A stretch of 63,369 nt of DNA, from the NCBI GenBank assembly GCA_018004935.1, contig JAGNBF010000038.1, positions 1 through 63,369 on the forward strand, given 5' to 3'. The translations under genes and the position numbers were made by a program. The stretch comes from Chloroflexota bacterium (GTDB lineage Bacteria > Chloroflexota > Anaerolineae > Promineifilales > Promineifilaceae). A model generated the notes under the pieces. It saw nothing but the letters and a program-made list of their open reading frames with translations, ran no database searches and was not told where the DNA came from. This document shows, piece by piece, positions 1 to 63,369 of the stretch (its first letter is position 1; each line of letters begins with the position of its first letter).

Positions 1-150
1 CCCCCTACCGATTCCCAAAATCGGGAGAGGGGAACCCCCTCGCCGGGCACAATCGGGGGTCTCCCCCCCGTTTTTGCCCGCCTCAAAAACCCCCCCGCCC
101 CTGGGGGCGGGGCTGGGGGTGGGGGAACTCCACGTAGGCAATCGCCCTAG
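1..150 (-). repeat. Palindromic element family A, partial copy at window start
   Basis: This is a reversed, left-truncated copy of the element described fully at 51745-51926. Its terminal repeat GTAGGCAATCGCCCTA is at 134-149, and a G/C-rich block matching the other copies in reverse (GGGGCGGGG followed by GGGGTGGGGG) lies just left of it. The window starts inside the element, which suggests that the assembly broke in a repeat. Confidence 0.7.
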
Positions 151-231
151 AGCGTCTACCGCTTCATTAACAGTTCAACAATTCAATTGTTCAATAATTA
201 ATTATTCAACTCATTTGAAACACACCCTGTT
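151..231. repeat. Dispersed repeat family F, copy 1
   Basis: About 80 bp closely matching 32484-32560. Shared blocks include a CGCTTCATTAAC-like segment, CAATAATTAATTATTCAACT against the same stretch in copy 2, and the ending TCATTTGAAACACAC. Both copies are A/T-rich, and in this copy the repeat lies directly upstream of the dioxygenase gene. No coding function is seen. Confidence 0.75.
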
Positions 232-276
232 TCCGATTAGCGATATATTCAATTAACTTTGGAAAAGCCGTGGCCT

Positions 277-924
277 ATGTTACTCACTTCTGATCAGATT
301 CATGCGTTTTGCTGTGATGGTTATTTGATTGTGCCCCAGTTTTTCGCGGCCGCAGAAACACAAAGATTGCGCTTAGAAATGGAGCGACTGGTACAGGAAG
401 ATCGCGGCCGCAATGTTATGCCCTCCTTTACCGGCAAAATCAACTACCAGATTACCCCATTGGCGGACAAAAGTGACCTGTTCCGTGATCTCCCCACCCG
501 TCCTGATGTTTTAATTACAGTGGAACAGCTCATTGGCTCCCCGGCGCGGCTCTGGCTGGATCAAATTTTCCTTAAACCGGCCCAGGTGGGGGCTGGCAAT
601 ACCTGGCACATAGACAATGGCCGTTTTCAGGTGGCCGATCCAGCACGGGGGTTGGGTATGTGGATCGCTCTGCATGATTCCAGCCGCGCCAATGGTACGT
701 TGGAACTCATTCCCCGTTCTCACCTCTTACCGCCAGAATCATTTTTGCGCCCCGGTCAGTTTTTACCTACTCCGCCTGAGGGGAGTGAGGCTGTAGCCAT
801 GATTGCCGAAGCGGGGGGTGTCATCTTCTTTAACTTTGGTATCTTGCACTGCACCCGCGATAATCTCTCTGACGCTGACCGGGCGGCTCTGGTGTACCAT
901 TTTTATGCTGAACCAACCGGTTAG
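277..924 (+). CDS. Phytanoyl-CoA dioxygenase (PhyH) family protein
   Basis: A 215-residue Fe(II)/2-oxoglutarate-dependent oxygenase of the PhyH superfamily. The metal triad is visible as H111-x-D113 in TWHID and a distal H191 in GILHC, with R194 three residues later as the likely 2-oxoglutarate-binding arginine. The segment NGTLELIPRSH (139-149) is typical of the family, which hydroxylates small molecules, often lipids or secondary metabolites. The substrate cannot be told from sequence. The ATG at 277 is preceded by GGAAAAG at good spacing. An in-frame TTG at 259 would add six residues. The stop overlaps by 4 bp the stop of the convergent ABC permease gene. Two GCGGCCGC octamers lie in the 5' half. 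Confidence 0.85.
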   Translation: MLLTSDQIHAFCCDGYLIVPQFFAAAETQRLRLEMERLVQEDRGRNVMPSFTGKINYQITPLADKSDLFRDLPTRPDVLITVEQLIGSPARLWLDQIFLKPAQVGAGNTWHIDNGRFQVADPARGLGMWIALHDSSRANGTLELIPRSHLLPPESFLRPGQFLPTPPEGSEAVAMIAEAGGVIFFNFGILHCTRDNLSDADRAALVYHFYAEPTG

Positions 925-3371
925 GGTTTGACGACAATCTGGCGCACGAGTTTGATGAGGGTCAGGTTGAGCGTCTGCCCGATCTGGCGATAGGTGTCCA
1001 GGCTCTGCGGCGACCAGCGCAGAGATAAGACAGGTACATCCAGGGTGAGGGGGGCCGGAGATGCCAGAGGATGAGCCAATGCGGTGCTGGTGGTAATGTC
1101 TAGTTCGCGGGCACTGGTTTGGAACACATCTAATAGGAGCGGGTCGGATGTGGGATCGGCCCAGAGGGTTGCGGCCGCGGCCGCAGACGTTTCTATTACT
1201 ACCACATATGCTGGTTGCAACGGGGGTGAGGGGATCATGGGGTTGAGCCGGGCAAAACTTTCCGGGTCGGCCAGGAGTGCCTGAGCCTCAGCCGGGGTGC
1301 CAGCCCAGGTGATAAACAGCACTGAACGCATGGGGTTGATATTTTGTTCTTGCCAGTTGCGGGCCAGTTCCAGAAGTAAGGCGGTGCTGGCTGTATTGGG
1401 GGGGGTATCGCTTCCTGACTCTACGCGTATTCCCGGATCACACACCAGGACGACGACCATTTCTTCGGCCAGATTGACGCCATAACCGGAGCGGAAGGCG
1501 ATGATGCTGTGCTGGCTGAACAGTTGCGGCCGCGGCAATTGTACGGATAGCGCCACCTGTACCGACCAATCCTGGCGGAACCACCCGGCCCCATTTTGTG
1601 GGGGTGGGGTGAGCAATGTTTCCGGGGTGCGGCCCACATGGCTTAAAAGTTGGGTGGTAGCGGCCTGACTGAGGCGCACAATCGGCAGGGTGGGGTTTCG
1701 CAGGTAATCCGCGGCCGCGTCGGCCGGGTAGAGTGTTTCATCGGCTACGGTGGTTTCATTGGTGAGCCAGAGAACCGCCTGTGCCCCCCGGCGCAAAGCT
1801 TCTGTGGCAAATGTTGGCGGGGCGTTGCCCGTGAGCAACACGGCTACGCGGCCATGTAATGACAATTCTTCCCAGCTATCTGTGCCAGGGGTAAAACCGA
1901 CAAATGTCAGTGGGGCTGTGGCCGCCCCACTGCCACCGTGTCCGGCTACCACAAAGGCAAAATCTGTGCCTGCGGTAAAGGCTGTTTGGGCTTTCCCGGT
2001 GACATCGAGTAAGGTCAAGGTGGGGGTGACAACCGGACTTACCCACATTTGGCCGGTGGTTTGGGGGTAAAAGTAGGTGGTTCCAAACCCTTCTTCTTCA
2101 CGCCAACCCCGTTGCCAGTCCCATTGGGTGAGTTGTTGGGACAGATAGGCCACTGGTTCGTTATGACCTTCACTGTCTAACGCGGCCGCGTTCAGGTTAG
2201 TCAGGGTAGTTGCCTCCGTTTGGGCCTGGGTAGCATCAAAGGCCTGGGCCGCCTGTTCGTAGGAAAATTTTGGCCCGGTGTAATCGAGAATGAAGGCGGA
2301 AATGAGGATGAGCGCGGCCGCGAATAGCACCATCCGCCGCCGCAGGAGAAAGCTGGTATTAAGGCTGGCCCGCTCCAACAAGGTGCGTAACCCTTCGGCA
2401 AACACATTCAGCCCCATTACGGCCACAAAAACCATCAAGGCTGGAGCCAGTAGTTTGTATGGCTGTGCCCGTAAACTATTCACCGCCTGGGAAATGAGCA
2501 TTCCCCACTCGGGCACTTCCGGTAGAGGCACTGGATTACGTGGGGACATAGGTTCGCCCATATCAAATGCAGTACCTCCACCGATAAACACCCCCAGGAA
2601 CCCTAATTCGGCCAGGAGTAACAAGGCCGCACTCATTTCCAAAAAGGCGACAACGAGCAGTTGGGGCAAAATGTTGGGCAAGACATGGCGCACGACAATC
2701 TGTAGACTCCGTAAACCGGTGGCTACGGCGGCTTCAATGTATAACTGCTGGCGGATGACCAGCAGTTCGCTCTGCACTACCTGGGCAATCTCTGTCCAGC
2801 CGGTGAGGGTTAGAGCTACCAGGAAAACGGGCAGACCATTACGGATATCCAGGGCATAGATGAGAATGTAACTGCTAAGTAAGATGGGTAATGAGGTGAT
2901 AATGGCGATGAGGGCGGTAACGGCCTGATCGGGCCAGCGTCCGGCGAACCAACCGGCCAGGCCGCCCAGGAGTGTGCCGAGTAGGACCCGCCCCAAGGTG
3001 ATGTACACGACGGCCACTAAGGTTACTCGCGCTCCATGCAAGATGAGACTGAGCAGATCGTTGCCCCAGTTGTCTGTGCCGAAGGGATATTGGCTGGAAG
3101 GGGGGAAGGGCGGCCGCACCATTTTCCCCAGCTCGCTATCAAAATGGGGAACGACGGAGATGGCGGTGATGTGGGGATCATAGGTGGCCCAGAGGGGGCC
3201 AAAAAGGACGATGAGTAATAACCCGATGACGACGACACTGCCCAGAAGCAAGGGCAGGTTGAAAAGAATGTCGCGCCAGGTGAGGCGGGCACGCGGCCGC
3301 GATGTGAGGGGGGTATGCGGCCGCAGGCGGGTTCGGGGGTTTAGCAAGAAAGAAAAGAAGCGAGATAACAC
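921..3371 (-). CDS. DppC-type ABC permease fused to an extracytoplasmic PA/M28-like module
   Basis: 816 residues, more than twice the usual 280-300 of a DppC/OppC permease. Residues 1-335 are a normal peptide-type permease: an N-terminal membrane segment at 37-60, the Dpp/Opp-specific FGTDNWGND (97-105) and the coupling loop EAAVATG (213-219). A further membrane segment at 347-363 leads into about 450 extra residues, presumably outside the membrane. That part resembles a protease-associated domain (about 470-590) followed by a degenerate M28 aminopeptidase fold (about 604-816). The M28 landmarks are recognisable, for example TASTALLLELAR at 660-671, but the usual metal ligands are replaced: C-D at 644-645 instead of H-x-D, N at 659 instead of D, and AGTPAEAQ instead of the Glu-Glu motif. 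I infer a substrate-binding rather than catalytic role. It starts 10 bp after the partner permease stops. Confidence 0.85.
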   Translation of the reverse strand: MLSRFFSFLLNPRTRLRPHTPLTSRPRARLTWRDILFNLPLLLGSVVVIGLLLIVLFGPLWATYDPHITAISVVPHFDSELGKMVRPPFPPSSQYPFGTDNWGNDLLSLILHGARVTLVAVVYITLGRVLLGTLLGGLAGWFAGRWPDQAVTALIAIITSLPILLSSYILIYALDIRNGLPVFLVALTLTGWTEIAQVVQSELLVIRQQLYIEAAVATGLRSLQIVVRHVLPNILPQLLVVAFLEMSAALLLLAELGFLGVFIGGGTAFDMGEPMSPRNPVPLPEVPEWGMLISQAVNSLRAQPYKLLAPALMVFVAVMGLNVFAEGLRTLLERASLNTSFLLRRRMVLFAAALILISAFILDYTGPKFSYEQAAQAFDATQAQTEATTLTNLNAAALDSEGHNEPVAYLSQQLTQWDWQRGWREEEGFGTTYFYPQTTGQMWVSPVVTPTLTLLDVTGKAQTAFTAGTDFAFVVAGHGGSGAATAPLTFVGFTPGTDSWEELSLHGRVAVLLTGNAPPTFATEALRRGAQAVLWLTNETTVADETLYPADAAADYLRNPTLPIVRLSQAATTQLLSHVGRTPETLLTPPPQNGAGWFRQDWSVQVALSVQLPRPQLFSQHSIIAFRSGYGVNLAEEMVVVLVCDPGIRVESGSDTPPNTASTALLLELARNWQEQNINPMRSVLFITWAGTPAEAQALLADPESFARLNPMIPSPPLQPAYVVVIETSAAAAATLWADPTSDPLLLDVFQTSARELDITTSTALAHPLASPAPLTLDVPVLSLRWSPQSLDTYRQIGQTLNLTLIKLVRQIVVKP

Positions 3372-3381
3372 AAATCACCTG

Positions 3382-4296
3382 TCAGGCCGTTTGTTCACGG
3401 AGGCGTGGGTCAATAAAACGGTAACTAAAATCCAGCCCAAGGCTGATGAGTTGAATGGTCAGCCCTAACGAAAGGGCGATTGCTACGACTAAAATGGGGG
3501 AATTTTCCTGCACGGCTTCCAGTACCCGTAAGCCCACCCCCGGCCAGCCAAAGATAAACTCTACCAGGGGCAGTACCCCCAGGGCAAAACGCAAAGAGAC
3601 GCCAATCGTTGTGAGTACGGGCACAGCCAGATTACGGGCGATGTGCCCCCAGAATAGCCAGCTTGAGGTCAAGCCTTTGGCGCGAGCGGTGCGCACAAAA
3701 TCTTCCTGCATCACCCGACGCAGGGCGATGAAGGTGGCACGCATGATATAAGCTACCGGTTTAGCTGAGAGGACGAGCAGGGGTAAGACCAGGTATTGGA
3801 ACTCCCAACCGAAGCCACCCATGCTGATCCAGCGTCTTTCCAGGGTGTTGTTGAACTGGAGACTGCCGTTTTGTAGGAGAACGGCGATCAAAAAAGATGG
3901 GGCTGATATGCCCACCACGGCCAGGGTGAGCAGGAAGTAACCGCGTATTTTCTGGGGGGTGAGGGCCGCCCACACCCCTAACCCCACTCCGATGATTGTC
4001 GCCAGGAGCAGGGCACGCCAGATGATGCCCAGGCTATTGCCATAGGCAAACCAGAGAATTTCCTTGACGGGGCGTGGCCCAGATATGGTGGGTACAGGTT
4101 CAAGGTTGCCCTGGATGACACCACGGAAGAAGGTGATGGTGTCTTGGGCGGACTGGGTAATGAAGCCTGCTGTGGTCGCGGCCGCGTCTGGTTCACGAGC
4201 CTGCCCCACTAAATGCATTGCCAGGAATAAAAAATAGGCGATAGCCAGTGCGATCACCACCAGGGCCAGTAAGCGTTGTCCTAAAAAACGTAGCAT
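3382..4296 (-). CDS. DppB-type ABC transporter permease
   Basis: 304 residues of the BPD_transp_1 family, the usual partner of a DppC-type subunit in dipeptide/oligopeptide importers. It opens with the typical MLRFLGQRLL and a first membrane helix at about 8-29. It carries the ABC-ATPase coupling loop as DFVRTARAKGL and ends in the DPRLR signature near the C-terminus. I chose the ATG at 4296. A longer reading back to 4410 would overlap the upstream anti-sigma gene and adds sequence unlike any permease. No substrate-binding protein or ATPase gene lies in this window, so those parts must be encoded elsewhere. It follows the anti-sigma gene by 25 bp and precedes the fused permease by 10 bp. Confidence 0.9.
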   Translation of the reverse strand: MLRFLGQRLLALVVIALAIAYFLFLAMHLVGQAREPDAAATTAGFITQSAQDTITFFRGVIQGNLEPVPTISGPRPVKEILWFAYGNSLGIIWRALLLATIIGVGLGVWAALTPQKIRGYFLLTLAVVGISAPSFLIAVLLQNGSLQFNNTLERRWISMGGFGWEFQYLVLPLLVLSAKPVAYIMRATFIALRRVMQEDFVRTARAKGLTSSWLFWGHIARNLAVPVLTTIGVSLRFALGVLPLVEFIFGWPGVGLRVLEAVQENSPILVVAIALSLGLTIQLISLGLDFSYRFIDPRLREQTA

Positions 4297-4321
4297 AAAA
4301 CCGTCATCCGTTTTTGACCTG

Positions 4322-5200
4322 TCAGGGTAGTGTAAAAGAGAGGGCTGTTTGCACAACCTGAACGTTGATGTCCACATAACTGCCGACGGGCCAGGTGGCG
4401 GGTACGGCAATTGTCAGATAAGTAGCCCAGACGTTTTCTTCGTCTACGGTGAAAGAAGCGCAGGTGATACCCGCGCCTTCACTCTGGCATAATCCATTTA
4501 ACCAGAGATGTTGGTCAGCCTGTTCGGGTAGGAAGGTAACTTCGATGTCACTGGGGGTGGGATTGTCATAGACGAGTAAAATCTGGCGTGGCTGGCCGGG
4601 TTTCACCAGCAAAATGTTACTGCTGATCAGTTCGCACCGGGGCGTCTGGCTTTTGTTTCGTTGTTCGCCGGGCTGGGGATAATAGATTACCCCATCACAA
4701 TTGGCATGGTAAAGCCGCACATTTCCCAGGCCAGGGTTGCCCTTAAACTGGTAATGGAGGGTGATGTAACTGTTGGTGGGTGTCGCGGCCGCGGTCACGG
4801 GTTCCTGAGCTACCAGGGTAGGGGTTTCTTCCACGGCTGGTTCGGTGGGGAAGGGGGGGAGCATTAGCCACAGGGCCACACTGAGCACGAGTATGGCGGC
4901 CATTACCCCGGCCCCCCAGCGGAGGGCCAGGCGCAAGGTGTGTTGGTTGCGGCCGCGGTGATACGCCTTTTCCATACGCCTGATGAGATCTTGCTGTTGA
5001 CCGGTTCGGGTGACTGCTTGCGGCCAGCGGCGGGCCAATGCCTCGACCCAGGCCTGATCCTGCTCCAACAGGCGGGTGGCATACGCCCGGCAGGCCGCAC
5101 ACTCAGCCAGATGCGTATTTAACTGCTCATGCTGGAAGTAAGGCACAGGTGTATCCAGAGCGCGGTCTATCAGTTCTTGGGCTTGCCGGTGAGATAACAT
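4322..5200 (-). CDS. Membrane anti-sigma factor with zinc-finger (HC2) domain
   Basis: 292 residues. The N-terminus has the anti-sigma zinc finger H30-x3-C34-x2-C37 in HLAECAAC, known to bind ECF sigma factors. It is followed by one membrane segment at about 97-116 and an extracytoplasmic beta-rich domain of about 170 residues with four cysteines (possible disulphides). The sigma factor gene lies 83 bp upstream on the same strand, the classic arrangement for a sigma/anti-sigma pair. The outer domain probably senses an envelope signal or binds a partner. The next genes downstream are the ABC permeases, unusually placed for targets or sensors of the pair. Confidence 0.85.
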   Translation of the reverse strand: MLSHRQAQELIDRALDTPVPYFQHEQLNTHLAECAACRAYATRLLEQDQAWVEALARRWPQAVTRTGQQQDLIRRMEKAYHRGRNQHTLRLALRWGAGVMAAILVLSVALWLMLPPFPTEPAVEETPTLVAQEPVTAAATPTNSYITLHYQFKGNPGLGNVRLYHANCDGVIYYPQPGEQRNKSQTPRCELISSNILLVKPGQPRQILLVYDNPTPSDIEVTFLPEQADQHLWLNGLCQSEGAGITCASFTVDEENVWATYLTIAVPATWPVGSYVDINVQVVQTALSFTLP

Positions 5201-5283
5201 AAGGATAAGGTTGCCGGTCGGTCAGGGCTTTGGAAATCGTTCGTTTTGAGTCGGTTTCCTGCCCGTGCCAGGACAATGGCTCA

Positions 5284-5862
5284 CTATTCGCGCAGTTTTT
5301 GCTTCAAGTAGCGCCGGGCATAATGCAGGCGGGAGTGTACCGTCCCTTCATTGAGAGTCAGGATTTCCGCGATTTCTAGAGCGGTGAGACCATGAACATA
5401 ACGTAAGATGAAAGGCAGACGGTGTTTTTCGCTCAGGCTATCTATGGTTTGCCAGAGATGACGGTCGGCTTCACGGCGGGTGGCACTTTCTTCTGGGTTT
5501 GGCCCTCCGGTGAGCCAATTCTGTAACTTTTCCAGGGGGGCACGGAGTAGTTGTTGGCGGCGGCGTTTTTGGCCTACCCGACGGCAATGGTTGAGGGTGA
5601 TGGTGTAGAGCCAGGTTTTAAGGCTGGCCTCACCACGAAAACGGGGTAAGGCGCGTGCGGCCGCGATGAACACCTCTTGGGTAGCATCTTCGGCCTCATC
5701 GGGGTCATCTAGCAAAGACAAAGCCAGCCGTTGTACCTGGGCATAATAGGTATGCACCAACATCTCAATCTCGCCGGTGGCTCCATTGGTGATGAGTAAT
5801 TCTTTGGTACGGAGTTTGTCTGGCTGGTCAAGGGCCATGCCAGGGATTATAACGCGGTTCAT
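5284..5862 (-). CDS. ECF-type RNA polymerase sigma factor
   Basis: 192 residues with the two ECF sigma regions. Region 2 (about 35-100) contains the DPDEAEDATQEVFIAAARAL core helix and the KTWLYTITLNHCRR segment. Region 4 (about 130-188) is a helix-turn-helix with LTALEIAEILTLNEGTVHSR. ECF factors direct RNA polymerase to envelope-stress or signal-specific promoters and are held inactive by the adjacent anti-sigma. I chose the ATG at 5862, which does not overlap the upstream lipoprotein gene ending at 5903. An ATG at 5838 is also possible, and neither has a strong ribosome site. The Trp/Leu content of region 2 is normal, and no truncation is seen. Confidence 0.9.
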   Translation of the reverse strand: MNRVIIPGMALDQPDKLRTKELLITNGATGEIEMLVHTYYAQVQRLALSLLDDPDEAEDATQEVFIAAARALPRFRGEASLKTWLYTITLNHCRRVGQKRRRQQLLRAPLEKLQNWLTGGPNPEESATRREADRHLWQTIDSLSEKHRLPFILRYVHGLTALEIAEILTLNEGTVHSRLHYARRYLKQKLRE

Positions 5863-5902
5863 GGTTTTTAAAGGTCTGAGCGGAGTAAAAGAGACTGCCT
5901 CG

Positions 5903-6742
5903 CTACCAATTTTCCTCTGGCTGGGCAACACCCCAGGTGGTGGGCCGCTCCCAGGCGGATGCGGGCGGCCATAATTGTCGCTGTTCCGTGTCCTCGGCTG
6001 TGAGCGAGAGTAGACTCACCAATAGGCGGATGGGGCTGTTGGCACCAGAGACGAGATGGATGGTGTCGTAAGGGATTTGCATTTCAATGGTGGCGGCGTT
6101 TTGGGTGAACGTGGTGGTTGTCCATTTGGGTGTTGGCTCACAGTTTTGCCACAGAATATCGTTACCTTGCCCCCAACACGACCGGGTAGAGAGATGAAAC
6201 CACCAGTTATTGCCATTCCAGGTATCTTGTTCTTTTGGTTTGCTGTCCAGGAATAGTTCTGGAAACAGGGCTAAGGGGTCTTTGTCCAGGCCAGTGTAGG
6301 CCACATAAAGATGAGCTTCGTCATGTAACAGGAATACTTCTACCTGGTTAGCTGTGGCGAGGGGCACGGTCAACGCGGCCGCGTTCGTCCATTCCCCCGT
6401 GCTGAGTTGTCCATCTAAAACCGGGGGTGCGGCCGCGGCGGGAATGATAATATGCGTGACAGCGGGTGTGGGTGTGGGTGAGGCCGCCGGATCACGCGTG
6501 GGGACCCGGGTAGGCGCGAAAAAGACAGGGCCAAACACGGAGCGGCTACGAGTTGGCCGGGGAGTAAGTGCCTGTGTGGTTAAGACGGCGATGACTTCTG
6601 CCTGGCGGGTGAGTGTGGGAGCTATCGCGGCCGCGGTCAGGTCGGCGGGGGTGTCGTTTTGGCAGGCTACCAGCCCCCAGAGAGGCAGTATCAGGCTAAA
6701 AAGGATGAAGGGCAGGAAAGGCGATTTGTGCGATTGAAACAT
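5903..6742 (-). CDS. Lipoprotein with CBM9/DOMON-like domain
   Basis: 279 residues. A lipoprotein signal peptide ends in the lipobox LVAC (Cys at about 27). A Thr/Pro-rich spacer (about 60-95) typical of Chloroflexota surface lipoproteins follows. The C-terminal 180 residues start PPVLDGQLSTGEWTNAA and continue with a LYVAYTG strand, the pattern of the CBM9-like/DOMON beta-sandwich, which in other proteins binds sugars or haem. The ligand cannot be told here. It is the first gene of a leftward run and lies 40 bp upstream of the sigma factor, so it may be an exposed component of the same signalling unit. The start codon ATG at 6742 gives a short positively charged n-region (SHK). Confidence 0.8.
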   Translation of the reverse strand: MFQSHKSPFLPFILFSLILPLWGLVACQNDTPADLTAAAIAPTLTRQAEVIAVLTTQALTPRPTRSRSVFGPVFFAPTRVPTRDPAASPTPTPAVTHIIIPAAAAPPVLDGQLSTGEWTNAAALTVPLATANQVEVFLLHDEAHLYVAYTGLDKDPLALFPELFLDSKPKEQDTWNGNNWWFHLSTRSCWGQGNDILWQNCEPTPKWTTTTFTQNAATIEMQIPYDTIHLVSGANSPIRLLVSLLSLTAEDTEQRQLWPPASAWERPTTWGVAQPEENW

Positions 6743-6769
6743 AACAAATAATGTATCCTGGTTCTTGGG

Positions 6770-6872
6770 AAATTCAGGGGGTTGACACCAGGTGTAGAGG
6801 CTGGCCTTGTGCCTGCCCCCGGTGGGGCAATCACAAGGGTTACCCGTACCTCACGAAACCCCAAAGAACCTG
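6770..6872. repeat. Dispersed repeat family I, copy 1
   Basis: Shares CAGGGGGTTGACACCA with 61058-61073, and a palindromic interior built of GGCTGGCCTTGTGCCTGCCC and a GGGGCAATCACAAGGGTTACC block. In the copy at 61050-61168 the interior is inverted relative to the flanks. Partial copies are at 17172-17240 and 44975-45035. It lies in the upstream region of the lipoprotein gene. Confidence 0.6.
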
Positions 6873-6965
6873 AAAAACGCCACTGTCGAGTAAACAATTA
6901 GAGACATTGCGGCCGCGTAACCTTCAAAAGTCACCAAGGATCAAAGATTAAATAACCTACGAAAC

Positions 6966-7161
6966 TACTGTGGCCGGATAAGCGTTCAGTCGGATTACAT
7001 CAATGGATTAAAAATAAACGGATTTTCCAGAGGTCGTCTTTAATCCATCTCTTTCTAAATCCGTGGAAGTAATCAAAACGGCCTAAAATCATCTCTGAAC
7101 TGAACGGTTACGTGGTTGGCCTCCTGATCGTGCCACCTATCTTATTTCCGAACGATTACTA
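6966..7161. repeat. Family D repeat interrupted by a family B element
   Basis: Outer parts 6966-6977 and 7112-7161 together read as a family D repeat (compare 33714-33785 and 54361-54420: CTGTGGCCGG, TCCTGACCG, GCCACC, TTATTTCTGAACGAT). It is split by the family B element at 6978-7111. Confidence 0.7.
6978..7111. mobile_element. Miniature inverted-repeat element, family B, copy 1
   Basis: 134 bp with terminal inverted repeats TAAGCGTTCAGT (6979-6990) and ACTGAACGGTTA (7099-7110). Inside are further inverted segments (TGGATTAAA with TTTAATCCA; ACGGATTT with AAATCCGT). The flanks GTGGCCGG (6970-6977) and GTGGTTGG (7112-7119) look like an 8-bp target duplication with two transitions, produced when the element entered the surrounding family D repeat. 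No open frame is present, so mobility would depend on a transposase elsewhere. Confidence 0.75.
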
Positions 7162-7189
7162 AAGGCCTGTAAAAGATTAAGTTCCGTCA

Positions 7190-7223
7190 AGACCTGACAG
7201 GTTTTCGGAAACCTGTCAGGTCT
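7190..7223. repeat. Family E core hairpin
   Basis: Perfect inverted repeat: AGACCTGACAGGTTT, a short TCGG-centred loop, then AAACCTGTCAGGTCT. It is the same core as in the 82-bp elements at 49559-49640 and 51597-51678. A half copy (right arm) is at 9441-9465. Confidence 0.85.
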
Positions 7224-7665
7224 AAACCGGGAAGTTATATTTTTACAAACCCTAAGCCCCCCAATTTACCTTTCCCGGAAAGGACCGAACATGCACCACC
7301 CCCATAGCGTAACTTTGACCGCCTCTCTGGGTTCTTAACTGAGGGATGGGAGAAATATCGTTGCCTGGGACAAATACCTGCTTTCCCACCTATCCATCGC
7401 CTTGACAGGTTAGCCCCCTGTCACTAGAATCTTCATCGAGTTTGAGCCGCACCGCCCAACTTATTGAGCCACAGACCCTCTTAGGTGTTACATAACACAG
7501 GTGTTGCACAATCCGAGCCATCCGTTTTATCGTGCCTGTTGCCGGTAAAAGCGCGTGTCTGGAATCCCGTGGGTTGCGCCAAAAATTTGCTCGTAACTCT
7601 ACGATAATTCTTGCCACGCCAGCACTGAACACCAGGCAAAAAGTCCACGAGGGAGTAAAAATCGT

Positions 7666-8715
7666 ATGAGTGTAGCCACAGCCAAACGTAGTAAAAAGGA
7701 AAAACCCGCCTGGGTTCCTGTTGTCGCCCGTTATCAAAATCCTGATGTACGTAAGAGTATCGGTCAGGTACTTAACACGTTTATTCCGTTTCTCATCTTC
7801 TGGTATCTCATGTTCCGCAGTTTGGAAATTAGTTACTGGTTGACTCTATTACTGGCGCTCCCTACCGCCGGTTTTCTTGTCCGTATTTTTATTATCCAAC
7901 ATGACTGTGGTCATAACGCCTTTTTTAAATCGAAAAAGGTCAATGACACCCTCGGTTTTGTTTGTGGGATGATAACCTTAACGCCCTATTATCATTGGCG
8001 GCATCGCCACGCGATTCACCACGCCACCGCCAGCAATCTGGATAAACGGGGCATCGGCGATGTGCCAACAATGACGGTGGAAGAGTACCTGAACGCGCCG
8101 CCGCTGAAAAAACTGGGATATCGGCTGTTTCGTAGCCCATTGGTGATGTTCCTTGTCATTCCCTTCCTGGTTTTCTTTATCTTGAACCGTTTTCCTGCGC
8201 CCAAATCACCCAAACGGGAAAAAGCCAGTGTTCACTGGTCTAATCTGGCTTCGCTCTTATTCTTTGGGGGGATTGCGGCGATTTTTGGGTGGCAAGCGTT
8301 TTTACTTACCTTTTTCCCGGCGACAATGATCGCGGCCGCGTTCGGTACGTGGCTCTTTTTTGTACAACATCAATTTGAAGACACCTATTGGGAACATGAC
8401 CCAGAATGGGATTTCACCCTGGCGGGCATGGAAGGTAGTTCCTACTACCGCTTACCCAAAATTTTACAATGGTTCACAGGCAACATTGGATTTCATCACA
8501 TCCACCATCTCAGCCCGCGCATTCCCAATTATTACCTGGAAAAATGCCATGAGGAAAACCCCATGTTTCAGCGGGTATTAACCTTAACCTTACGTTCCAG
8601 TCTGCACTGTGTCTTCCTCAGCCTATGGGATGAGGAAACAGATACCCTGGTGCGTTTCCGTGACGTGCCCCGCATTCAACAAAGAATGCAAAGCGCTCAG
8701 ACCACTCAAGCCTGA
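7666..8715 (+). CDS. Acyl-lipid (delta-12/omega-6 type) fatty acid desaturase
   Basis: 349-residue integral membrane desaturase. The three di-iron histidine boxes are complete: HDCGH near residue 84, HRHAIHH near 112, and HHIHH near 285. Four or so hydrophobic helices (about 35-70, 150-172, 190-225) place the boxes on the cytoplasmic side. The box types match the DesA/omega-6 group, which introduces double bonds into acyl chains of membrane lipids to adjust fluidity. Substrate position is inferred, not shown. GAGGGAG about 10 bp before the ATG is a good ribosome site. It stands alone, facing away from the lipoprotein and followed by a family A hairpin that could act as terminator. One GCGGCCGC is at 8332. 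Confidence 0.92.
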   Translation: MSVATAKRSKKEKPAWVPVVARYQNPDVRKSIGQVLNTFIPFLIFWYLMFRSLEISYWLTLLLALPTAGFLVRIFIIQHDCGHNAFFKSKKVNDTLGFVCGMITLTPYYHWRHRHAIHHATASNLDKRGIGDVPTMTVEEYLNAPPLKKLGYRLFRSPLVMFLVIPFLVFFILNRFPAPKSPKREKASVHWSNLASLLFFGGIAAIFGWQAFLLTFFPATMIAAAFGTWLFFVQHQFEDTYWEHDPEWDFTLAGMEGSSYYRLPKILQWFTGNIGFHHIHHLSPRIPNYYLEKCHEENPMFQRVLTLTLRSSLHCVFLSLWDEETDTLVRFRDVPRIQQRMQSAQTTQA

Positions 8716-8825
8716 TCTGTCCCTACCCCTGACCCCACCGCCAGAGGTGGGGACCTTATTTGGGCGCGGTTTTTCGGGGCTTTCGCCCCGAAAAACCGCG
8801 CCGTGAAGCTCCCCCTTCCCCACAA
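8716..8825. repeat. Family A element, copy with perfect 18-bp hairpin
   Basis: C-rich leader (CCCCTGACCCCACCGCC then AGGTGGGGA) followed by a hairpin with arms 8763-8780 (GGCGCGGTTTTTCGGGGC) and 8785-8802 (its exact complement), loop TTTC. Placed right after the desaturase stop codon, it may end that transcript. Terminal repeats of the family are not visible in this copy. Confidence 0.8.
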
Positions 8826-8912
8826 TAGCTCTATAGACTTGCGGACTCCCCCGGTGCAAACGGGCAGGGTTACTTTCACCTTGCCCCAGGGCGGGACAGG
8901 CACGGGGTGCGT

Positions 8913-9284
8913 CTACATCTCTGCAATGGGGCGTAGGCGTTTAGCTAGATCGCGCAATTGGGCGGGACTGATGGGTTTGAGCAGAACCAGATCCGATTGT
9001 TGGCGCAGATAGTTGGCCAGACGTGCATCGGCGGTGGCAAACATAACCCGTGTCCGCGTCAGACGCTCATCGGCGCGAATCTGTTGCAGAAGATCCTCAC
9101 CAGAGACATGCGGTAAATGTAAATCCAGGACGACAACTGACGGAACTATTTCGGCTAACCGGGCACGGGCCAGGTCGCCATCGGCAATCAGTTCAGTAAC
9201 AAAATCGGCGGCTTCCAAGGCATAGGTAAAAATATCACCTAATTTGGGGTCATCTTCAATAATTAAGGCTAAGGGTTTGCTCAT
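8913..9284 (-). CDS. Receiver-only response regulator (CheY-like), second in operon
   Basis: 123 residues, a single receiver domain. The acidic pair is IIEDD near residue 8, the phospho-acceptor Asp is in VVVLDLHLP, the Thr switch is FATAD, and the conserved Lys is in LLKPIS. There is no output domain, so it acts through a partner protein. Start ATG at 9284 has GGGAGAT seven bases upstream; an earlier start at 9311 is less likely. It follows another receiver gene by 191 bp and the giant histidine kinase, all leftward. Confidence 0.9.
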   Translation of the reverse strand: MSKPLALIIEDDPKLGDIFTYALEAADFVTELIADGDLARARLAEIVPSVVVLDLHLPHVSGEDLLQQIRADERLTRTRVMFATADARLANYLRQQSDLVLLKPISPAQLRDLAKRLRPIAEM

Positions 9285-9475
9285 GCAATATCTCCCAATA
9301 AATGACAGCAATTCTCAATTTGGTTTACTCCTGGCGTTGGCCGTTTTCGCGAGCGGGTGAACAGCCTGAAAAGCGGTTCTACGGCTTGGGCCATTTTTCG
9401 GGTGTGTTTTTGGCGATCAACGGTTTTTGAGAATGGCTGAGGTTTTCAGAAACCTGTCAGGTCTACCAGGTCATA

Positions 9476-9874
9476 TTATGATGTCGGAGTCACCGTATCA
9501 GGTGTGTCCGGCGTGTCAGGGTGCAGTTTGGCGGCTATAGTGCGTAGGGAAGCAACACTCATGGGTTTAAAAAGGACATGATCAACCTGGGCTTTTATGG
9601 ATTGGGCCAGGTTCAGGTCGGCGGTTACCACAATGATGGGTACGGAAGCCAGACGGTTATCCGCACGAATATGGCGCAATATCTCTACCCCAGAGACGGA
9701 TGGCAGGTGCAGGTCGAGTAAAATAATGCTTGGCGTACCCGTGGCCAGATAAGCCAGAGCTTCGGCCCCATCGTTGATCACCTGTGTAATAAATCCGGCC
9801 TGGTGTAGAACGATTTCCAGGATATTACCCAATCTGGTATCGTCTTCAATAATAAGAGCGATTGACTCGGTCAT
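9476..9874 (-). CDS. Receiver-only response regulator (CheY-like), coupled to kinase
   Basis: 132 residues. Receiver landmarks are IIEDD near residue 8, Asp in IILLDLHLP, VVTAD and the Lys in LFKPMS. A C-terminal tail rich in Asp-Thr-Pro (PDTPDTPDTV) follows. The start codon overlaps the stop of the histidine kinase in an ATGA arrangement (9871-9874), so translation is probably coupled and this is the likely direct phospho-acceptor of that kinase. About 40 percent similar by eye to the downstream receiver, suggesting tandem duplication. Confidence 0.92.
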   Translation of the reverse strand: MTESIALIIEDDTRLGNILEIVLHQAGFITQVINDGAEALAYLATGTPSIILLDLHLPSVSGVEILRHIRADNRLASVPIIVVTADLNLAQSIKAQVDHVLFKPMSVASLRTIAAKLHPDTPDTPDTVTPTS

Positions 9875-12800
9875 TCAGTCAGGTCTTGCTGGGTTAGGAG
9901 GGGCAATAAGATGGTGAAGGTGCTTCCATGCCCCACTTCACTTATCAGGGTAATACGACCTTTCATCAGGTCGGTTAATTGTTTGACAATAGATAAACCC
10001 AGACCCGTACCTCCATGTTCACGGGTGATTGAACCATCTACTTGGCGGAATGGCTCGAAAATATAGGACTGGGCTTCTTGGGGGATGCCCCGGCCCGTAT
10101 CGGTGACTTCTATGGCCCAATGCTGGGCATCGGGGCGGTAAAGAGAGGCCCGAACTTCTCCAGATTTGGTGAATTTGATGGCGTTACCCAGAAGGTTGAT
10201 CAGCATTTGTTGGAGACGCCGTTCATCCCCATAGACCATATCTGGGAGTTCGGGTGATAGGGTTGTGGTAAAGGTCAACCCTTTGCGTTGGGCTAGTACA
10301 GCCATTTTGGCCTCGGCTTGTTGGAGTAAGCTGTCGGGGGCAAATAATTCCAGGTGTAATTGGGCGATATTGCCTTCAAATTGGGCTTCATCCAGTAATT
10401 CACCCACGAGTGTGGTTAGATATTCGGTGCTGTCAATTACTTCATTGGCGATCTGTTTTTGCTTGGATGAGAGGGGGCCGAAGATGTCATCACGGAGTAA
10501 TTCGGTGTAACCCAGGATGGCACCCAGGGGGGTGCGCAGTTCATGGCTTACTTTGGCCAGTAGTTGGCCTTTGAAGCGACTGGCTTCGAGGGCCTGGTCG
10601 CGGGCGATGGCCAGCCGGTCTTCTGCTCGTTTGCGCTCAATCAGGTGGCCAAAGGTACTACCCAGTAGAGAGATGAGTTCGGCTTCATAGGGGCGGGGTA
10701 GTTTTCCTGTGCGGAAGTTATCACAGATGAGATAGCCGATGGCTTTGTGACCATTCCACAACGCGGCCGCGGCCTTCCAGCCTTCTCTCATTTCCTGGTC
10801 ATTGTCATAGAGGGGGGCATTTTCCCATAAGCGGGCATGGTTGGGGGCCTGCACAATTTCTACCGTCCAATGATTCGCCGTGACGGTTTCCTGATAATGG
10901 CGTTCATCCTGTACCTGGCCTTCTGAGCCGACCCGGTAGGTGCCCCACAGGGTATGGGTGGGGTCATCTAACAAAAACAGCCCCACGCGGTCTAATCCAA
11001 GCCGATGCTGGGAAAGATTAATCATCTGGGTATAGAGATGCTGACTATCATCTATCTCACTGAGCAATAAATGAATCTCTTGTAAAGATTTCATATCGGC
11101 CAGGAAGGAGCGGTTCTGTTCTTCCGCCTGTTTGCGGTCCAGAATACCCGCCAGTGTGTCGGCTACGGCGCGTAAGAAGCGGATATCTCTTTCGGCTTTT
11201 TGATAACCCGCCGGTAGGTAGAGCACGATTACCCCTAATATTTTTTCGCCCGAGAGGATAGGGATGTTGTAATGACCATGATCTTCCATACCATCATAAC
11301 GGATTTCGTGACGAGTATCTACGTGTTGGGCAAATTGCAATTGGTGGGTTGCGGCCGCGCGGCCGCATAAACATTGCCCTACGGCTACCTTATGGCACAA
11401 CGTTTGTATCTGGGTATCCAGGTTCCGGTGTGCCTTGAGCGTAAGAAATTTCTTTTCCCCCTCTAGCAGAAAAACACCCCCCTGCGGTTTAAGATTAAGC
11501 CAGGAAACAGAAAGAATTTCGTCCAAAATAGTGGTAAGCAATTCCTCTAGCGGAGCCTGACCAATATCAATCTGTAAAATCGTCGTTAATATATGCTGTT
11601 CCTGGTTTAGCTGTTGTAATGAATGTTCTATCCGTTTCCGCTCCGCAATTTCTTTAAGGGCAGAATCATACAAATTGGCATTATCGAGTACCAGTGCGGC
11701 CAGTTGCGCAAATAACACACCTGTTTCAATCTGTTCGGGACTAAATGAATAACCCGTTTTGGTGCGTCCCAGAGCCAAAACACCAATACAAGTATCTCTG
11801 ATGGTCACGGGGAAATCCGCTACTGCCTGGAGCGGATTGACATTATAAATATCACGATGGTCTGGCCAGGCGGAGTAATTTTCCAAAATCACCGGCTGGC
11901 GGGTGTCATGAGCCTGCCACGTCAGGCGAGCTGTATGCCGATCAACCCGATCTCCCACCTGATAGTATTGATTTGGTGTATGAGCGCGTACCACCATCTC
12001 ATCCCCTTCTTTGAGCATGATTTCACCCAAAGGGGCATCTAACAAAACGCAAGCCCGCTCCACGATGGCGGGCAGAAGTTCATCAAGGCTTTGCCGATTG
12101 AGTAAATCCAATGTTGTTTGGTGCAAAATAGAAAGGTATTTATTTTGCCGCTGGAGTTGCTCTTGTAGTTGTTTTTGGGCCGTAATATCTTCGTTGATGG
12201 CTACATAATTTGTTACCTGCCCTGCCTGATTCATCACTGGGGCAATCGTCGCTGATTGCCAATACAAAGAGCCATCTTTACGGCGGTTATGCATTTCCCC
12301 CCGCCAGATTTCGCCAGCACTGATTGTTTGCCACAAGGTATCATAAAATTCGGCAGTTTGTTCCCCTGATTTGAGTAAACGAGGATTGTTGCCCCGTACT
12401 TCTGCCTGGGAGTACCCGGTTAATTCCATGAATTTGGGGTTTACATATTCAATGTTACCGTTTGGATCGGTGATGAATATGCCGTTGCCACTTTGTTCAA
12501 TCGCCAGGAAATATTTTTGTAACTCCAGACTACTTTTGACCGCCTGATCATGGGCTTTAGCCAGATCTTGGGTACGTTCGGTAATCCGTTGCTCTAACAG
12601 ATCTCGTTCCTGGCTGAGCAGATTAAGCGCCTGGGTTTCCAGTTGCCAGGCCCGATTCAGGCTACGCAGGAGAATGATAACCGCGGCCATAATAGCTATC
12701 GCGCTGGCGGCAAAGGTCAACAGGCTGGAGATAGCGGCTTGTATCGTCGGCGGTGAGACAGACCCGGTATTAAAGGTGAGTGGTATGAAATTGCCACTGC

Positions 12801-14385
12801 CAATTTGCCACCCCCACAAAGCCATGGTTCCCAAGCCTAATAAGAGAGCGACAATACTTACCCGTAGTTCGGCTAACAAGGCCGCCAAGACAATGAAGGC
12901 CATGAAAAAGGTGAAACTTTCCACGGAATAACCAAAGTTTATTGTTTCAATGAGAGCCAGACTGTAGAGCAGTAGCAGAAAAAGGGTCGTTCTGAAGCGA
13001 AAAGAGATATTTCGGGCCAGACTGAGAAACCATACCAGGCTGATGATAACGCCGAAGGTCAGAATAACTGTGCGTGCCATCATTAACATGGAAGGGAATG
13101 TGAACAGGATGGTCAGTGTGCCCAGAATGGCGATGATGCGTAGGATGATGGTAAAGGCACGTTCCAGGGTCTGAATCCAGCCGGGATTAACATCGGCGGG
13201 TATCTCTAGATCTGGTTTGATGGGGGCAAGGATGAAATTGATGATCCAATTGAGGATAGGGTTGGTGATAAGGGTCTTTTTTTCCGGTGAGGACGTGTCT
13301 GCCGATGAAGAAGTGAGGGCGGTGTTTCTGGACGCAAAACGGAGGGCAGGAACTGCTGTGGGTTGATAGGAGTGTATGGTGATGACCTGGCCCAGGGGGC
13401 GTTCTTGCTGATCATACAAGTGGGTAATCTGAATTTCGTAACGCCGTTGGCCTGCGCCTTCACCAAGGATTAGCTCGTCTGTGATGGCTATGTCTTCCCG
13501 TAGATGTTTCTGGAGATGGGGCCAGGGGCTGAACAGGTCGTTAATTAATTCGCCTATTGCCTGAGAGGATGGCACCCCAATGATGCGTCCGGCGGCGTTG
13601 TTCATGTCGGCCACGCGGCCGCGGCGATCTACCACCATTATCCCATCCAGCATATTCTCGACGATTAGCTCACGGGCAATAGGGGCGATGTCCCCTAGCC
13701 GGTAGCCAAAGATGCCCCAGGCCAGCGCCACCACGGTGATGGTAAAGGCAAATGGTGTGAGATCCAGTCCTGGTACGGGGGTAAACCCGGAAAAATAAAG
13801 AATGTTGCCTATCCACGGGGAGAGAACGGCTAATAATAAAGCAAAGATTTGGGCCTGGTATAAACTTTGTTTGTAGCGCAACGCCCGCAGAATAATGGCT
13901 GTACCCGCGAATAAAAAGAGATAGGAAGAGGCAAAGTGAAGCCAGAACCAGAAGCCATAGGTGACTCCCAGAACCGAGAGATTACCGATCTGATTGATGA
14001 ATATGTCGTCCCAGATGAGTTTATGCCATTCGGTGGTGAGGGCTAAAAAGAGGGTTGTCACAGGGAGAATGATTAACCCATTGAGGAGCCGGGTGTTCCA
14101 GGTTTTCCCTTCACTGGTGTAGGCCAGGGCGAAGCGTAGCCATAGGTAGGGAGCAAAGACAATGCCGATATATTGGCTTTTGCCCCAAAAAACCTTGGTG
14201 GCCAGATTGGCACCGGCAATTTCCAGAGCGTAGCTTAATGACCACTCGGCAATTACCAGGGCACTGAGTGCCAGGACTGTGGCCCCGGGGGTGTGGCGGC
14301 GCGGCCACACGTAAATGGTGACTAAAATAGAAATCACCGCGGCCGCGAATAAGGGCAAGACGTAAGGTGAATATTGAAATTGCAT
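9871..14385 (-). CDS. Multidomain sensor histidine kinase (7TM, PAS, GAF)
   Basis: About 1504 residues. Order: seven-helix HisKA_7TM-type input (about 1-230), a PAS domain (about 240-350), a second cluster of about six hydrophobic helices (about 410-590), a coiled segment, a PAS/PAC (about 640-760, AIEQSGNGIFITDPNG), three GAF-like domains (about 770-1240), the HisKA phospho-acceptor KVSHELRTPLG with His at about 1281, and an HATPase with NAIKF, DTGRGIP and GGTGLGLSIVKQL. Two separate membrane blocks in one kinase are unusual. The ATG at 14385 is my choice; a GTG at 14436 would add 17 residues. It probably senses several cues and signals to the coupled receivers 9476-9874 and 8913-9284. Confidence 0.9.
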   Translation of the reverse strand: MQFQYSPYVLPLFAAAVISILVTIYVWPRRHTPGATVLALSALVIAEWSLSYALEIAGANLATKVFWGKSQYIGIVFAPYLWLRFALAYTSEGKTWNTRLLNGLIILPVTTLFLALTTEWHKLIWDDIFINQIGNLSVLGVTYGFWFWLHFASSYLFLFAGTAIILRALRYKQSLYQAQIFALLLAVLSPWIGNILYFSGFTPVPGLDLTPFAFTITVVALAWGIFGYRLGDIAPIARELIVENMLDGIMVVDRRGRVADMNNAAGRIIGVPSSQAIGELINDLFSPWPHLQKHLREDIAITDELILGEGAGQRRYEIQITHLYDQQERPLGQVITIHSYQPTAVPALRFASRNTALTSSSADTSSPEKKTLITNPILNWIINFILAPIKPDLEIPADVNPGWIQTLERAFTIILRIIAILGTLTILFTFPSMLMMARTVILTFGVIISLVWFLSLARNISFRFRTTLFLLLLYSLALIETINFGYSVESFTFFMAFIVLAALLAELRVSIVALLLGLGTMALWGWQIGSGNFIPLTFNTGSVSPPTIQAAISSLLTFAASAIAIMAAVIILLRSLNRAWQLETQALNLLSQERDLLEQRITERTQDLAKAHDQAVKSSLELQKYFLAIEQSGNGIFITDPNGNIEYVNPKFMELTGYSQAEVRGNNPRLLKSGEQTAEFYDTLWQTISAGEIWRGEMHNRRKDGSLYWQSATIAPVMNQAGQVTNYVAINEDITAQKQLQEQLQRQNKYLSILHQTTLDLLNRQSLDELLPAIVERACVLLDAPLGEIMLKEGDEMVVRAHTPNQYYQVGDRVDRHTARLTWQAHDTRQPVILENYSAWPDHRDIYNVNPLQAVADFPVTIRDTCIGVLALGRTKTGYSFSPEQIETGVLFAQLAALVLDNANLYDSALKEIAERKRIEHSLQQLNQEQHILTTILQIDIGQAPLEELLTTILDEILSVSWLNLKPQGGVFLLEGEKKFLTLKAHRNLDTQIQTLCHKVAVGQCLCGRAAATHQLQFAQHVDTRHEIRYDGMEDHGHYNIPILSGEKILGVIVLYLPAGYQKAERDIRFLRAVADTLAGILDRKQAEEQNRSFLADMKSLQEIHLLLSEIDDSQHLYTQMINLSQHRLGLDRVGLFLLDDPTHTLWGTYRVGSEGQVQDERHYQETVTANHWTVEIVQAPNHARLWENAPLYDNDQEMREGWKAAAALWNGHKAIGYLICDNFRTGKLPRPYEAELISLLGSTFGHLIERKRAEDRLAIARDQALEASRFKGQLLAKVSHELRTPLGAILGYTELLRDDIFGPLSSKQKQIANEVIDSTEYLTTLVGELLDEAQFEGNIAQLHLELFAPDSLLQQAEAKMAVLAQRKGLTFTTTLSPELPDMVYGDERRLQQMLINLLGNAIKFTKSGEVRASLYRPDAQHWAIEVTDTGRGIPQEAQSYIFEPFRQVDGSITREHGGTGLGLSIVKQLTDLMKGRITLISEVGHGSTFTILLPLLTQQDLTE

Positions 14386-14543
14386 TGTCAATGTTTGCTT
14401 GAGCAGGTAATGGTGTTGTGTGTTTAGGCGGGTCACAAGATCGCAATCGGGATGATTATACCCAAACGCAAGTGTAATCCCATGAAACAGTCGTTAGAAT
14501 AGCAAAACGGAGCAAAATTATGCCGCGATTTGATGTTGCTATT

Positions 14544-14690
14544 TAGGGCGATTGCCTACGTGGATTTCCCCACCCCACCCAGGGGCGGGGAACGATTTTC
14601 GGCGCGGTTTGGCAGGCGGACGCCCGCCAAACCGCGCTATTGGGTTTCCCTCTTTCCTCTGAGATTGCAGGGGGGATGGGTCTTCAGCCT
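14544..14690 (+). repeat. Family A element, copy with left terminal repeat
   Basis: Left end TAGGGCGATTGCCTAC at 14544-14559, the C-rich leader CCCCACCCACCC-like block with GGGGCGGGGAA, then a hairpin 14602-14637 with arms GCGCGGTTTGGCAGGCG and CGCCCGCCAAACCGCGC (one mismatch). The right terminal repeat is not found, so the copy is decayed or truncated. Confidence 0.75.
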
Positions 14691-14745
14691 GGGTTTACCC
14701 AATCTGTTACCGCCAACAAAATGTCATTTTATGACCGTGGCAGGT
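14671..14745. repeat. Dispersed repeat family H, copy 1
   Basis: Matches 18333-18408: GGGGGATGGGTCTTCAGCC, then a GTT-CCGC segment, ACAAAATGTCA and TTTATGACCGTGG. In both places it lies between same-strand leftward genes. Confidence 0.75.
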
Positions 14746-14886
14746 ATCAATTATCGGGGTAAGTTATGGCCGCCTGCGGCCGCGGTGGCTTGACCATCGA
14801 ATGGGGTAACTGGACACTTATTCCCTTGCTTGGGCGTTTGCTCGGGTCTGATTGATCTCCTGACTGTGGGGCCAGCCTCCAGGGTA

Positions 14887-16164
14887 TCACACATCGTCCA
14901 TAGCCTGGGCCGTTTGGTACCAGCGCACGGCAAAAACTAACCCCACGATCAATACGATCAGGGCAAAGGGGGCCACAATTACCCCGGCACCTCCCAAAAA
15001 CAGGGCAATGAAGGCGACAAATCCCAGGAATAAGCCGGGTAGCGCGGCCGCGATCATCGCCAGCCATACCTTTACCCAATCAACGGGTCTTTGCCCCCCC
15101 ACTGTACCGGTCTGACCGTTTACCATCACCTGGAAGGTTTGCTCCTGGTATTGATACACAGCCATGTATACCGGTAACAAGATATAGCGCCAGGATTCGT
15201 TACTGAAGTCCAGGTTCATGCTGAAGTTACGAATTTTTTGGGTGCTGGCCTGGCTATAGCAGGCGGATTTGGTTTTTTCACGCATCTGTTCGCGGCCGCG
15301 TTCCCAGCCTTGCTCTAATGGTACGTCATACGCCTGGGCCTGCATCCCGGCCAGAAACTTTGGCTCGTAGGCGGCCAGGGCGTGGGTGTCAAAATTTCCC
15401 AGTTGGTTGAGGAGAATCTGGCTGAGGCGGGACGTGCCTGGCACACACAAATCATCAATTGTGAGGCTGGCCTGACCCGATTCCCAGCGCCAGACCGTTT
15501 GTGTGTGGGTGCGGCGGTTTTTGCCGGAGCCGGTGGTGTAGGTGCGGGTATGCCCTACTTCGGCCTTCCAATCGGCGCGGGTAATGGCATCAAAGGTCCA
15601 GTAAGGCAGGTAAATGGGGGTAAACTCGGCCAGTTTTGCCAGGTCGCGTAAGGAGCCGGGGGTCATCCAGCTACTACCCAGCCACTGCCGTACCTGCCCG
15701 GCACATTGTTCGGCGGTTATTTGGAGGGGAATGAGAAAACGCGGCCGCAAGACATCCTGCGCCGCCTTTTGCTGGATCACCTGGTTGGAACCGCAAAACG
15801 GGCAAGTGTGGGTCAACTCATCGGGGGCCACAATCGTATGTGCGGCACAACGCTGGCACACAATTTCTTTCCGGTCTACCCCCCACCCATGGGATGCCTG
15901 CTGGAGTGTTTCTACCTTGAACTCGAACTCCTCGGCCCCTTTGCCCACGATTTTCTGCTGTGGAGCCTCGTGATACCCACAAAAGGAGCAGGTAAGGCCA
16001 CCGTCTTCGGTGTTGTAACCGGTAATGCCATCACATTGTGGGCAATGGAATTGAATGACTGATTTTAAGCTTTCGTCTTCGGAGGGGGGTGCAGGCATGT
16101 ACACGTCAATGCCCGGTAGAGCCGATTCGGTTTTGATGTAGTGGGGTGGGGGGAAGGTTGTCAT
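14887..16164 (-). CDS. Zinc-ribbon membrane protein of unknown function
   Basis: 425 residues. Two N-terminal zinc ribbons are visible: CPQC with CSFC, and CQRC with CPFC. A central soluble region of about 200 residues follows, and two hydrophobic helices lie near the C-terminus (about 355-410). The general plan (zinc ribbons, cytoplasmic body, C-terminal membrane hairpin) is shared by conserved bacterial hypothetical proteins; I do not recognise a specific function. I chose the ATG at 16164. An open frame continues upstream to 16311 but there it only translates a heptanucleotide repeat (His-His-Ser-Pro units), which is not protein-like. The next gene upstream, 16381-17145, is also a membrane zinc-ribbon protein, so the two may work together. 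Confidence 0.8.
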   Translation of the reverse strand: MTTFPPPHYIKTESALPGIDVYMPAPPSEDESLKSVIQFHCPQCDGITGYNTEDGGLTCSFCGYHEAPQQKIVGKGAEEFEFKVETLQQASHGWGVDRKEIVCQRCAAHTIVAPDELTHTCPFCGSNQVIQQKAAQDVLRPRFLIPLQITAEQCAGQVRQWLGSSWMTPGSLRDLAKLAEFTPIYLPYWTFDAITRADWKAEVGHTRTYTTGSGKNRRTHTQTVWRWESGQASLTIDDLCVPGTSRLSQILLNQLGNFDTHALAAYEPKFLAGMQAQAYDVPLEQGWERGREQMREKTKSACYSQASTQKIRNFSMNLDFSNESWRYILLPVYMAVYQYQEQTFQVMVNGQTGTVGGQRPVDWVKVWLAMIAAALPGLFLGFVAFIALFLGGAGVIVAPFALIVLIVGLVFAVRWYQTAQAMDDV

Positions 16165-16168
16165 GGAA

Positions 16169-16296
16169 GGTGAGTGGGGAGTGGTGAATGGTGAATGGTG
16201 AATGGTGAATGGTGAATGGTGAATGGTGAGTGGTGAGTGGTGAGTGGTGAGTGGTGAGTGGTGAGTGGTGAGTGGTGAGTGGTGAGTGGGGAATGG
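16169..16296. repeat. Heptanucleotide tandem array (GGTGAAT/GGTGAGT)
   Basis: About six GGTGAAT units followed by about nine GGTGAGT units, sharply segregated rather than mixed, lying just upstream of the zinc-ribbon gene start (16164). Unit length 7 keeps a stop-free frame that could extend the protein N-terminus. Copy number is likely to vary between strains by slippage. Confidence 0.95.
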
Positions 16297-16307
16297 TACT
16301 CGATGGA

Positions 16308-16370
16308 TCAATCGTCAATCGTCAATCGTCAATCGTCAATCGTCAATCGTCAATCGTCAATCGTCAATCG
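16308..16370. repeat. Heptanucleotide tandem array (GTCAATC)
   Basis: About nine perfect GTCAATC units, a second and unrelated 7-bp tandem array only about 12 bp from the first, ending about 10 bp before the stop codon of the next gene upstream. Confidence 0.95.
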
Positions 16371-16380
16371 TCCAGTTTGG

Positions 16381-17145
16381 TTATTCTTCAAAACGGGAGT
16401 CATCCAGGCGGTGACGGTGTTTTTCTTCGGGGCTGATGGGGGACTCGGCCACGTGTTCCTGAAGGGATTGGCGTTCGGCTTCTTCCGCGGCCGCGAGCAG
16501 GGCGGGGTGTGCGGCCGCGACAATTGCCCATTTGCCGCAAAAAGGACACCGCTCCAGTTTCCCCAATAGCATATTCGGGCTGAGGAAATGGCGGGGGTAT
16601 GCCCGTTTACAGCGAGGGCAGATGGCCCCACCGGCCATCCCATAATGGCGTACGGCCCCAGGTTCTAATTTATTGCGCCGGGCGGCCCACACTGCGGAAG
16701 CCATCGAAAGTAAGGCGATAACCACAATAAGCCCCAGCACAGGAATCATAAAACTTAGTAGCCCTTCACGGCTCTCTTCTGCACTCATAAAACTGGCCCC
16801 AATCACATTGGCCGTTAACTCCTGGCCGTCACTGGTCGTGCCCACCGCTGACAGGGTGTGATTGCCAGGGGGAAAACTGCCCGTCTGGAATTGCAGGCGG
16901 AAAGGGGGTTCTGTGTCTTCCCCGATGCTGGTTTCATCCAGATAAAAAATGACACTGATCAGGTTGTCTGGGCCACTGGCGTGGATGGAGAATGTCCCTT
17001 CGATGCGGCCGCCGAGGTCCGTACCAAAATCCCGGCTCAGGCGAATACGAAAGTCCGGTTCATCTTGGGCCTGAACCAGGGAGGGAAAATAGCTCAAGAA
17101 CAGCCCTATGGCTAAAAAAAGGGGAATGATATATTTGGGTTTCAT
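16381..17145 (-). CDS. Exported Ig-like protein with membrane segment and cytoplasmic zinc ribbon
   Basis: 254 residues. Signal peptide or first membrane helix at 1-27 (PLFLAIGLFLSYFPSLVQAQ), an extracytoplasmic beta-sandwich of about 100 residues with the Ig-like ending GNHTLSAVGTTSDG, a membrane helix at about 132-152, and a cytoplasmic tail with CPRC and CPFCG zinc-ribbon knuckles and an acidic/basic C-terminus. The start ATG at 17145 has AAAGG upstream; a start at 17199 would give a long atypical leader. Function unknown. Its neighbour 14887-16164 also combines zinc ribbons with membrane helices. Confidence 0.8.
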   Translation of the reverse strand: MKPKYIIPLFLAIGLFLSYFPSLVQAQDEPDFRIRLSRDFGTDLGGRIEGTFSIHASGPDNLISVIFYLDETSIGEDTEPPFRLQFQTGSFPPGNHTLSAVGTTSDGQELTANVIGASFMSAEESREGLLSFMIPVLGLIVVIALLSMASAVWAARRNKLEPGAVRHYGMAGGAICPRCKRAYPRHFLSPNMLLGKLERCPFCGKWAIVAAAHPALLAAAEEAERQSLQEHVAESPISPEEKHRHRLDDSRFEE

Positions 17146-17255
17146 TGTTATAGACCTTTGGCGAATGATTTTGGACTGGCCTTGTGCCTGTCCATTCACC
17201 AGAGGGCAACTATAAGGGTTGCCCCTAACCCCGCCCTTACGTCATGTATTCATGG

Positions 17256-17414
17256 TTAAATCGGTCGGTAATCTTCGGGAAAATCGTCCCGGTTCAGGTC
17301 AGTTTGTGCCTCTAAATAAGCCAGTAAATGGGTGACGGTGAGTTTGAGTATCAGATGCGGCCGCCGTTTACGCGGTTCCCCTTTACCCGGTGGCTGGAAG
17401 AGAAATCCGTCCAT
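17256..17414 (-). CDS. Small hypothetical protein, 52 residues
   Basis: An unremarked 53-codon frame in the otherwise empty gap between the esterase and the Ig-like gene, same strand as both, 56 bp after the esterase stop. It begins MDGFLFQPPGKGEPRKRRPH, continues with an amphipathic LKLTVTHLLAYLEAQTDLN helix and ends acidic (RDDFPEDYRPI). A purine-rich GAAAGAAGAA abuts the ATG rather than sitting at ideal spacing. It includes one GCGGCCGC octamer, a feature mostly found in coding DNA here. It could be a real small protein or chance; no family recognised. Confidence 0.5.
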   Translation of the reverse strand: MDGFLFQPPGKGEPRKRRPHLILKLTVTHLLAYLEAQTDLNRDDFPEDYRPI

Positions 17415-17470
17415 TTCTTCTTTCGTTTGAGAAGATACACCCCCAATTTGTTAAATCTCAACACGCCTCA

Positions 17471-18142
17471 CTACAGGCTAATTTTACCCCACCACGCCTG
17501 TAACGCCTTCATACCGGTGGCATCAAGTTTGTGGCCGGTGTTCATTTCTACCAGGGTGAGGTTGGCTCCCGCGGCCGCGATCAAGTTGGCCCCTTTTTGC
17601 GCTTGTTCATAGGGGACGGTATCGTCTTTCGTGCCAATAGCCATGAAGATGGGCAGATCTTCTAGTGCGGCCGCATTCACACCGTCTACCTGCTCCGGGG
17701 CGAACCCTACCAAGAGGGCGGCCGCCTGGACCAGGCCAGGGTGAAACATGATGGTGGCTAACAGGGCGGCCGCGCCCTGGCTAAACCCCATCAGGTATAT
17801 CCGTTCCGGGTCGGCGTTGTATTGTTGGGGTAATGCGGTTATGAAAGCGGCGATTTGATCCGCGGCCGCGTGAAAATCATGGAGTGTGGGCCAGGGTGGG
17901 GGGCGCTTCTCCAGCCAGGAATAACTGGCTATTCCATCTGCAATTGGGGCACGGGGGGCAACCAGTAGCCAATTTTCTGGTACGGTACGGGAGAATATCC
18001 ACATGACCTCTTCATTGCCTTTATGGCCGTGAATCATTACGAGTGTCGGGTGGGGGCCAGGGGTGTGAGGGCGAGCCAGACGGTGAATTAGGGTCGCGGC
18101 CGCGAGGCCGGATTGCATTAATTCGGAAGCACGTACAAACAT
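17471..18142 (-). CDS. Alpha/beta-hydrolase, carboxylesterase/phospholipase type
   Basis: 223 residues. The nucleophile elbow is GFSQGAA, the acid is the Asp in GTKDDTVP, and the base is the His in TGHKL, in the right order for the carboxylesterase/phospholipase (YpfH/EstB-like) group, which hydrolyses short acyl esters in the cytoplasm. The N-terminal MIHGHKGNEE gives the oxyanion-hole strand. I chose ATG 18142 over 18172. The gene is dense in octamers (six GCGGCCGC copies, several encoding Ala runs such as GAAALLA). It is first in a leftward set with the small ORF and the zinc-ribbon genes. Confidence 0.88.
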   Translation of the reverse strand: MFVRASELMQSGLAAATLIHRLARPHTPGPHPTLVMIHGHKGNEEVMWIFSRTVPENWLLVAPRAPIADGIASYSWLEKRPPPWPTLHDFHAAADQIAAFITALPQQYNADPERIYLMGFSQGAAALLATIMFHPGLVQAAALLVGFAPEQVDGVNAAALEDLPIFMAIGTKDDTVPYEQAQKGANLIAAAGANLTLVEMNTGHKLDATGMKALQAWWGKISL

Positions 18143-18332
18143 ATTCCTATTATGCCATATGACAGGGGACAAAAAAAATGAGGTGTCCCGTAAGCGGGCG
18201 CTTACGAAACACCTCTGGGGGGGGAGCCAAGATGGAGTATATCAAAACTCGAGTGATTGTCAAAAATTTATCGAAAAAAGAACGATTGTCAATTTACTTT
18301 ATTGTAAAATGGGTTAAGTGAAATTTTGCCTG

Positions 18333-18408
18333 AGGGGGATGGGTCTTCAGCCCCGACTTACTCAGCAGTTGCCGCAGACAAAATGTCACTTTATGACCGT
18401 GGTAAGTA
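18333..18408. repeat. Dispersed repeat family H, copy 2
   Basis: Matches 14671-14745: GGGGGATGGGTCTTCAGCC at 18333, then GTTGCCGC, ACAAAATGTCACTTTATGAC, and CGTGG. Confidence 0.75.
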
Positions 18409-18450
18409 TATATGAGCGGTTATGGTACTACGGCAAAGGGGTAGGAAACA

Positions 18451-18479
18451 AAAAAGCCAGGGGATGACCTGGCTTTTTT
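18451..18479 (-). terminator. Rho-independent terminator of the giant surface protein gene
   Basis: Perfect 11-bp stem AAAAAGCCAGG / CCTGGCTTTTT with loop GGATGA, followed in the minus direction by a T-rich run. It sits 30 bp beyond the stop of the gene at 18509. The A/T symmetry means it could also stop plus-strand transcripts. Confidence 0.85.
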
Positions 18480-18508
18480 GTTTTTAGTTTATTGAACCAG
18501 AGGGGTTA

Positions 18509-21500
18509 TTAAAGGGTCTGGGAGCGGCGGCGCAGGATGACGGCGATGCCACTGGCAACCAGCAGGGCGAACATGATAAAAGGTAGGGAAGAGAACGCGC
18601 GGCCGCGTACTCCCACCAATGTCACATCCGTCGGCGTACCAACGATGATCTGTACCAGATCCGTATCTGTACCCGTGTCATCATCGGTGATTGTCAATGT
18701 GGCCGTAAACGTACCCGCCGTCTGATACAAATGGGTGGGTGTTAACGTGCCGGTGATAATCGTACCATCGCCCAGGTCCCAAACAATGTCATGGCTATCC
18801 AACGTGCCAGGGTCAATGAATGAACCGGCAAAGTTGACGACGGTGGCGAAGTCTACGGTTTGATCTGGCCCGGCGTTGACATCAGGATTGACATTGTTCA
18901 CCATCAGCGTTGTTGCATCAGCATCCGTGCCGGTGTCATCATCGGCGATGCCCACGGTGACGGTGTACGAGTCGGCGGGTGTGCCGGTAGGATCATCGTC
19001 CAGGTAGGTGTGGGTTTCGCTGATGGTGGTTGTGCCCGCACCATAGTTGAACGTTTCGGTGATGCCATCACCCCAATCCACGACGACGGCGAAGGTGTCT
19101 AGCACGCCGGGGTCAATGAGGTTAGCGGTGAGCGCGGCCGCGTCGTTTTCATTGACGCTCGCCACAGCCAGGCTATCCAGCACCGGAGCCACGTTGTCCA
19201 CGGTGATCGTCGTCGTCATCACATCCGTACCACCGTTATCATCGCTGAGGATGAGCGTCACGGTGTAGGTGTCAGACGGGGTAGCGGTGGGGTCGTCGTC
19301 CTGGAAGGTGTGGGTTTCGGTGAAGGCGGTGGTCGCGGCCGCGTAGTTAAACGTATCGGTGATACCATCCCCCCAATCCACCGCCAGGGTAAACGTATCC
19401 AACGGGCTGATCTCGTTGATGTTGCCGGTCAACGTCGCCGTATCCCCTTCATTCACACCGGTGGGGAAGGTTACATTGCTCAACGTTGGGGCCTGATTGT
19501 TGACCACTACGGTAACTGTCTGGGTAATCACCCCACTGTCATCGTCACTCAACGACAGGGCCAGACTGAAGTTCGCCAGGAGCAGTTGGCGCAGTAAGCC
19601 ATCATCCAGATATTGATGTGTCTCGATAAAGGCCGTTGTGCCTGCCGGATAGCTGAACGTTTCGGTGATGCCATCGCCCCAACCAACGGTCAGGGTAAAG
19701 GTGTCCTGCGTTCCCACTTCGGCGATGAAACCGGTCAGCGTCACCACCTCGGTTTCGGTAATGGCGGCGGTGGCGGTCACATTATTGAGTGCCGGAGCCA
19801 CATTGTTGACGGTGAGCGTCGCAGTGTCCGTGTGAGAACCGGTGTCATCATCTGTCAAGGTCAACGAAACGGTGTACGAGTCCGACGAGGTGACGGTGGG
19901 ATTGTCATCCAGGAACTGATGGGTTTCGGTGAAGGTGGTGGTTCCGGCAACATAGTTGAACGTCTGCGGAGCCGAACCATCACCCCAGTTGACCACCAGG
20001 CTAAAGGTGTCCAGCGTACCGGGGTCGGTAATCGTACCGGTCAGGGTAGCTGTATCGTCCTCATTGATGGGGGAACTAATGACCAGACTACCCAACGCCG
20101 GAGCCACATTGCTCACGGTCACGCTGGTGGTGTCGGTGTCGTTGCCCGTGTCATCATCGGTGAGCGACAGGCCGATGGTGTAGTTGTCGGACGGGGTGGC
20201 GGTGGGATTATCGTCCAGGTAGGTGTGGGTTTCACTGAAGCTGGTTGTACCCGCCACGTAGTTGAACGTCTGCGGGGCGGAACCATCACCCCAATCTACC
20301 ACCAGGCTGAACGTATCCAATGTGCCGGGGTCGGTGATCGTGCCACTTAGCGTGGTAGAACCGTTCTCGTTGATGTTCGTGGCGGCGACAGCCGAGAGGG
20401 TCGGAGCGACGTTGTTGACCGTTACGGAGGCACTGTCCGTATCGCTACCGGTGTCATCGTCCGTCAGGGTCAGGCTGATGGTGACATTGTCGGAGGGCGT
20501 ACCGGTGGGATTGTCGTCCTGGTAGGTGTGAGTTTCACTGAAGGTGGTGGTTGCGGCCGCGTAGTTAAACGTCTGCGGGGCCGAACCATCCCCCCAATCT
20601 ACCACCAGGCTGAACGTATCCAACGTGCCAGGGTCGGTAATCGTGCCACTCAACGTAACCGCGCTCCCTTCGTTGACATTGGCCGTGGCCGTCACCCCGG
20701 AGAGAGTCGGAGCCACGTTGCTGACGGTGATGGTGTCACTATCCGTGTCACTACCCGTATCATCATCCGTCAAAGTCAGGTTAATCGTCACATTATCCAC
20801 TGGTGTGCCGGTAGGATTGTCATCCAGGTAGGTGTGGGTTTCGCTGAAGCTGTTTGTGCCCGCCGCATAGTTAAACGTCTGCGGGGCCGAACCATCACCC
20901 CAGTTCACCACCAGGCTGAACGTATCCAACGTGCCAGGGTCGGTAATCGTACCGGTCAACGTGGTTGTGCCATTTTCGTTGACGTTGGTTGCGGCCACGG
21001 CTGAGAGCGTCGGCGCAACATTGCTGACCGTAAACGTTGTGTTGTCCGTATCACTACCGGTGTCATCATCGGTGAGCATCAGGCTAATGGTGTAATCGTC
21101 GGACGATGTGCCGGTAGGATTGTCGTCCAGATATTGATGGGTTTCGCTGAAGCTGGTTGTACCCGCCGCATAGTTGAATGTTTGCGGAGCCGAACCATCA
21201 CCCCAGTTCACCACCAGACTGAACGTATCCAACGTGCCAGGGTCGGTAATCGTGCCGGTCAAGGTTGTCGAGCCATTTTCATTGATGTTGGTGGCCGCTA
21301 AGGTTGACAGGCTGGGTGCCACGTTGTTGATGGTGATGGTGTCAGAATCGGTATCACTGCCGGTGTCATCATCAGCCAGCGTGAGGTTCACCGTGTAACT
21401 GTCCGATGCTGTGCCGGTAGGATTGTCGTCCAGGTAGGTGTGTGTCTCGCTGAAGCTGGTTGTTCCGGCGGGATAGTTTAACAACTGTGGCGCGGAACCA

Positions 21501-24500
21501 TCACCCCAGTCCACCGTCAGTGTAAACGTATCCTGTGTGCCCGGATCGGTGATTGTACCGGTGAGGGTTGCCGTGCCGTTTTCGTTGTGGGGTGAGGTGA
21601 TGTTGACACTGCTCAGGCTGGGGGCGATGTTGTTGACGGTGATTGTGGTGCTATCTGTGTCGTTATTGCCAAAGGTATCTGCCAGGGTCAGATTCACCGT
21701 GTAATTGTCGGACGCTGTGCCGGTGGGATTATCGTCCAGATAGGTATGCGTTTCGCTGAAGCTGGCCGTTCCTGCGGGGTAGGTATACACATCGGTAACA
21801 CCATCGCCCCAAACCACCGTCAGGGTGAAACCATCGCCATCAGAGTCTAGCATATTGCCCGTGAGGGTAGTTGAGCCATTTTCGTTGATGGGGCTGGTGA
21901 TAGCCACATTGGACAACACGGGGGGCTGGTTGCGAATGGGGGTGCTGTCACTGCCACAGTTGTCGGCGGGGTTCAGGTCGGTACCATTGGCCCCGTTGTC
22001 ACTGGCGCAGGCGGTGTTGTTGATGACGATGACACCAGGAGCGGGGTTGTCCACGGTGACGACGAAGGTGGCTGTACCGGAACCACCACCACCGGCCAGG
22101 GGACCAACGGTGAGGGTACAGACACTGCCCGCGTTGTTATTCGGTACGCAGACCCAACCGGCGGAACTGGCGGTAGGATTGAAGGTTGTGTTGGCGGGTA
22201 CGGTATCGGTTACGACGACGCCTATGGCCCCCTGGTTGCCTGCATTGGTGTAGGCGATGGTGTAGGTGATGTTTTCACCGGGCAGGAAGTCCAGACCGCC
22301 ATCGTCTTTACCAACCTGGAGATCGGGCGCGGCCGCAATCGGGGTCGTATCCGTATCGCTGTTGTTGCCAGGGGTGGGGTCGGCTCCATTCGTGCCGTCA
22401 TCGGCAATGGAGGCGGTGTTGCTGGTCTGCGTAACGCCTGCCGCTACGGGATTCACAACCGTCACAGCGAAGGTCGCCGTGCCTGTGCCGCCACCACCCG
22501 CCAACGACCCGACCGCCAGGGTACAGGTACTGCCTGCATTATTGTCCGGGACACAACTCCAACCGGCGGTGCTGGCCCCCGCATTGAAGACGGTATTGGC
22601 CGGAACGACATCCGTCAGGGTAATGCCGGTTGCGCCCTGGTTGCCGCTGTTGGTGTAGGTGAGGGTGTAAGCTATCACACCACCCGGTGTGCCAGTCGCC
22701 CCACCATCCGATTTGCTCAACGACAGGTCAGGCACAGCCGTCAGCGGCGTGGTATCGGTGTCGCTGTTGTCGGCGGGGGTGGGGTCGGTTCCGTTCGTGC
22801 CATCATCGGCGACCGAGGCGGTGTTGCTGATTTGTGTGACGCCGCCCGGAACCGGGTTGTTGACGGTCACGGCAAAGGTTACAGATGCCGGGCCACTGGT
22901 GACAGGCACAGCCCCGATGATGATGGTGCAGACACTCCCGGCGTTGTTATTGGGTACGCAACTCCAACCGGCAGTGCTGGCTCCGGCGTTGAAGGTGCTG
23001 TTGGCCGGGACGGTATCGCTGAGGGTCACACCTGTGGCATTCTGGTTGCCTACGTTGTCGTAGCTGAGGGTATAGGCCACCGTGCCGCCGGGTGTGGTCG
23101 TTGCGCCGCCATCATCTTTGGTGAGGGTCATGTCGGGCGCGGCCGCGACCGGTGTCGTATCGCTACTACTGTTGTTGGCAGGCGTGGGATCCGCCCCGTT
23201 CGTGCCGTCATCGGCGACTGAGGCGGTGTTACTGATTTGCGTGACACCACTGGGAACCGGATTCGCAACGGTAACGGCGAAAGTTGCCGAACCAGAACCG
23301 CCGCCGCCAGCGACAGCCCCAATTGCCAGGGTGCAGGTGCTACCCGCGTTGTTATCTGGCACACAACTCCATCCGGCGGTGCTGGCCCCGGCGTTGAAGG
23401 TGCTGTTGGCGGGGACGGTTTCACTGAGCGTGACGCCGCTTGCGCCCTGGTTGCCGTTGTTGGCATAGTTCAAGGTGTAAGCCACCGTACCGCCCGGTGT
23501 GGTTGTCGCACCACCGTCACTCTTGGTGAGGGTCATATCTGGCGTGGCTGTGACCGGGGTGGTGTCACTACTGCTGTTGTTGCCAGGCGTGGGGTCAGCC
23601 CCATTCGCGCCATCGTCGGCGATGGTGGCGGTGTTGCTGATTTGGGTGACACCGGCCGGAATCGGATTGATTACCGTAATAGCGAAGGTAGCCGAACCGG
23701 AACCGGTTGCCGCTACCGCACCCACGGCCAGGGTACAGGTGCTACCGGCGTTGTTGTCAGGGACACAACTCCAGCCTGCGGTGCTAGCTCCCGCGTTGAA
23801 GGTGGCGTTGGCGGGCACGGTTTCACTGAGGGTGACGCCCGTTGCCCCCTGGTTGCCGTTGTTGGCATAGTTGAGGGTATAGGCGACCGTACCACCGGGT
23901 ATGGTTGTCGCGCCGCCATCATTTTTGGTTACGCTGAGTTCGGGCGCGGCATTTACAGGGGTGGTGTCGGTGTCGCTGTTGTTGCCAGGATTGCTGTCTG
24001 GCCCATTTAGCCCATCGTCACCAATGGTGGCGGTGTTGGTGATCTGGTTGACACCGGCGGCGACAGGGTTGATCACCGTAACCGCATATGTGGCCGAGCC
24101 ACTACCAAATCCAGCCACTGCGCCAATCGCCAGGGTACAGGTACTCCCGGCATTGTTGTTGGGGGTACAGGCCCATCCGGCGGTGCTGGCCCCCGCATTG
24201 AAGGTGGTGTTGGCAGGGACGGTTTCGGTGATGACGACGCCGGTTGCGCCCTGGCCGTTTTGATTGGTGTAGACGAGGGTGTAGGCGACTGTGCCACCTG
24301 GGGCGACGGTCGCGCCACCATCGCTCTTCTCGATGGTGAGATCAGGGGTATTGGTGACGGGGGTGGTGTCGGTGCTACTGTTGTTGGCGGGGGTAGGATC
24401 AGCCCCATTATTGCCATCGTCACCGATGGTGGTAGTGTTGCTGATGCTTGGCCCACCGAGGTAGGGATCGTCTACCGTGACAACGAAGATGATGAAACCG

Positions 24501-27500
24501 TTGCCACCACCACCGCCAACCGTGCCAACGGTGATGGTACAGATGCTACCGGCGTTGTTGTTGGGGGCACAGCTCCATCCGGGATTGCTGGCGGTGGGGT
24601 TGAAGGTGCTGTTGGCCGGTACGGTATCGGTGATGACGACGCCGGTGGCGTTCTGGTTGCCGTTGTTGGCGTAGCTCAGGGTGTAAGTGATGAGGTCGCC
24701 GGGTTCAACGGTGATGCCGCCGTCGCTCTTGGTGATGGTGAAGTCGGGCGCGGCATTGATGGGGGTGGTGTCACTGCCGCTGTTGTTGGCGGGGGTGGGA
24801 TCGGCTCCATTTGTGCCATCATCGGCGACTGAGGCGGTGTTGCTGATTTGGGTGACACCAGCGGGAACCGGGTTGATTACCGTCACGGCAAAGGTGGCAC
24901 TACCCGTACCACCGCCACCGGCTACGGCTCCTACGGCCAGGGTACAGGTACTACCGGCGTTGTTATCGGGAATACAAGACCATCCGGCGGTGCTGGCTCC
25001 GGCATTGAAGATGGTGTTGACCGGGACAGTTTCACTGAGGACCACGTTGGAAGCGCCCTGGTCGCCATTGTTGGTGTAGCTCAGGGTGTAAGCGACGGTG
25101 CCACCGGGTGAGCTGGTTGCGCCACCATCACTTTTGGTGAGACTCAGGTCGGGGGTGGCGGTGACAGGTGTGGTGTCACTGCCGTTGTTGTTGCCAGGGG
25201 TAGGATCGGCTCCATTTGTGCCATCATCGGCGACGGTTGCGGTGTTGCTGATTTGGGTGACACCGGCAGGAACCGGGTTCACGACGGTTACAGCGAAGGT
25301 AGCCGAACCGGAGCCACCGCCACCAGCTACGGCTCCAATTGCCAGTGTACAGGTACTTCCGGCGTTGTTGTTGGGCACACAGACCCAACCGGCGGTACTG
25401 GCTCCGGCGTTAAAACTGCTGTTAGCGGGTACGGTTTCGGTCAGGTTCACGCCGGTTGCGCCCTGGTTGCCGTTGTTGGCGTAGTTCAGGGTGTAGGCAA
25501 CGGTGCCGCCGGGGGTTGTGGTTGCCCCGCCATCACTCTTGGTGAGGCTCATGTCCGGTGCGGCGTTGATGGGTGTGGTGTCACTATCGCTGTTGTTGGC
25601 GGGGGTGGGGTCGGCACCGTTCGCGCCATCATCGGCGACCGAGGCGGTGTTGCTGATTTGGGTCACACCGGCCGCAACCGGGTTCACGATGGTGACGGCA
25701 AAGGTGGCTGTTCCACCCGCGTTGCCACCGTTGACTGTGCCCACATTGAGCGTACAGACACTGCCCGCATTGTTATTAGGAACACAGGCCCAACCAGCGG
25801 TGCTGACACCTGCATTAAAGGTGCTGTTGGCGGGCACGGTGTCGGTGAGGGTGACGTTGGCGGCACCCTGGTTGCCGGTGTTGTTGTAACTCAGGGTATA
25901 GGCGACGACACCACCGGGTGTGCCTGTTGCGCCGCCATCACTTTTACTGATAGTCAGATCAGGGTTGGCGGTGATGGGAGTGGTATCGGTGCTGTTGTTG
26001 TTGGCCGGGGTGGGGTCAGTGCCGCCTGTGCCATCGTCGTCAATCGCGGCGGTGTTGCTGACCGCATCCAGACCGGCGGGGGCCGGGTTGTTGACGGTCA
26101 CGGCGAAGGTGGCAGAGGCCGCGGCCGCGCCCACATTCACATTCCCCACATTCAGCGTACACACACTGCCCGCGTTGTTATTGGGTACACAACTCCAACC
26201 GGCGGTACTGGCCCCAGGGTTAAAAGTGGTGCCAACTGGGACGGTATCACTTAACGTCACACCGCTGGCGTGTTGGTTGCCGGTGTTGGAATAGGTGAGG
26301 GTGTAGGGAATGACATCACCCGGCACGGCGGAGGGTATACCACCGTCTGTTTTGACAACATTCAGGTCGGGCGCTGCATCAATTGGTGTGCAGGTAGGAT
26401 TGGCCGCCCCCGCTACACTGGGGTCATCAGAAAGGACGTTACTGAAATTACTGCCGCTAATGGTGGCCTGGTTACAGGTGGTGTTGCTACCTGCCGGGAA
26501 TGGGTTTTGAATGACTACCTGGAAGGTGATGGTGGTTTGTTCGCCAAAGGGCATGGTGAAGGGACCAACGGTTGTGATGGCCTCGGGGGCGCGGGCGGGT
26601 AGGGTGTCATCGTTGGTGGGGGTGGGGGGTGCGGCCGCGTCAAGAATCGCCGCACCCGGCTCCGGTGTCTCTTCAGCAATAGGAGTTGCCGAGGGGCTGG
26701 GTTCAATTCCTAAAGTTGGGTAGGGCACAGGTGGAACAGATGAACCCTCAGAGGTAGCCCCTTCTTCAGAAGATATAGCCGGATTGCCTGAATCGGTGGT
26801 TTCAGATGGATTGATCTCGGCATCTGGGCTAGAGATGTAAACCGGGGCAAATGTTGGCAGTGGCGGATTGGTACAGGTGCCATTAAACGTGGGGACGCTA
26901 CCGGCGACGGTGGCCCCACTATTGGCTCCAGCTAGATTGGCAACGGATGATTGGGTGATCTGTCCCACTGCCGGAGCCGCCCCAATCGTGAAATTAATTA
27001 CGCCGGGGGATCCCAAGGCTCCGTTGTCGTTACCCGTAAGATGATAACAACTGTTGGCTTCATCCTGAGTGATGAGAACGATTTCATCTTCATTCGCATC
27101 TACATCAATGTTGATCAGGTCGTTATCAACAAAACGCACCTGTCCTCTGGGGGTAAATACGCCTAAATCTTCATCTGAGAAATAGCGGAAAGCCTCAGAG
27201 GTGGTTTCTCGGAAAGTGTTACCTTCTACGGTCAGGTATAAGTTGCCCTGATGATCCCGGTTCAGGACCTGCATCCCATCATCCCCGCGGCTGTTCAGGT
27301 CAAAACTGTTGTTCAGGACAGCAATGGTCCAGGTGCGGTTTTCGCCGCCGGTAAACCCATCCAGGCTCAGGCGAACACCATCCCCAAGTCCGGCCGCGGG
27401 ATCCATGCTGACGGTGTTGCCGCTAATGGTGCCGTTGAGATTACCACCGGTTGTTCCGGCTGTGGCTATAATAATCCCTTCGATGGTGTTGGTGAGGGTA

Positions 27501-29728
27501 TTATTGAGGATATCAAATGTAACTAATGCGCCGTTTAAGCTGATGACTTCAATGCCACCCCCCGAGGGAAAATTATCTGGTCCCCCGCCATTGGTGGAGG
27601 TGATGGTGGTGATATTGGCATCATTGGTTCCGCTACTGCCACCCCGGAAGGAGACAGAGACGTATTCGATATTGTCAAAGCTGGTGTTGGTTACATTCAG
27701 TTGAATGCTGGCCGTACCGTTGGAGTCAACCGCGATAGCTGTTCCGCCAAACGTATCGTTGTTATCGGCAAAACTACTACCATTGTTGATATTAATAGTC
27801 AGGGATCCGGAGTTGTTGTTTAGATTTAAGGCACGCTCGTAGAAGTTGGTGACATCTACGTTGTTCAGTGTCAGGATTCCGGTTACGTTAGCCGCCCCTG
27901 CGGTGGAAAACGAAAGGGCGTCTTCTTCATCCGCATTACCAACATTATTGAGGGTGACATTGTTAAGGGTCAGGGTATTGACCAACGTGCCGGAGATGCC
28001 ATGTCGGCCGGTGTTGTTAATTGCCATTGAGTTGAAGGTGATGTTGCTGACATTGTTCAAGAATATGCCATCACCACTGGTATTTTGAATCGTTCCCCCC
28101 GAACCGGCACCGCCTGTTCCGGCAATGGTGAAGAAGCCGCCGGTATTGTTTTCCAGATAAATGCCGTTGACTGGCCCATTGACAGTGGCACTGGTGAAGG
28201 TAACGCCGCTGGCCCCTAGAGTCATGTTGCGGATGTTGATGGCTGTGCCGGTGGTGGTGGTGGCGGTGTTGGTCCCGGTGACGTTGAGTGTGCCACCGCC
28301 GGTGGCGGAGAAGGCGGCATTTGTGCCGGTATTCAGCGAGAGGCCACCGGAGAATGTGATGGTGGCGCCAGTGTTGTTGGTTAGCACAATACCGGTAGCG
28401 GTATTGGTGATGGCCCCACTAAAGGTGGCAGTGCCCCCGGTTTTGTTTTGGATGTTGACGGCTCTGGCGGTGGTGTTGTTGATGGTACCGGCGTAGCTGA
28501 TACCAGCCGTACCGGCATTGACAACGAAGGCATCACTGGAACTGCCGCTGAGTGCCCCGGTTCCCAGGTTGAGGGTACCATTGACGGTGGTCAGGGTGAC
28601 GTTGTTTGTGCCACCGGTGGCGGTAACGGCCGTGAAGGTAGCGTTGGCTGTACCGGTTGTGAGGGAGATGCCCCCGTTATTAGTGTTGATGGTGACGAGT
28701 TGCAAATCGAGGGTGCCGAAGTTGTTGCCAAAGAGGGCGAAGTTCGCGGCCGCGCCCGTGTTGCCAAGCGTTACGCCTTGAATGGTATTGTTTTGGGCCA
28801 GGGTAACATCATGCCCCGCCCCGTTGATAAGGGTGGGGTTGGTGCTAACCGCCGGAAAGGTTGTGCCGGTGGGAGGGGTGAGGCCAGAACAGGTCGCCAG
28901 ATTGGCTCCATGTCCACATAACCTTTGCCCATTTTTAAGCACGAAACCGGCGGTGTAGCTGGCTCCCCGGTTATAAATAAAGATGATGTCATTGATGAAA
29001 CTGGCGGTTTGGGCGGAAGAGAGTGCCTGGAACGGATCAAGGGATGTACCTGTACCCGCACCGGCGGCGTTACTGTCTACCCACCAGATGCGGTTAGCCA
29101 CGTTAAAGGTGACTGTGCCGGTATCGGTGAGGCCATGATTGTCGGTAACGGTGTAGGTAAAGGTATCGTTACCGACGAAACTGGCCGGGGGGCCATAGGT
29201 GAAACTGCCGTCACCATTCAGGGTAACAGTACCACCATTGGTCGTGGTGCAGGGGGCGCAGGAAGCGGTTAAGGCTCCGCCATCGGGGTCTACGTCATTG
29301 GCCAACAACCCTGTGCCGAGGGGGTGGGTGATGTGGGTATTGCCAATGGCGTTGTAGGTGTCATTCACCCCCATGGGGGTGGCCCGCAGAGAACCGGCGA
29401 CAACGGTTACTTCTGTGTCATCGGTTACATCAGTGAAGAGGGTATTGGTGCCGTCAGTATCCCCGCTGTTCGCCACCACGATACTGTATTGCAGGGTATC
29501 ACCCGGGTCGGCATTGGTATCGCCGTCCACATCAATGAACAGGGTATCGGTTTTGGTGGCGGTGATGGTGACGGCCTGAGGGGCAGAGGCGAAGGTTTTG
29601 GCCGCACGGGCTAGCGGGCTACTGGCATTGACCAGGCCAAACATGACCAGTGATAACACAAGGGCCAGTAGTAGCGGTGGCAGTGAATGAAGAGTTTGGC
29701 GTAGGAGTGTATTTTTTTTGTGAAACAT
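18509..29728 (-). CDS. Giant surface protein with beta-helix, 11 DUF11 and 11 PKD-like repeats
   Basis: 3739 residues. N-terminal signal peptide (about 1-43), a DUF11-like strand region, an Ig/cadherin-like domain with GLLANDVDPDGG, a right-handed beta-helix rich in N-N-T and G-T-N repeats (about 210-900), and a Pro/Thr/Ser/Glu linker. Then come eleven DUF11 domains of about 135 residues (about 1119-2596), eleven PKD-like domains of about 97 residues (about 2600-3699) with WGDG and ETHTYLDD motifs, and a C-terminal hydrophobic helix with basic tail RRRSQTL. This is the plan of a cell-surface adhesin anchored by its C-terminus. I chose ATG 29728 with GGGAGA upstream; 29806 would put 26 odd residues before the signal. 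It ends the tail-collar/GNAT/DUF6916 run, 89 bp after its neighbour, and may be co-transcribed with it. Confidence 0.9.
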   Translation of the reverse strand: MFHKKNTLLRQTLHSLPPLLLALVLSLVMFGLVNASSPLARAAKTFASAPQAVTITATKTDTLFIDVDGDTNADPGDTLQYSIVVANSGDTDGTNTLFTDVTDDTEVTVVAGSLRATPMGVNDTYNAIGNTHITHPLGTGLLANDVDPDGGALTASCAPCTTTNGGTVTLNGDGSFTYGPPASFVGNDTFTYTVTDNHGLTDTGTVTFNVANRIWWVDSNAAGAGTGTSLDPFQALSSAQTASFINDIIFIYNRGASYTAGFVLKNGQRLCGHGANLATCSGLTPPTGTTFPAVSTNPTLINGAGHDVTLAQNNTIQGVTLGNTGAAANFALFGNNFGTLDLQLVTINTNNGGISLTTGTANATFTAVTATGGTNNVTLTTVNGTLNLGTGALSGSSSDAFVVNAGTAGISYAGTINNTTARAVNIQNKTGGTATFSGAITNTATGIVLTNNTGATITFSGGLSLNTGTNAAFSATGGGTLNVTGTNTATTTTGTAINIRNMTLGASGVTFTSATVNGPVNGIYLENNTGGFFTIAGTGGAGSGGTIQNTSGDGIFLNNVSNITFNSMAINNTGRHGISGTLVNTLTLNNVTLNNVGNADEEDALSFSTAGAANVTGILTLNNVDVTNFYERALNLNNNSGSLTININNGSSFADNNDTFGGTAIAVDSNGTASIQLNVTNTSFDNIEYVSVSFRGGSSGTNDANITTITSTNGGGPDNFPSGGGIEVISLNGALVTFDILNNTLTNTIEGIIIATAGTTGGNLNGTISGNTVSMDPAAGLGDGVRLSLDGFTGGENRTWTIAVLNNSFDLNSRGDDGMQVLNRDHQGNLYLTVEGNTFRETTSEAFRYFSDEDLGVFTPRGQVRFVDNDLINIDVDANEDEIVLITQDEANSCYHLTGNDNGALGSPGVINFTIGAAPAVGQITQSSVANLAGANSGATVAGSVPTFNGTCTNPPLPTFAPVYISSPDAEINPSETTDSGNPAISSEEGATSEGSSVPPVPYPTLGIEPSPSATPIAEETPEPGAAILDAAAPPTPTNDDTLPARAPEAITTVGPFTMPFGEQTTITFQVVIQNPFPAGSNTTCNQATISGSNFSNVLSDDPSVAGAANPTCTPIDAAPDLNVVKTDGGIPSAVPGDVIPYTLTYSNTGNQHASGVTLSDTVPVGTTFNPGASTAGWSCVPNNNAGSVCTLNVGNVNVGAAAASATFAVTVNNPAPAGLDAVSNTAAIDDDGTGGTDPTPANNNSTDTTPITANPDLTISKSDGGATGTPGGVVAYTLSYNNTGNQGAANVTLTDTVPANSTFNAGVSTAGWACVPNNNAGSVCTLNVGTVNGGNAGGTATFAVTIVNPVAAGVTQISNTASVADDGANGADPTPANNSDSDTTPINAAPDMSLTKSDGGATTTPGGTVAYTLNYANNGNQGATGVNLTETVPANSSFNAGASTAGWVCVPNNNAGSTCTLAIGAVAGGGGSGSATFAVTVVNPVPAGVTQISNTATVADDGTNGADPTPGNNNGSDTTPVTATPDLSLTKSDGGATSSPGGTVAYTLSYTNNGDQGASNVVLSETVPVNTIFNAGASTAGWSCIPDNNAGSTCTLAVGAVAGGGGTGSATFAVTVINPVPAGVTQISNTASVADDGTNGADPTPANNSGSDTTPINAAPDFTITKSDGGITVEPGDLITYTLSYANNGNQNATGVVITDTVPANSTFNPTASNPGWSCAPNNNAGSICTITVGTVGGGGGNGFIIFVVTVDDPYLGGPSISNTTTIGDDGNNGADPTPANNSSTDTTPVTNTPDLTIEKSDGGATVAPGGTVAYTLVYTNQNGQGATGVVITETVPANTTFNAGASTAGWACTPNNNAGSTCTLAIGAVAGFGSGSATYAVTVINPVAAGVNQITNTATIGDDGLNGPDSNPGNNSDTDTTPVNAAPELSVTKNDGGATTIPGGTVAYTLNYANNGNQGATGVTLSETVPANATFNAGASTAGWSCVPDNNAGSTCTLAVGAVAATGSGSATFAITVINPIPAGVTQISNTATIADDGANGADPTPGNNSSSDTTPVTATPDMTLTKSDGGATTTPGGTVAYTLNYANNGNQGASGVTLSETVPANSTFNAGASTAGWSCVPDNNAGSTCTLAIGAVAGGGGSGSATFAVTVANPVPSGVTQISNTASVADDGTNGADPTPANNSSSDTTPVAAAPDMTLTKDDGGATTTPGGTVAYTLSYDNVGNQNATGVTLSDTVPANSTFNAGASTAGWSCVPNNNAGSVCTIIIGAVPVTSGPASVTFAVTVNNPVPGGVTQISNTASVADDGTNGTDPTPADNSDTDTTPLTAVPDLSLSKSDGGATGTPGGVIAYTLTYTNSGNQGATGITLTDVVPANTVFNAGASTAGWSCVPDNNAGSTCTLAVGSLAGGGGTGTATFAVTVVNPVAAGVTQTSNTASIADDGTNGADPTPGNNSDTDTTPIAAAPDLQVGKDDGGLDFLPGENITYTIAYTNAGNQGAIGVVVTDTVPANTTFNPTASSAGWVCVPNNNAGSVCTLTVGPLAGGGGSGTATFVVTVDNPAPGVIVINNTACASDNGANGTDLNPADNCGSDSTPIRNQPPVLSNVAITSPINENGSTTLTGNMLDSDGDGFTLTVVWGDGVTDVYTYPAGTASFSETHTYLDDNPTGTASDNYTVNLTLADTFGNNDTDSTTITVNNIAPSLSSVNITSPHNENGTATLTGTITDPGTQDTFTLTVDWGDGSAPQLLNYPAGTTSFSETHTYLDDNPTGTASDSYTVNLTLADDDTGSDTDSDTITINNVAPSLSTLAATNINENGSTTLTGTITDPGTLDTFSLVVNWGDGSAPQTFNYAAGTTSFSETHQYLDDNPTGTSSDDYTISLMLTDDDTGSDTDNTTFTVSNVAPTLSAVAATNVNENGTTTLTGTITDPGTLDTFSLVVNWGDGSAPQTFNYAAGTNSFSETHTYLDDNPTGTPVDNVTINLTLTDDDTGSDTDSDTITVSNVAPTLSGVTATANVNEGSAVTLSGTITDPGTLDTFSLVVDWGDGSAPQTFNYAAATTTFSETHTYQDDNPTGTPSDNVTISLTLTDDDTGSDTDSASVTVNNVAPTLSAVAATNINENGSTTLSGTITDPGTLDTFSLVVDWGDGSAPQTFNYVAGTTSFSETHTYLDDNPTATPSDNYTIGLSLTDDDTGNDTDTTSVTVSNVAPALGSLVISSPINEDDTATLTGTITDPGTLDTFSLVVNWGDGSAPQTFNYVAGTTTFTETHQFLDDNPTVTSSDSYTVSLTLTDDDTGSHTDTATLTVNNVAPALNNVTATAAITETEVVTLTGFIAEVGTQDTFTLTVGWGDGITETFSYPAGTTAFIETHQYLDDGLLRQLLLANFSLALSLSDDDSGVITQTVTVVVNNQAPTLSNVTFPTGVNEGDTATLTGNINEISPLDTFTLAVDWGDGITDTFNYAAATTAFTETHTFQDDDPTATPSDTYTVTLILSDDNGGTDVMTTTITVDNVAPVLDSLAVASVNENDAAALTANLIDPGVLDTFAVVVDWGDGITETFNYGAGTTTISETHTYLDDDPTGTPADSYTVTVGIADDDTGTDADATTLMVNNVNPDVNAGPDQTVDFATVVNFAGSFIDPGTLDSHDIVWDLGDGTIITGTLTPTHLYQTAGTFTATLTITDDDTGTDTDLVQIIVGTPTDVTLVGVRGRAFSSLPFIMFALLVASGIAVILRRRSQTL
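18630..21930 (-). repeat. Tandem PKD-like coding repeats (about 290-bp unit)
   Basis: About ten units of 285-295 bp plus a final PKD domain inside the giant gene. Each unit encodes L-S-x-V, N-E-N/G, TDPGTxDTFSL, WGDGSAPQTFNY, ETHTYLDDNPTGT, LTDDDTGSDTD. Neighbouring units are nearly identical at DNA level (for example around 20240-20300 and 20860-20930), so recombination and assembly collapse are both possible. Confidence 0.9.
21940..26372 (-). repeat. Tandem DUF11 coding repeats (about 400-bp unit)
   Basis: Eleven units of about 135 codons inside the giant gene, each beginning near PDLxLxKSDGGATxTPGG, with a central STAGWSCVPNNNAGSxCTL and ending ADDGTNGADPTPANN. Two conserved cysteines per unit may form an intradomain disulphide. 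Units vary mainly in a Gly-rich loop. Octamer GCGGCCGC is nearly absent from the centre of the array (23147-26120). Confidence 0.9.
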
Positions 29729-29817
29729 GTGATTCTCCCGATGAAATCTGAGTGGATGGAATTGGGGATGGGCAGAATTGAACAGGCGGGTTTCCCAGTG
29801 ATACAAGTTTTGTTTTG

Positions 29818-30129
29818 TCAGGTGAAGATGGCTTCGTAGCGCATGAACCCTTGTTGGGGGCCTAGTGGTACGAGAAAAATTTCTAGAGGTGACAGGGTGG
29901 CGTGTTCTAATTGGTAAATGTGCTGGGGCAGGTGGGCGTTGCGGGGTAGTTGGGGGTGGTGAAAGGTGAGGGCGAAGGGGTCGCGGCCGCGTTCCCGCCC
30001 GTGGCCCAGTGGTTTTATGTCGGCTAATTGCAGGGTGAGCGTCTCCCCGTTGCTCAGGGCGATGGTGAAATCGGTGCCCAGGTGCGGGGTGAAAACTTCC
30101 AGAGTTAGAGATTCGAGGAATGTAGACAT
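29818..30129 (-). CDS. DUF6916-like small protein
   Basis: 103 residues, matching from memory the DUF6916 pattern: an N-terminal F-x-P-x-x-G-x-x-F strand (FTPHLGTDFTIAL), a central FALTFHHPQ, and a C-terminal IYQLEHATLSPLEIFLVPLG with a final YEAIF strand. Function is unknown; members are often encoded beside tail-collar proteins, as here. It lies 8 bp after the GNAT gene and 89 bp before the giant surface protein gene. One GCGGCCGC octamer encodes part of a basic RERGRD segment. Confidence 0.75.
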   Translation of the reverse strand: MSTFLESLTLEVFTPHLGTDFTIALSNGETLTLQLADIKPLGHGRERGRDPFALTFHHPQLPRNAHLPQHIYQLEHATLSPLEIFLVPLGPQQGFMRYEAIFT

Positions 30130-30137
30130 AAAGTTAT

Positions 30138-30620
30138 TTAAGGGGCTGGGCTGGTGGGGTTCCAGGCCAGGAGATCATAAACGCCCGTTTCGCCTACTTT
30201 GCTGAAACCGAGGCGGGTGTATAACCGATATGCCGGATTGTATTTTTCGACGTGAATGGAGACGGTTTTTTGGCTGGCCTGTCCTTCAGAGAGGATTTGG
30301 GTGAGCAGACGGGCCCCAATCCCCTGCTGGCGATAGTTGGGCAACAAGGCGATGTCCACGATACGGATTTCGTTGGGCCAGCGATCTACATAAAAGCGAC
30401 CAATAGGTTGACCATCTTGTTCAACGATGTCAAATGAGGCGGTTTGATAATAAGTCTGGTAATGGTGGTGTTGGGCGTTGAACTGGGAGGTAAGGAAGGC
30501 CCATTTTTCGGCGTCGCTCCAGGGCACTTGGGCCAATTCGTCGGCGCGTGCGGCCGCGTACAGTTCCAGCAAGAAGGGCAAATCAGATTCTGTGATGGGG
30601 CGCAACAACAGTTCGGCCAT
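30138..30620 (-). CDS. GNAT-family N-acetyltransferase
   Basis: 160 residues. The acetyl-CoA-binding motif A is RQQGIGARLL, preceded by IVDIALLPNY. Motif B, EKYNPAYRLYTRLGFSKVGE, closes the fold. GNAT enzymes move an acetyl group from acetyl-CoA to an amine; the acceptor is not evident. Its position inside the tail-collar/DUF6916 run suggests modification of a product of that run, which is inference. The ATG at 30620 lacks a strong ribosome site; a hairpin lies 15-46 bp upstream. Confidence 0.88.
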   Translation of the reverse strand: MAELLLRPITESDLPFLLELYAAARADELAQVPWSDAEKWAFLTSQFNAQHHHYQTYYQTASFDIVEQDGQPIGRFYVDRWPNEIRIVDIALLPNYRQQGIGARLLTQILSEGQASQKTVSIHVEKYNPAYRLYTRLGFSKVGETGVYDLLAWNPTSPAP

Positions 30621-30634
30621 AGATAGAATGACTA

Positions 30635-30666
30635 AGCCTTCCGAAGATTTGCCTCCTCGGAAGGCT
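30635..30666. other. Intercistronic hairpin
   Basis: Ten-bp perfect stem (AGCCTTCCGA / TCGGAAGGCT) with a 12-nt loop, in the 54-bp gap between the tail-collar gene and the GNAT gene. No T-tract follows on the minus strand, so it is more likely a processing or partial-attenuation structure than a full terminator. The minus-strand loop contains GGAGG, too far from the GNAT start to be its ribosome site. Confidence 0.7.
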
Positions 30667-30674
30667 GGTTAAAC

Positions 30675-31205
30675 TCAGGTGCGGGGTGGGAAAACCCCTT
30701 GCAAAGCGATACAGAAGTAGAACGTCAGGTACGGTTGTAAGTTGTTGTGTGGCGCATCCCCACCCGCTGGAGCTATCACATTGGCGGATAGAGGGGTCAT
30801 ATTATTGGCTGGGCCATAAATGGCCTGAGCCGGGGGCATAACGCCCGTATAATTGCCGCTTGGGGTGCGTGTCCCTTCCTCATCAGTGGCGGCCAAAGAG
30901 GCGGTGAGGGTGTGTGAGTGGGAGGGAATTTCGCTTTCCAACAAGGACACCGTTTCCGAACCCCCTGTTTCACCGAGATCATGCAGGCTGAGACCTGGGC
31001 CTTGACCGGGGTGCATAGGGGCACGCCCTTGCAGATCAGGTAGAGCGAAGTTACTTTTGCCGTTGCCACCGTAGGTTGTGCCGAGAAGAGAGAATAGGGC
31101 GGTGTTTTGGCTAAGGGGCATTAATTGCCCGTCACACCAGGCCCAACCGCGTGGAGCAAAATTAAAGGGGAAAATACGAATTTCAGCGACGAATGGATCA
31201 GCCAT
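30675..31205 (-). CDS. Phage tail-collar domain protein (paralogue 3)
   Basis: 176 residues. Tail_Collar family: opening MADPFVAEIRIFPFNFAPRG, then WAWCDGQLMPLSQNTALFSL, LLGTTYGGNG and FALPDLQGRAP. The second half has SEIPSHSHTL followed by NLQPYLTFYFCIALQG. In phages this domain is in short tail fibres; in bacteria, groups of such proteins (for example the Microcystis MdpB type) are of uncertain function. Start 31205 has AGGAGGT at ideal spacing. It is third of three adjacent paralogues. Confidence 0.9.
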   Translation of the reverse strand: MADPFVAEIRIFPFNFAPRGWAWCDGQLMPLSQNTALFSLLGTTYGGNGKSNFALPDLQGRAPMHPGQGPGLSLHDLGETGGSETVSLLESEIPSHSHTLTASLAATDEEGTRTPSGNYTGVMPPAQAIYGPANNMTPLSANVIAPAGGDAPHNNLQPYLTFYFCIALQGVFPPRT

Positions 31206-31224
31206 AGGACATTTACCTCCTGGA

Positions 31225-31725
31225 TCAGGTGGGGGATGGGAAAATTCCAAACAAGGAAATGATAAAGTCTACGCACAAATAAGGTTGGAAGTTGGTGTGT
31301 GGCTGGCTTCCGCCCACAGAGGAGATGGCCGTGGCGGCCATGTTGGCAAATGGGGCTGATGAGACATACACATCAACGGTTGGCGTAGCCAGGACATTGT
31401 TGCCGGGGTTGTTGTCAGAGGCATTACCAGTGGAAGCCAGAAAGGGATGGGAGTGGGCAGGGATTTGGGTGACTGTCAAGGTAATTTCTTCTGCACCGCC
31501 GGTCTCAGCCAGGATAAAGCCGTTGCCCTGGTGGATGGGAATGCGGCCGCGCAGGTCGGGCAGGGCGAAGGTTTCCTGACCGTCGCCACCATAAGTTGTA
31601 CCAATCAATTGGAAAAGCGTTTCGTTTTCCGCGATAGATATCAGTTGCCCTTCACAAAACATCCAGCCTGCGGGGGCAAAGTTGCCTGCAAACATACGAA
31701 TTTCACCGACATAAGGTTGGGCCAT
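31225..31725 (-). CDS. Phage tail-collar domain protein (paralogue 2)
   Basis: 166 residues with the same family marks: MAQPYVGEIRMFAGNFAPAG, WMFCEGQLISIAENETLFQL, IGTTYGGDG and FALPDLRGRIP, and C-terminal NFQPYLCVDFIISLFG. Start 31725 has AAGGAGA ten bases upstream. It differs from its neighbours in the middle histidine segment (QIPAHSHPF) and lacks the usual Gly-Glu-rich tail of paralogue 1, so the three have diverged since duplication. The order and spacing suggest one transcript of collar genes. Confidence 0.9.
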   Translation of the reverse strand: MAQPYVGEIRMFAGNFAPAGWMFCEGQLISIAENETLFQLIGTTYGGDGQETFALPDLRGRIPIHQGNGFILAETGGAEEITLTVTQIPAHSHPFLASTGNASDNNPGNNVLATPTVDVYVSSAPFANMAATAISSVGGSQPHTNFQPYLCVDFIISLFGIFPSPT

Positions 31726-31745
31726 AGTAGTCTGTCTCCTTGTTA

Positions 31746-32246
31746 TCAAGTTGGCGACGGGAAAATACCCTGTAGCGCAATGCAGAATGAGAGGGTCAAG
31801 AAGGGTTGCATATTCAGGTGAGCTTGAGACCCCCCGGTAGCTTTAGCCACACCTGCGTTCATGGCCGCTAAACTGGAGGCTGGGGCATATACCTGCACCG
31901 CGGAACGGCTGTAAACATTATTGGTGGGTGCGTTTGTGGTGGCGTTGTTGTTGCTGGCCGAGGCGACATGGGTATGGGTTGGCAGTTCAGAAATGGAGAG
32001 GGTGTGGGCCTGTTCGCCGGCCCGTTCACCGAGGGTGTGACCACTGCCGACATGGATGGGGGTGCGGCCGCGTAAGTCCGGTAGGGCAAAATTGACCCGA
32101 CCATCACCGCCAAAGGTTGTGCCTAACAAAGAAAAGAGGGCCTGGTTCTGGTTGATGGGGAGTAACTGTCCGTTGCACAACGCCCAGCCACGTGGTGCAA
32201 ACACAAAACTCATAATGCGAATTTCGGACAAGAAAGGTTCAGCCAT
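31746..32246 (-). CDS. Phage tail-collar domain protein (paralogue 1)
   Basis: 166 residues. MAEPFLSEIRIMSFVFAPRG, WALCNGQLLPINQNQALFSL, LGTTFGGDGRVNFALPDLRG, then SELPTHTHV and LNMQPFLTLSFCIALQG. Start 32246 has AAGGAGA at good spacing. It is first of the collar trio and probably the first gene of the run down to the giant surface protein (32246 to 18509). No other phage genes (capsid, terminase, portal) are near, so these are not evidence of a prophage. Confidence 0.9.
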   Translation of the reverse strand: MAEPFLSEIRIMSFVFAPRGWALCNGQLLPINQNQALFSLLGTTFGGDGRVNFALPDLRGRTPIHVGSGHTLGERAGEQAHTLSISELPTHTHVASASNNNATTNAPTNNVYSRSAVQVYAPASSLAAMNAGVAKATGGSQAHLNMQPFLTLSFCIALQGIFPSPT

Positions 32247-32815
32247 ATTGGTTCTCCTTAAATAAGTGTCGAGCGATCAGAGGAAAGGGTGATAAAAACA
32301 AAGCCGTATTGTTTAGACGATAGGGACCTCCTGGAAAACGGTTTCCGGTTTGGTTTGTTGACATGGTACAGGTTAGCTTTACAAATCTGTAGGACGGTTT
32401 GGCAAAGGTGTGTTTCATTTCGGTTGAGAGGAAGAAAATAATTAATCGGTGAATTTGGGAATTGTTGAATGATTAACGAGAGGAACGTCTATCGCTTCAT
32501 TAACCATTCAACAATTCAGCAGTTCAACAATTAATTATTCAACTCATTTGAAACACACTCTTTACCAAATCACCCTACAAAATGTCAGGCACAGTTTACC
32601 GACTTTTACACCATACCGGCTTGTTCTATACTGGCAATGAATCTAATCTGACATTTTTACAGCGATGGCACGATCAAAGATCGGCCACAGCCAGTATATG
32701 ATGAAGATGTGACAGTGTAACGATCTGGCACGAAGTGAAGACACAAAACGAACACGAATTGATTACCAGGAATCGTGACAGGCAATGATGATAAGAGGCA
32801 GTTTGGCCTATTGGG
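32247..32815. other. Gene-free upstream region of the collar run
   Basis: Contains repeat F copy 2 (32484-32560), an inverted repeat 32461-32515 built on ATTGTTGAATG and CATTCAACAAT, and AT-rich DNA likely to hold the promoter of the collar run. No gene is seen. Confidence 0.75.
32484..32560. repeat. Dispersed repeat family F, copy 2
   Basis: About 80 bp matching 151-231, with ATCGCTTCATTAAC and TTAATTATTCAACTCATTTG followed by AAACACAC. Differences are mostly substitutions in the centre. Confidence 0.75.
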
Positions 32816-33121
32816 TTAACTGGTTAGCCAGGTGCTTTTGTCTTTGGTGTAAAGCGTAAAGCCAAAGCCCCAGTAGACCAATTGAGCCGCTAAACGACCG
32901 TCTGTTTCAATTACAGCCGACTCAACCGCATAAACAGAGGTGAAATCGGTGATCAAGACCCAGGTTTTACCCCCGTCGGTGGATTCAAACAGCTTACCAT
33001 CGGGTGTACCACGGTAAACGGGTCGGCTTCCCGTCGCGGCCGCGGCCGGAGTTGCCGGAATACCCAACATACCTATCAGGGCGGCCGCCCCAGAAATAAC
33101 TAAGAACTCGCGTCTGTTCAT
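32816..33121 (-). CDS. Tat-signal Asp-box protein of unknown function
   Basis: 101 residues. The N-terminus MNRREFLVISGAAALIGMLG is a twin-arginine signal (NRREFL) with hydrophobic core and an Ala-rich cleavage region (TPAAAA), so export in folded form is likely. The mature part contains one Asp-box, STDGGKTW, which normally marks a beta-propeller blade, here alone in about 70 residues. The size is too small for a propeller. It lies upstream of the tail-collar run on the same strand but 570 bp away, so a separate unit. Two GCGGCCGC octamers lie in the signal peptide region. Confidence 0.75.
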   Translation of the reverse strand: MNRREFLVISGAAALIGMLGIPATPAAAATGSRPVYRGTPDGKLFESTDGGKTWVLITDFTSVYAVESAVIETDGRLAAQLVYWGFGFTLYTKDKSTWLTS

Positions 33122-33325
33122 CTATCGCCTGCCTATTGGTATAGTAGAGAAGTTATGGGTGAGCCAAACCCCCAAACATGTTAATAGATGTGGTGGTACA
33201 AAATTGAATCGTATCTATACAGGTAGGGCACAGCGATGCCTGAGCATGTCAAAGGCGGAGCCGGACTTCGGCATGCTCAGCCCTTGAGGACGTGTATAGT
33301 TACACTGAATCCGGGTTCGTTCGCA

Positions 33326-33380
33326 AGCAACTTTTGAGTTTGCTGTAGCCGGTCTCCTGACCGCGCCACCCAGCTTAATT
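33326..33380. repeat. Family D repeat
   Basis: Contains CTTTTGAGTTTGCTGTAGCC, GGTCTCCTGACCG and GCCACCCAG. Other copies: 33714-33785, 54361-54420, the split copy at 6966-7161, and an inverted part at 49787-49824. Confidence 0.75.
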
Positions 33381-33713
33381 TTGACCACAAACACCCAAAA
33401 AATTCAACCTATCTGTTTGTTAACTGGCTTTGGTGACTATTGGATCAAGCATAAGTTTAAAGTAACGACCTGATTGTGCCATAGTACTTCTTACTTTAAG
33501 AAGCATATCTGAAACAGCCAAGGTCACTTACACATGATGACGGTCACGAAACTTTCAAACCCATTATTTCTCGTCAGGTAATAATGACCATAACAGAGAA
33601 GCGTGATTGAAACGTGAATCAGTTACCACCTAAATAATCGTTCGTTTTTATGTAAGCATTCAGTTACCCCGCCCGGCGGTCAAACCGCCAAGTTCAATGG
33701 ACGAAGCCCTACG

Positions 33714-33785
33714 CAAATAACTTTTGAGTTTACTGTGACCACTCTCCTGACCGAGCCACCCACGTTATTTCTGAACGATGATTAA
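33714..33785. repeat. Family D repeat
   Basis: Contains CTTTTGAGTTTACTGTGACC, CTCTCCTGACCGAGCCACC and CACGTTATTTCTGAACGATG. It is the cleanest copy for comparison with the interrupted one at 6966-7161. Confidence 0.75.
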
Positions 33786-33944
33786 GGTTATCCAAACGCC
33801 ACAACCTGTTCGCCTGGTTGCCTTGCCCTGTGGCCCCTCCGGTGGGAAATGAGGCAGTGGTGAAATGATTAGGCCAATCCCCGTTTTTTAAGGCAAGCAA
33901 AATCGGGGGTTTTTGTCGTTTAAAAAATTAATCAGGTAATGGAA

Positions 33945-34200
33945 TCCCCCCCACCCCTAACCTCGCCCCCAGGGGCGGGGAACTTTTCTAAGGGGCATTT
34001 TTCGGGGCATTCGCCCCGAAAAATGCCCCCTTGGAATTCCCCCCTTCCCGGGGGAATCGGCAGGGGGGATGGGGTCAATGAAGGCGTTACCCGATTAAAA
34101 ATTTAATGAACAAACACTCCCGATTTTGCTCGCCGAGTGGGTTCCCTCTCCCGATTTCGGGAATCGTCAGGGGGATGGGTTCATTCTGGGGAGTAGGCAA
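33945..34200 (+). repeat. Family A element with perfect 17-bp hairpin
   Basis: Leader CCCCCCACCCCTAACC then CCCCCAGGGGCGGGGAA, hairpin arms 33992-34008 (GGGGCATTTTTCGGGGC) and 34013-34029 (exact complement), and a right part with GGGGGATGGGTTCATT and GTAGGCAA near 34193. The right terminal repeat is decayed and the left one is not found. Confidence 0.75.
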
Positions 34201-34210
34201 TCTACAAAGT

Positions 34211-34249
34211 GTTAAGCACCGTTTGCCGACATTTGAACCACGCCTAAAT
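34211..34249. repeat. Dispersed repeat family J, copy 1
   Basis: GTTAAGCACCGTTTGCCGAC, A, TTTGAACC, A, CGCC. The copy at 52046-52079 differs at three positions. Both are preceded by TACAAA. Confidence 0.7.
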
Positions 34250-34311
34250 TGAGAATTGTGGGGTGTCAATCCCCTCAATTCCCAAAGAACCTAAATCGTT
34301 TATAATGGGGT

Positions 34312-34469
34312 GTACGCGTTCAGTTATCCCGCCCGGTGGTCAAACCACCGGGCGAATGTACCAGAGCTTTACGGGCTAAAACCCCAGGCCAACGGCCTTT
34401 GTAATGATAGCCCACTCGTTTTACGGCCGGGCGGGTTTGGCGGATGAATTTATATGACTGAACGGTTAC
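34312..34469 (+). mobile_element. Miniature inverted-repeat element, family B, copy 2
   Basis: 158 bp. Ends GTACGCGTTCAGT (34312-34324) and ACTGAACGGTTAC (34457-34469). It is flanked by a perfect 9-bp direct repeat TAATGGGGT (34303-34311 and 34470-34478), the signature of transposition. Inside, a hairpin CCCGGTGG-TCAAA-CCACCGGG pairs where copies at 53536 and 49670 have CCCGGCGG with CCGCCGGG, a compensated change. No open frame. Confidence 0.85.
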
Positions 34470-34668
34470 TAATGGGGTTGATGGTTTTTTGCACATGTTG
34501 TAACTACTTGAGTTTAGAGTTCAGAGCCAGAGTTAGAGGGTTTTCCAGAGTAATTTCCTCTCACTCTCTCCTGTCGCTCTAAACTCCAGTAATTACTATA
34601 TTTTTTGTTCCATATGCCTGTCAAAAGGGGATAACACTATGTATAACCACCAGAAGAGGATGTCATCA

Positions 34669-36231
34669 ATGAGTAAGCTGGGGAAGAATGGGTGGTCTTT
34701 TTTCTTGCTCTTGTGTCTGGTGTGGCTGGGAGTCGCCTGTGGTGGGACGGCCAGTACGGAAGAAGTGCCTACGCTTGTTAATATCGCAGAAGTGCCCACA
34801 GAAGCCCCGACACTTTTGCCTACGTCAACTTTGCCCCCTACTTCGACACCGGTGACGCCGGTTACGATGACACCCACCCAGACGCCGCTCCCAGATGACG
34901 CGGCCGCGACGCCGCTCTCAACCTTGCCCCCCACCAATACAATTGCCACTCCGGCTGTCATTCCCACACACACCCGGGCTATTCCCACAAATACACCCCG
35001 CATTCCTACCAGCACATTTACTCCCCTGGCGACCTTTACCTTTACCCCTTCGCCGACGCCTACAGTTACGAACACCCCCACACCCAATCCTATTGTCTGG
35101 CAGGGTGAATATTTTAATAACCGGGATTTATCGGGCGCGGCCGCGGCCGTGCGTGATGATGCTAACTTGAGCTTTAACTGGGGTACAGGAACCCCCATCA
35201 ACAACTTACCTGTAGATAATTTTTCTGTCCGCTGGACACGGGTAGTACAACTGGCCCCGGCTACTTACCGCTTCTATGCCCGCGCCGATGATGGGGTACG
35301 TATCTGGATTGACAATGAACAGATCATCAATGAATGGCATGATGCCACACCCCAAACTTATAGCGTGGAACGCACGGTAGCCGCCGGTAATCACACCATC
35401 AAGGTGGAGTACTTCGAAAACATTGGTACGGCTCAAATACAGGTGTGGTGGGAGCAATCAGGGCAATTCCCCCAGTGGCGCGGTGAATATTTCAATAACG
35501 CCACCCTCAGCGGCGCAGTCGTTCTTCTCCGTAATGATGCGGATATTAACTTTAACTGGGCGGGCAGTGCTCCAGACTCCAGCCTTCCTAGTGACAATTT
35601 CTCCGCCCGTTGGACTCGCACCATGAGTTTTAACGCCGGACATTACCGCTTTAGTGCCACCGTGGATGATGGTGCACGTGTTTACCTGGATAGTGTGCTT
35701 ATTATTGATGAGTGGCGTGATGGGTCAGAACGCACCGTTACTGTGGAACTGGATGTGACAGCGGCGACCCATTTGCTTCAGGTGGAATATTACGACCGGA
35801 GTGGGGATGCCCGCATTCGCGTCTGGTGGGAATTCTTAAATAGCGGTTATCCCGATTGGCAAGGGGAGTATTGGACTAATACTTCCCTGAATGGCACCCC
35901 CACCGTCACTCGTAATGATGTGGCGATTGATTTCGACTGGGGCACGGGTGCTCCCGCAAATGGCATTCCTGCGGATAATTTCAGCGTTCGCTGGACACGA
36001 ACCGTTAACCTGACCGGTGGTCGCTATCGGTTCCACACTGAGGTGGATGATGGGGTACGGGTATATATAGATGGGAATCTCATCATTAATGAGTGGCATG
36101 GCTATACCGCACCCCCAATTTACGAAGCGGAAGTGAATCTGGGGAACGGCAACCACGCAATTACTGTTGAGTATTTGGAGTTGGAGCAGGGGGCGTGGAT
36201 TAGCTTCACTTATCAGCGGATAGGAGATTAA
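34669..36231 (+). CDS. Lipoprotein with three PA14-type domains
   Basis: 520 residues. Lipoprotein signal [20 protein letters not shown] ending in the lipobox GVAC, then a Thr/Pro-rich stalk of about 120 residues, then three tandem PA14-like domains (nucleotides about 35098-35456, 35476-35831, 35857-36228). Each has a start W-x-GEY-x-N, a central D-N-F-S-x-R-W-T-R, DDGxRxxID and a final xVEYxE. PA14 domains are beta-barrels that bind glycans on surface proteins; the ligand is unknown. The ATG at 34669 gives the best signal peptide; 34639 and 34660 are possible. It stands alone, followed by repeats. Confidence 0.88.
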
Positions 36232-36256
36232 GGCGTTTAGGAATGGGAATTGTGCT

Positions 36257-36313
36257 GTCAACGGGCATAATCTGACATTTTTCGCCGTGTTGGTTTATCG
36301 CCGCGTCGGGTAT
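36257..36313. repeat. Dispersed repeat family G, copy 1
   Basis: CAACGGGCATAATCTGACAT followed by TTTTCGCC and, after a short variable part, TCGCCGCGTCGGGTAT. Copy 2 is at 42692-42754. Here it directly follows the PA14 gene. Confidence 0.75.
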
Positions 36314-36324
36314 ATCTGAGGCAT

Positions 36325-36425
36325 CCCCCACCCCTAACCCCGCCCCAGAGGCGGGGAACTTTTTCTCGTGTCATTTTTCGCGGACGGGCGCCCGCGAAAA
36401 ATGACACGAAGCCTGTATTATTGCG
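36325..36425. terminator. Family A hairpin between convergent genes
   Basis: C-rich leader (CCCCCACCCCTAACCCCGCC) then GGCGGGGAACT, and a hairpin 36367-36408 with arms CGTGTCATTTTTCGCGG and complement CGCGAAAAATGACACG, about 17 bp. It lies between the ends of the PA14 lipoprotein (36231) and aldehyde dehydrogenase (36438) genes, where it could terminate both. It belongs to repeat family A; its stem sequence differs from the other copies but still pairs. Confidence 0.75.
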
Positions 36426-36437
36426 GAAATGGGTACT

Positions 36438-38099
36438 TTATTTTTTGCTACGTTTAAAGGCAAAAGCAATCGCGGCCGCGGCCGCTACCCCGGCCACCCC
36501 TGTTACCAATCCCACCGGAACGCGCTTGGGCTGATGACCATTTGGGCCAGACTGAGCCTCGGGCGGGGTCGGGGTTGGTGCTTCTTTTTTACCAAACAGT
36601 TGTTGTAGCGGCCGCAACTTCTGCTCCAGTGTTACCCCAAACACCAGATGAACAATGGCTGATCCCAACCAGTAATAACCAGGATCACGCATCCGCGTAG
36701 CCAAATCCAACGAAGCTGGGGGTTGGCCGATGGCGTAGGAGCGGAGTTGGGTGAACTGTAACACCTCTTGTGCACCATGTGAGCGGGCCGTACCCGATTT
36801 CTTTACCCCGCCAAAGGGCAAATGGGCCACAGCATAATGGGCCAACGCATCATTGATCACCACTGACCCTACCTCTAGCTGATCGGCGACGCGGCGAGCA
36901 TGGGCAATGCTTTTTGACCAGACAGACGCGCTGAGGCCATATTCACTATCATTGGCCAGGCGGATGGCTTCAGCCTCATCCTTGACTTTCATCACGGGGA
37001 TGATGGGGCCAAAGGTCTCTTCCCGCATGAGCTTCATGTCATGGGTCACATCCACAATGACCGTCGGCTCCACATAATTACCCTTGATTTTGCCCCCTGT
37101 CAGCACCCAGGCTCCTTTGGCTTTGGCATCTTCCAGGTGGTCGCGGCAAATATTAACCTGTCTTTCCAGAGTTAATGGGCCAGAATGGTAGGGGCTTTCC
37201 TTTTCGGTAGAGTACCCCATAGTGTATTTTTCCGCTTCGGCCACGATTTTTTGTAGGAATTCGTGGTAGCGGGATTCGATAACGTAGATGCGCTCGACGG
37301 CAACACAGCTTTGCCCGGCGTTGTAACACGCCCCCCACACGCCCCAACGTGCGGCCGCGGCAACATCCGCATCTTCTAACACAATCATGGCATCCTTGCC
37401 CCCCAATTCAAACAAATGGGGAATGAGGTCTGGGGCGCACGCGGCCGCGACCTTTTGCGCCGTCGCCGTAGAGCCGGTGAGGTAGACGAGATCAGGCCGG
37501 GCGGCCACTGCGGCCGCGCCCACCGTACCATCCCCATGCAGAACCCGGACAAACGGGGCCAGTTCGGGAACCCGCTTAAACAACTCTTCCATCAATTTGC
37601 CCACGGCCGGGGTTACTTCCGAGGGTTTCAGCAGAACGGTGTTGCCCGCCAGCAAAGCCGAAACGACAAAGGGCATCGCCAGTTCAAATGGGTAATTCCA
37701 GGGGCTAATCACCACCACTGTGCCGAAGGGATGGGGTTGGGTGAAGTAAAACTTAAAGAAATAGAGGCCAGGGAAGACGATCCGCCGACCCAGCCAGCGG
37801 GAGGCGTGATTGAGGTAACGATGTATCCGTTCCACTGTCATCGTCACTTCAATCAACCCATCCTGACGACTCTTGCCGGTGCTCTGATTGATGACAGTGC
37901 TGATTTCGTCTGTGGCATCAATAATCACTTTCTGGAGTTTACGCAAAATCCGCGCACGCTCGGCGACTGTTTTGTGTCTCCAGATGACCGAAGCCTGACG
38001 CATTTCATGCATGGCCCGGGTCACTTCATCTGGTGTCGCCATGGTTACTTCGCCAAATTTTGCACCTGTACCGGGATTGATAAAGGGGATTGTTTTCAT
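36438..38099 (-). CDS. Aldehyde dehydrogenase with C-terminal membrane anchor
   Basis: 553 residues. Aldehyde dehydrogenase superfamily: NAD(P) and catalytic marks are SPWNYPFELAMPF, the glutamate in FELGGKDAM, and the catalytic cysteine in GQSCVAVER. The body ends near 480, typical of class 3/fatty aldehyde types. The extra C-terminus of about 70 residues has a Pro/Gln-rich linker and a hydrophobic anchor VTGVAGVAAAAAIAFAFKRS with basic tail, like the tail-anchored fatty aldehyde dehydrogenases. It oxidises aldehydes to acids; substrate inferred as long-chain. ATG 38099 has CAGGAG seven bases upstream. The GMC oxidoreductase lies 68 bp upstream on the same strand. Seven GCGGCCGC octamers. 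Confidence 0.9.
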   Translation of the reverse strand: MKTIPFINPGTGAKFGEVTMATPDEVTRAMHEMRQASVIWRHKTVAERARILRKLQKVIIDATDEISTVINQSTGKSRQDGLIEVTMTVERIHRYLNHASRWLGRRIVFPGLYFFKFYFTQPHPFGTVVVISPWNYPFELAMPFVVSALLAGNTVLLKPSEVTPAVGKLMEELFKRVPELAPFVRVLHGDGTVGAAAVAARPDLVYLTGSTATAQKVAAACAPDLIPHLFELGGKDAMIVLEDADVAAAARWGVWGACYNAGQSCVAVERIYVIESRYHEFLQKIVAEAEKYTMGYSTEKESPYHSGPLTLERQVNICRDHLEDAKAKGAWVLTGGKIKGNYVEPTVIVDVTHDMKLMREETFGPIIPVMKVKDEAEAIRLANDSEYGLSASVWSKSIAHARRVADQLEVGSVVINDALAHYAVAHLPFGGVKKSGTARSHGAQEVLQFTQLRSYAIGQPPASLDLATRMRDPGYYWLGSAIVHLVFGVTLEQKLRPLQQLFGKKEAPTPTPPEAQSGPNGHQPKRVPVGLVTGVAGVAAAAAIAFAFKRSKK

Positions 38100-38167
38100 A
38101 GCGTGCTCCTGTATAAGAAAGGAACTCATAGGAACTGTGGGAACTTGGCAGTCAGCAGTCAGCGTTC

Positions 38168-39961
38168 CTACGCCTTCTTTTGCCACAACTTCATCGCCAC
38201 CATCGCCACGGGGATGGCCGCGGCCGCGATCACGGCCAACGCGACTGGCACATTGACCTTTTTGGGCTGGCTGTGGCCGTTGCTATGACCGTTGGCCCCG
38301 TGCCCGTTGACGAGATGGGGATAACGCGTCTGCCAGGGTTGCGCGGCCGCGGGGACTTTGCTCATCGCCCGCTCGGCCATCGCCGTGATGGTCAGGCTGG
38401 GGTTCACCCCCAAATTGGCCGGGATGACCGAGCCATCTACCACGTACATGCCAGGATAGTTGAACACCTCATGGTTCAGGTCTACCACCCCTCTGGTCTC
38501 GTCCTGCCCAATACCACAACCCCCGAGAATGTGGGCGGTGGATGGGGTATCGAGCAAGGCTTCGTTGATGGTGCTCTGGGGGATGCCGTTGACCCGCTCG
38601 GCGAACATGTTGAGCACCTGCCGCCCGGCGTCAATGACGGCGGGAATGGGCAGGGATTTGTCCCGTTCGCTGACAAGCCCTTTGAAGAAGAGGGTAAACA
38701 GGTTGCGGCCGCGGCTCAAATGCATTCGGTTCTCTACCGTCTGCATCACAAGCAAAATCGTGCCATCCCGCGCCCAGTCGGGCAAAATCCGCGCCTTCAA
38801 CAAATCATACGGGTTACGCAAACCATAAGCGACAAAACCCAACATCCGGCGCAGTGGCCCACCCTTCAAATCAGTCAATGGCACGGCCAGATTCCGCAAC
38901 AGCGACGAGCCACGCGGGTAGCGCACAGGCTCCACACTCGTCACCTCATCAATCCAAAAGTGGGACGTAATCGCTACCCCCTGCGAGAAATCGTCACTCT
39001 CTTCCCGTGCCGTCACCCCTAGCAGAGCCTCACTGTTGCTCCGCACCATCTTACCTAGCCGCGCCGATAGTTTGGGCAGGGATTGGGTCTCATTCCGCAG
39101 ACGCAGGAGCAAATTCAGCGTCCCCAACACCCCCGCCGCTACCACCACATTGCGCGTCCGCACCACCGTTTTCGGTTTGATCAACCAGGCAGTTGTCCGC
39201 TCATACACAATTTCATACCGTGCCCCGTCCGGTTCCCCTTCTGGTAGAGGCCGAATATCCACCACATTGGCTTCCGGGCGCACTTCCGCCCCCCACTTCT
39301 CCGCCAGATACAGGTAATTTTTGTCCAGCGTGTTTTTAGCGTTGTGGCGGCAACCAACCATACAACCGCCACAATGGATACACCCGGCCCGGTCTGGCCC
39401 TTCGCCATCGAAGTACGGATCGGGCACGGTTTTGCCCTGTTCACCAAAGAAAATCGCCACCGGCGTGGGCTTGAAGGTGTGTTCTTGCCCTAACTCGGTG
39501 GCGATCTCTTTCAAAATATAGTCGGCGGCCCAAAATTTGGGGTTGGGCACAACACCGAGCATCCGGTTGGCGGTGTCGTAATGGGGTTCCAACTCGGCTT
39601 CCCAATCCGCCAGCCCCTTCCATTCCTCGGCCTCGAAGAAGGTTTGGCCCGGTTTGATGTGGGTGCTGGCGTAGACCAGACTGCCGCCGCCCACCCCGGA
39701 ACCGTTAAGGATGAGGATGTCATTGAGAAAATTCAGCCCCATGTAGCCAAAGCAACGTAGGGCGGGCATCCAGAGAAATTTAGGCACATTCCAGTTCGTT
39801 TTGGGGAAATCCTCGGCGTTGTACCGTTTGCCCCGCTCCAGGACGAGGACACGATACCCCTTTTCGGTCAGGCGCATGGCCGAGACACTACCGCCAAAAC
39901 CGGAACCGACGATCACATGGTCAAACGTATCACCAGCGGGGACGGATTTGTTCAGGTGCAT
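38168..39961 (-). CDS. GMC-type FAD oxidoreductase with C-terminal membrane anchor
   Basis: 597 residues. N-terminal FAD-binding VIVGSGFGGSVSAMRL (about 16-31) with GVGGGSLVY further on; a cysteine-rich CIHCGGCMVGC at about 193-203, seen in the cholesterol-oxidase-like/glucose-methanol-choline family; C-terminal GMC motif region with AHILGGCGIG, and NPSLTITAMAERAM. The last 25 residues (VPVALAVIAAAAIPVAMVAM plus KLWQKKA) are a membrane anchor after an N/H/G-rich linker. Together with the anchored aldehyde dehydrogenase downstream it suggests a membrane-bound route alcohol to aldehyde to acid, perhaps for fatty alcohols or sterol-like substrates (inference). No recognisable signal peptide. Confidence 0.88.
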   Translation of the reverse strand: MHLNKSVPAGDTFDHVIVGSGFGGSVSAMRLTEKGYRVLVLERGKRYNAEDFPKTNWNVPKFLWMPALRCFGYMGLNFLNDILILNGSGVGGGSLVYASTHIKPGQTFFEAEEWKGLADWEAELEPHYDTANRMLGVVPNPKFWAADYILKEIATELGQEHTFKPTPVAIFFGEQGKTVPDPYFDGEGPDRAGCIHCGGCMVGCRHNAKNTLDKNYLYLAEKWGAEVRPEANVVDIRPLPEGEPDGARYEIVYERTTAWLIKPKTVVRTRNVVVAAGVLGTLNLLLRLRNETQSLPKLSARLGKMVRSNSEALLGVTAREESDDFSQGVAITSHFWIDEVTSVEPVRYPRGSSLLRNLAVPLTDLKGGPLRRMLGFVAYGLRNPYDLLKARILPDWARDGTILLVMQTVENRMHLSRGRNLFTLFFKGLVSERDKSLPIPAVIDAGRQVLNMFAERVNGIPQSTINEALLDTPSTAHILGGCGIGQDETRGVVDLNHEVFNYPGMYVVDGSVIPANLGVNPSLTITAMAERAMSKVPAAAQPWQTRYPHLVNGHGANGHSNGHSQPKKVNVPVALAVIAAAAIPVAMVAMKLWQKKA

Positions 39962-40208
39962 AGGACAATACCTTTTGGAAGCTAGAGGGCAGAGCCAGAG
40001 TTAGAGGAATTCTATCTCCGGCTAAACTCTGACTCAATGGTTAAGCGAGAGCTAAAGCCAGGACGAGGTTTTTTCCTCTAGCTCTCGCTCTAGCTCCATC
40101 CTCTTATAACACAGTGCGTTATAATTTTAGCCTTTTCGCAGGAATTGTCTATGTGAGTTTGGGAGGGAAAGAACTGAGGGATGGATAGATATACTTGAAG
40201 GGATCAAG
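39962..40208. other. Short intergenic repeat region upstream of the GMC gene
   Basis: Holds AGAGCCAGAGTTAGAGG (shared with 34523-34540) and a long imperfect inverted repeat GCGAGAGCTA / TAGCTCTCGC around 40044-40095 with TTTTTT between its arms. The inverted repeat could act as terminator of the restriction gene at its left end. Confidence 0.6.
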
Positions 40209-41309
40209 TTACGGTACAACAATTTCATTGATAGGTCTACTCTCTGCCAGGCGTTTGAGTAACTGTTGTAAGTCCGGCTTGATGGGAGTGCGGATCATGT
40301 CCTGAAAACTGGGTTCACTACGAATTCCTGTGGCAATTGGGCCAGCATAAAGTTGATGATCTTTTAATTCGATGATATCAGTAGGGTTTTGTTGTTGGCT
40401 ACCATACGAGAAACTGAGCATATTGACTTCCGACGAATGGGTGGTAATGAATTGCCGCAAATCCAAAGCTGTGGACGCCGAAATATAGTCGGCTAATGTA
40501 TCTTGCACTAACCACACAGCCTTACCGCCCCAATGCAGGGCTACTTCTGATTTGACGATCAACTGGCTGACCATTCTCGCCCAAACTTGTCGCTTGTTAA
40601 TAGATGGAGCATTGTGTGGTCGTGCTAACAAAGCATCTTCAAAAGCCTGCGCAATGGTCGTTCGCTGAGCCTTATTCCCCCCAGATGTGCTAGAAGTCAT
40701 AATTTCAATGATGCCAGGTATACCAACCGGGCAATCTTCTACAAAATCTTCGTCGTTGTGCCTGATGATAGTATACCCGCCTTGCACAAATACTTTGCGC
40801 CATAACGCCCACGGTGCGAAAAAGGTCGCCAACTGGCTTTGACTAACCGAAGCAATAGGCATCACAATGTAATCGAAGGTATAGTCGAAAGTTTTCGTAA
40901 GACCTTGCCTGGTTTCCGCAAACTTCAGTTTAACCTCTGACCAGACACCCAGCCGTGTACCGGATGGAAAGCCTAATATCCGCACAAGTTCTGCCTCTAC
41001 ATTCATCTGATAGGCTCGTTTGAATGCCTTTTTGCTCCCTAAGATCAGCAACCGCCGAGGACAAACAACCCAGGGTGTTTCATCTTCACGTAGTTGAATG
41101 GAACATACACCAACCGCTACAACTCTCCGCTCTCCAAAATAGGTTTTGAGTAGTTCATTTCTCGTCAAATCTACCTGTGAAGAATAACGATTGCCACCCC
41201 CATCACAAGGCCCCCCCATAAATGGGCAATGTGCAGTATGCCGGGTTTCTTCTGCTATTGGGGTTTTGACGGATAAGGGGTAACCAAATAGTTCATAGAT
41301 TTGGGGCAT
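40209..41309 (-). CDS. NotI-family type II restriction endonuclease
   Basis: 366 residues, close to NotI (383). Points seen in both by recall of the NotI sequence: an N-terminal FG-Y/H start, a Cys-Pro-Phe (C28) in AHCPF, a second Cys (C35), GVC (C69), W-x-V-C-P-x-R-x-L (C83, WVVCPRRLL), an F-D-Y/W segment (D146), and GI-IEIMT (E202; NotI has EIQT). NotI uses a Cys4 iron site and a PD-(D/E)XK fold; the four cysteines here match in order. The Asp-to-Glu spacing is longer than in NotI, so an insertion is likely. It starts 17 bp inside the methyltransferase gene, AAGG spaced before ATG 41309. It lies in the longest stretch without GCGGCCGC. Exact specificity is not shown by sequence. Confidence 0.8.
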   Translation of the reverse strand: MPQIYELFGYPLSVKTPIAEETRHTAHCPFMGGPCDGGGNRYSSQVDLTRNELLKTYFGERRVVAVGVCSIQLREDETPWVVCPRRLLILGSKKAFKRAYQMNVEAELVRILGFPSGTRLGVWSEVKLKFAETRQGLTKTFDYTFDYIVMPIASVSQSQLATFFAPWALWRKVFVQGGYTIIRHNDEDFVEDCPVGIPGIIEIMTSSTSGGNKAQRTTIAQAFEDALLARPHNAPSINKRQVWARMVSQLIVKSEVALHWGGKAVWLVQDTLADYISASTALDLRQFITTHSSEVNMLSFSYGSQQQNPTDIIELKDHQLYAGPIATGIRSEPSFQDMIRTPIKPDLQQLLKRLAESRPINEIVVP

Positions 41310-42420
41310 TAAACACCTTGATGATTTCTGTGGCAAGGGCATGAGCAACTGGTGGTGGGACAGAATTAGCGACCTGGCGATGTTGATCCAGGCGACGCGC
41401 ACGCCCAGAACGTCCACGAATAGGGCCACGGAGAATATATTCATCCGGGTAGCCATGAATACGCATATATTCACGGGGGGTTAGATAGCGATTATCTGTA
41501 GGGTGAAAAAATATTTCGCCACAACGCAATGTATTAGACGGTTCTTGTCTTGAAAGTCGTTTGAACTTGGTTGTGTCTTTTTTCGTCAAATTACAGCGTT
41601 GTTCCTTGGGCAAATGGTGTTGTGCCGCTAAATGCGAACCTTCCGGGACACCATTGATGCGAAAACGGTCACCACTCGGCGTAACATCTAAGTGGCTGTT
41701 TTCAGGAATATATCCATTTTGCGGATAGGGGGAACCCAAACCATTGAGTACTTCGCCTACTGTTATAAACGGAGGCAAAGAAAAGAGGGGTGTCGTTTTA
41801 CCTTGTGCATTATGGGTGGGTTCTGGGAATTGGTAATTATTTGGTCTAAGGGTGGCTACAATAAACACCCTCTGGCGAAGTTGAGCCACACCATATTCGG
41901 CAGAGTTAACAACCTTCCATTTAGGCACATAACCTAATACTTCTAGTTCTAGCAACAGTTGTTCAAAAGCTCCCCCAGGCTTACCGTTTTCATCAGGTGA
42001 ATTAAGTAAACCCTTCACTTGTTCAATGAGAATGGCACGGGGCTTAAAGATTGCCGCAAAACGTGTCATTTCAAAGAGCAATAAACCACGTGAATCATTC
42101 AGACTGTGCCGTTTACCAATTTGGGAAAATGCTTGACAAGGGGGACCGCCACATAATAAATCCAATTGACCACTGGCTAAGGATAGTTCAGCCATTAGCA
42201 TAGCAGGATCGATCTGGCGAATGTCTTTTTCAATTACTTTTGTCTGCAATTGTTCGCGCTGAATATTGTCACGGAGCGTTTCGCAGGCATAGGGATCGAG
42301 TTCAACACAGGCCAATACATCGAATCCAGCTTGCCTGACACCAATATCCATCCCCCCTGCTCCCGAAAATAAGGATAAGGCTCTGAACTTGTTTTTCGTC
42401 GTTACAATTGCATTTTCCAT
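41293..42420 (-). CDS. DNA cytosine-5 methyltransferase
   Basis: 375 residues with ordered C5-methyltransferase motifs: I LSLFSGAGGMDIG (15-27), IV GGPPCQAFS with catalytic C95, VI as IEQV (E133; the common form is ENV), VIII YGVAQLRQRVFIVA (176-189), a variable target-recognition region, and IX/X ending in QVANSVPPPVAHALA near 360. It methylates carbon 5 of a cytosine in a specific DNA site. Paired with the overlapping endonuclease gene, it is probably the protective methylase of a type II system. Composition is more A/T-rich than neighbours and it contains no GCGGCCGC, consistent with recent transfer. Confidence 0.93.
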   Translation of the reverse strand: MENAIVTTKNKFRALSLFSGAGGMDIGVRQAGFDVLACVELDPYACETLRDNIQREQLQTKVIEKDIRQIDPAMLMAELSLASGQLDLLCGGPPCQAFSQIGKRHSLNDSRGLLLFEMTRFAAIFKPRAILIEQVKGLLNSPDENGKPGGAFEQLLLELEVLGYVPKWKVVNSAEYGVAQLRQRVFIVATLRPNNYQFPEPTHNAQGKTTPLFSLPPFITVGEVLNGLGSPYPQNGYIPENSHLDVTPSGDRFRINGVPEGSHLAAQHHLPKEQRCNLTKKDTTKFKRLSRQEPSNTLRCGEIFFHPTDNRYLTPREYMRIHGYPDEYILRGPIRGRSGRARRLDQHRQVANSVPPPVAHALATEIIKVFNAPNL

Positions 42421-42479
42421 GCGAAAATTTTAGCACACATGCTCTAAGGGGAAAACCTTTGCGCGGCCGCATCCTGCAC

Positions 42480-42660
42480 CCTACCTCTTCTTTACTAGCC
42501 TCAGTGTGGAGCCGTTTGATACCAGTCCAATCTATCCGCGGCCGCGACAGGTTGCGCTTATCAAGATACCATAGGGCGGTGCGGCGGGCGTCTCGTAACG
42601 GGCATAGGGGAATCGTTTTGGGATAATCCAACTCCCGTCACTCCCCATAAGCCTATCTAC
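42480..42660 (-). pseudogene. Remnant paralogue of the gene at 46686-47135
   Basis: On the minus strand the translation RDARRTALWYLDKRNLSRPR and IDWTGIKRLHTEA lines up with RDARRAAQRYLDKRNLPRPQ and IDWSGIKRLHAEA at the C-terminus of the intact protein. The preceding part is frameshifted and the N-terminal half is missing. It sits beside the restriction-modification pair and may mark an edge of a rearrangement. Confidence 0.75.
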
Positions 42661-42691
42661 CATAAACTACCCCTGTAGAACTATATACTGG

Positions 42692-42754
42692 CAACGGGCA
42701 TAATCTGACATTTTTTCGCCCTGTCCCCCCCTCGCTTTGTCGCCGCGTCGGGCA
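42692..42754. repeat. Dispersed repeat family G, copy 2
   Basis: Same as 36257-36313: CAACGGGCATAATCTGACAT, TTTTTCGCC and later TCGCCGCGTCGGGCAT. Here it lies upstream of the beta-propeller lipoprotein gene. Confidence 0.75.
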
Positions 42755-42794
42755 TCGCTTCTCTCGTCGGCCTTGCCCTCATTGAGGTATTCCT

Positions 42795-44945
42795 ATGAGA
42801 AAATTTCTCTTTTGCTGTCTACTGATAAGCACACTGTTGGGTTGCCGTCCCTCTGAACGCGCAACACCCTATCCCTCTACTGCCACACCGCTCCTTCTGC
42901 CAACAGACACGGTGGACACAGTCGCGCCTACCCCTTCAGCCGAACCAATGGCGACGCCTATACCCTTGCCCACGGCCTCTCTTCCGCCCACACTTTCCCC
43001 CACCCTCGCGCCTCTATTCATCCCCACAGCTTCCCCTAACCTTGCCAGCCATAGCCCAACCCTCTTTGCCGATTGGGTCTATGGGGAGCGTTTAGGCGGC
43101 TGGCCGACTCATCTGGCAGTGGTTGAACCTTATCTTTACACCATTGTTGGCCGTGATACGCTGGTGATCGCCAATCGTGATGGGAATTCATTCTTTGCGC
43201 CCGTTAGCCAGCTTTATTTGGGCCAGGGGCGTGTCGAGGAGCTTGGGGTAGAAAATGGGATCGCCTATGTAACAAGGGTAACGGCCAGTATTGATGTCAG
43301 TAATCGGGCATTGATCCTCATTGATGTGGGTGACGCGGCCGCGCCCCATATCCTTTCTAGCTGGTCAGAGCCATTCAACAAGGCCACCATTGACAATAAC
43401 CTGGCCTATTTGGGCGAAGGCGACGTTCCTTACTATGATCCCGGTTTACGCATCCTAGACCTGAACAACCCCAATCAGGTGAAAGCTCTGGGTTGGCTAC
43501 CTTTGCCAACCCCTGTCGGAGCCGTCGCCATTGCCCCGCCGTATGCGTACATAAGTGACGGGTCAACCCTCTACATCGCCGATATAAGCCAGGCGGCATC
43601 CCCTTCCCTGGTTGGTTCTGTTGCCCTAACACCTTTACCAGATGGCACTCCCTGGCCTTATCTGGATACACAAGTAGCCCTACTCGAAAACCGCATCCTG
43701 GCCCGCACCGGTCAGGAGCTATACCTGCTTGATCGCCATAACCCTACCCAACCCCAAATTGTGGCTCATTATGACCAGGTACACCTGATGACTGCTGGCA
43801 ACCAGCAGGCTTTTTTTTCTACCCCGACGGGGTTTTATGGCAGTGATGTACTGTATTCCCTGACCGCAGAGCAGACCGAATTGGGTGAACCCGTCCTGGC
43901 TTCTGTTGGCCCCTTGAACGATCTGGCGACCACGGGTGATTCGTTTTACACCCTGGACAATTACACGGTTTATCAGATCAATCCTGACCCGGATAATCCC
44001 GCACAAACAGGTGTGAATGAGGTTTATTTTCCCCCATCTTTTAGCGCGGAAGCTATCACCCTCATAGACGAACATCTGTATATCGCCACAGAGAGTCGCA
44101 TCGTCGGTTGGGATGTCAGCCATCCTTTGCAACCAAACCGATCAGACATCTCTTTTTTGGGATCAACCACACACATCAGGGCTATTGGGGATTATCTGAT
44201 CGATCTGGAGCAAGATGATCTGGCCCAACAAACGGTTTTGACCATACACGACAGCCGCAAAGACGAAACCTCATCATGGATCAGCAGTCTAACCCTACCC
44301 AATGTCACCCATGTCCAATCCATACACCAGATAGGCAGTCAACTGTATCTGGCTGTGCCCACTCAGGGGGTGCTCATTGTGGATCTGACAGACTTGTACC
44401 AACCCTATCACCTGGCATCCATTCCTTTGCCAGACATCTCAGGGATGGTGGGGGGGAACAACACCCTGTATACGGCCAATGGCAGTCAGATTCAGGTATG
44501 GGATGTCCATGACCCGGCCTTGCCTGTGCCTATCAGTAGTCTGGCGATGGTTGACGCCAATACCGACCACACCTACGGCATTTCGGATATGGTTTTAGAT
44601 GGTCAATGGCTTTATGTAGCCCTGGGGGGATTTGAAATGGCGGTGGTGGATGCCAGCAGTGCCGAACAGCTTACCCTTCAGGAAATTGTACCGCTGGATA
44701 TGACCTACGGATTAACGATTACGGGTAACTACCTGTTTGGTTTTACCCCGAATCCAGTCACCTATGAGCTAGATTTGGTTATCAGTTCGCTCCCCCTCAC
44801 GGGCACAGAAAAAAGATTCATGTCCATACCGGCCATCTTGCCAGAGTCCCCAGGGCAGTTGACCAGCCGTATTGTTCTGGTGGGTGATGTTGTATTTGTC
44901 GCGGCTGGAGCCAATGGGGTACAGATGATTCAACTTCTGCCTTGA
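42795..44945 (+). CDS. Beta-propeller lipoprotein with LVIVD-type repeats
   Basis: 716 residues. A lipoprotein signal ends in LLGC (Cys at about 17), then a Thr/Pro-rich stalk to about 95. The rest is a series of blades with the form L-x-I-x-D-x-x-x-P-x-x-P: LILIDVGDAAAPHIL, LRILDLNNPNQVKAL, LYIADISQAASPSLV, LYLLDRHNPTQPQIV, IVGWDVSHPLQPNRS, VLIVDLTDLYQPYHL, IQVWDVHDPALPVPI and MAVVDASSAEQLTL. Such LVIVD-repeat propellers are exposed binding proteins, often with unknown ligands. The ATG at 42795 has a weak ribosome site (GAGGTATTCCT). Convergent with the hydrolase ending at 45044. Confidence 0.85.
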   Translation: MRKFLFCCLLISTLLGCRPSERATPYPSTATPLLLPTDTVDTVAPTPSAEPMATPIPLPTASLPPTLSPTLAPLFIPTASPNLASHSPTLFADWVYGERLGGWPTHLAVVEPYLYTIVGRDTLVIANRDGNSFFAPVSQLYLGQGRVEELGVENGIAYVTRVTASIDVSNRALILIDVGDAAAPHILSSWSEPFNKATIDNNLAYLGEGDVPYYDPGLRILDLNNPNQVKALGWLPLPTPVGAVAIAPPYAYISDGSTLYIADISQAASPSLVGSVALTPLPDGTPWPYLDTQVALLENRILARTGQELYLLDRHNPTQPQIVAHYDQVHLMTAGNQQAFFSTPTGFYGSDVLYSLTAEQTELGEPVLASVGPLNDLATTGDSFYTLDNYTVYQINPDPDNPAQTGVNEVYFPPSFSAEAITLIDEHLYIATESRIVGWDVSHPLQPNRSDISFLGSTTHIRAIGDYLIDLEQDDLAQQTVLTIHDSRKDETSSWISSLTLPNVTHVQSIHQIGSQLYLAVPTQGVLIVDLTDLYQPYHLASIPLPDISGMVGGNNTLYTANGSQIQVWDVHDPALPVPISSLAMVDANTDHTYGISDMVLDGQWLYVALGGFEMAVVDASSAEQLTLQEIVPLDMTYGLTITGNYLFGFTPNPVTYELDLVISSLPLTGTEKRFMSIPAILPESPGQLTSRIVLVGDVVFVAAGANGVQMIQLLP

Positions 44946-44974
44946 TCGGAGTTCGAGACACCACGATTTCTGGG

Positions 44975-45035
44975 TTTTGGGGATTTCGCGGGGTACGGGC
45001 AACCCTTGTAGTTACCCCACACTGGGCAGGCATCG
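44975..45035. repeat. Dispersed repeat family I, partial copy
   Basis: GGGCAACCCTTGTAGTTACC with CCACACTGGGCAGGCA, between convergent genes. It resembles the GGGCAACCCTTGTGGTTGCC block of 61082-61101. Confidence 0.55.
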
Positions 45036-45043
45036 CGGCCGCA

Positions 45044-46684
45044 TCAGCCAATCGTCTGGGTGAGAATGAGCGCCGAAGGGTGAGCCGGGTCGTGGAAGAT
45101 GGTTTGTTCGGCGGGATGGAGCGTTTGGGCGGTGGCGATGGGTTCACCCGTGCCAGGGTTGCGCGACCAGCGCGGAAAGGCCCCGCTGGAAACTTGCACC
45201 CGCAAGCGATGCCCTTTTTTGAACTGATAAGCCATCGGCCAGAGTTCGATGACCAGTTTGAGTGTGCCATCGGCTTCTGGCGCGGGCTGACCCGGAACGA
45301 TCCGGCAAAGCTGGTCGGTGATGTTGGTGGATTTACCGGCAGGGTCTACATCACACAGCCGGACAAAGAAATCGGTGTGGGCGCGGCTGGATTGCACGTA
45401 TAACTCGGCGGTCACTGCGCCAATATATTCTTCGGCTTGTTCCAGGGGAGCACTTGTGTAAAGCAAAACATCAGACCGCGCTTCCAGAGGGCGGTTGTCT
45501 TTGGCCCCGGTGCTTTTGGCCATGCTGGCCCCGCCCACACTGGGAGTGGGGCTGTTGGGGTCATAACGGTAATGGTCAGGGGCAGAGGTGGGGGGTGGAG
45601 CGGGGGAGAGTGTACCCTGGGGTTGGAGATGCCAGCGCCGCGGCCGCGTACCCGTCATCGGCCAATCTGGGTATTCCCGCCATTCATTGGCCCCCATCAC
45701 AAAGAGGCGCACCGGGGCCTGGCGCAACCCCGCACGATCCCCCAGCAGATGGGCACGGAACCAGGCCAGCGATTCGCGCAAAGCCACCGGCATCAGCGGC
45801 AGATCGGTATGCGCCCAGGGGCCAATCGTCAGATAGGGCTGTTGTCCTGCCTGCCGCAACATCTGGTAATCCCGTAACGTCTGGGGCAAAAAAATGTCAT
45901 ACCACCCGCCGATCATCAGGTTGGGGGCGGTGATGTGGGGCACATCGGCGGTGAAATCCACGGCCAACCACCATTCATCACCGGGTTGATCATGGCTGAT
46001 CCAATCCTGCCAGAACTGCACCGGGTGGCCCAACATCGTTTTGGGGGCATCAATCAGGGGTAAGGTGCGATAACCGGGCATGTTGCTATCTTCGCTCCGC
46101 AACGACGCCACGAAATCACGCCAGGAGCGTTTTTCCTGGGTGTGCATGGCCACAGCCCAGCTTAAGCCGGATTCCAACCAGAACGCTTCGCCGGGATAGA
46201 TGATGCTCCGAAATTCGGCACTGGTGATCCAGGTGGACATGGCCTGTAGTTCTGGCCCGGCCTCGCGGGCCACCGACCATTGGGTTAAACCCAGGTAGCT
46301 GGGGCCGACGGTAGCCAGTTGGCCGTTGAACCAGGGTTGTTGTTTGATCCAGGCCACAGTCGCCAGGCCATCGGCACGCTCGTGGCGAAAGGGGTTGAAG
46401 TCGCCCCCGGAGCCAAATGTGCCACGACAGCTTTGTACCACCGCCCGGAAACCCCGCTCGGCAAAGGTACGCCCCAGCAACAGGCCGAAGAGACCGGCCC
46501 GGCCATAGGGAGAGCGGGCGAGGATGGTGGGCAGTTGATCGCGGCCGCGTGGGGCATAGATATCTGTCAGCAGTGACACCCCATCCGGGGCAGACACGGC
46601 AATATCACGCTCTACCACCAGATCATAGGTCTCGGCTGGGGGCAATTTGGCTAAACGGGCTAACAAACGACTCATGAAACTCAT
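45044..46684 (-). CDS. CocE/NonD-family alpha/beta hydrolase (peptidase S15 type)
   Basis: 546 residues. The N-terminal fold has YAPRGRDQLPTILARSPYGR, QSCRGTFGSGG and the nucleophile in GPSYLGLTQW; Asp and His of the triad are probably in the DIFLPQTL and GPWAHTDLP region. The C-terminal beta domain (about 330-546) is the jelly-roll of X-Pro dipeptidyl peptidase/CocE enzymes. Such proteins hydrolyse acyl esters or amides (cocaine esterase, alpha-amino ester hydrolase, X-Pro peptidase); substrate undetermined. Start ATG 46684 has AAGGGAA six bases before it and follows the previous stop by one base, so it is translated with the small gene upstream. Confidence 0.9.
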   Translation of the reverse strand: MSFMSRLLARLAKLPPAETYDLVVERDIAVSAPDGVSLLTDIYAPRGRDQLPTILARSPYGRAGLFGLLLGRTFAERGFRAVVQSCRGTFGSGGDFNPFRHERADGLATVAWIKQQPWFNGQLATVGPSYLGLTQWSVAREAGPELQAMSTWITSAEFRSIIYPGEAFWLESGLSWAVAMHTQEKRSWRDFVASLRSEDSNMPGYRTLPLIDAPKTMLGHPVQFWQDWISHDQPGDEWWLAVDFTADVPHITAPNLMIGGWYDIFLPQTLRDYQMLRQAGQQPYLTIGPWAHTDLPLMPVALRESLAWFRAHLLGDRAGLRQAPVRLFVMGANEWREYPDWPMTGTRPRRWHLQPQGTLSPAPPPTSAPDHYRYDPNSPTPSVGGASMAKSTGAKDNRPLEARSDVLLYTSAPLEQAEEYIGAVTAELYVQSSRAHTDFFVRLCDVDPAGKSTNITDQLCRIVPGQPAPEADGTLKLVIELWPMAYQFKKGHRLRVQVSSGAFPRWSRNPGTGEPIATAQTLHPAEQTIFHDPAHPSALILTQTIG

Positions 46685-46685
46685 A

Positions 46686-47135
46686 TTATTTCCCTTTGTT
46701 CCTGGCTTCGGCGTGGAGCCGTTTGATGCCTGACCAATCTATTTGCGGCCGCGGCAAATTGCGCTTATCGAGATACCGTTGGGCGGCACGGCGGGCGTCT
46801 CGGATGAGGCGCAGACTGCCCAGGGGATTGCTGTCCATACCGGGGATGATTTTCTGCGGCCGCAAGACCCACCCCCCTTCCCCTTCTTCACGTGCCAACT
46901 CCCCCACCACACTGTAGCCGTGCAAATTCCACAATTGGGCATCGTGGTGGTGACTCATCAAACTGGCCGGGCCAGGTTGAGCCACCACCTCCGGCGGCAA
47001 TTGAACCCGGATCACCTGCCGCGCCCCATCCGCCTGCGGCACACAACGCACACTCAACGGAAATCCTTCAGCATCTACAAACGATAAAACCGAACTTTCA
47101 TATTTAGCAATAGCTTTGACAATTTCGTTCCACAT
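46686..47135 (-). CDS. PNPOx-like small protein of unknown function
   Basis: 149 residues. The first part (IAKYESSVLSFVDAEGFPLSV) resembles the opening strands of FMN-binding split-barrel (pyridoxamine 5'-phosphate oxidase-like) proteins, as in its neighbour 47206-47706. The C-terminus (RDARRAAQRYLDKRNLPRPQ) is basic. It is duplicated as a remnant at 42480-42660. Start ATG 47135 has AAGGA upstream; the stop is one base before the CocE-like gene start. Cofactor binding is not shown. Confidence 0.7.
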   Translation of the reverse strand: MWNEIVKAIAKYESSVLSFVDAEGFPLSVRCVPQADGARQVIRVQLPPEVVAQPGPASLMSHHHDAQLWNLHGYSVVGELAREEGEGGWVLRPQKIIPGMDSNPLGSLRLIRDARRAAQRYLDKRNLPRPQIDWSGIKRLHAEARNKGK

Positions 47136-47192
47136 GAGCAAATCCTTGGAGAAGCATTTCAGCATTTCAGCCGGTCAGCATTTCAGCTTTTG

Positions 47193-47235
47193 GCTGACTA
47201 GCTGACTAGCTGACTAGCTGACGGGCTGACTGGCT
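47193..47235. repeat. Octanucleotide tandem array GCTGACTA
   Basis: About five units of GCTGACTA, the last two degenerate (GCTGACGG, GCTGACTG), beside three ATTTCAGC repeats at 47156-47190. The array contains the stop codon and last codons (SARQLVS) of the neighbouring gene at 47206. Confidence 0.9.
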
Positions 47236-47706
47236 AAAATCCCCGGACGGCCACCAGCGGATGGTCTGCGGCCGCACGGTGATCACAATGCGCATGTAAT
47301 ACCAGTCGGTCAGGTAGCGCATGAGGGGGTTACTGCTGTACAGGCGCGAGGCCGGTTGCCGCCCAAAGATGGTGTCACGCCAATAATCTTCCAGGCCAGC
47401 GACAGAAGTGATGATTTTATCGGGTGCGGCCGCGAGGCCCTGCACCAAAACCGCCGGTGGATTACTCAGCCCACTGGCCGTCGGGTTAGAGAAAAGCAAG
47501 GCCACATGGGGGTTGCGCCGGATGTTGAACGCCTTTTGCGGGTAGGCGATGGACGTGGTGAGCAAAAATTGTTCCTGCTCCGGCAAATAACGAGCCGATG
47601 TGGGCCAGGCCAATGGGGTTCCATCGCGGCCAATGGTGGAAAACTCACAGGTCCTAAATTCACGAAAAACGGCGAGAACTTCTGGGGGGAGTATCATAGG
47701 GATCAT
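47206..47706 (-). CDS. Pyridoxamine 5'-phosphate oxidase-like flavoprotein
   Basis: 166 residues of the FMN-binding split-barrel superfamily. The typical strands are CEFSTIGRDGTPLAWPTS, FLLTTSIAYPQKAFNIRRNP and HVALLFSN. It is probably an FMN- or F420-dependent oxidoreductase; reaction unknown. Start ATG 47706 follows AGGAGA closely; an ATG at 47697 has better spacing. The last seven residues come from an octanucleotide repeat, so the natural C-terminus may have been replaced. Confidence 0.85.
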   Translation of the reverse strand: MIPMILPPEVLAVFREFRTCEFSTIGRDGTPLAWPTSARYLPEQEQFLLTTSIAYPQKAFNIRRNPHVALLFSNPTASGLSNPPAVLVQGLAAAPDKIITSVAGLEDYWRDTIFGRQPASRLYSSNPLMRYLTDWYYMRIVITVRPQTIRWWPSGDFSQSARQLVS

Positions 47707-47789
47707 GGTCTCCTAACCTGGACAAGCCAGAATCAAAAAGATGGGCACAGAGGTATACGGAGATTTGTAAATTCTCCTACGAAAATGTA

Positions 47790-47834
47790 GGGCGATTTTA
47801 TAAATCGCCCAGTGGACAATTTACCAAATTGTCC
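47790..47834. repeat. Twin perfect hairpins
   Basis: GGGCGATTT-TAT-AAATCGCCC at 47790-47810 and GGACAATTT-ACC-AAATTGTCC at 47814-47834, both 9-bp stems with 3-nt loops, separated by AGT. A longer stem-loop follows at about 47870-47930 (GACGTACA / TGTACGTC enclosing GGTGGAGAC / GTCTCTACC). They fill the gap between two leftward genes. Confidence 0.85.
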
Positions 47835-47932
47835 TACAAATTTTCCACCTGTAAATTTTTCGGTGACGTACAGGGTGGAGACATCAGTCTCTACCCCACG
47901 ATACCCCCCTATCTTGTACGTCCCCAGATTAT

Positions 47933-48307
47933 TTACACCAGGAAACTTTTCATTAAGACCACCACCTGCTCATAGCTGGTTCTGAGTTCTTGTTTCAGGG
48001 CTTCCCACTCAATCGAAGTCACGGCTTGTAACTGCCAGCTTTCGTCCCAGTTTACTTTGCCTACCGTCTCGCCCCGCATGTACTGAGCCAAAACATCTAT
48101 GTAAAAACGGACATGATTCACCTGGGCGGCGATGCTGGCGCAACGTACCGACACCGGGCGTGACGCTTCTTCAGCAGAGAGGGTCGCCAGCGTCTCAAAT
48201 AATGATGTGCCTCGATCCAGGTAATGTCCCTGGACCTGTTCAAAGGTTTCTCGTACCAGGGAATACAACGGTTCGGTGAAGCGTTCAAGAGGTATTTGTT
48301 GGGTCAT
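47933..48307 (-). CDS. Truncated DinB-like protein
   Basis: 124 residues, shorter than the usual 150-170 of DinB/YfiT four-helix proteins. The first helices are recognisable (LYSLVRETFEQVQGHYLDRG, then SIAAQVNHVRFYIDVLAQYM with the first metal-type His), but the last helix with the H-x-x-x-H ligands is missing. DinB proteins are metal-dependent transferases, often for bacillithiol or mycothiol; this one is probably inactive or altered. ATG 48307 is the likely start; the upstream frame to 48583 lacks family character and overlaps the TPR gene. Confidence 0.65.
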   Translation of the reverse strand: MTQQIPLERFTEPLYSLVRETFEQVQGHYLDRGTSLFETLATLSAEEASRPVSVRCASIAAQVNHVRFYIDVLAQYMRGETVGKVNWDESWQLQAVTSIEWEALKQELRTSYEQVVVLMKSFLV

Positions 48308-48441
48308 GATGTTACGCTCTGAAGCCCCATCCCCCAGTGATTCCAGGCAGATAGGGAACCCGATAAGTGGGCCAAAGGGGGGTGCATTAGAGAATTCGCT
48401 GTTCTTCCCCGAAGGTGGGAAGTGGATGCGGCCGCAATGCC

Positions 48442-49515
48442 CTAACAGAGCGCGTCCAGGTGGGAAAGGATACGTTCGGGGTGTTTGAGGCGCAACGCGG
48501 CCGCACGGGTATCCGCAATTGCCTGGGTCACGGGTTCGCCTAGTTGGACCAGCAAGCGGCAAATTTCCAGGCGGCACTGGCATTCGGTAGCCAGTTGGCC
48601 GGTGTTGACCAGTTCGTTCAGTTGTTGTTGGCGGAGGGCCAGCGCCTGGGCTGGTTGACCCAGGGCCGAATGATAACCGCAGAGAGCGTCATAATAATCA
48701 GTGGGGGGTTTGCCCGGCCAACGTTCGGCTTGGGTGAGGGCCTGCCGGGCGTAACGTTTGGCGGGTATGGGCTGTTCCTGGTGTGCGGCCGCGCATGCCT
48801 GCCAGGCCGCATAAATAAACCGGTGCGCTGTCCAGGACCAATAACTACGTTCAATCGCCTTCATCCCCAGCCGGGCATATTCGGCCAGTTTGGGCCAATC
48901 CTGCATCTTAAAGACAATGGCACACAATCCCAGGTACACGTTTACCCGGTAATCATCTTTATCTTCTTCGGCACGATCTTCTAACCGGGCCATACGGCCT
49001 AACTCCACCGCCAACGCTTTTTCCAGGTTCCCTTTTTTCAGTTCAAACTGGGCGCGTTTTCCCAGTAAGCAGTGATAACACTCAACTTTGGGGTGGATTT
49101 CGGCTTCCATATATTGCAGAGCCTGCTCAATCTGTGTGGCGTAACCCAGCGGATCAATGCCCATATAGGCCCGGATCAGATCTTCATGCACGCAGATCCG
49201 TTGGGGACAGTCGCTCATAGCTGGTTTACGGGCGGCGACAGTGGCCTGAACCGCTTTGGCAAGGGCTTGATTGTATTCGCCCTTGTCGGCCATGAGGGTT
49301 AGCAGGTGCAGGTGGGTAAAACAAAGTTCCCACCAGGGTTCGTTAAGTTGCCGGGCCAGGACTAATCCTTCATCCAGCAAACTCAGTTGCCAGTTAGGGT
49401 CTACATCTTCTGCCCGATTGGCGGCATAGAAAAGTTCTATCAGGTGTAAGCGCTCCAGGTCTTGAGCCTCATATACCTGCCGATGATATTCGTCTACCCA
49501 TTGCCAGATGCTCAT
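48442..49515 (-). CDS. TPR-like helical protein
   Basis: 357 residues, almost entirely paired helices of TPR spacing, such as EYNQALAKAVQATVAARKPA, NLEKALAVELGRMARLED, WPKLAEYARLGMKAIERS, PIPAKRYARQALTQAERW and QPAQALALRQQQLNELVN. It has no signal peptide, so it is cytoplasmic. TPR proteins act as adaptors or scaffolds; partner unknown. Four octamers, three in the C-terminal half. It precedes the DinB-like gene on the same strand by 134 bp. Confidence 0.8.
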   Translation of the reverse strand: MSIWQWVDEYHRQVYEAQDLERLHLIELFYAANRAEDVDPNWQLSLLDEGLVLARQLNEPWWELCFTHLHLLTLMADKGEYNQALAKAVQATVAARKPAMSDCPQRICVHEDLIRAYMGIDPLGYATQIEQALQYMEAEIHPKVECYHCLLGKRAQFELKKGNLEKALAVELGRMARLEDRAEEDKDDYRVNVYLGLCAIVFKMQDWPKLAEYARLGMKAIERSYWSWTAHRFIYAAWQACAAAHQEQPIPAKRYARQALTQAERWPGKPPTDYYDALCGYHSALGQPAQALALRQQQLNELVNTGQLATECQCRLEICRLLVQLGEPVTQAIADTRAAALRLKHPERILSHLDALC

Positions 49516-49558
49516 ACAGCTATTCTAACGCAGAATTGAGGAAAGGGGAGTGAGGTAG

Positions 49559-49640
49559 GAGTATATCCACGTTTTGTGGGAGGCCTGACAGGTTTTAGAA
49601 ACCTGCCAGGTCTGTGCCCCACGATTTATGGGTGTACTCA
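49559..49640. mobile_element. 82-bp miniature inverted-repeat element, family E, copy 1
   Basis: Ends GAGTATATCCA and TGGGTGTACTCA, an inner hairpin (GCCTGACAGGTTT / AAACCTGCCAGGT) and the shared words CGTTTTGTGGG and GTGCCCCACGATTTATGGG. It is flanked by a perfect 8-bp direct repeat TGAGGTAG (49551-49558, 49641-49648). Same length as the copy at 51597-51678. Confidence 0.88.
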
Positions 49641-49669
49641 TGAGGTAGTAATTCTCAATTTGGCCTGAA

Positions 49670-49912
49670 CGTCTAAAAATGCCGAGGCCGCCCAGTCGTA
49701 AAACGGGCCGGGCTATGGTTACGAAGGTCGTTGGCCTACTGTTTTAGCCCCTAGTAGTGCGACAGACAAGATTTGTCGGTTGGAAGGTGGTGGCACGGTC
49801 AGGAGACCGGCCACAGCTATTCGACGGAATAAGTTTGTTGAACTACTAGGGCCTGGTACTGATAGCCCGGCGGTTTGACCGCCGGATGGATTAACGGAAC
49901 GTTTATCGTTCA
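49670..49912 (-). mobile_element. Family B element, inverted, interrupted copy
   Basis: Reads in reverse the interior of 53536-53777: GGGCCGGGCTATGGTTACGA, then GTTGGCCTACTGTTTTAGCC, and CCCGGCGGTTTGACCGCCGG. Between GTTTTAGCCC and TAGGGC it is broken by the element at 49751-49849. The empty site is preserved at 53536-53777 as GTTTTAGCCCGTAGGGCTGG (read in reverse). Confidence 0.75.
49751..49849. mobile_element. 99-bp inverted-repeat element, nested
   Basis: Terminal repeats CTAGTAGT (49751-49758) and ACTACTAG (49842-49849). The interior carries a reversed family D segment (CGGTCAGGAGACCGGCCACA). It is inserted in the family B copy, as shown by comparison with the uninterrupted copy. Confidence 0.75.
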
Positions 49913-50015
49913 AACTGAGAATTGCGGGGAGTGAGAGACATGGCTCTCGCTCGTCCCTTTAAGCTCAAGCTCTCCGTTCCCGTGGCTAAAATCGCCAGGA
50001 ATTATGCGTCATTCC

Positions 50016-51350
50016 TTATTGTTCTGGTTCTAGCCGGTTGAATAGGGATGTGCTGTACTGAATGGCTTTCAGGCGGCGATGTCGTTCCCAGGCAAAGTAG
50101 ACGGTGTCCAGGGCCATACGCCCATACTGACCCATTGCCTTGAGGAAGTGGCCTACCCCGGTGAGGCCGGAAGCGGAGCCATAACGGCGGCGCAGGTAAT
50201 CTTGGCCTGGGAAACAGTAGGTGGTTAAATCTAAAACCCGAATGGGGCGTAGGATGAAGGCCCCATTGGTGATGAGCAGAAAGTGCCACCATTTACTTTG
50301 CCGTTCCCCCTGGTATTGGGCGAGGGTGTACTCTACCATTTTGTTCATGGCGAAACGGGTCACGCGGCCGCATGCTTCCCCCCGTAATTCTGCCAATACC
50401 CAGTCAGGTACGGGCGTTGCCAGAAATTCCTGGCATACCTGTAAAACCGGGCCGGTCATCTCTACAATGCCCCATTGTTGGGAGAGCCGCACAATTTGTT
50501 GCCAGGCCGCTTTATCAGGCGTTAATTGTTTAATGGCTTCAGCGATATCTACAAAGTACATGAGCATTCCATCCCCCAGGATGATGCGGGCCAGTTCGGG
50601 ATGTTGCCAGGTGCTGGGCAGATAGACTGCATGTTTAACCAGGTGGATGATGAGGGTCAGGATGAAATCGGGTAGTGCCTGGTTGCGCACGGGCAGACCC
50701 AGAAGTGTGCCAGGGGTGGCCCGATCCATCATGGCTTCGTAATTGATTGTCTGGCGGGTGAGGGGATGATCTAAGGCCCAATGGATTTCGTACCAGACGC
50801 GTAAATCAGCGGTGGAGCGTTGTTGGTGCAGGTGGTGGCGTTCGTAATAGGCATCTTGCATGAGGTTGGGCCAGAAGGCGTCTACCTCTATCTGTTTCAG
50901 GAGTTCCATCACGGCGGCCACATCGCGATGGCGCACCAGGAGATCTATATCGCCGCCAGGGCGCATGGCTTCATCACCGTAGAGGTTGAGGCAGGTGATC
51001 AGCCCTTTGATGATAACGATTTCTAGCCCGGCCGCGGCCGCGAGGGGGAGAAACCGTTGTAGTGATTCTTTGAACCATTGGGCACGCAGGCGATATAACG
51101 CGGCCGCGTCGTCTAAGGCCGTTCTGGCTATCGCGGGTAGGCGATCAAGCTGGCCTGTTTCCTCTAGTACTCGGGGTAACAAGGTGTGCATGCGGTTTTG
51201 CACCCCGACTGTGACCAGCCGAGGCCAATCCAGATTGTCCGGGGCTATCAGGGGAGATGGTTCTCGCCATTGGTTGACACATTGCCAGAGAAACGTTTCC
51301 TCAGGAGTTAGCGAAGCTCGTTTTATCATAGGGTCAGGTGATTGATACAT
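50016..51350 (-). CDS. Nucleotidyltransferase-fold protein (NTP_transf_5 type)
   Basis: 444 residues. The central core AAGLEIVIIKGLITCLNLYG followed by MRPGGDIDLLV matches the NTP_transf_5 (PF14907) nucleotidyltransferase-like family, where GGDIDLLV supplies metal-binding Asp residues. The rest is helical. Members are common in surface polysaccharide and exopolysaccharide clusters, fitting the nearby flippase, but the transferred group is unknown. ATG 51350 used; 51329 is also possible. Three octamers are present. Confidence 0.8.
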   Translation of the reverse strand: MYQSPDPMIKRASLTPEETFLWQCVNQWREPSPLIAPDNLDWPRLVTVGVQNRMHTLLPRVLEETGQLDRLPAIARTALDDAAALYRLRAQWFKESLQRFLPLAAAAGLEIVIIKGLITCLNLYGDEAMRPGGDIDLLVRHRDVAAVMELLKQIEVDAFWPNLMQDAYYERHHLHQQRSTADLRVWYEIHWALDHPLTRQTINYEAMMDRATPGTLLGLPVRNQALPDFILTLIIHLVKHAVYLPSTWQHPELARIILGDGMLMYFVDIAEAIKQLTPDKAAWQQIVRLSQQWGIVEMTGPVLQVCQEFLATPVPDWVLAELRGEACGRVTRFAMNKMVEYTLAQYQGERQSKWWHFLLITNGAFILRPIRVLDLTTYCFPGQDYLRRRYGSASGLTGVGHFLKAMGQYGRMALDTVYFAWERHRRLKAIQYSTSLFNRLEPEQ

Positions 51351-51458
51351 AATTGCGGTATCTTCTCGTAACTATAGCATTTACGATTGACGATTTTAGA
51401 TTTACGCTTGGGAACACGCTGGTTAACGTCTCACAAAACCCAGAATCTTTATCTTAAG

Positions 51459-51552
51459 GTAAGCGTTCAGTCCCTCTGGTGCGAAAGCCTTCCCAAGGTT
51501 TCGGGAAAGGTGTTGACCAGTGGAACAAACCTTGGGAAGGCTGAACGCTTAC
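51459..51552. mobile_element. Family B element, short copy with long hairpin
   Basis: 94 bp. Ends GTAAGCGTTCAGT and CTGAACGCTTAC, interior palindrome AGCCTTCCCAAGGTTT / AAACCTTGGGAAGGCT. It is flanked by a perfect 7-bp direct repeat TCTTAAG (51452-51458, 51553-51559). The interior differs from copies 34312-34469 and 53536-53777, so only the ends define the family. Confidence 0.8.
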
Positions 51553-51596
51553 TCTTAAGCTCTATAGTTACGCCACGCCAGGGTAAACGTTCACTC

Positions 51597-51678
51597 GAAT
51601 ATACCCACGTTTTGTGGGAGACCTGACAGGTTTCTAAAACCTGTCAAGTCTGTGCCCCACGATTTATGGGTATACTCT
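51597..51678. mobile_element. 82-bp miniature inverted-repeat element, family E, copy 2
   Basis: Ends GAATATACCCA and TGGGTATACTCT, inner hairpin GACCTGACAGGTTT / AAACCTGTCAAGTC, and shared CGTTTTGTGGG and GTGCCCCACGATTTATGGG. It is flanked by a perfect 8-bp direct repeat GTTCACTC (51589-51596, 51679-51686). Confidence 0.9.
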
Positions 51679-51744
51679 GTTCACTCTATCCATAACAAGA
51701 GTTTTGTTCTCTGAGCGAACTCTCCGGAAATTGTTAGAATCTAG

Positions 51745-51926
51745 TAGGGCGATTGCATACGCGGATTTGCCCCACCCCTAACCCCGCTCCCAGGGGCGGG
51801 GAATTTTTTAAGAGCCGTTTTTCGCGGGCATTCACCCGTGAAAAACGGCTCAAGTTGGTTCTTTTCCCTTCCTGGCGGGAATCGTTAAGGCGGTGGGTTC
51901 ATTGGGGTGAGTAGGCAATCGCCCTG
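51745..51926 (+). mobile_element. Family A miniature element, complete copy with target duplication
   Basis: 182 bp. Terminal repeats TAGGGCGATTGCATAC (51745-51760) and GTAGGCAATCGCCCT (51911-51925). Leader CCCCACCCCTAACCCCGCTC with GGGGCGGGGAA, hairpin arms 51812-51828 (GAGCCGTTTTTCGCGGG) and 51835-51851 (CCCGTGAAAAACGGCTC; one G-U pair in RNA), then TGGCGGGAATCGTTAAGGCG. It is flanked by a 10-bp direct repeat TAGAATCTAG (51735-51744, 51927-51936). Confidence 0.9.
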
Positions 51927-52045
51927 TAGAATCTAGCCGGTTAATTGTGCCACCCCCAACAGGGGTTTACAAATTAGAGGGGGATGGGTTTTGTTCCAGG
52001 CAATAAAATTGGGGCATGGTTCAGGTAAGTTTTACAAATTTAACG

Positions 52046-52079
52046 GTTAAGCACCATTTGCCGACTTTTGAACCGCGCC
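52046..52079. repeat. Dispersed repeat family J, copy 2
   Basis: GTTAAGCACCATTTGCCGAC, TTTTGAACCGCGCC; matches 34211-34249. Confidence 0.7.
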
Positions 52080-52252
52080 AAAATTTGGTACTTTGGATTC
52101 AACGGTGAGTCTACTGCAAAAAGCCCGGTTTCCGACTAATTTAACCGTCGCTCCCAGAGAAAAAGAACCCGGGCTTTTAACTGTTTTGACCTTTTTTCGG
52201 TGGACGCAATGGTTATCTGTTAATGCCTGAAAAGTGAAGGTAACGATCATTC

Positions 52253-53539
52253 ATGCTCGCTTTCATCCGCCATTATTTTAGTCCTACGTTGCGTCAGGTT
52301 ATCCTCCTTTTTCTCATTGATATGGGGACGAATGTTGTTGACTATGCCTTCCATTTTTATCTGGGCTGGGTATTACAGCCAACGGATTTTGCTATTGTCC
52401 AGACGGTGAATTCGGCTTTGTTGGTAGCGGTGACGGTATTTGGGATGAACCAACCGGCGGTGGCCCGCCTGGTAGCAACGGCGGCTGGGGATGAGGTCCA
52501 AGGGCGAGCCATTTTTCAGACCTTTTTGGGGCAAAGTAGCTGGTTGGGGCTGGCATTGGTGGGGCTGATTGGGGCGGGGCGGGGGCTGATTGCCTCATGG
52601 CTGAATGTACCACCGATGGCTGTGGCAATTGCGGCCGCGATGCTCTGGTTTGCGCTTACTCGTCCGGTGGTGGCAGGTATGCTTCAGGCACGGCAACAAT
52701 TTTGGGCTTACGGTGGCTCACGTACTGTGTATGCCGTGAGCCGATTGGGGTTGGCTCTGATTTTACTCACTGTCTGGACGTCAAATGCCAATCTGGCCCT
52801 GATCACCTTACCTTTAGGGGCGTTGGCGGCGCTTTTGGCCGGGTTGTGGGCTTTGGGCGGGTCTGTCTGGCGGCGAACACCCCGCCTGGCCCGGAATGTG
52901 GTTGTAGAGGGGTGGCGGCTTTCGTTGGGGGCGTTGGTGGCTTATGGGGCCTTTATGTTTTTGCAGAGTGTAGATGTGATTTGGGTGAACCGAATGTTTG
53001 CGCCGGAGGACGCGGCCGCGTTCTCGGCTGTGGTTTTGTTCCGTCGTTTATTAGCCGTGTTGCCGGGGGCTGTGGTTGTGATTATGTATCCGCGTGCGGC
53101 CGCGCTTGTGGCCCAGGGGCAGTCACCGGCACGCCTGCTCCGCCTTACCACCTTGGGCATTACCCTGCCGACATTACTCCTGACGCTGGTCTATTTTGCC
53201 TTTGGTGACACATTGATGGCGGTGAGTTTTGGCGGTAAATACCTGCAAGCCGCCCCGCTGTTGGGGTGGATGGGGGTGGCGATGTTGGGGCATGGGCTGG
53301 TGACGATGTGGTTGAACTTTTTTCTGGTAACGCGGCCGCTGGGTTATGTGGTGGCTCTGGTTGTTGCGGCCGCGGGGCATTTGTTGCTCCTCACCCTCTT
53401 CGGGACCACTTTAGCTCGTGTCACTCTCATTTTTGGTTTGACTGGGTTATTATTAACCAGTATAGGTCTGGGCTTTTATGATTTGTCTCAGAGGCGTGCC
53501 AGGCCGGGAAAATGGACGAAGGTTAATGGAACAGTGTAA
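52253..53539 (+). CDS. Polysaccharide flippase-type membrane protein (MOP/Wzx-like)
   Basis: 428 residues with about 12 hydrophobic helices and the opening FSPTLRQVILLFLIDMGTNV, AFHFYLGWVL typical of polysaccharide biosynthesis MATE/MOP exporters, which move lipid-linked oligosaccharides across the membrane. The loop MNQPAVARLVAT follows helix 2. It has five GCGGCCGC octamers, mostly encoding Ala runs in helices (AIAAAMLW, EDAAAFSA, PRAAALVA, VAAAGHLL). A weak AAGGTAA precedes the ATG. No glycosyltransferase is adjacent. Confidence 0.85.
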   Translation: MLAFIRHYFSPTLRQVILLFLIDMGTNVVDYAFHFYLGWVLQPTDFAIVQTVNSALLVAVTVFGMNQPAVARLVATAAGDEVQGRAIFQTFLGQSSWLGLALVGLIGAGRGLIASWLNVPPMAVAIAAAMLWFALTRPVVAGMLQARQQFWAYGGSRTVYAVSRLGLALILLTVWTSNANLALITLPLGALAALLAGLWALGGSVWRRTPRLARNVVVEGWRLSLGALVAYGAFMFLQSVDVIWVNRMFAPEDAAAFSAVVLFRRLLAVLPGAVVVIMYPRAAALVAQGQSPARLLRLTTLGITLPTLLLTLVYFAFGDTLMAVSFGGKYLQAAPLLGWMGVAMLGHGLVTMWLNFFLVTRPLGYVVALVVAAAGHLLLLTLFGTTLARVTLIFGLTGLLLTSIGLGFYDLSQRRARPGKWTKVNGTV

Positions 53540-53777
53540 ACGTTCCGTTACTCCACCCGGCGGTCAAACCGCCGGGCTATCCGTACCCAGCCCTACGGGC
53601 TAAAACAGCAGGCCAATGGCCTTCGTGACCATAGCCCGGCACATGAGAAAGTTCCCCGCTCCTCGGGGCGGGGTTAGGGGCGGGGGATACCATGTTACCT
53701 GACTGTTTTTTTAAACGACAAACGGCCTGGGTAACAATACGGACGGCGTGGATGAATTTACATGACTGAACGGTTAC
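53536..53777 (+). mobile_element. Family B element with a nested family A fragment
   Basis: Ends GTAAACGTTCCGT (53536-53548) and ACTGAACGGTTAC (53765-53777), hairpin CCCGGCGG-TCAAA-CCGCCGGG near 53557, interior shared with 34312-34469, and an inserted reversed family A piece at about 53645-53700 (TTCCCCGCTCCTCGGGGCGG). Flanking GGAACAG (53528-53534) and GGAGCAG (53778-53784) may be a worn target duplication. It overlaps the end of the flippase gene and reaches the region just before the phosphatase start. Confidence 0.75.
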
Positions 53778-53806
53778 GGAGCAGGCTGAATTTCGCCGAG
53801 AATCCT

Positions 53807-54295
53807 ATGAAAACATTACTTATTTTGCGTCATGCCAAATCGAGTTGGGCCAATGTGAATCAAACGGATCATGAACGGCCGCTGAATGGACGGGGGAAAA
53901 AGGATGCCCCGCAGGTGGGGCGGGTACTTAAGGAAAAACAGATCACCCCAGATCTGATTATTACCTCTACCGCGGAACGAGCTTTGGCGACGGCGGAAGC
54001 GGCCGCGATCAGCAGTGATTATGACCATGAGTTAAAACTAGATGGTCGGCTTTACCTTGCCCCTGTTTTCACTTACCTGGCCGTTTTGCGTGAACTGGGC
54101 ACTGGCCCGGCCTGTGTCATGGTTGTAGGCCACAATCCCGGGTCAGAAGATCTGGTGTATCATCTAACGGACGAACCAGAGTTGATGCCTACAGCCGCCC
54201 TGGCCTGCATCACACTACCCCTGGCCCATTGGTCGGAGCTAGATGAAAAGGTGAAAGGGAAATTGGTGTGGTCATGGCGGCCGCACGATGAATGA
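53807..54295 (+). CDS. SixA-type histidine phosphatase
   Basis: 162 residues. The phosphohistidine motif LRHAKSSW (RHA at about 8) and the second active-site region VVGHNPGSE are intact, with IITSTAERALATAEA between, the pattern of SixA-like phosphatases that remove phosphate from phosphohistidine of histidine kinases or phosphotransferases. I chose ATG 53807; the frame continues upstream to 53762 but that part is the end of a mobile repeat. A GCGGCCGC octamer encodes part of the C-terminal WRPHDE. Nothing in the neighbourhood shows the substrate. Confidence 0.85.
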   Translation: MKTLLILRHAKSSWANVNQTDHERPLNGRGKKDAPQVGRVLKEKQITPDLIITSTAERALATAEAAAISSDYDHELKLDGRLYLAPVFTYLAVLRELGTGPACVMVVGHNPGSEDLVYHLTDEPELMPTAALACITLPLAHWSELDEKVKGKLVWSWRPHDE

Positions 54296-54360
54296 AGAGG
54301 ATTTTGTTAGGGCTAAGCCGGTTGCCTGGGCTTGTCGAAGGCCGTTGGTTTTGACAGGCT

Positions 54361-54420
54361 CAACCAACTTGCTGTGGCCGGTCTCCTGACCGCACCACTC
54401 ACGTTATTTCTGAACGATGC
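54361..54420. repeat. Family D repeat
   Basis: CTTGCTGTGGCCGGTCTCCT, GACCGCACCACTCACG and TTATTTCTGAACGATG, directly abutting the stop codon of the leftward gene at 54421. Confidence 0.75.
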
Positions 54421-57400
54421 CTAAGCGGCTTTCTTTTTCACTGCCCGTTCGGCTCCATTACTCTCATACAACTTACTCAGGCTTTTGTTTCGGGCGACCC
54501 ATAACCCCACCAGGCCAATCTTCAATTCATAAAGCGAGGTAGCATCATCCCCCAGCTCGCGCAAGATGTCTCGTTGCCCCAACCGGTTCAGGGCGATAGT
54601 CACTTCGGCGGGGGTGAGTTGGATGTTGTATTTACTCAGGTATTGGAGCAGATCAGAGGGGTGGAAGGGGCGCTCACGATCCATCAGATGTGCGGCCGCG
54701 GTGAGGAGCGCTCGTTCAGCTTGTGATGATTGTTGCCACAAGTACGCAAAATGGGCCTCGCCCAAACTCAACATCTGATCCAGCGTGGCGTTTACATCCG
54801 AGATGGTGATGTAAGGGTTTTTTTGCTCGTTGGCCCGGTTGACCAGGGTATAACAAACAAGTTGCAGGAAGTAAGGATGACCGGCCGTCACCCGCAAGAT
54901 CTTCTCCAGGGCCAGATCATCATAAACCAGGTGCGGGCTAACTGGTTCTGTGATCAGCCGGGTTGCGGCCGCGGTGTCCAGAAAACCGATTTCCCCATGT
55001 AAGGCAATATTAAACAAAACAGACCAGTAATCACTGCTCATCTCTTCTAGCCGGTGTGTGCCCACAAACACAAAACTCAGCCCTTCCGCATGTTGCATCA
55101 GGTGGCGCAGGTAGGTGAAAAACGTCGGTGGCAAAATGCCATCATTGACCAGGTTTTGGAATGCTTCAAACTCATCAAACACAAGCAGGAGAGTTGTGCC
55201 AGGAGGTAAGAGCGCCTGGGCGGAGGGAATAAATTGCCGTTGGAAGAGATGGGTAGGATTTTCATTCCAGACCGCTCGGTCTGGTATCTCTATGGCAAAC
55301 CCTTTGGTGGCTAAGGCATCGGCAATGGCCCAGGCCAGGTCATAAAACAGGGCGGCCATCCCTTCTACCACGCCCAATGATTGGCAATCAATATACACCA
55401 CCAGCAGGTTTTCGGGCAGATGTTGATCTAACCGTAACAGGGCGGATGTTTTGCCGGTGCGCCGCTGTCCTACCATGATCAGGACTCGATTTTGCTCGCT
55501 GTGGCGCACGTTTTCGGCAATAAAGTGGAAAAACCGTTCCCGCCCTACAAACAGGGGGCTATTACGGCGGAGCGGTGTGCCCGGCGAATACGGGTTCATA
55601 ATGGCGGTAAAATCACGTGCGGGAGGCAAGAGGTGCACCATGTCGGCAAATTCCACCGTTTTGCGGGTACGGTGGCGGTCATCGTAAATAACCTCACACA
55701 CCAGACGGAAGCGGTCTGTTACCCGGGGGGCGATGGTAAAACTGATGGGGCGGCCGCGACCAGGCGGTAAAAAGGGAAAGGTTTGATCAGGGCTGTGGCG
55801 GTCAAAGGCCGGACTTTCGGCCAGGGAAATAATGACGTTTTCGGCGGGGGCGCGGCCGCTATTTTTGATCTCCAGGGTCACTTCCGTCTCATCACCGGCC
55901 ACAAGCCGCCGGGTTTTAAGCCGAACTTCCAGGCTGGCCTGACCTTGAATCTCCTCGGTAGCGGCTGTGACCAACCCCAACCAACGCGCTGTTATAGCTG
56001 TTACCAGACATTTTTCGATCCGGTTTACCTGCCAGGTCACCCGCTCTTGTAACTGTAATAACAATGTTTCGGCGTCGCGCAAGTAAACCAGGCGATCCCC
56101 GGCTTCTTCGACACGCTCACTGTCACTGATGCGGGTGATGATGGGGAGAAGGGCATCTAGCGACATGGCGGGTCGTTCGGCGCGGCCGCGAATTCGTAAC
56201 GCTTCGCCCAATTGCGGCCGCAACAAACTTAACTCCGTAATCGAAGGGGCCGTCAGTAACTGCTGGGCCGTCTTAAACGTGGCCTGCCACGAAGCCAGGT
56301 CACGCCAGATGGGTGCCATCTGCTTGCCTTCTTCCAGGGCACCCAAAATAATGGGCAACCCGGCTTCTGGTCGCCCTGTGAGCAAGAACAACCCATCCAC
56401 CAGCCCCGCCAGAGCCGGATTCCCCTCTAGCCGGGCCTGATTGGCCAGTCCCAGCAAAAAGCCAGGGGCATCGGCATTCAAGTTATAGGCCACCTTTATC
56501 ATGTTAAGAGTGGCATCCGGCTGTTGCAGTAAGCGCCGATAAAAGCGGCGTGCCCGGACATCCGGTTGCCAGGTCCGACGCATAAACGCACCGCCAAACC
56601 CCACCAACAAAGTTACCAAAACCCCCGCCAGTACCCACATCCCTGTCCTGTCTTCCCGTTGCACCACCAGCGGGGGCGGGCCAACCATTGGCTCGACCAG
56701 ACCAGAGTGGACATCATCATGATAAATGAAGCGGTATTGCACCCCGGCGGTGGTGGCCGGTGGCTCAATCAGCCAGAAAAGAGATTCATTGCGTTGCGCT
56801 GTTTGTTCCCCCTGCGATACCCAGGTATTGCTTACCGGATCAAACACTTCAAGCCGTATCCCGACAACCTCATTTTCTTCGATATTAATGACCGATATGT
56901 TCAGGCTGTAACCGGCTTCATTGGCTTCGGCCAGGCTGTTAAAGAGCAATGGGGCGCGGTTGACCTGCTTCTGGAACAGGCGCACCACTCCCGTCTCGGT
57001 GATGGCTACCAGTTCATCGGGCTGATCGGCCTGTCGCTGTATCCCTGTAAGCCAGAAAATTTCCCCCGCCATTTCTAACTGATCCCACAGATCGCGCTCA
57101 TCGGCGGTGTAGAGGTACACCACACCATCCCGATTGCCCACAGCAATATCTGGCACAATGTCACCGTTGAGGTCGCCCCAATAAAAGGCGGTAATTCGCC
57201 CCGGTTCGGTGAGTCGCCAGGTCTCGGAGGGGGATGGTTCATTGACATAGGCCAGCCGGATCAGGTCCCCCTCTTCCGTGACTACATAGAGGGAGTTGCC
57301 GCCGACGAAGCTGTTGATCGGTGTGCGATTACTCTGGTACTCCCATAATGAGCGCCCTTCGGCCCCCAGGCCCTGGATAATGCCATCTTGCCCGGTTACG

Positions 57401-59559
57401 ATCAGTTGCGAAGGCGGCAGGCCCTCTGGGGTGAGGGTTTGCAGGTTGACGACGTTTTGCAGGTAAGCCAGTTGATTTTTAGGCAGGCCTTTGTTGCTGA
57501 GGAAATGGAGCAGATTTGATTGGGTAATGGCGACTAATTCGCGGCGGTCGCCCCGATTGAGATCGAACCATAATAATTGATCCACGCGACCGGTGAGGCT
57601 GGTTTGCCAGAGGCGCTCTCCGGTGAGAGAGTAGGCTAGGATTTGTCCGTCAATGGTGCCAATGAGAATTTCCGGGCGACCTTCTTCGTTGATGTCGGCG
57701 ATGAGCAGGCTGGTAATGAAGACGGGAAGCTGGATGCCTGCCCCCCAGACGGGATCGGGCTGACCATCGTTGGGGCGGAGGACGGTGATGTGACCGGTGT
57801 AGCTTTGCACGCCACGCGGGTTGGTGCGGCTCTGGTTGTAAACGACGACCAGCCCCGGCTGGCGTTTGCTATCGGTGTAAGCCAGGGCAGTCTGCCAGAT
57901 GATGCCATCCATTTCGGTAAACCAGCGGCGGTTGCCGCTGTTGCTTTCGATGAGGTAGAGGATACCTCCTTCGGTACCAATGAGGAGTTCTTCCTGACCG
58001 TCATCTTCTACATCGAGAACCAGGGCGGTCTGCGGCCGCGTGTCCAAACGGAAATTCCATAATTCCTGGTTGCGTCCGGGGCCAAAACCGGGATCCAGCA
58101 GTTCTAACGAGCCATAACCGGCCAGAAGTAATTCCTCCCGCCCATCCTGGTTAATATCTACCAGGCGGGACAACCCAGTGAAGGAAGTTGTAGTGAAATT
58201 GGTGCTGAGGATGCGTCCCTCGTTGCTAAGCAGGAGTAGATGAGCTGGTTCGGTAGCGGTGAGGTCGTCAGCGTTCAGTAGAATATCTTCACGGGTGGGA
58301 GCGGGGGCTAAGTCGGTGATGTTGGGGTTGGCTTCATTTTCGGCCAGGTCATCGGGGCCGAGGGGGGGGAGTACGGGACTGGCTTCGGTGGCGGTGGTTA
58401 AGAGGGGTTCTTCTCCGGCGGCCAGGGTAACGGCTAAGGCAATAGGTTGTACCTCAGTGGTGGGGTTGGGAGAAATGGTAACGACACCTTGCTCCGGGGT
58501 GGGGGCCAGTTGATTATCCCAAAAGGTGCGGCCGCTACTGGTGTAGGCGATAAGTCGCCCGACGGTTGTGCCCACTAACAGATGGGGGATGCCATCCAGG
58601 GGGGCCATTTGTAGGGCCGAAATAGGTTTGTTGGGGGTGCGAAACCAGCGTTCGGTGTTGCGCTGACTATCAATGTAATGAACGCGGCCGCGGTCTGTGC
58701 CTACCACAATATCTTGCGGCTGTTCTGGGTCAAAATTGGTGAATGTCAGGGCGGTAATCTGCCCTTCCACCGCCCGATCCCATATGGCTGTTCCCTGCGT
58801 ATTGAGGAGTGCCAGTTCACTATAGCTCCCACTGGTAAGATAACTGACAGCAACTTCGGGTAAGCCATCGCGGTTGGTGTCCCCAATTTGCACCAGGGGG
58901 GCGGGTTGGCTGGCGGGACGGGCGTAGCCAGTATACCGCCACACCAATTGCCCGGTTGTACTGTAGAGTCGGAGTTGACCGGAACTCAGCGCCACTAATA
59001 TTTCGTCTACCCCATCCTGGTTGTAATCCATAATTACCAGACTGACGGGGGTTACGGGCATGAGGCGCGTCCAACGTTCGTTGCCGGTTTCATCAAGCAG
59101 GCTCAGGTGGGATAGGGTGACGAAGGCAATACTGCGGCCGCGTTCGTTCGCTCCGTTGCGATCCACTGTTTGTAACTGGAGAATGCGAGCTGGGGCGGTA
59201 TAACTGCTGGGCCAGAGCGGTTGCCCCCCAGAGCTAAGGGCCGTGATTTTGGTGCCATCTGCGACCAAGACAAATTCCGCAAAATTATCATCGTTTAGGT
59301 CAGCGACTTCGAGCGAGGTAATCTGGCCCGTGGCGTCGTATTGCCAATAAGCGGGGGAAATGGTCTGGCTATGGGCGGGGGTAGGGGTAAAAAACAAGTA
59401 AGCGGTGAATAGCAGGCAAAGAAGTGTAAGCGGTCGGCGATAACGCCTGAGTCGTAAAGATCCCCCATGCCAGGCCCAAAAGAGGCAACGCTCCAGCATT
59501 TTTTGAAGGTCTATAGCGTCTTGGCGGGTACTCTTTCCCATGGCGTTACGGTTCGTCAT
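54421..59559 (-). CDS. Membrane beta-propeller fused to a STAND-like ATPase
   Basis: 1712 residues. N-terminal signal anchor (about 38-60, PLTLLCLLFTAYLFFTPTPA), then an extracytoplasmic region of about 850 residues with FG-GAP/PQQ-like propeller repeats (DxNxDGxxEI, as in DYNQDGVDEILVALSSG and DINEEGRPEILIG), and one membrane helix (about 965-990, WVLAGVLVTLLVGFGGAF). The cytoplasmic part has a CARDB-like segment (VTLEIKNSGRAPAENVIISL) at about 1230 and an ATPase with Walker A VGQRRTGKTS (near 1360), Walker B LLLVFDEFE (near 1456) and a C-terminal winged helix. It overlaps the upstream AAA regulator gene by 14 bp (or starts at 59541 with a 4-bp gap). I infer a signal receptor whose ATPase reports propeller binding to the partner. 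Eleven or more octamers. Confidence 0.88.
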   Translation of the reverse strand: MTNRNAMGKSTRQDAIDLQKMLERCLFWAWHGGSLRLRRYRRPLTLLCLLFTAYLFFTPTPAHSQTISPAYWQYDATGQITSLEVADLNDDNFAEFVLVADGTKITALSSGGQPLWPSSYTAPARILQLQTVDRNGANERGRSIAFVTLSHLSLLDETGNERWTRLMPVTPVSLVIMDYNQDGVDEILVALSSGQLRLYSTTGQLVWRYTGYARPASQPAPLVQIGDTNRDGLPEVAVSYLTSGSYSELALLNTQGTAIWDRAVEGQITALTFTNFDPEQPQDIVVGTDRGRVHYIDSQRNTERWFRTPNKPISALQMAPLDGIPHLLVGTTVGRLIAYTSSGRTFWDNQLAPTPEQGVVTISPNPTTEVQPIALAVTLAAGEEPLLTTATEASPVLPPLGPDDLAENEANPNITDLAPAPTREDILLNADDLTATEPAHLLLLSNEGRILSTNFTTTSFTGLSRLVDINQDGREELLLAGYGSLELLDPGFGPGRNQELWNFRLDTRPQTALVLDVEDDGQEELLIGTEGGILYLIESNSGNRRWFTEMDGIIWQTALAYTDSKRQPGLVVVYNQSRTNPRGVQSYTGHITVLRPNDGQPDPVWGAGIQLPVFITSLLIADINEEGRPEILIGTIDGQILAYSLTGERLWQTSLTGRVDQLLWFDLNRGDRRELVAITQSNLLHFLSNKGLPKNQLAYLQNVVNLQTLTPEGLPPSQLIVTGQDGIIQGLGAEGRSLWEYQSNRTPINSFVGGNSLYVVTEEGDLIRLAYVNEPSPSETWRLTEPGRITAFYWGDLNGDIVPDIAVGNRDGVVYLYTADERDLWDQLEMAGEIFWLTGIQRQADQPDELVAITETGVVRLFQKQVNRAPLLFNSLAEANEAGYSLNISVINIEENEVVGIRLEVFDPVSNTWVSQGEQTAQRNESLFWLIEPPATTAGVQYRFIYHDDVHSGLVEPMVGPPPLVVQREDRTGMWVLAGVLVTLLVGFGGAFMRRTWQPDVRARRFYRRLLQQPDATLNMIKVAYNLNADAPGFLLGLANQARLEGNPALAGLVDGLFLLTGRPEAGLPIILGALEEGKQMAPIWRDLASWQATFKTAQQLLTAPSITELSLLRPQLGEALRIRGRAERPAMSLDALLPIITRISDSERVEEAGDRLVYLRDAETLLLQLQERVTWQVNRIEKCLVTAITARWLGLVTAATEEIQGQASLEVRLKTRRLVAGDETEVTLEIKNSGRAPAENVIISLAESPAFDRHSPDQTFPFLPPGRGRPISFTIAPRVTDRFRLVCEVIYDDRHRTRKTVEFADMVHLLPPARDFTAIMNPYSPGTPLRRNSPLFVGRERFFHFIAENVRHSEQNRVLIMVGQRRTGKTSALLRLDQHLPENLLVVYIDCQSLGVVEGMAALFYDLAWAIADALATKGFAIEIPDRAVWNENPTHLFQRQFIPSAQALLPPGTTLLLVFDEFEAFQNLVNDGILPPTFFTYLRHLMQHAEGLSFVFVGTHRLEEMSSDYWSVLFNIALHGEIGFLDTAAATRLITEPVSPHLVYDDLALEKILRVTAGHPYFLQLVCYTLVNRANEQKNPYITISDVNATLDQMLSLGEAHFAYLWQQSSQAERALLTAAAHLMDRERPFHPSDLLQYLSKYNIQLTPAEVTIALNRLGQRDILRELGDDATSLYELKIGLVGLWVARNKSLSKLYESNGAERAVKKKAA

Positions 59560-60865
59560 TCAGCGGCGGCCGCAGGGCATATCCCACGCCCCGTTCACTG
59601 ACGATCCAGTTGCCAAACGGTTCAATGGCCCGACGCAGGCGTTTGATGAGGGTTTTCAGACGATCTGCTGGGTCTTTGATGATGTTATTGCCCCACACGG
59701 CCATCTCTAATTCTTCCCCATGAACCACATCATTCATCTGTTTACCCAGGCATACCAAAATGTCGAATTGGGATGTGGTGAGATTGATTTCCTGGCCGTT
59801 GGCTTTGACCTGGTGTTTTTGCGGATCGATGACAAATGGGCCAGCCTGGATCAGCCCCTCTACCTGTTGGCGACGAATAAACCGGCGCAAGATTTCACTG
59901 GTGTAGCGGTAGCCCTGTTCTGAGGGACTGAGCAGGCATTGTTGTTCTAACATACGTAGAATGTCTACCGGCCCATCACTGATTGCCAGGGTGTATTGGG
60001 CCTCAGGGGTGAGGTTTTGCCACAAGTAACTCAGGTGAGATTCGGACTCAATTTCGATGGGGGTGTCCAGAGTTTCTAGATCGGCCACGGCGCTATCTGC
60101 CAACATCTGGAAGATATGGTACCCGGCCACGTGTAGAAAAAATGGATGGGGACCTACCAGGTAGTGAATATGGCTGATAATCTCCGGGCTGAAATGGACA
60201 CCCGTGCCCTCTAGCCGGGATAACATCAGTTCGCGGGCTTCGGTTTCATTCATCAACCCCAGGGGGAGTGTGACAAAGATGTTGAAAAAGGGCGAACTCA
60301 GGATTTTCTCGTCAGCGGTGATGAGGAAGAGGGGGTGCTGACTGGCGGTAAGATAGGCCAGGCCATATTTGGTCGTAAGACCCCGCAGGCGGGCAAAGAA
60401 GTAGGGGGTCAGTTGTTCGTTGCTGGCGAGTAGTTCAAATTCATCAAGCAGAACGACAACACCTATCCCCTGCTGTGTAACCTGGTGAAGGGTGCGGTCC
60501 AGGGCACGGTAACTATCACCATTGGGTGGCGGTGCGAGGGGGATATGGGCGGTCGCGGCCGCGTCCTGCAACCCCGTCAGAAATACCTCATACACCTCTT
60601 CCGGCGGCGACCCCCCTAACTCCTGGCAATCTACCAGGACAAAAAGCATCTGGGGTGGGGCTAAATTGAACGGTGCCCGTACTTCTGGGCGGCATAGGTG
60701 AAGGAAAAGTGAGCTTTTACCAATGCGGCGGGGGCCGATCAGGGAAACACTCTGCCCGTTGCGTAGTAAACCTAAAATTTGGGCCGTCTCAGCCGAGCGG
60801 CCAAAGAAATGTTGGGCATGACGGATAGCGCCACGATGATAAAACGGGTTTTCCAGATTGTTCAT
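59546..60865 (-). CDS. AAA-type ATPase with OmpR-like winged-helix DNA-binding domain
   Basis: 439 residues. N-terminal STAND-like ATPase with Walker A GPRRIGKSS (43-51), Walker B GVVVLLDEFELL (about 145-156) and a sensor region. The C-terminus (about 345-435) is a Trans_reg_C winged helix: ANGQEINLTTSQFDILVCLG, DRLKTLIKRLRRAI and SERGVGYALRP. So it couples nucleotide binding to DNA binding. Start ATG 60865 has AAAGG upstream; a start at 60904 is possible. It is followed with 14-bp overlap by the membrane propeller-ATPase, which has the same ATPase type, arguing that the two form one signalling pair. There is no receiver or kinase domain in either. Confidence 0.88.
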   Translation of the reverse strand: MNNLENPFYHRGAIRHAQHFFGRSAETAQILGLLRNGQSVSLIGPRRIGKSSLFLHLCRPEVRAPFNLAPPQMLFVLVDCQELGGSPPEEVYEVFLTGLQDAAATAHIPLAPPPNGDSYRALDRTLHQVTQQGIGVVVLLDEFELLASNEQLTPYFFARLRGLTTKYGLAYLTASQHPLFLITADEKILSSPFFNIFVTLPLGLMNETEARELMLSRLEGTGVHFSPEIISHIHYLVGPHPFFLHVAGYHIFQMLADSAVADLETLDTPIEIESESHLSYLWQNLTPEAQYTLAISDGPVDILRMLEQQCLLSPSEQGYRYTSEILRRFIRRQQVEGLIQAGPFVIDPQKHQVKANGQEINLTTSQFDILVCLGKQMNDVVHGEELEMAVWGNNIIKDPADRLKTLIKRLRRAIEPFGNWIVSERGVGYALRPPLNDEP

Positions 60866-61049
60866 AACCAGCCTTTTATGAAATATAGACACAGGGTAGG
60901 GCAATTTGCTGAGGACTGAGTGACTTCAGAGTGCCCACTTTTTCATCTCTTTGAATGCGTGCCATTGTAACACAATCCGGGCAAACGTGAATGGTTTAGT
61001 GGCAAATTGGTGACAACCAGTACAGTTTAGCAAAAATAAAAACGTATCT

Positions 61050-61168
61050 TCGGGATTTCAGGGGGTTGACACCATCTGTATGGGCAACCCTTGTGGTTGC
61101 CCTCGGCGGGGCAGGCACAAGGCCAGCCCCTACATGTAGCCGCACCCCACGAATTCCGAAAGACCCAT
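61050..61168. repeat. Dispersed repeat family I, copy 4
   Basis: CAGGGGGTTGACACCA at 61058-61073, GGGCAACCCTTGTGGTTGCC at 61082 and GGGGCAGGCACAAGGCCAGC at 61109, with flanks matching 6770-6872 but the inner block inverted. Confidence 0.65.
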
Positions 61169-61201
61169 AAAAACCGGGTTTTTCGGAAAAACCCGGTTTT
61201 T
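61169..61201. terminator. Perfect 15-bp hairpin with A/T ends
   Basis: AAAAACCGGGTTTTT, loop CGG, AAAAACCCGGTTTTT. Symmetrical and able to stop transcription in both directions. It interrupts the 3' end of the decayed hsdM sequence. Confidence 0.8.
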
Positions 61202-61814
61202 AGGCGGATGTCATCCAGGGAGCGCAGGGGTTGGGGTCTGTAAAAGTAGCGGGTGAAGCTACTCTCGTGACCAATTTTCTGGCTGGGGGGGTCTACCCAG
61301 GCGTCCGGGGCATGGGGCAACACCTCACGCCAGATGAACGCGGCGATGCCACCCGGCTCCAACAGAGGTATCTGTTCGGTGTCGCGTAAATCGCTTTCTC
61401 GGCTAACGGTTGCAGGGCAGACAGGAAGGTATTGAAGTTGGTATGAGGGGCAGGGCCGAGGATGGTAGCGGCCTGGACTATGAGTTGGGCCAGGGCCTCT
61501 TCCCCGGCGTCGGCGTAGGCCAGATGGAAGGGGTGCGGCTGGCCGGGGTCAGGTCTACGAGGCGCAGGGAGCGTTCGACGGTTACTTTGGCTTAATCAAA
61601 AGCGGCATTGGGGAAGATGATTGTCCGCGGCCGCGTCTTCCCCCTTGAGCAAGGAGTTGGCTGTGGCGATGGCATAGGTTGCGGCGTTGATTTCCTGGCC
61701 GTAGAGGTGGGTGGCGACCTGTTTGCTATGTTGCCTGGCCAAAGCCTGCCAGGTTTCCTCAACCACCGTCCTTACGTTGGGGAAGCGTAGGCGGCTAAAA
61801 ACAAAAAAAGCCAC
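61196..61814 (-). pseudogene. Decayed type I restriction methylase (hsdM) fragment
   Basis: Two separated pieces on the minus strand resemble HsdM. One is HLYGQEINAATYAIATANSL with LLKGEDAAADN (61605-61760 area), the conserved N6-methylase region. The other is REVLPHAPDAWVDPPSQKIG followed by HESSFTRYFYRPQPLRSLDD (61209-61330), the usual HsdM C-terminus ending in the IRLK of the former IRADI. They are in different frames with stops between, and the N-terminal third and catalytic NPPF motif are missing. This is a relic of a type I system. Confidence 0.7.
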
Positions 61815-62126
61815 CTCGCGATGACTCTTTTTCTGGTAAGGCTTTGCACCTCACCACTGTACTTTTTGTTTCACAGCCAGGCTGACGACCATAGTGGAAA
61901 CAGAAAGGTTTAGGACATTAACAACTATTTTTAAGGTTTTTTATCGTGACCGATTGTGTCAGCAATTGTGTGTGTACCAGATGTCATTGTACGTACACAG
62001 CGGCACGATAAAAAAAAGGCCATCAGCGAGAATCAGTCGCTGATGGCCGGGTGTCTTCCACACGGATGGGCATGGGTAGACGCTTTCAGTCTACCCTACT
62101 CCCTCTTTACTTTCAAGGAGTGAAGT
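61815..62126. other. Intergenic region with orphan terminator-like hairpin
   Basis: No gene. The only clear structure is the hairpin at 62018-62048. The rest is A/T-rich and may hold the promoter of the downstream membrane-protein genes. Confidence 0.7.
62018..62048 (-). terminator. Hairpin with T-run on the minus strand
   Basis: Perfect 11-bp stem GGCCATCAGCG / CGCTGATGGCC, loop AGAATCAGT, followed on the minus strand by at least seven T. No minus-strand gene ends here now, so it may be left from a lost gene or shield the region from antisense transcription. Confidence 0.75.
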
Positions 62127-62705
62127 ATGAGTGAGGTATTGGCGATCTTTAACGCGATTTCTGATTTTGTTTTGGCCGGGTTGATGCTCGTGCTCATGGG
62201 GGCATTGCTCTATCTGCTGTTTCTGGCCCTCATCACAATGGTGCGTAACAAGCAACCACGCTGGGATGCGATTGCCTATGTCCTGGCTATTCTCTTCCTG
62301 GGGCTGGCGATGTGGCGGTTCTTCCCCACGATTGCCGTGCGGACGATTCGTGTATCCCTGGAAGAGTCCCGACCGGAAATATTGTTGCTCCAGGACGAGA
62401 TCCGGCGCTGGCTGCCCAGGCTTGAGGTGACATTGCCCGCGGCCGCGCCCACTATCAGCAGTACACCCGTTCCGGATACAGCTTTGGTTATCCCGTTGGT
62501 GACCCCAACAATGACCGAACCGGCCATCACCATGACGGCAACGTTCCCTATTTCGGCCACACTGCTTCCGGCCACGGCAACACCGTATCCGACTTACACT
62601 CCCTGGCCCACACCCACACCAGTGCCTACGGCTACGCCCTGCCTGGTCAACGTGAACGGGCACTGGTTGGTCTGTCCACCTACACCGATGATCGGAGGGA
62701 ATTAA
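62127..62705 (+). CDS. Small membrane protein with Thr/Pro-rich tail
   Basis: 192 residues: two hydrophobic helices (about 8-38 and 48-66), a helical segment, and a Thr/Pro-rich C-terminal half (TPYPTYTPWPTPTPVPTATP) ending with two Cys in CLVNVNGHWLVC. A clear GGAGTG ribosome site precedes the ATG. The order helices then Thr/Pro stalk suggests that the tail is outside the cell. No family recognised. First of three adjacent membrane-protein genes. Confidence 0.75.
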   Translation: MSEVLAIFNAISDFVLAGLMLVLMGALLYLLFLALITMVRNKQPRWDAIAYVLAILFLGLAMWRFFPTIAVRTIRVSLEESRPEILLLQDEIRRWLPRLEVTLPAAAPTISSTPVPDTALVIPLVTPTMTEPAITMTATFPISATLLPATATPYPTYTPWPTPTPVPTATPCLVNVNGHWLVCPPTPMIGGN

Positions 62706-62706
62706 G

Positions 62707-63061
62707 ATGAAAGAGTTTTGGTTGATGGGACGAGCCATCGCGGCCGCAATTCGGTTAAACAGTCGGCAAATGCTGACATTGGGCCTCATCTTCGGGCTTA
62801 TTATGGGCCTGGTGGTTGGCCTGACCGTGGGTTGGATCATCTGGCCGGTGGGCTATGCGGGTGAGGTCTCCATTTCCCAAGTGCTATACGTGGAGATGGT
62901 GGCTGATTTGTTTGCTTTTGACCGCAACCAGGCCCGCGTGAAGCAGGCAATGGCCTGGCCGGACGCGGCCGCGACAACCTGCGTCATGATGCAATACTCA
63001 ACCGATGAGGACCGACGGGTGCGTTTGTGGATGATTTTGCTGGTGTTAGACGAGGAGTGTC

Positions 63062-63069
<8 letters not shown>
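62707..63069 (+). CDS. Small membrane protein
   Basis: 120 residues: one long hydrophobic region (about 22-47, LTLGLIFGLIMGLVVGLTVG) with Gly at regular spacing, then a soluble C-terminal part. GGAGG stands before the ATG, which follows the previous stop by one base. Two GCGGCCGC octamers encode AIAAAI and DAAAT. Unknown function; co-transcribed with its neighbours. Confidence 0.75.

Positions 63070-63369
<300 letters not shown>

Follow-up and report, generated by a model that had tools for sequence, protein, structure and literature searches.

Bacteria usually relay information from the membrane to promoters through phosphotransfer, one-component regulators, sigma/anti-sigma pairs, or proteolysis. 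Here we report a gene pair from a Chloroflexota bacterium that encodes a membrane receptor (type A protein) and a DNA-binding regulator (type B protein), each of which contains a STAND ATPase. Two-component systems likewise encode a membrane sensor and a separate OmpR-type regulator side by side, but in our pair STAND ATPases replace the HisKA/HATPase_c and receiver domains. CadC and ToxR also link an OmpR-type winged-helix domain (wHTH) to an extracytoplasmic sensor; while they contain the wHTH, transmembrane (TM) region, and sensor in one polypeptide, our pair splits the wHTH and the TM receptor into two proteins. MalT/LAL and SARP-type STAND factors also fuse a STAND ATPase to a DNA-binding domain, yet each of those factors is one protein that brings its own sensor repeats, whereas the putative sensor described here is a separate STAND protein. 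Plant paired NLRs, such as RPS4/RRS1 and Pik-1/Pik-2, resemble our pair by analogy only: their STAND genes are linked, with one product sensing and the other executing, but they are eukaryotic cytosolic NB-ARC/LRR proteins that end in cell death, without a membrane receptor or an OmpR regulator (PMC9528088).

In the open-access literature the only direct prior art that we found is one paragraph and one figure panel on nSTAND2 proteins (Kaur, Iyer, Burroughs and Aravind 2021, Fig. 6C; PMC8195603), and a description elsewhere is possible. These authors described a mobile two-gene operon with an nSTAND2 NTPase in each gene, in which one partner has eroded NTP motifs and is fused to GT4 or HEPN, and predicted that the products form a toroidal hetero-multimer in counter-invader defense. 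Our pair is similar in that the genes are adjacent, each encodes a STAND core, and B matches the nSTAND2 model. It differs in that both ATPases are intact, with the Walker K, D, and E conserved; in that GT4 and HEPN are absent from the pair and from the relatives scanned; and in that A is a transmembrane propeller receptor while B carries an OmpR wHTH (or a kinase in relatives). Since our pair has neither the dead ATPase nor the GT4/HEPN features, we did not assign it to that system. It is a variant of the two-STAND design, active-active and leading from a transmembrane protein to transcription (or to a kinase).

The window (i.e., the whole stretch of 63,369 nucleotides that was analyzed) contains the two genes on its minus strand, with the regulator upstream and the receptor downstream. 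The features of the pair are as follows.

59546-60865, minus strand: regulator gene, type B, 439 aa from its ATG (open reading frame; orthologues 59-69% identical in the family)
59873-60865, minus strand: type B STAND ATPase (nSTAND2), residues 1-331, with Walker A GPRRIGKSS, Walker B LLDEFE, and helical and winged-helix lids (Pfam, alignment, and model)
59573-59851, minus strand: OmpR/PhoB-type winged-helix DNA-binding domain, residues 339-431 (Trans_reg_C; VanR, PhoB, and YycF structures)
59546-59559, minus strand: 14-nt overlap of the receptor and regulator genes (coordinates of the open reading frames)
54421-59559, minus strand: receptor gene, type A, 1712 aa (open reading frame, Pfam, and orthologues)
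59374-59430, minus strand: signal-peptide-like hydrophobic segment, residues 44-62 (hydropathy 1.58; sequence LTLLCLLFTAYLFFTPTPA-HSQ)
56644-59367, minus strand: propeller ectodomain, residues ~65-972 (FG-GAP_3, E 3.9e-21; Beta-prop_CGLA, BBS7, and BamB-like matches)
56581-56637, minus strand: transmembrane helix, residues 975-993 (hydropathy 2.1; recurs in orthologues)
55630-56502, minus strand: cytoplasmic linker, residues 1020-1310, a helical array followed by a NEW3/CARDB-like beta-sandwich (AlphaFold2 model and a weak NPCBM_assoc match)
54454-55602, minus strand: type A STAND ATPase, residues 1320-1702, with Walker A GQRRTGKTS and Walker B FDEF intact (Pfam, alignment, and model)

The initial annotation had claimed these two overlapping open reading frames, and both are present with the lengths and positions given above. 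It had also described the receptor as a membrane protein with an outer propeller and an inner ATPase, which agrees with the Pfam matches and hydropathy, and the regulator as an ATPase joined to an OmpR-like DNA-binding domain, which agrees with matches to nSTAND2 (PF20702; residues 41-285; 63.6 bits, with the cut-off at 24; E 2.4e-17) and Trans_reg_C (PF00486; residues 357-431, E 1.5e-12). Its statement that the receptor ATPase is STAND-like is supported by profile-profile comparison and by fold, while the Pfam match of this domain is AAA_22 (residues 1356-1507, E 4.7e-11) and its nSTAND2 score of 11.3 bits is below the cut-off, which some other A proteins pass (L101, 41.9 bits; L103, 27.3 bits). 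That the locus encodes a receptor/regulator pair of ATPases is virtually certain.

Within the receptor, the TM helix is followed by a basic stretch, RRTWQPDVRARR, consistent with a positive-inside orientation. Both the signal-peptide-like segment and the TM helix are present again in most orthologues of the receptor clade, and the cytoplasmic linker is common to A proteins of the GAF type. A PDB sequence search with the receptor returned zero matches. The AlphaFold2 model of its cytoplasmic part is fair (pLDDT 84.8, pTM 0.63), and that of the regulator is good (pLDDT 89.5, pTM 0.83). An upstream TTG would extend the regulator to 452 aa; its orthologues share the start MxxxNPF with the 439-aa ATG form. 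The last 95 residues of the regulator resemble the DNA-binding domains of VanR and PhoB (VanR, Z 16.1 over 95 residues). By fold and sequence the regulator belongs to the OmpR/PhoB winged-helix family, and it is predicted to bind promoters. Histidine kinase, HisKA/HATPase_c, and receiver domains were absent from both proteins in Pfam and NCBIfam scans, which rules out that the pair is a two-component system whose kinase or receiver is concealed; likeness of the pair to response regulators is limited to the C-terminal wHTH of the regulator.

We found that the closest fold for both ATPases is the archaeal protein PABY2304 (2qen; Z 21.2 over 305 residues for B and 22.7 over 333 residues for A). 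Further neighbors of both are SSO1545 (2fna), followed by Orc/Cdc6 proteins including Orc2, plant NLR resistosomes, and CED-4, with TnsC also among the near folds. As modeled, each ATPase has a Walker A/B core with helical and winged-helix lids, which places both among the STAND ATPases. In alignments of the A and B families a GR near the N-terminus and the GxxGK, DE, and GHP motifs are conserved. The Walker A lysine and the Walker B Asp/Glu are retained at 97-100% in each of the two families, and the helix that precedes the last core strands carries an arginine conserved in 87% of A and 100% of B. The profiles of A and B align across the entire domain (hhalign probability 100, E 3.3e-48, 23% identity), and relatives are sorted cleanly into A or B by profile score. 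In a tree of 126 domains every A lies on one side of a single branch (SH-aLRT 82). The two genes had been said to carry the same ATPase type, and the comparison bears this out, since the domains are not from unrelated clades: judged by sequence, A and B are homologous sister families. Solitary wHTH-ATPases form their own group in this tree (support 98), and this separate, related clade does occur without A, often near PspA. Its members (L125-L144) are found in many Anaerolineae genomes, with a PspA/IM30 gene nearby at nine loci as well as vWA and solute-binding proteins (e.g., L136:6943-8313 with L136:8442-9116, and L125:6522-7880 with L125:5527-6216). This clade may regulate the Psp envelope-stress response, by analogy with PspF.

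We scanned 150 genomes of the class for pairing, defining strong A as at least 360 bits and strong B as at least 280 bits. Of the 46 strong A, 41 had a same-strand B gene no more than 6.5 kb away, and an A neighbor was found for 36 of the 38 strong B, so regulators of this clade do not usually occur alone, a pattern that would have counted against the pairing proposed in the initial annotation. Most of the lone strong hits come from short contigs: those of both unpaired B, and of three of the five unpaired A, are 3-6.6 kb long. Weaker A hits (200-300 bits) had B nearby in only 11 of 32 cases. An independent GTDB scan of 84,980 species with A alone returned 79 loci, 64 of them with usable context. 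A same-strand B was present within 2 kb in 56 of the 64 and a divergent B in two (Dictyobacter kobayashii and D. arantiisoli), while six had none by this rule. For two of these six (L188 and L238) B is located further along, and the genomes of the orphan receptors L169 and L173 encode elsewhere a regulator 66-67% identical to that of the window. A tblastn search of plasmids found only distant relatives.

The patristic distances of A and B are correlated across 46 pairs (r 0.83, against a maximum of 0.34 over 5000 permutations), and the correlation is still 0.75 when limited to distant pairs. For two-pair genomes (G021/G129, G037/G069, and G000/G133), the tree places each A in one set and its B in the matching set. 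Since these paralogous pairs are faithful to their partners, shared species history alone is an insufficient explanation, and the pairing counts together with the mirrored trees rule out chance adjacency of A and B. Adjacency and co-evolution show functional linkage of A and B rather than the direction of signaling. Our data indicate that A and B are, with high probability, an obligate functional pair.

The domains that surround the ATPases are diverse. A proteins of the window clade have FG-GAP propeller ectodomains, while other A proteins carry a multi-TM region with GAF (L091, from the same genome as the window, and L092), NACHT and HEAT (L098), WD40 and a phosphonate-binding protein (L099), TPR/BNR (L108), TPR and an S24 peptidase (L106), TCAD9/NUDIX (L220), or S1 repeats (L234). 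At L101:9036-12485 an HD-RelA/SpoT-TGS-ACT stringent-response protein is fused to the A ATPase, with its partner wHTH-B at 7653-9017. Some A proteins have the ATPase at the N-terminus and soluble repeats, so that the receptor layout is one of several. The pair is also present in two archaeal chromosome-scale MAGs, from Methanomassiliicoccales and Thermoplasmata (L195 and L211), with HEAT repeats on the A of L195. Among 116 B proteins, 42 end in an OmpR wHTH, 23 carry a Ser/Thr protein kinase, and 38 end shortly after the ATPase; the remainder have TIR (L112) or other long tails. On the B tree, the output must have switched between four classes at least 15 times. The genome of the window (G000) encodes a second pair, on contig C151, which combines a multi-TM/GAF A with a kinase B, and at one exceptional locus (L154) the wHTH is carried by A. 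A single GAF-type A lies between a wHTH-B and a kinase-B at L185:2838-11713, possibly one sensor that drives two outputs. From domain content, inputs are mainly on A and outputs mainly on B, and the ATPase pair is the constant part. This variety around a constant ATPase pair is our main argument for transfer from A to B, with contact as its presumed means, and domain swapping on both sides together with the mirrored trees supports passage of the signal through the ATPase pair, so that the interpretation offered in the initial annotation is partly supported.

For the pair in the window we infer that A and B are in physical contact, that the signal runs from the former to the latter, that nucleotide switching takes place, and that the output is transcriptional. 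A would be the sensor STAND ATPase and B the output STAND ATPase of a two-protein signaling device. The extracytoplasmic propeller would detect an outside cue (a ligand, the cell wall, or a partner protein), which would be relayed via the single TM helix and the cytoplasmic linker to the ATPase of A. This ATPase would then exit its closed ADP state, and A would recruit or nucleate B through ATPase-ATPase contact. Once assembled, B would alter the promoter binding or the activity of its OmpR-type winged helix, and in sister pairs this A-B core would act on a Ser/Thr kinase instead. We consider it likely that A senses and B acts, and moderately likely that transfer is direct, from ATPase to ATPase, with a transcriptional output. 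A broader proposal, to which we give even chances, is that the pair follows a general logic parallel to that of two-component systems, in which a sensor STAND with swappable inputs and an output STAND with swappable outputs (transcription, Ser/Thr kinase, or TIR) communicate by ATPase-ATPase assembly. This logic would extend across Chloroflexota and to other phyla and archaea, and here it would connect membrane to promoter without phosphotransfer.

The same architecture might instead be a paired immune STAND, in which A recognizes an invader or envelope damage and an A-B ring starts a defense program, here via transcription. The related operon, whose two products both have an nSTAND2 core, was predicted to act against invaders (PMC8195603), both folds resemble NLR resistosomes, and relatives of our pair carry TIR on both proteins (L112), TCAD9 (L220), or a methylase/specificity fusion beside HsdR (on an Acinetobacter plasmid). 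However, the pair and its orthologues lie in stable housekeeping synteny rather than in a variable island. A SixA-like histidine phosphatase gene (53762-54295, plus strand) is convergent with the receptor, and this arrangement is shared by 13 of the 27 orthologous loci. Further out, the orthologues are surrounded by genes that were named by eye from sequence as enolase, cysteine desulfurase, and TrmU-like. Such a stable chromosomal place is easier to reconcile with vertical inheritance and a regulatory function than with a mobile defense cassette, and a recent mobile defense island is unsupported for this pair. Moreover, the output is a DNA-binding domain and not a toxin, the ectodomain is predicted to be extracellular, and PADLOC gave no convincing match for either protein (best, PDC-S27 with E 6e-4 for the regulator and PDC-S01 with E 0.065 for the receptor); strong PADLOC matches of the L091 kinase are confined to its kinase domain. 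We regard an immune role for the window pair as unlikely. The same A-B core has likely been put to immune use in other lineages, as at L112:5169-10440, where TIR is present on both proteins and A has several TM segments, and in a restriction operon of an Acinetobacter ursingii plasmid (L251:1062-8827, NZ_MH220285.1). The latter encodes HsdR, an N6-methylase/specificity/A-type STAND fusion, and then a B-like STAND whose ATPase has lost the Walker B glutamate (MDGFD), and we view it as a type I-like restriction system with a built-in STAND pair.

It is improbable that the two proteins share an operon but work separately, with the receptor ATPase acting on another target and the wHTH-ATPase serving as a stand-alone one-component regulator. 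The solitary clade indicates that a B-like protein can work alone and three receptors are without an adjacent B, but A and B stay paired whether the output is a wHTH or a kinase and with many different inputs, the trees are mirrored, and split partners persist in trans. The proximity of both ATPase folds to Orc/Cdc6 and TnsC would also suit a hetero-oligomer that the winged helix loads onto DNA and the receptor tethers to the membrane, which would make the pair less a transcription switch than a chromosome/envelope anchor. The kinase and TIR outputs of sister pairs do not fit DNA anchoring, and the wHTH is nearest to the transcriptional PhoB/VanR domains, which leaves this reading very improbable. 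If signal transfer from A to B is correct, the modular STAND pair would be an additional route of transmembrane signaling to promoters, would connect ordinary regulation with immune ATPases of the NLR-like kind, and would provide a bacterial counterpart of sensor/helper NLR pairs that is simple enough to reconstitute. It also provides many Chloroflexota genes of unknown function with a role that can be tested.

Elsewhere in the window, inspection by eye found two further minus-strand loci. The first (18509-29806) encodes a 3765-aa cell-surface protein with long arrays of DUF11-like/PKD-like repeats, a terminal TM region, and a basic tail. The second (40209-42420) contains a DNA cytosine-5 methylase-like open reading frame that is overlapped by another open reading frame, a possible restriction partner.
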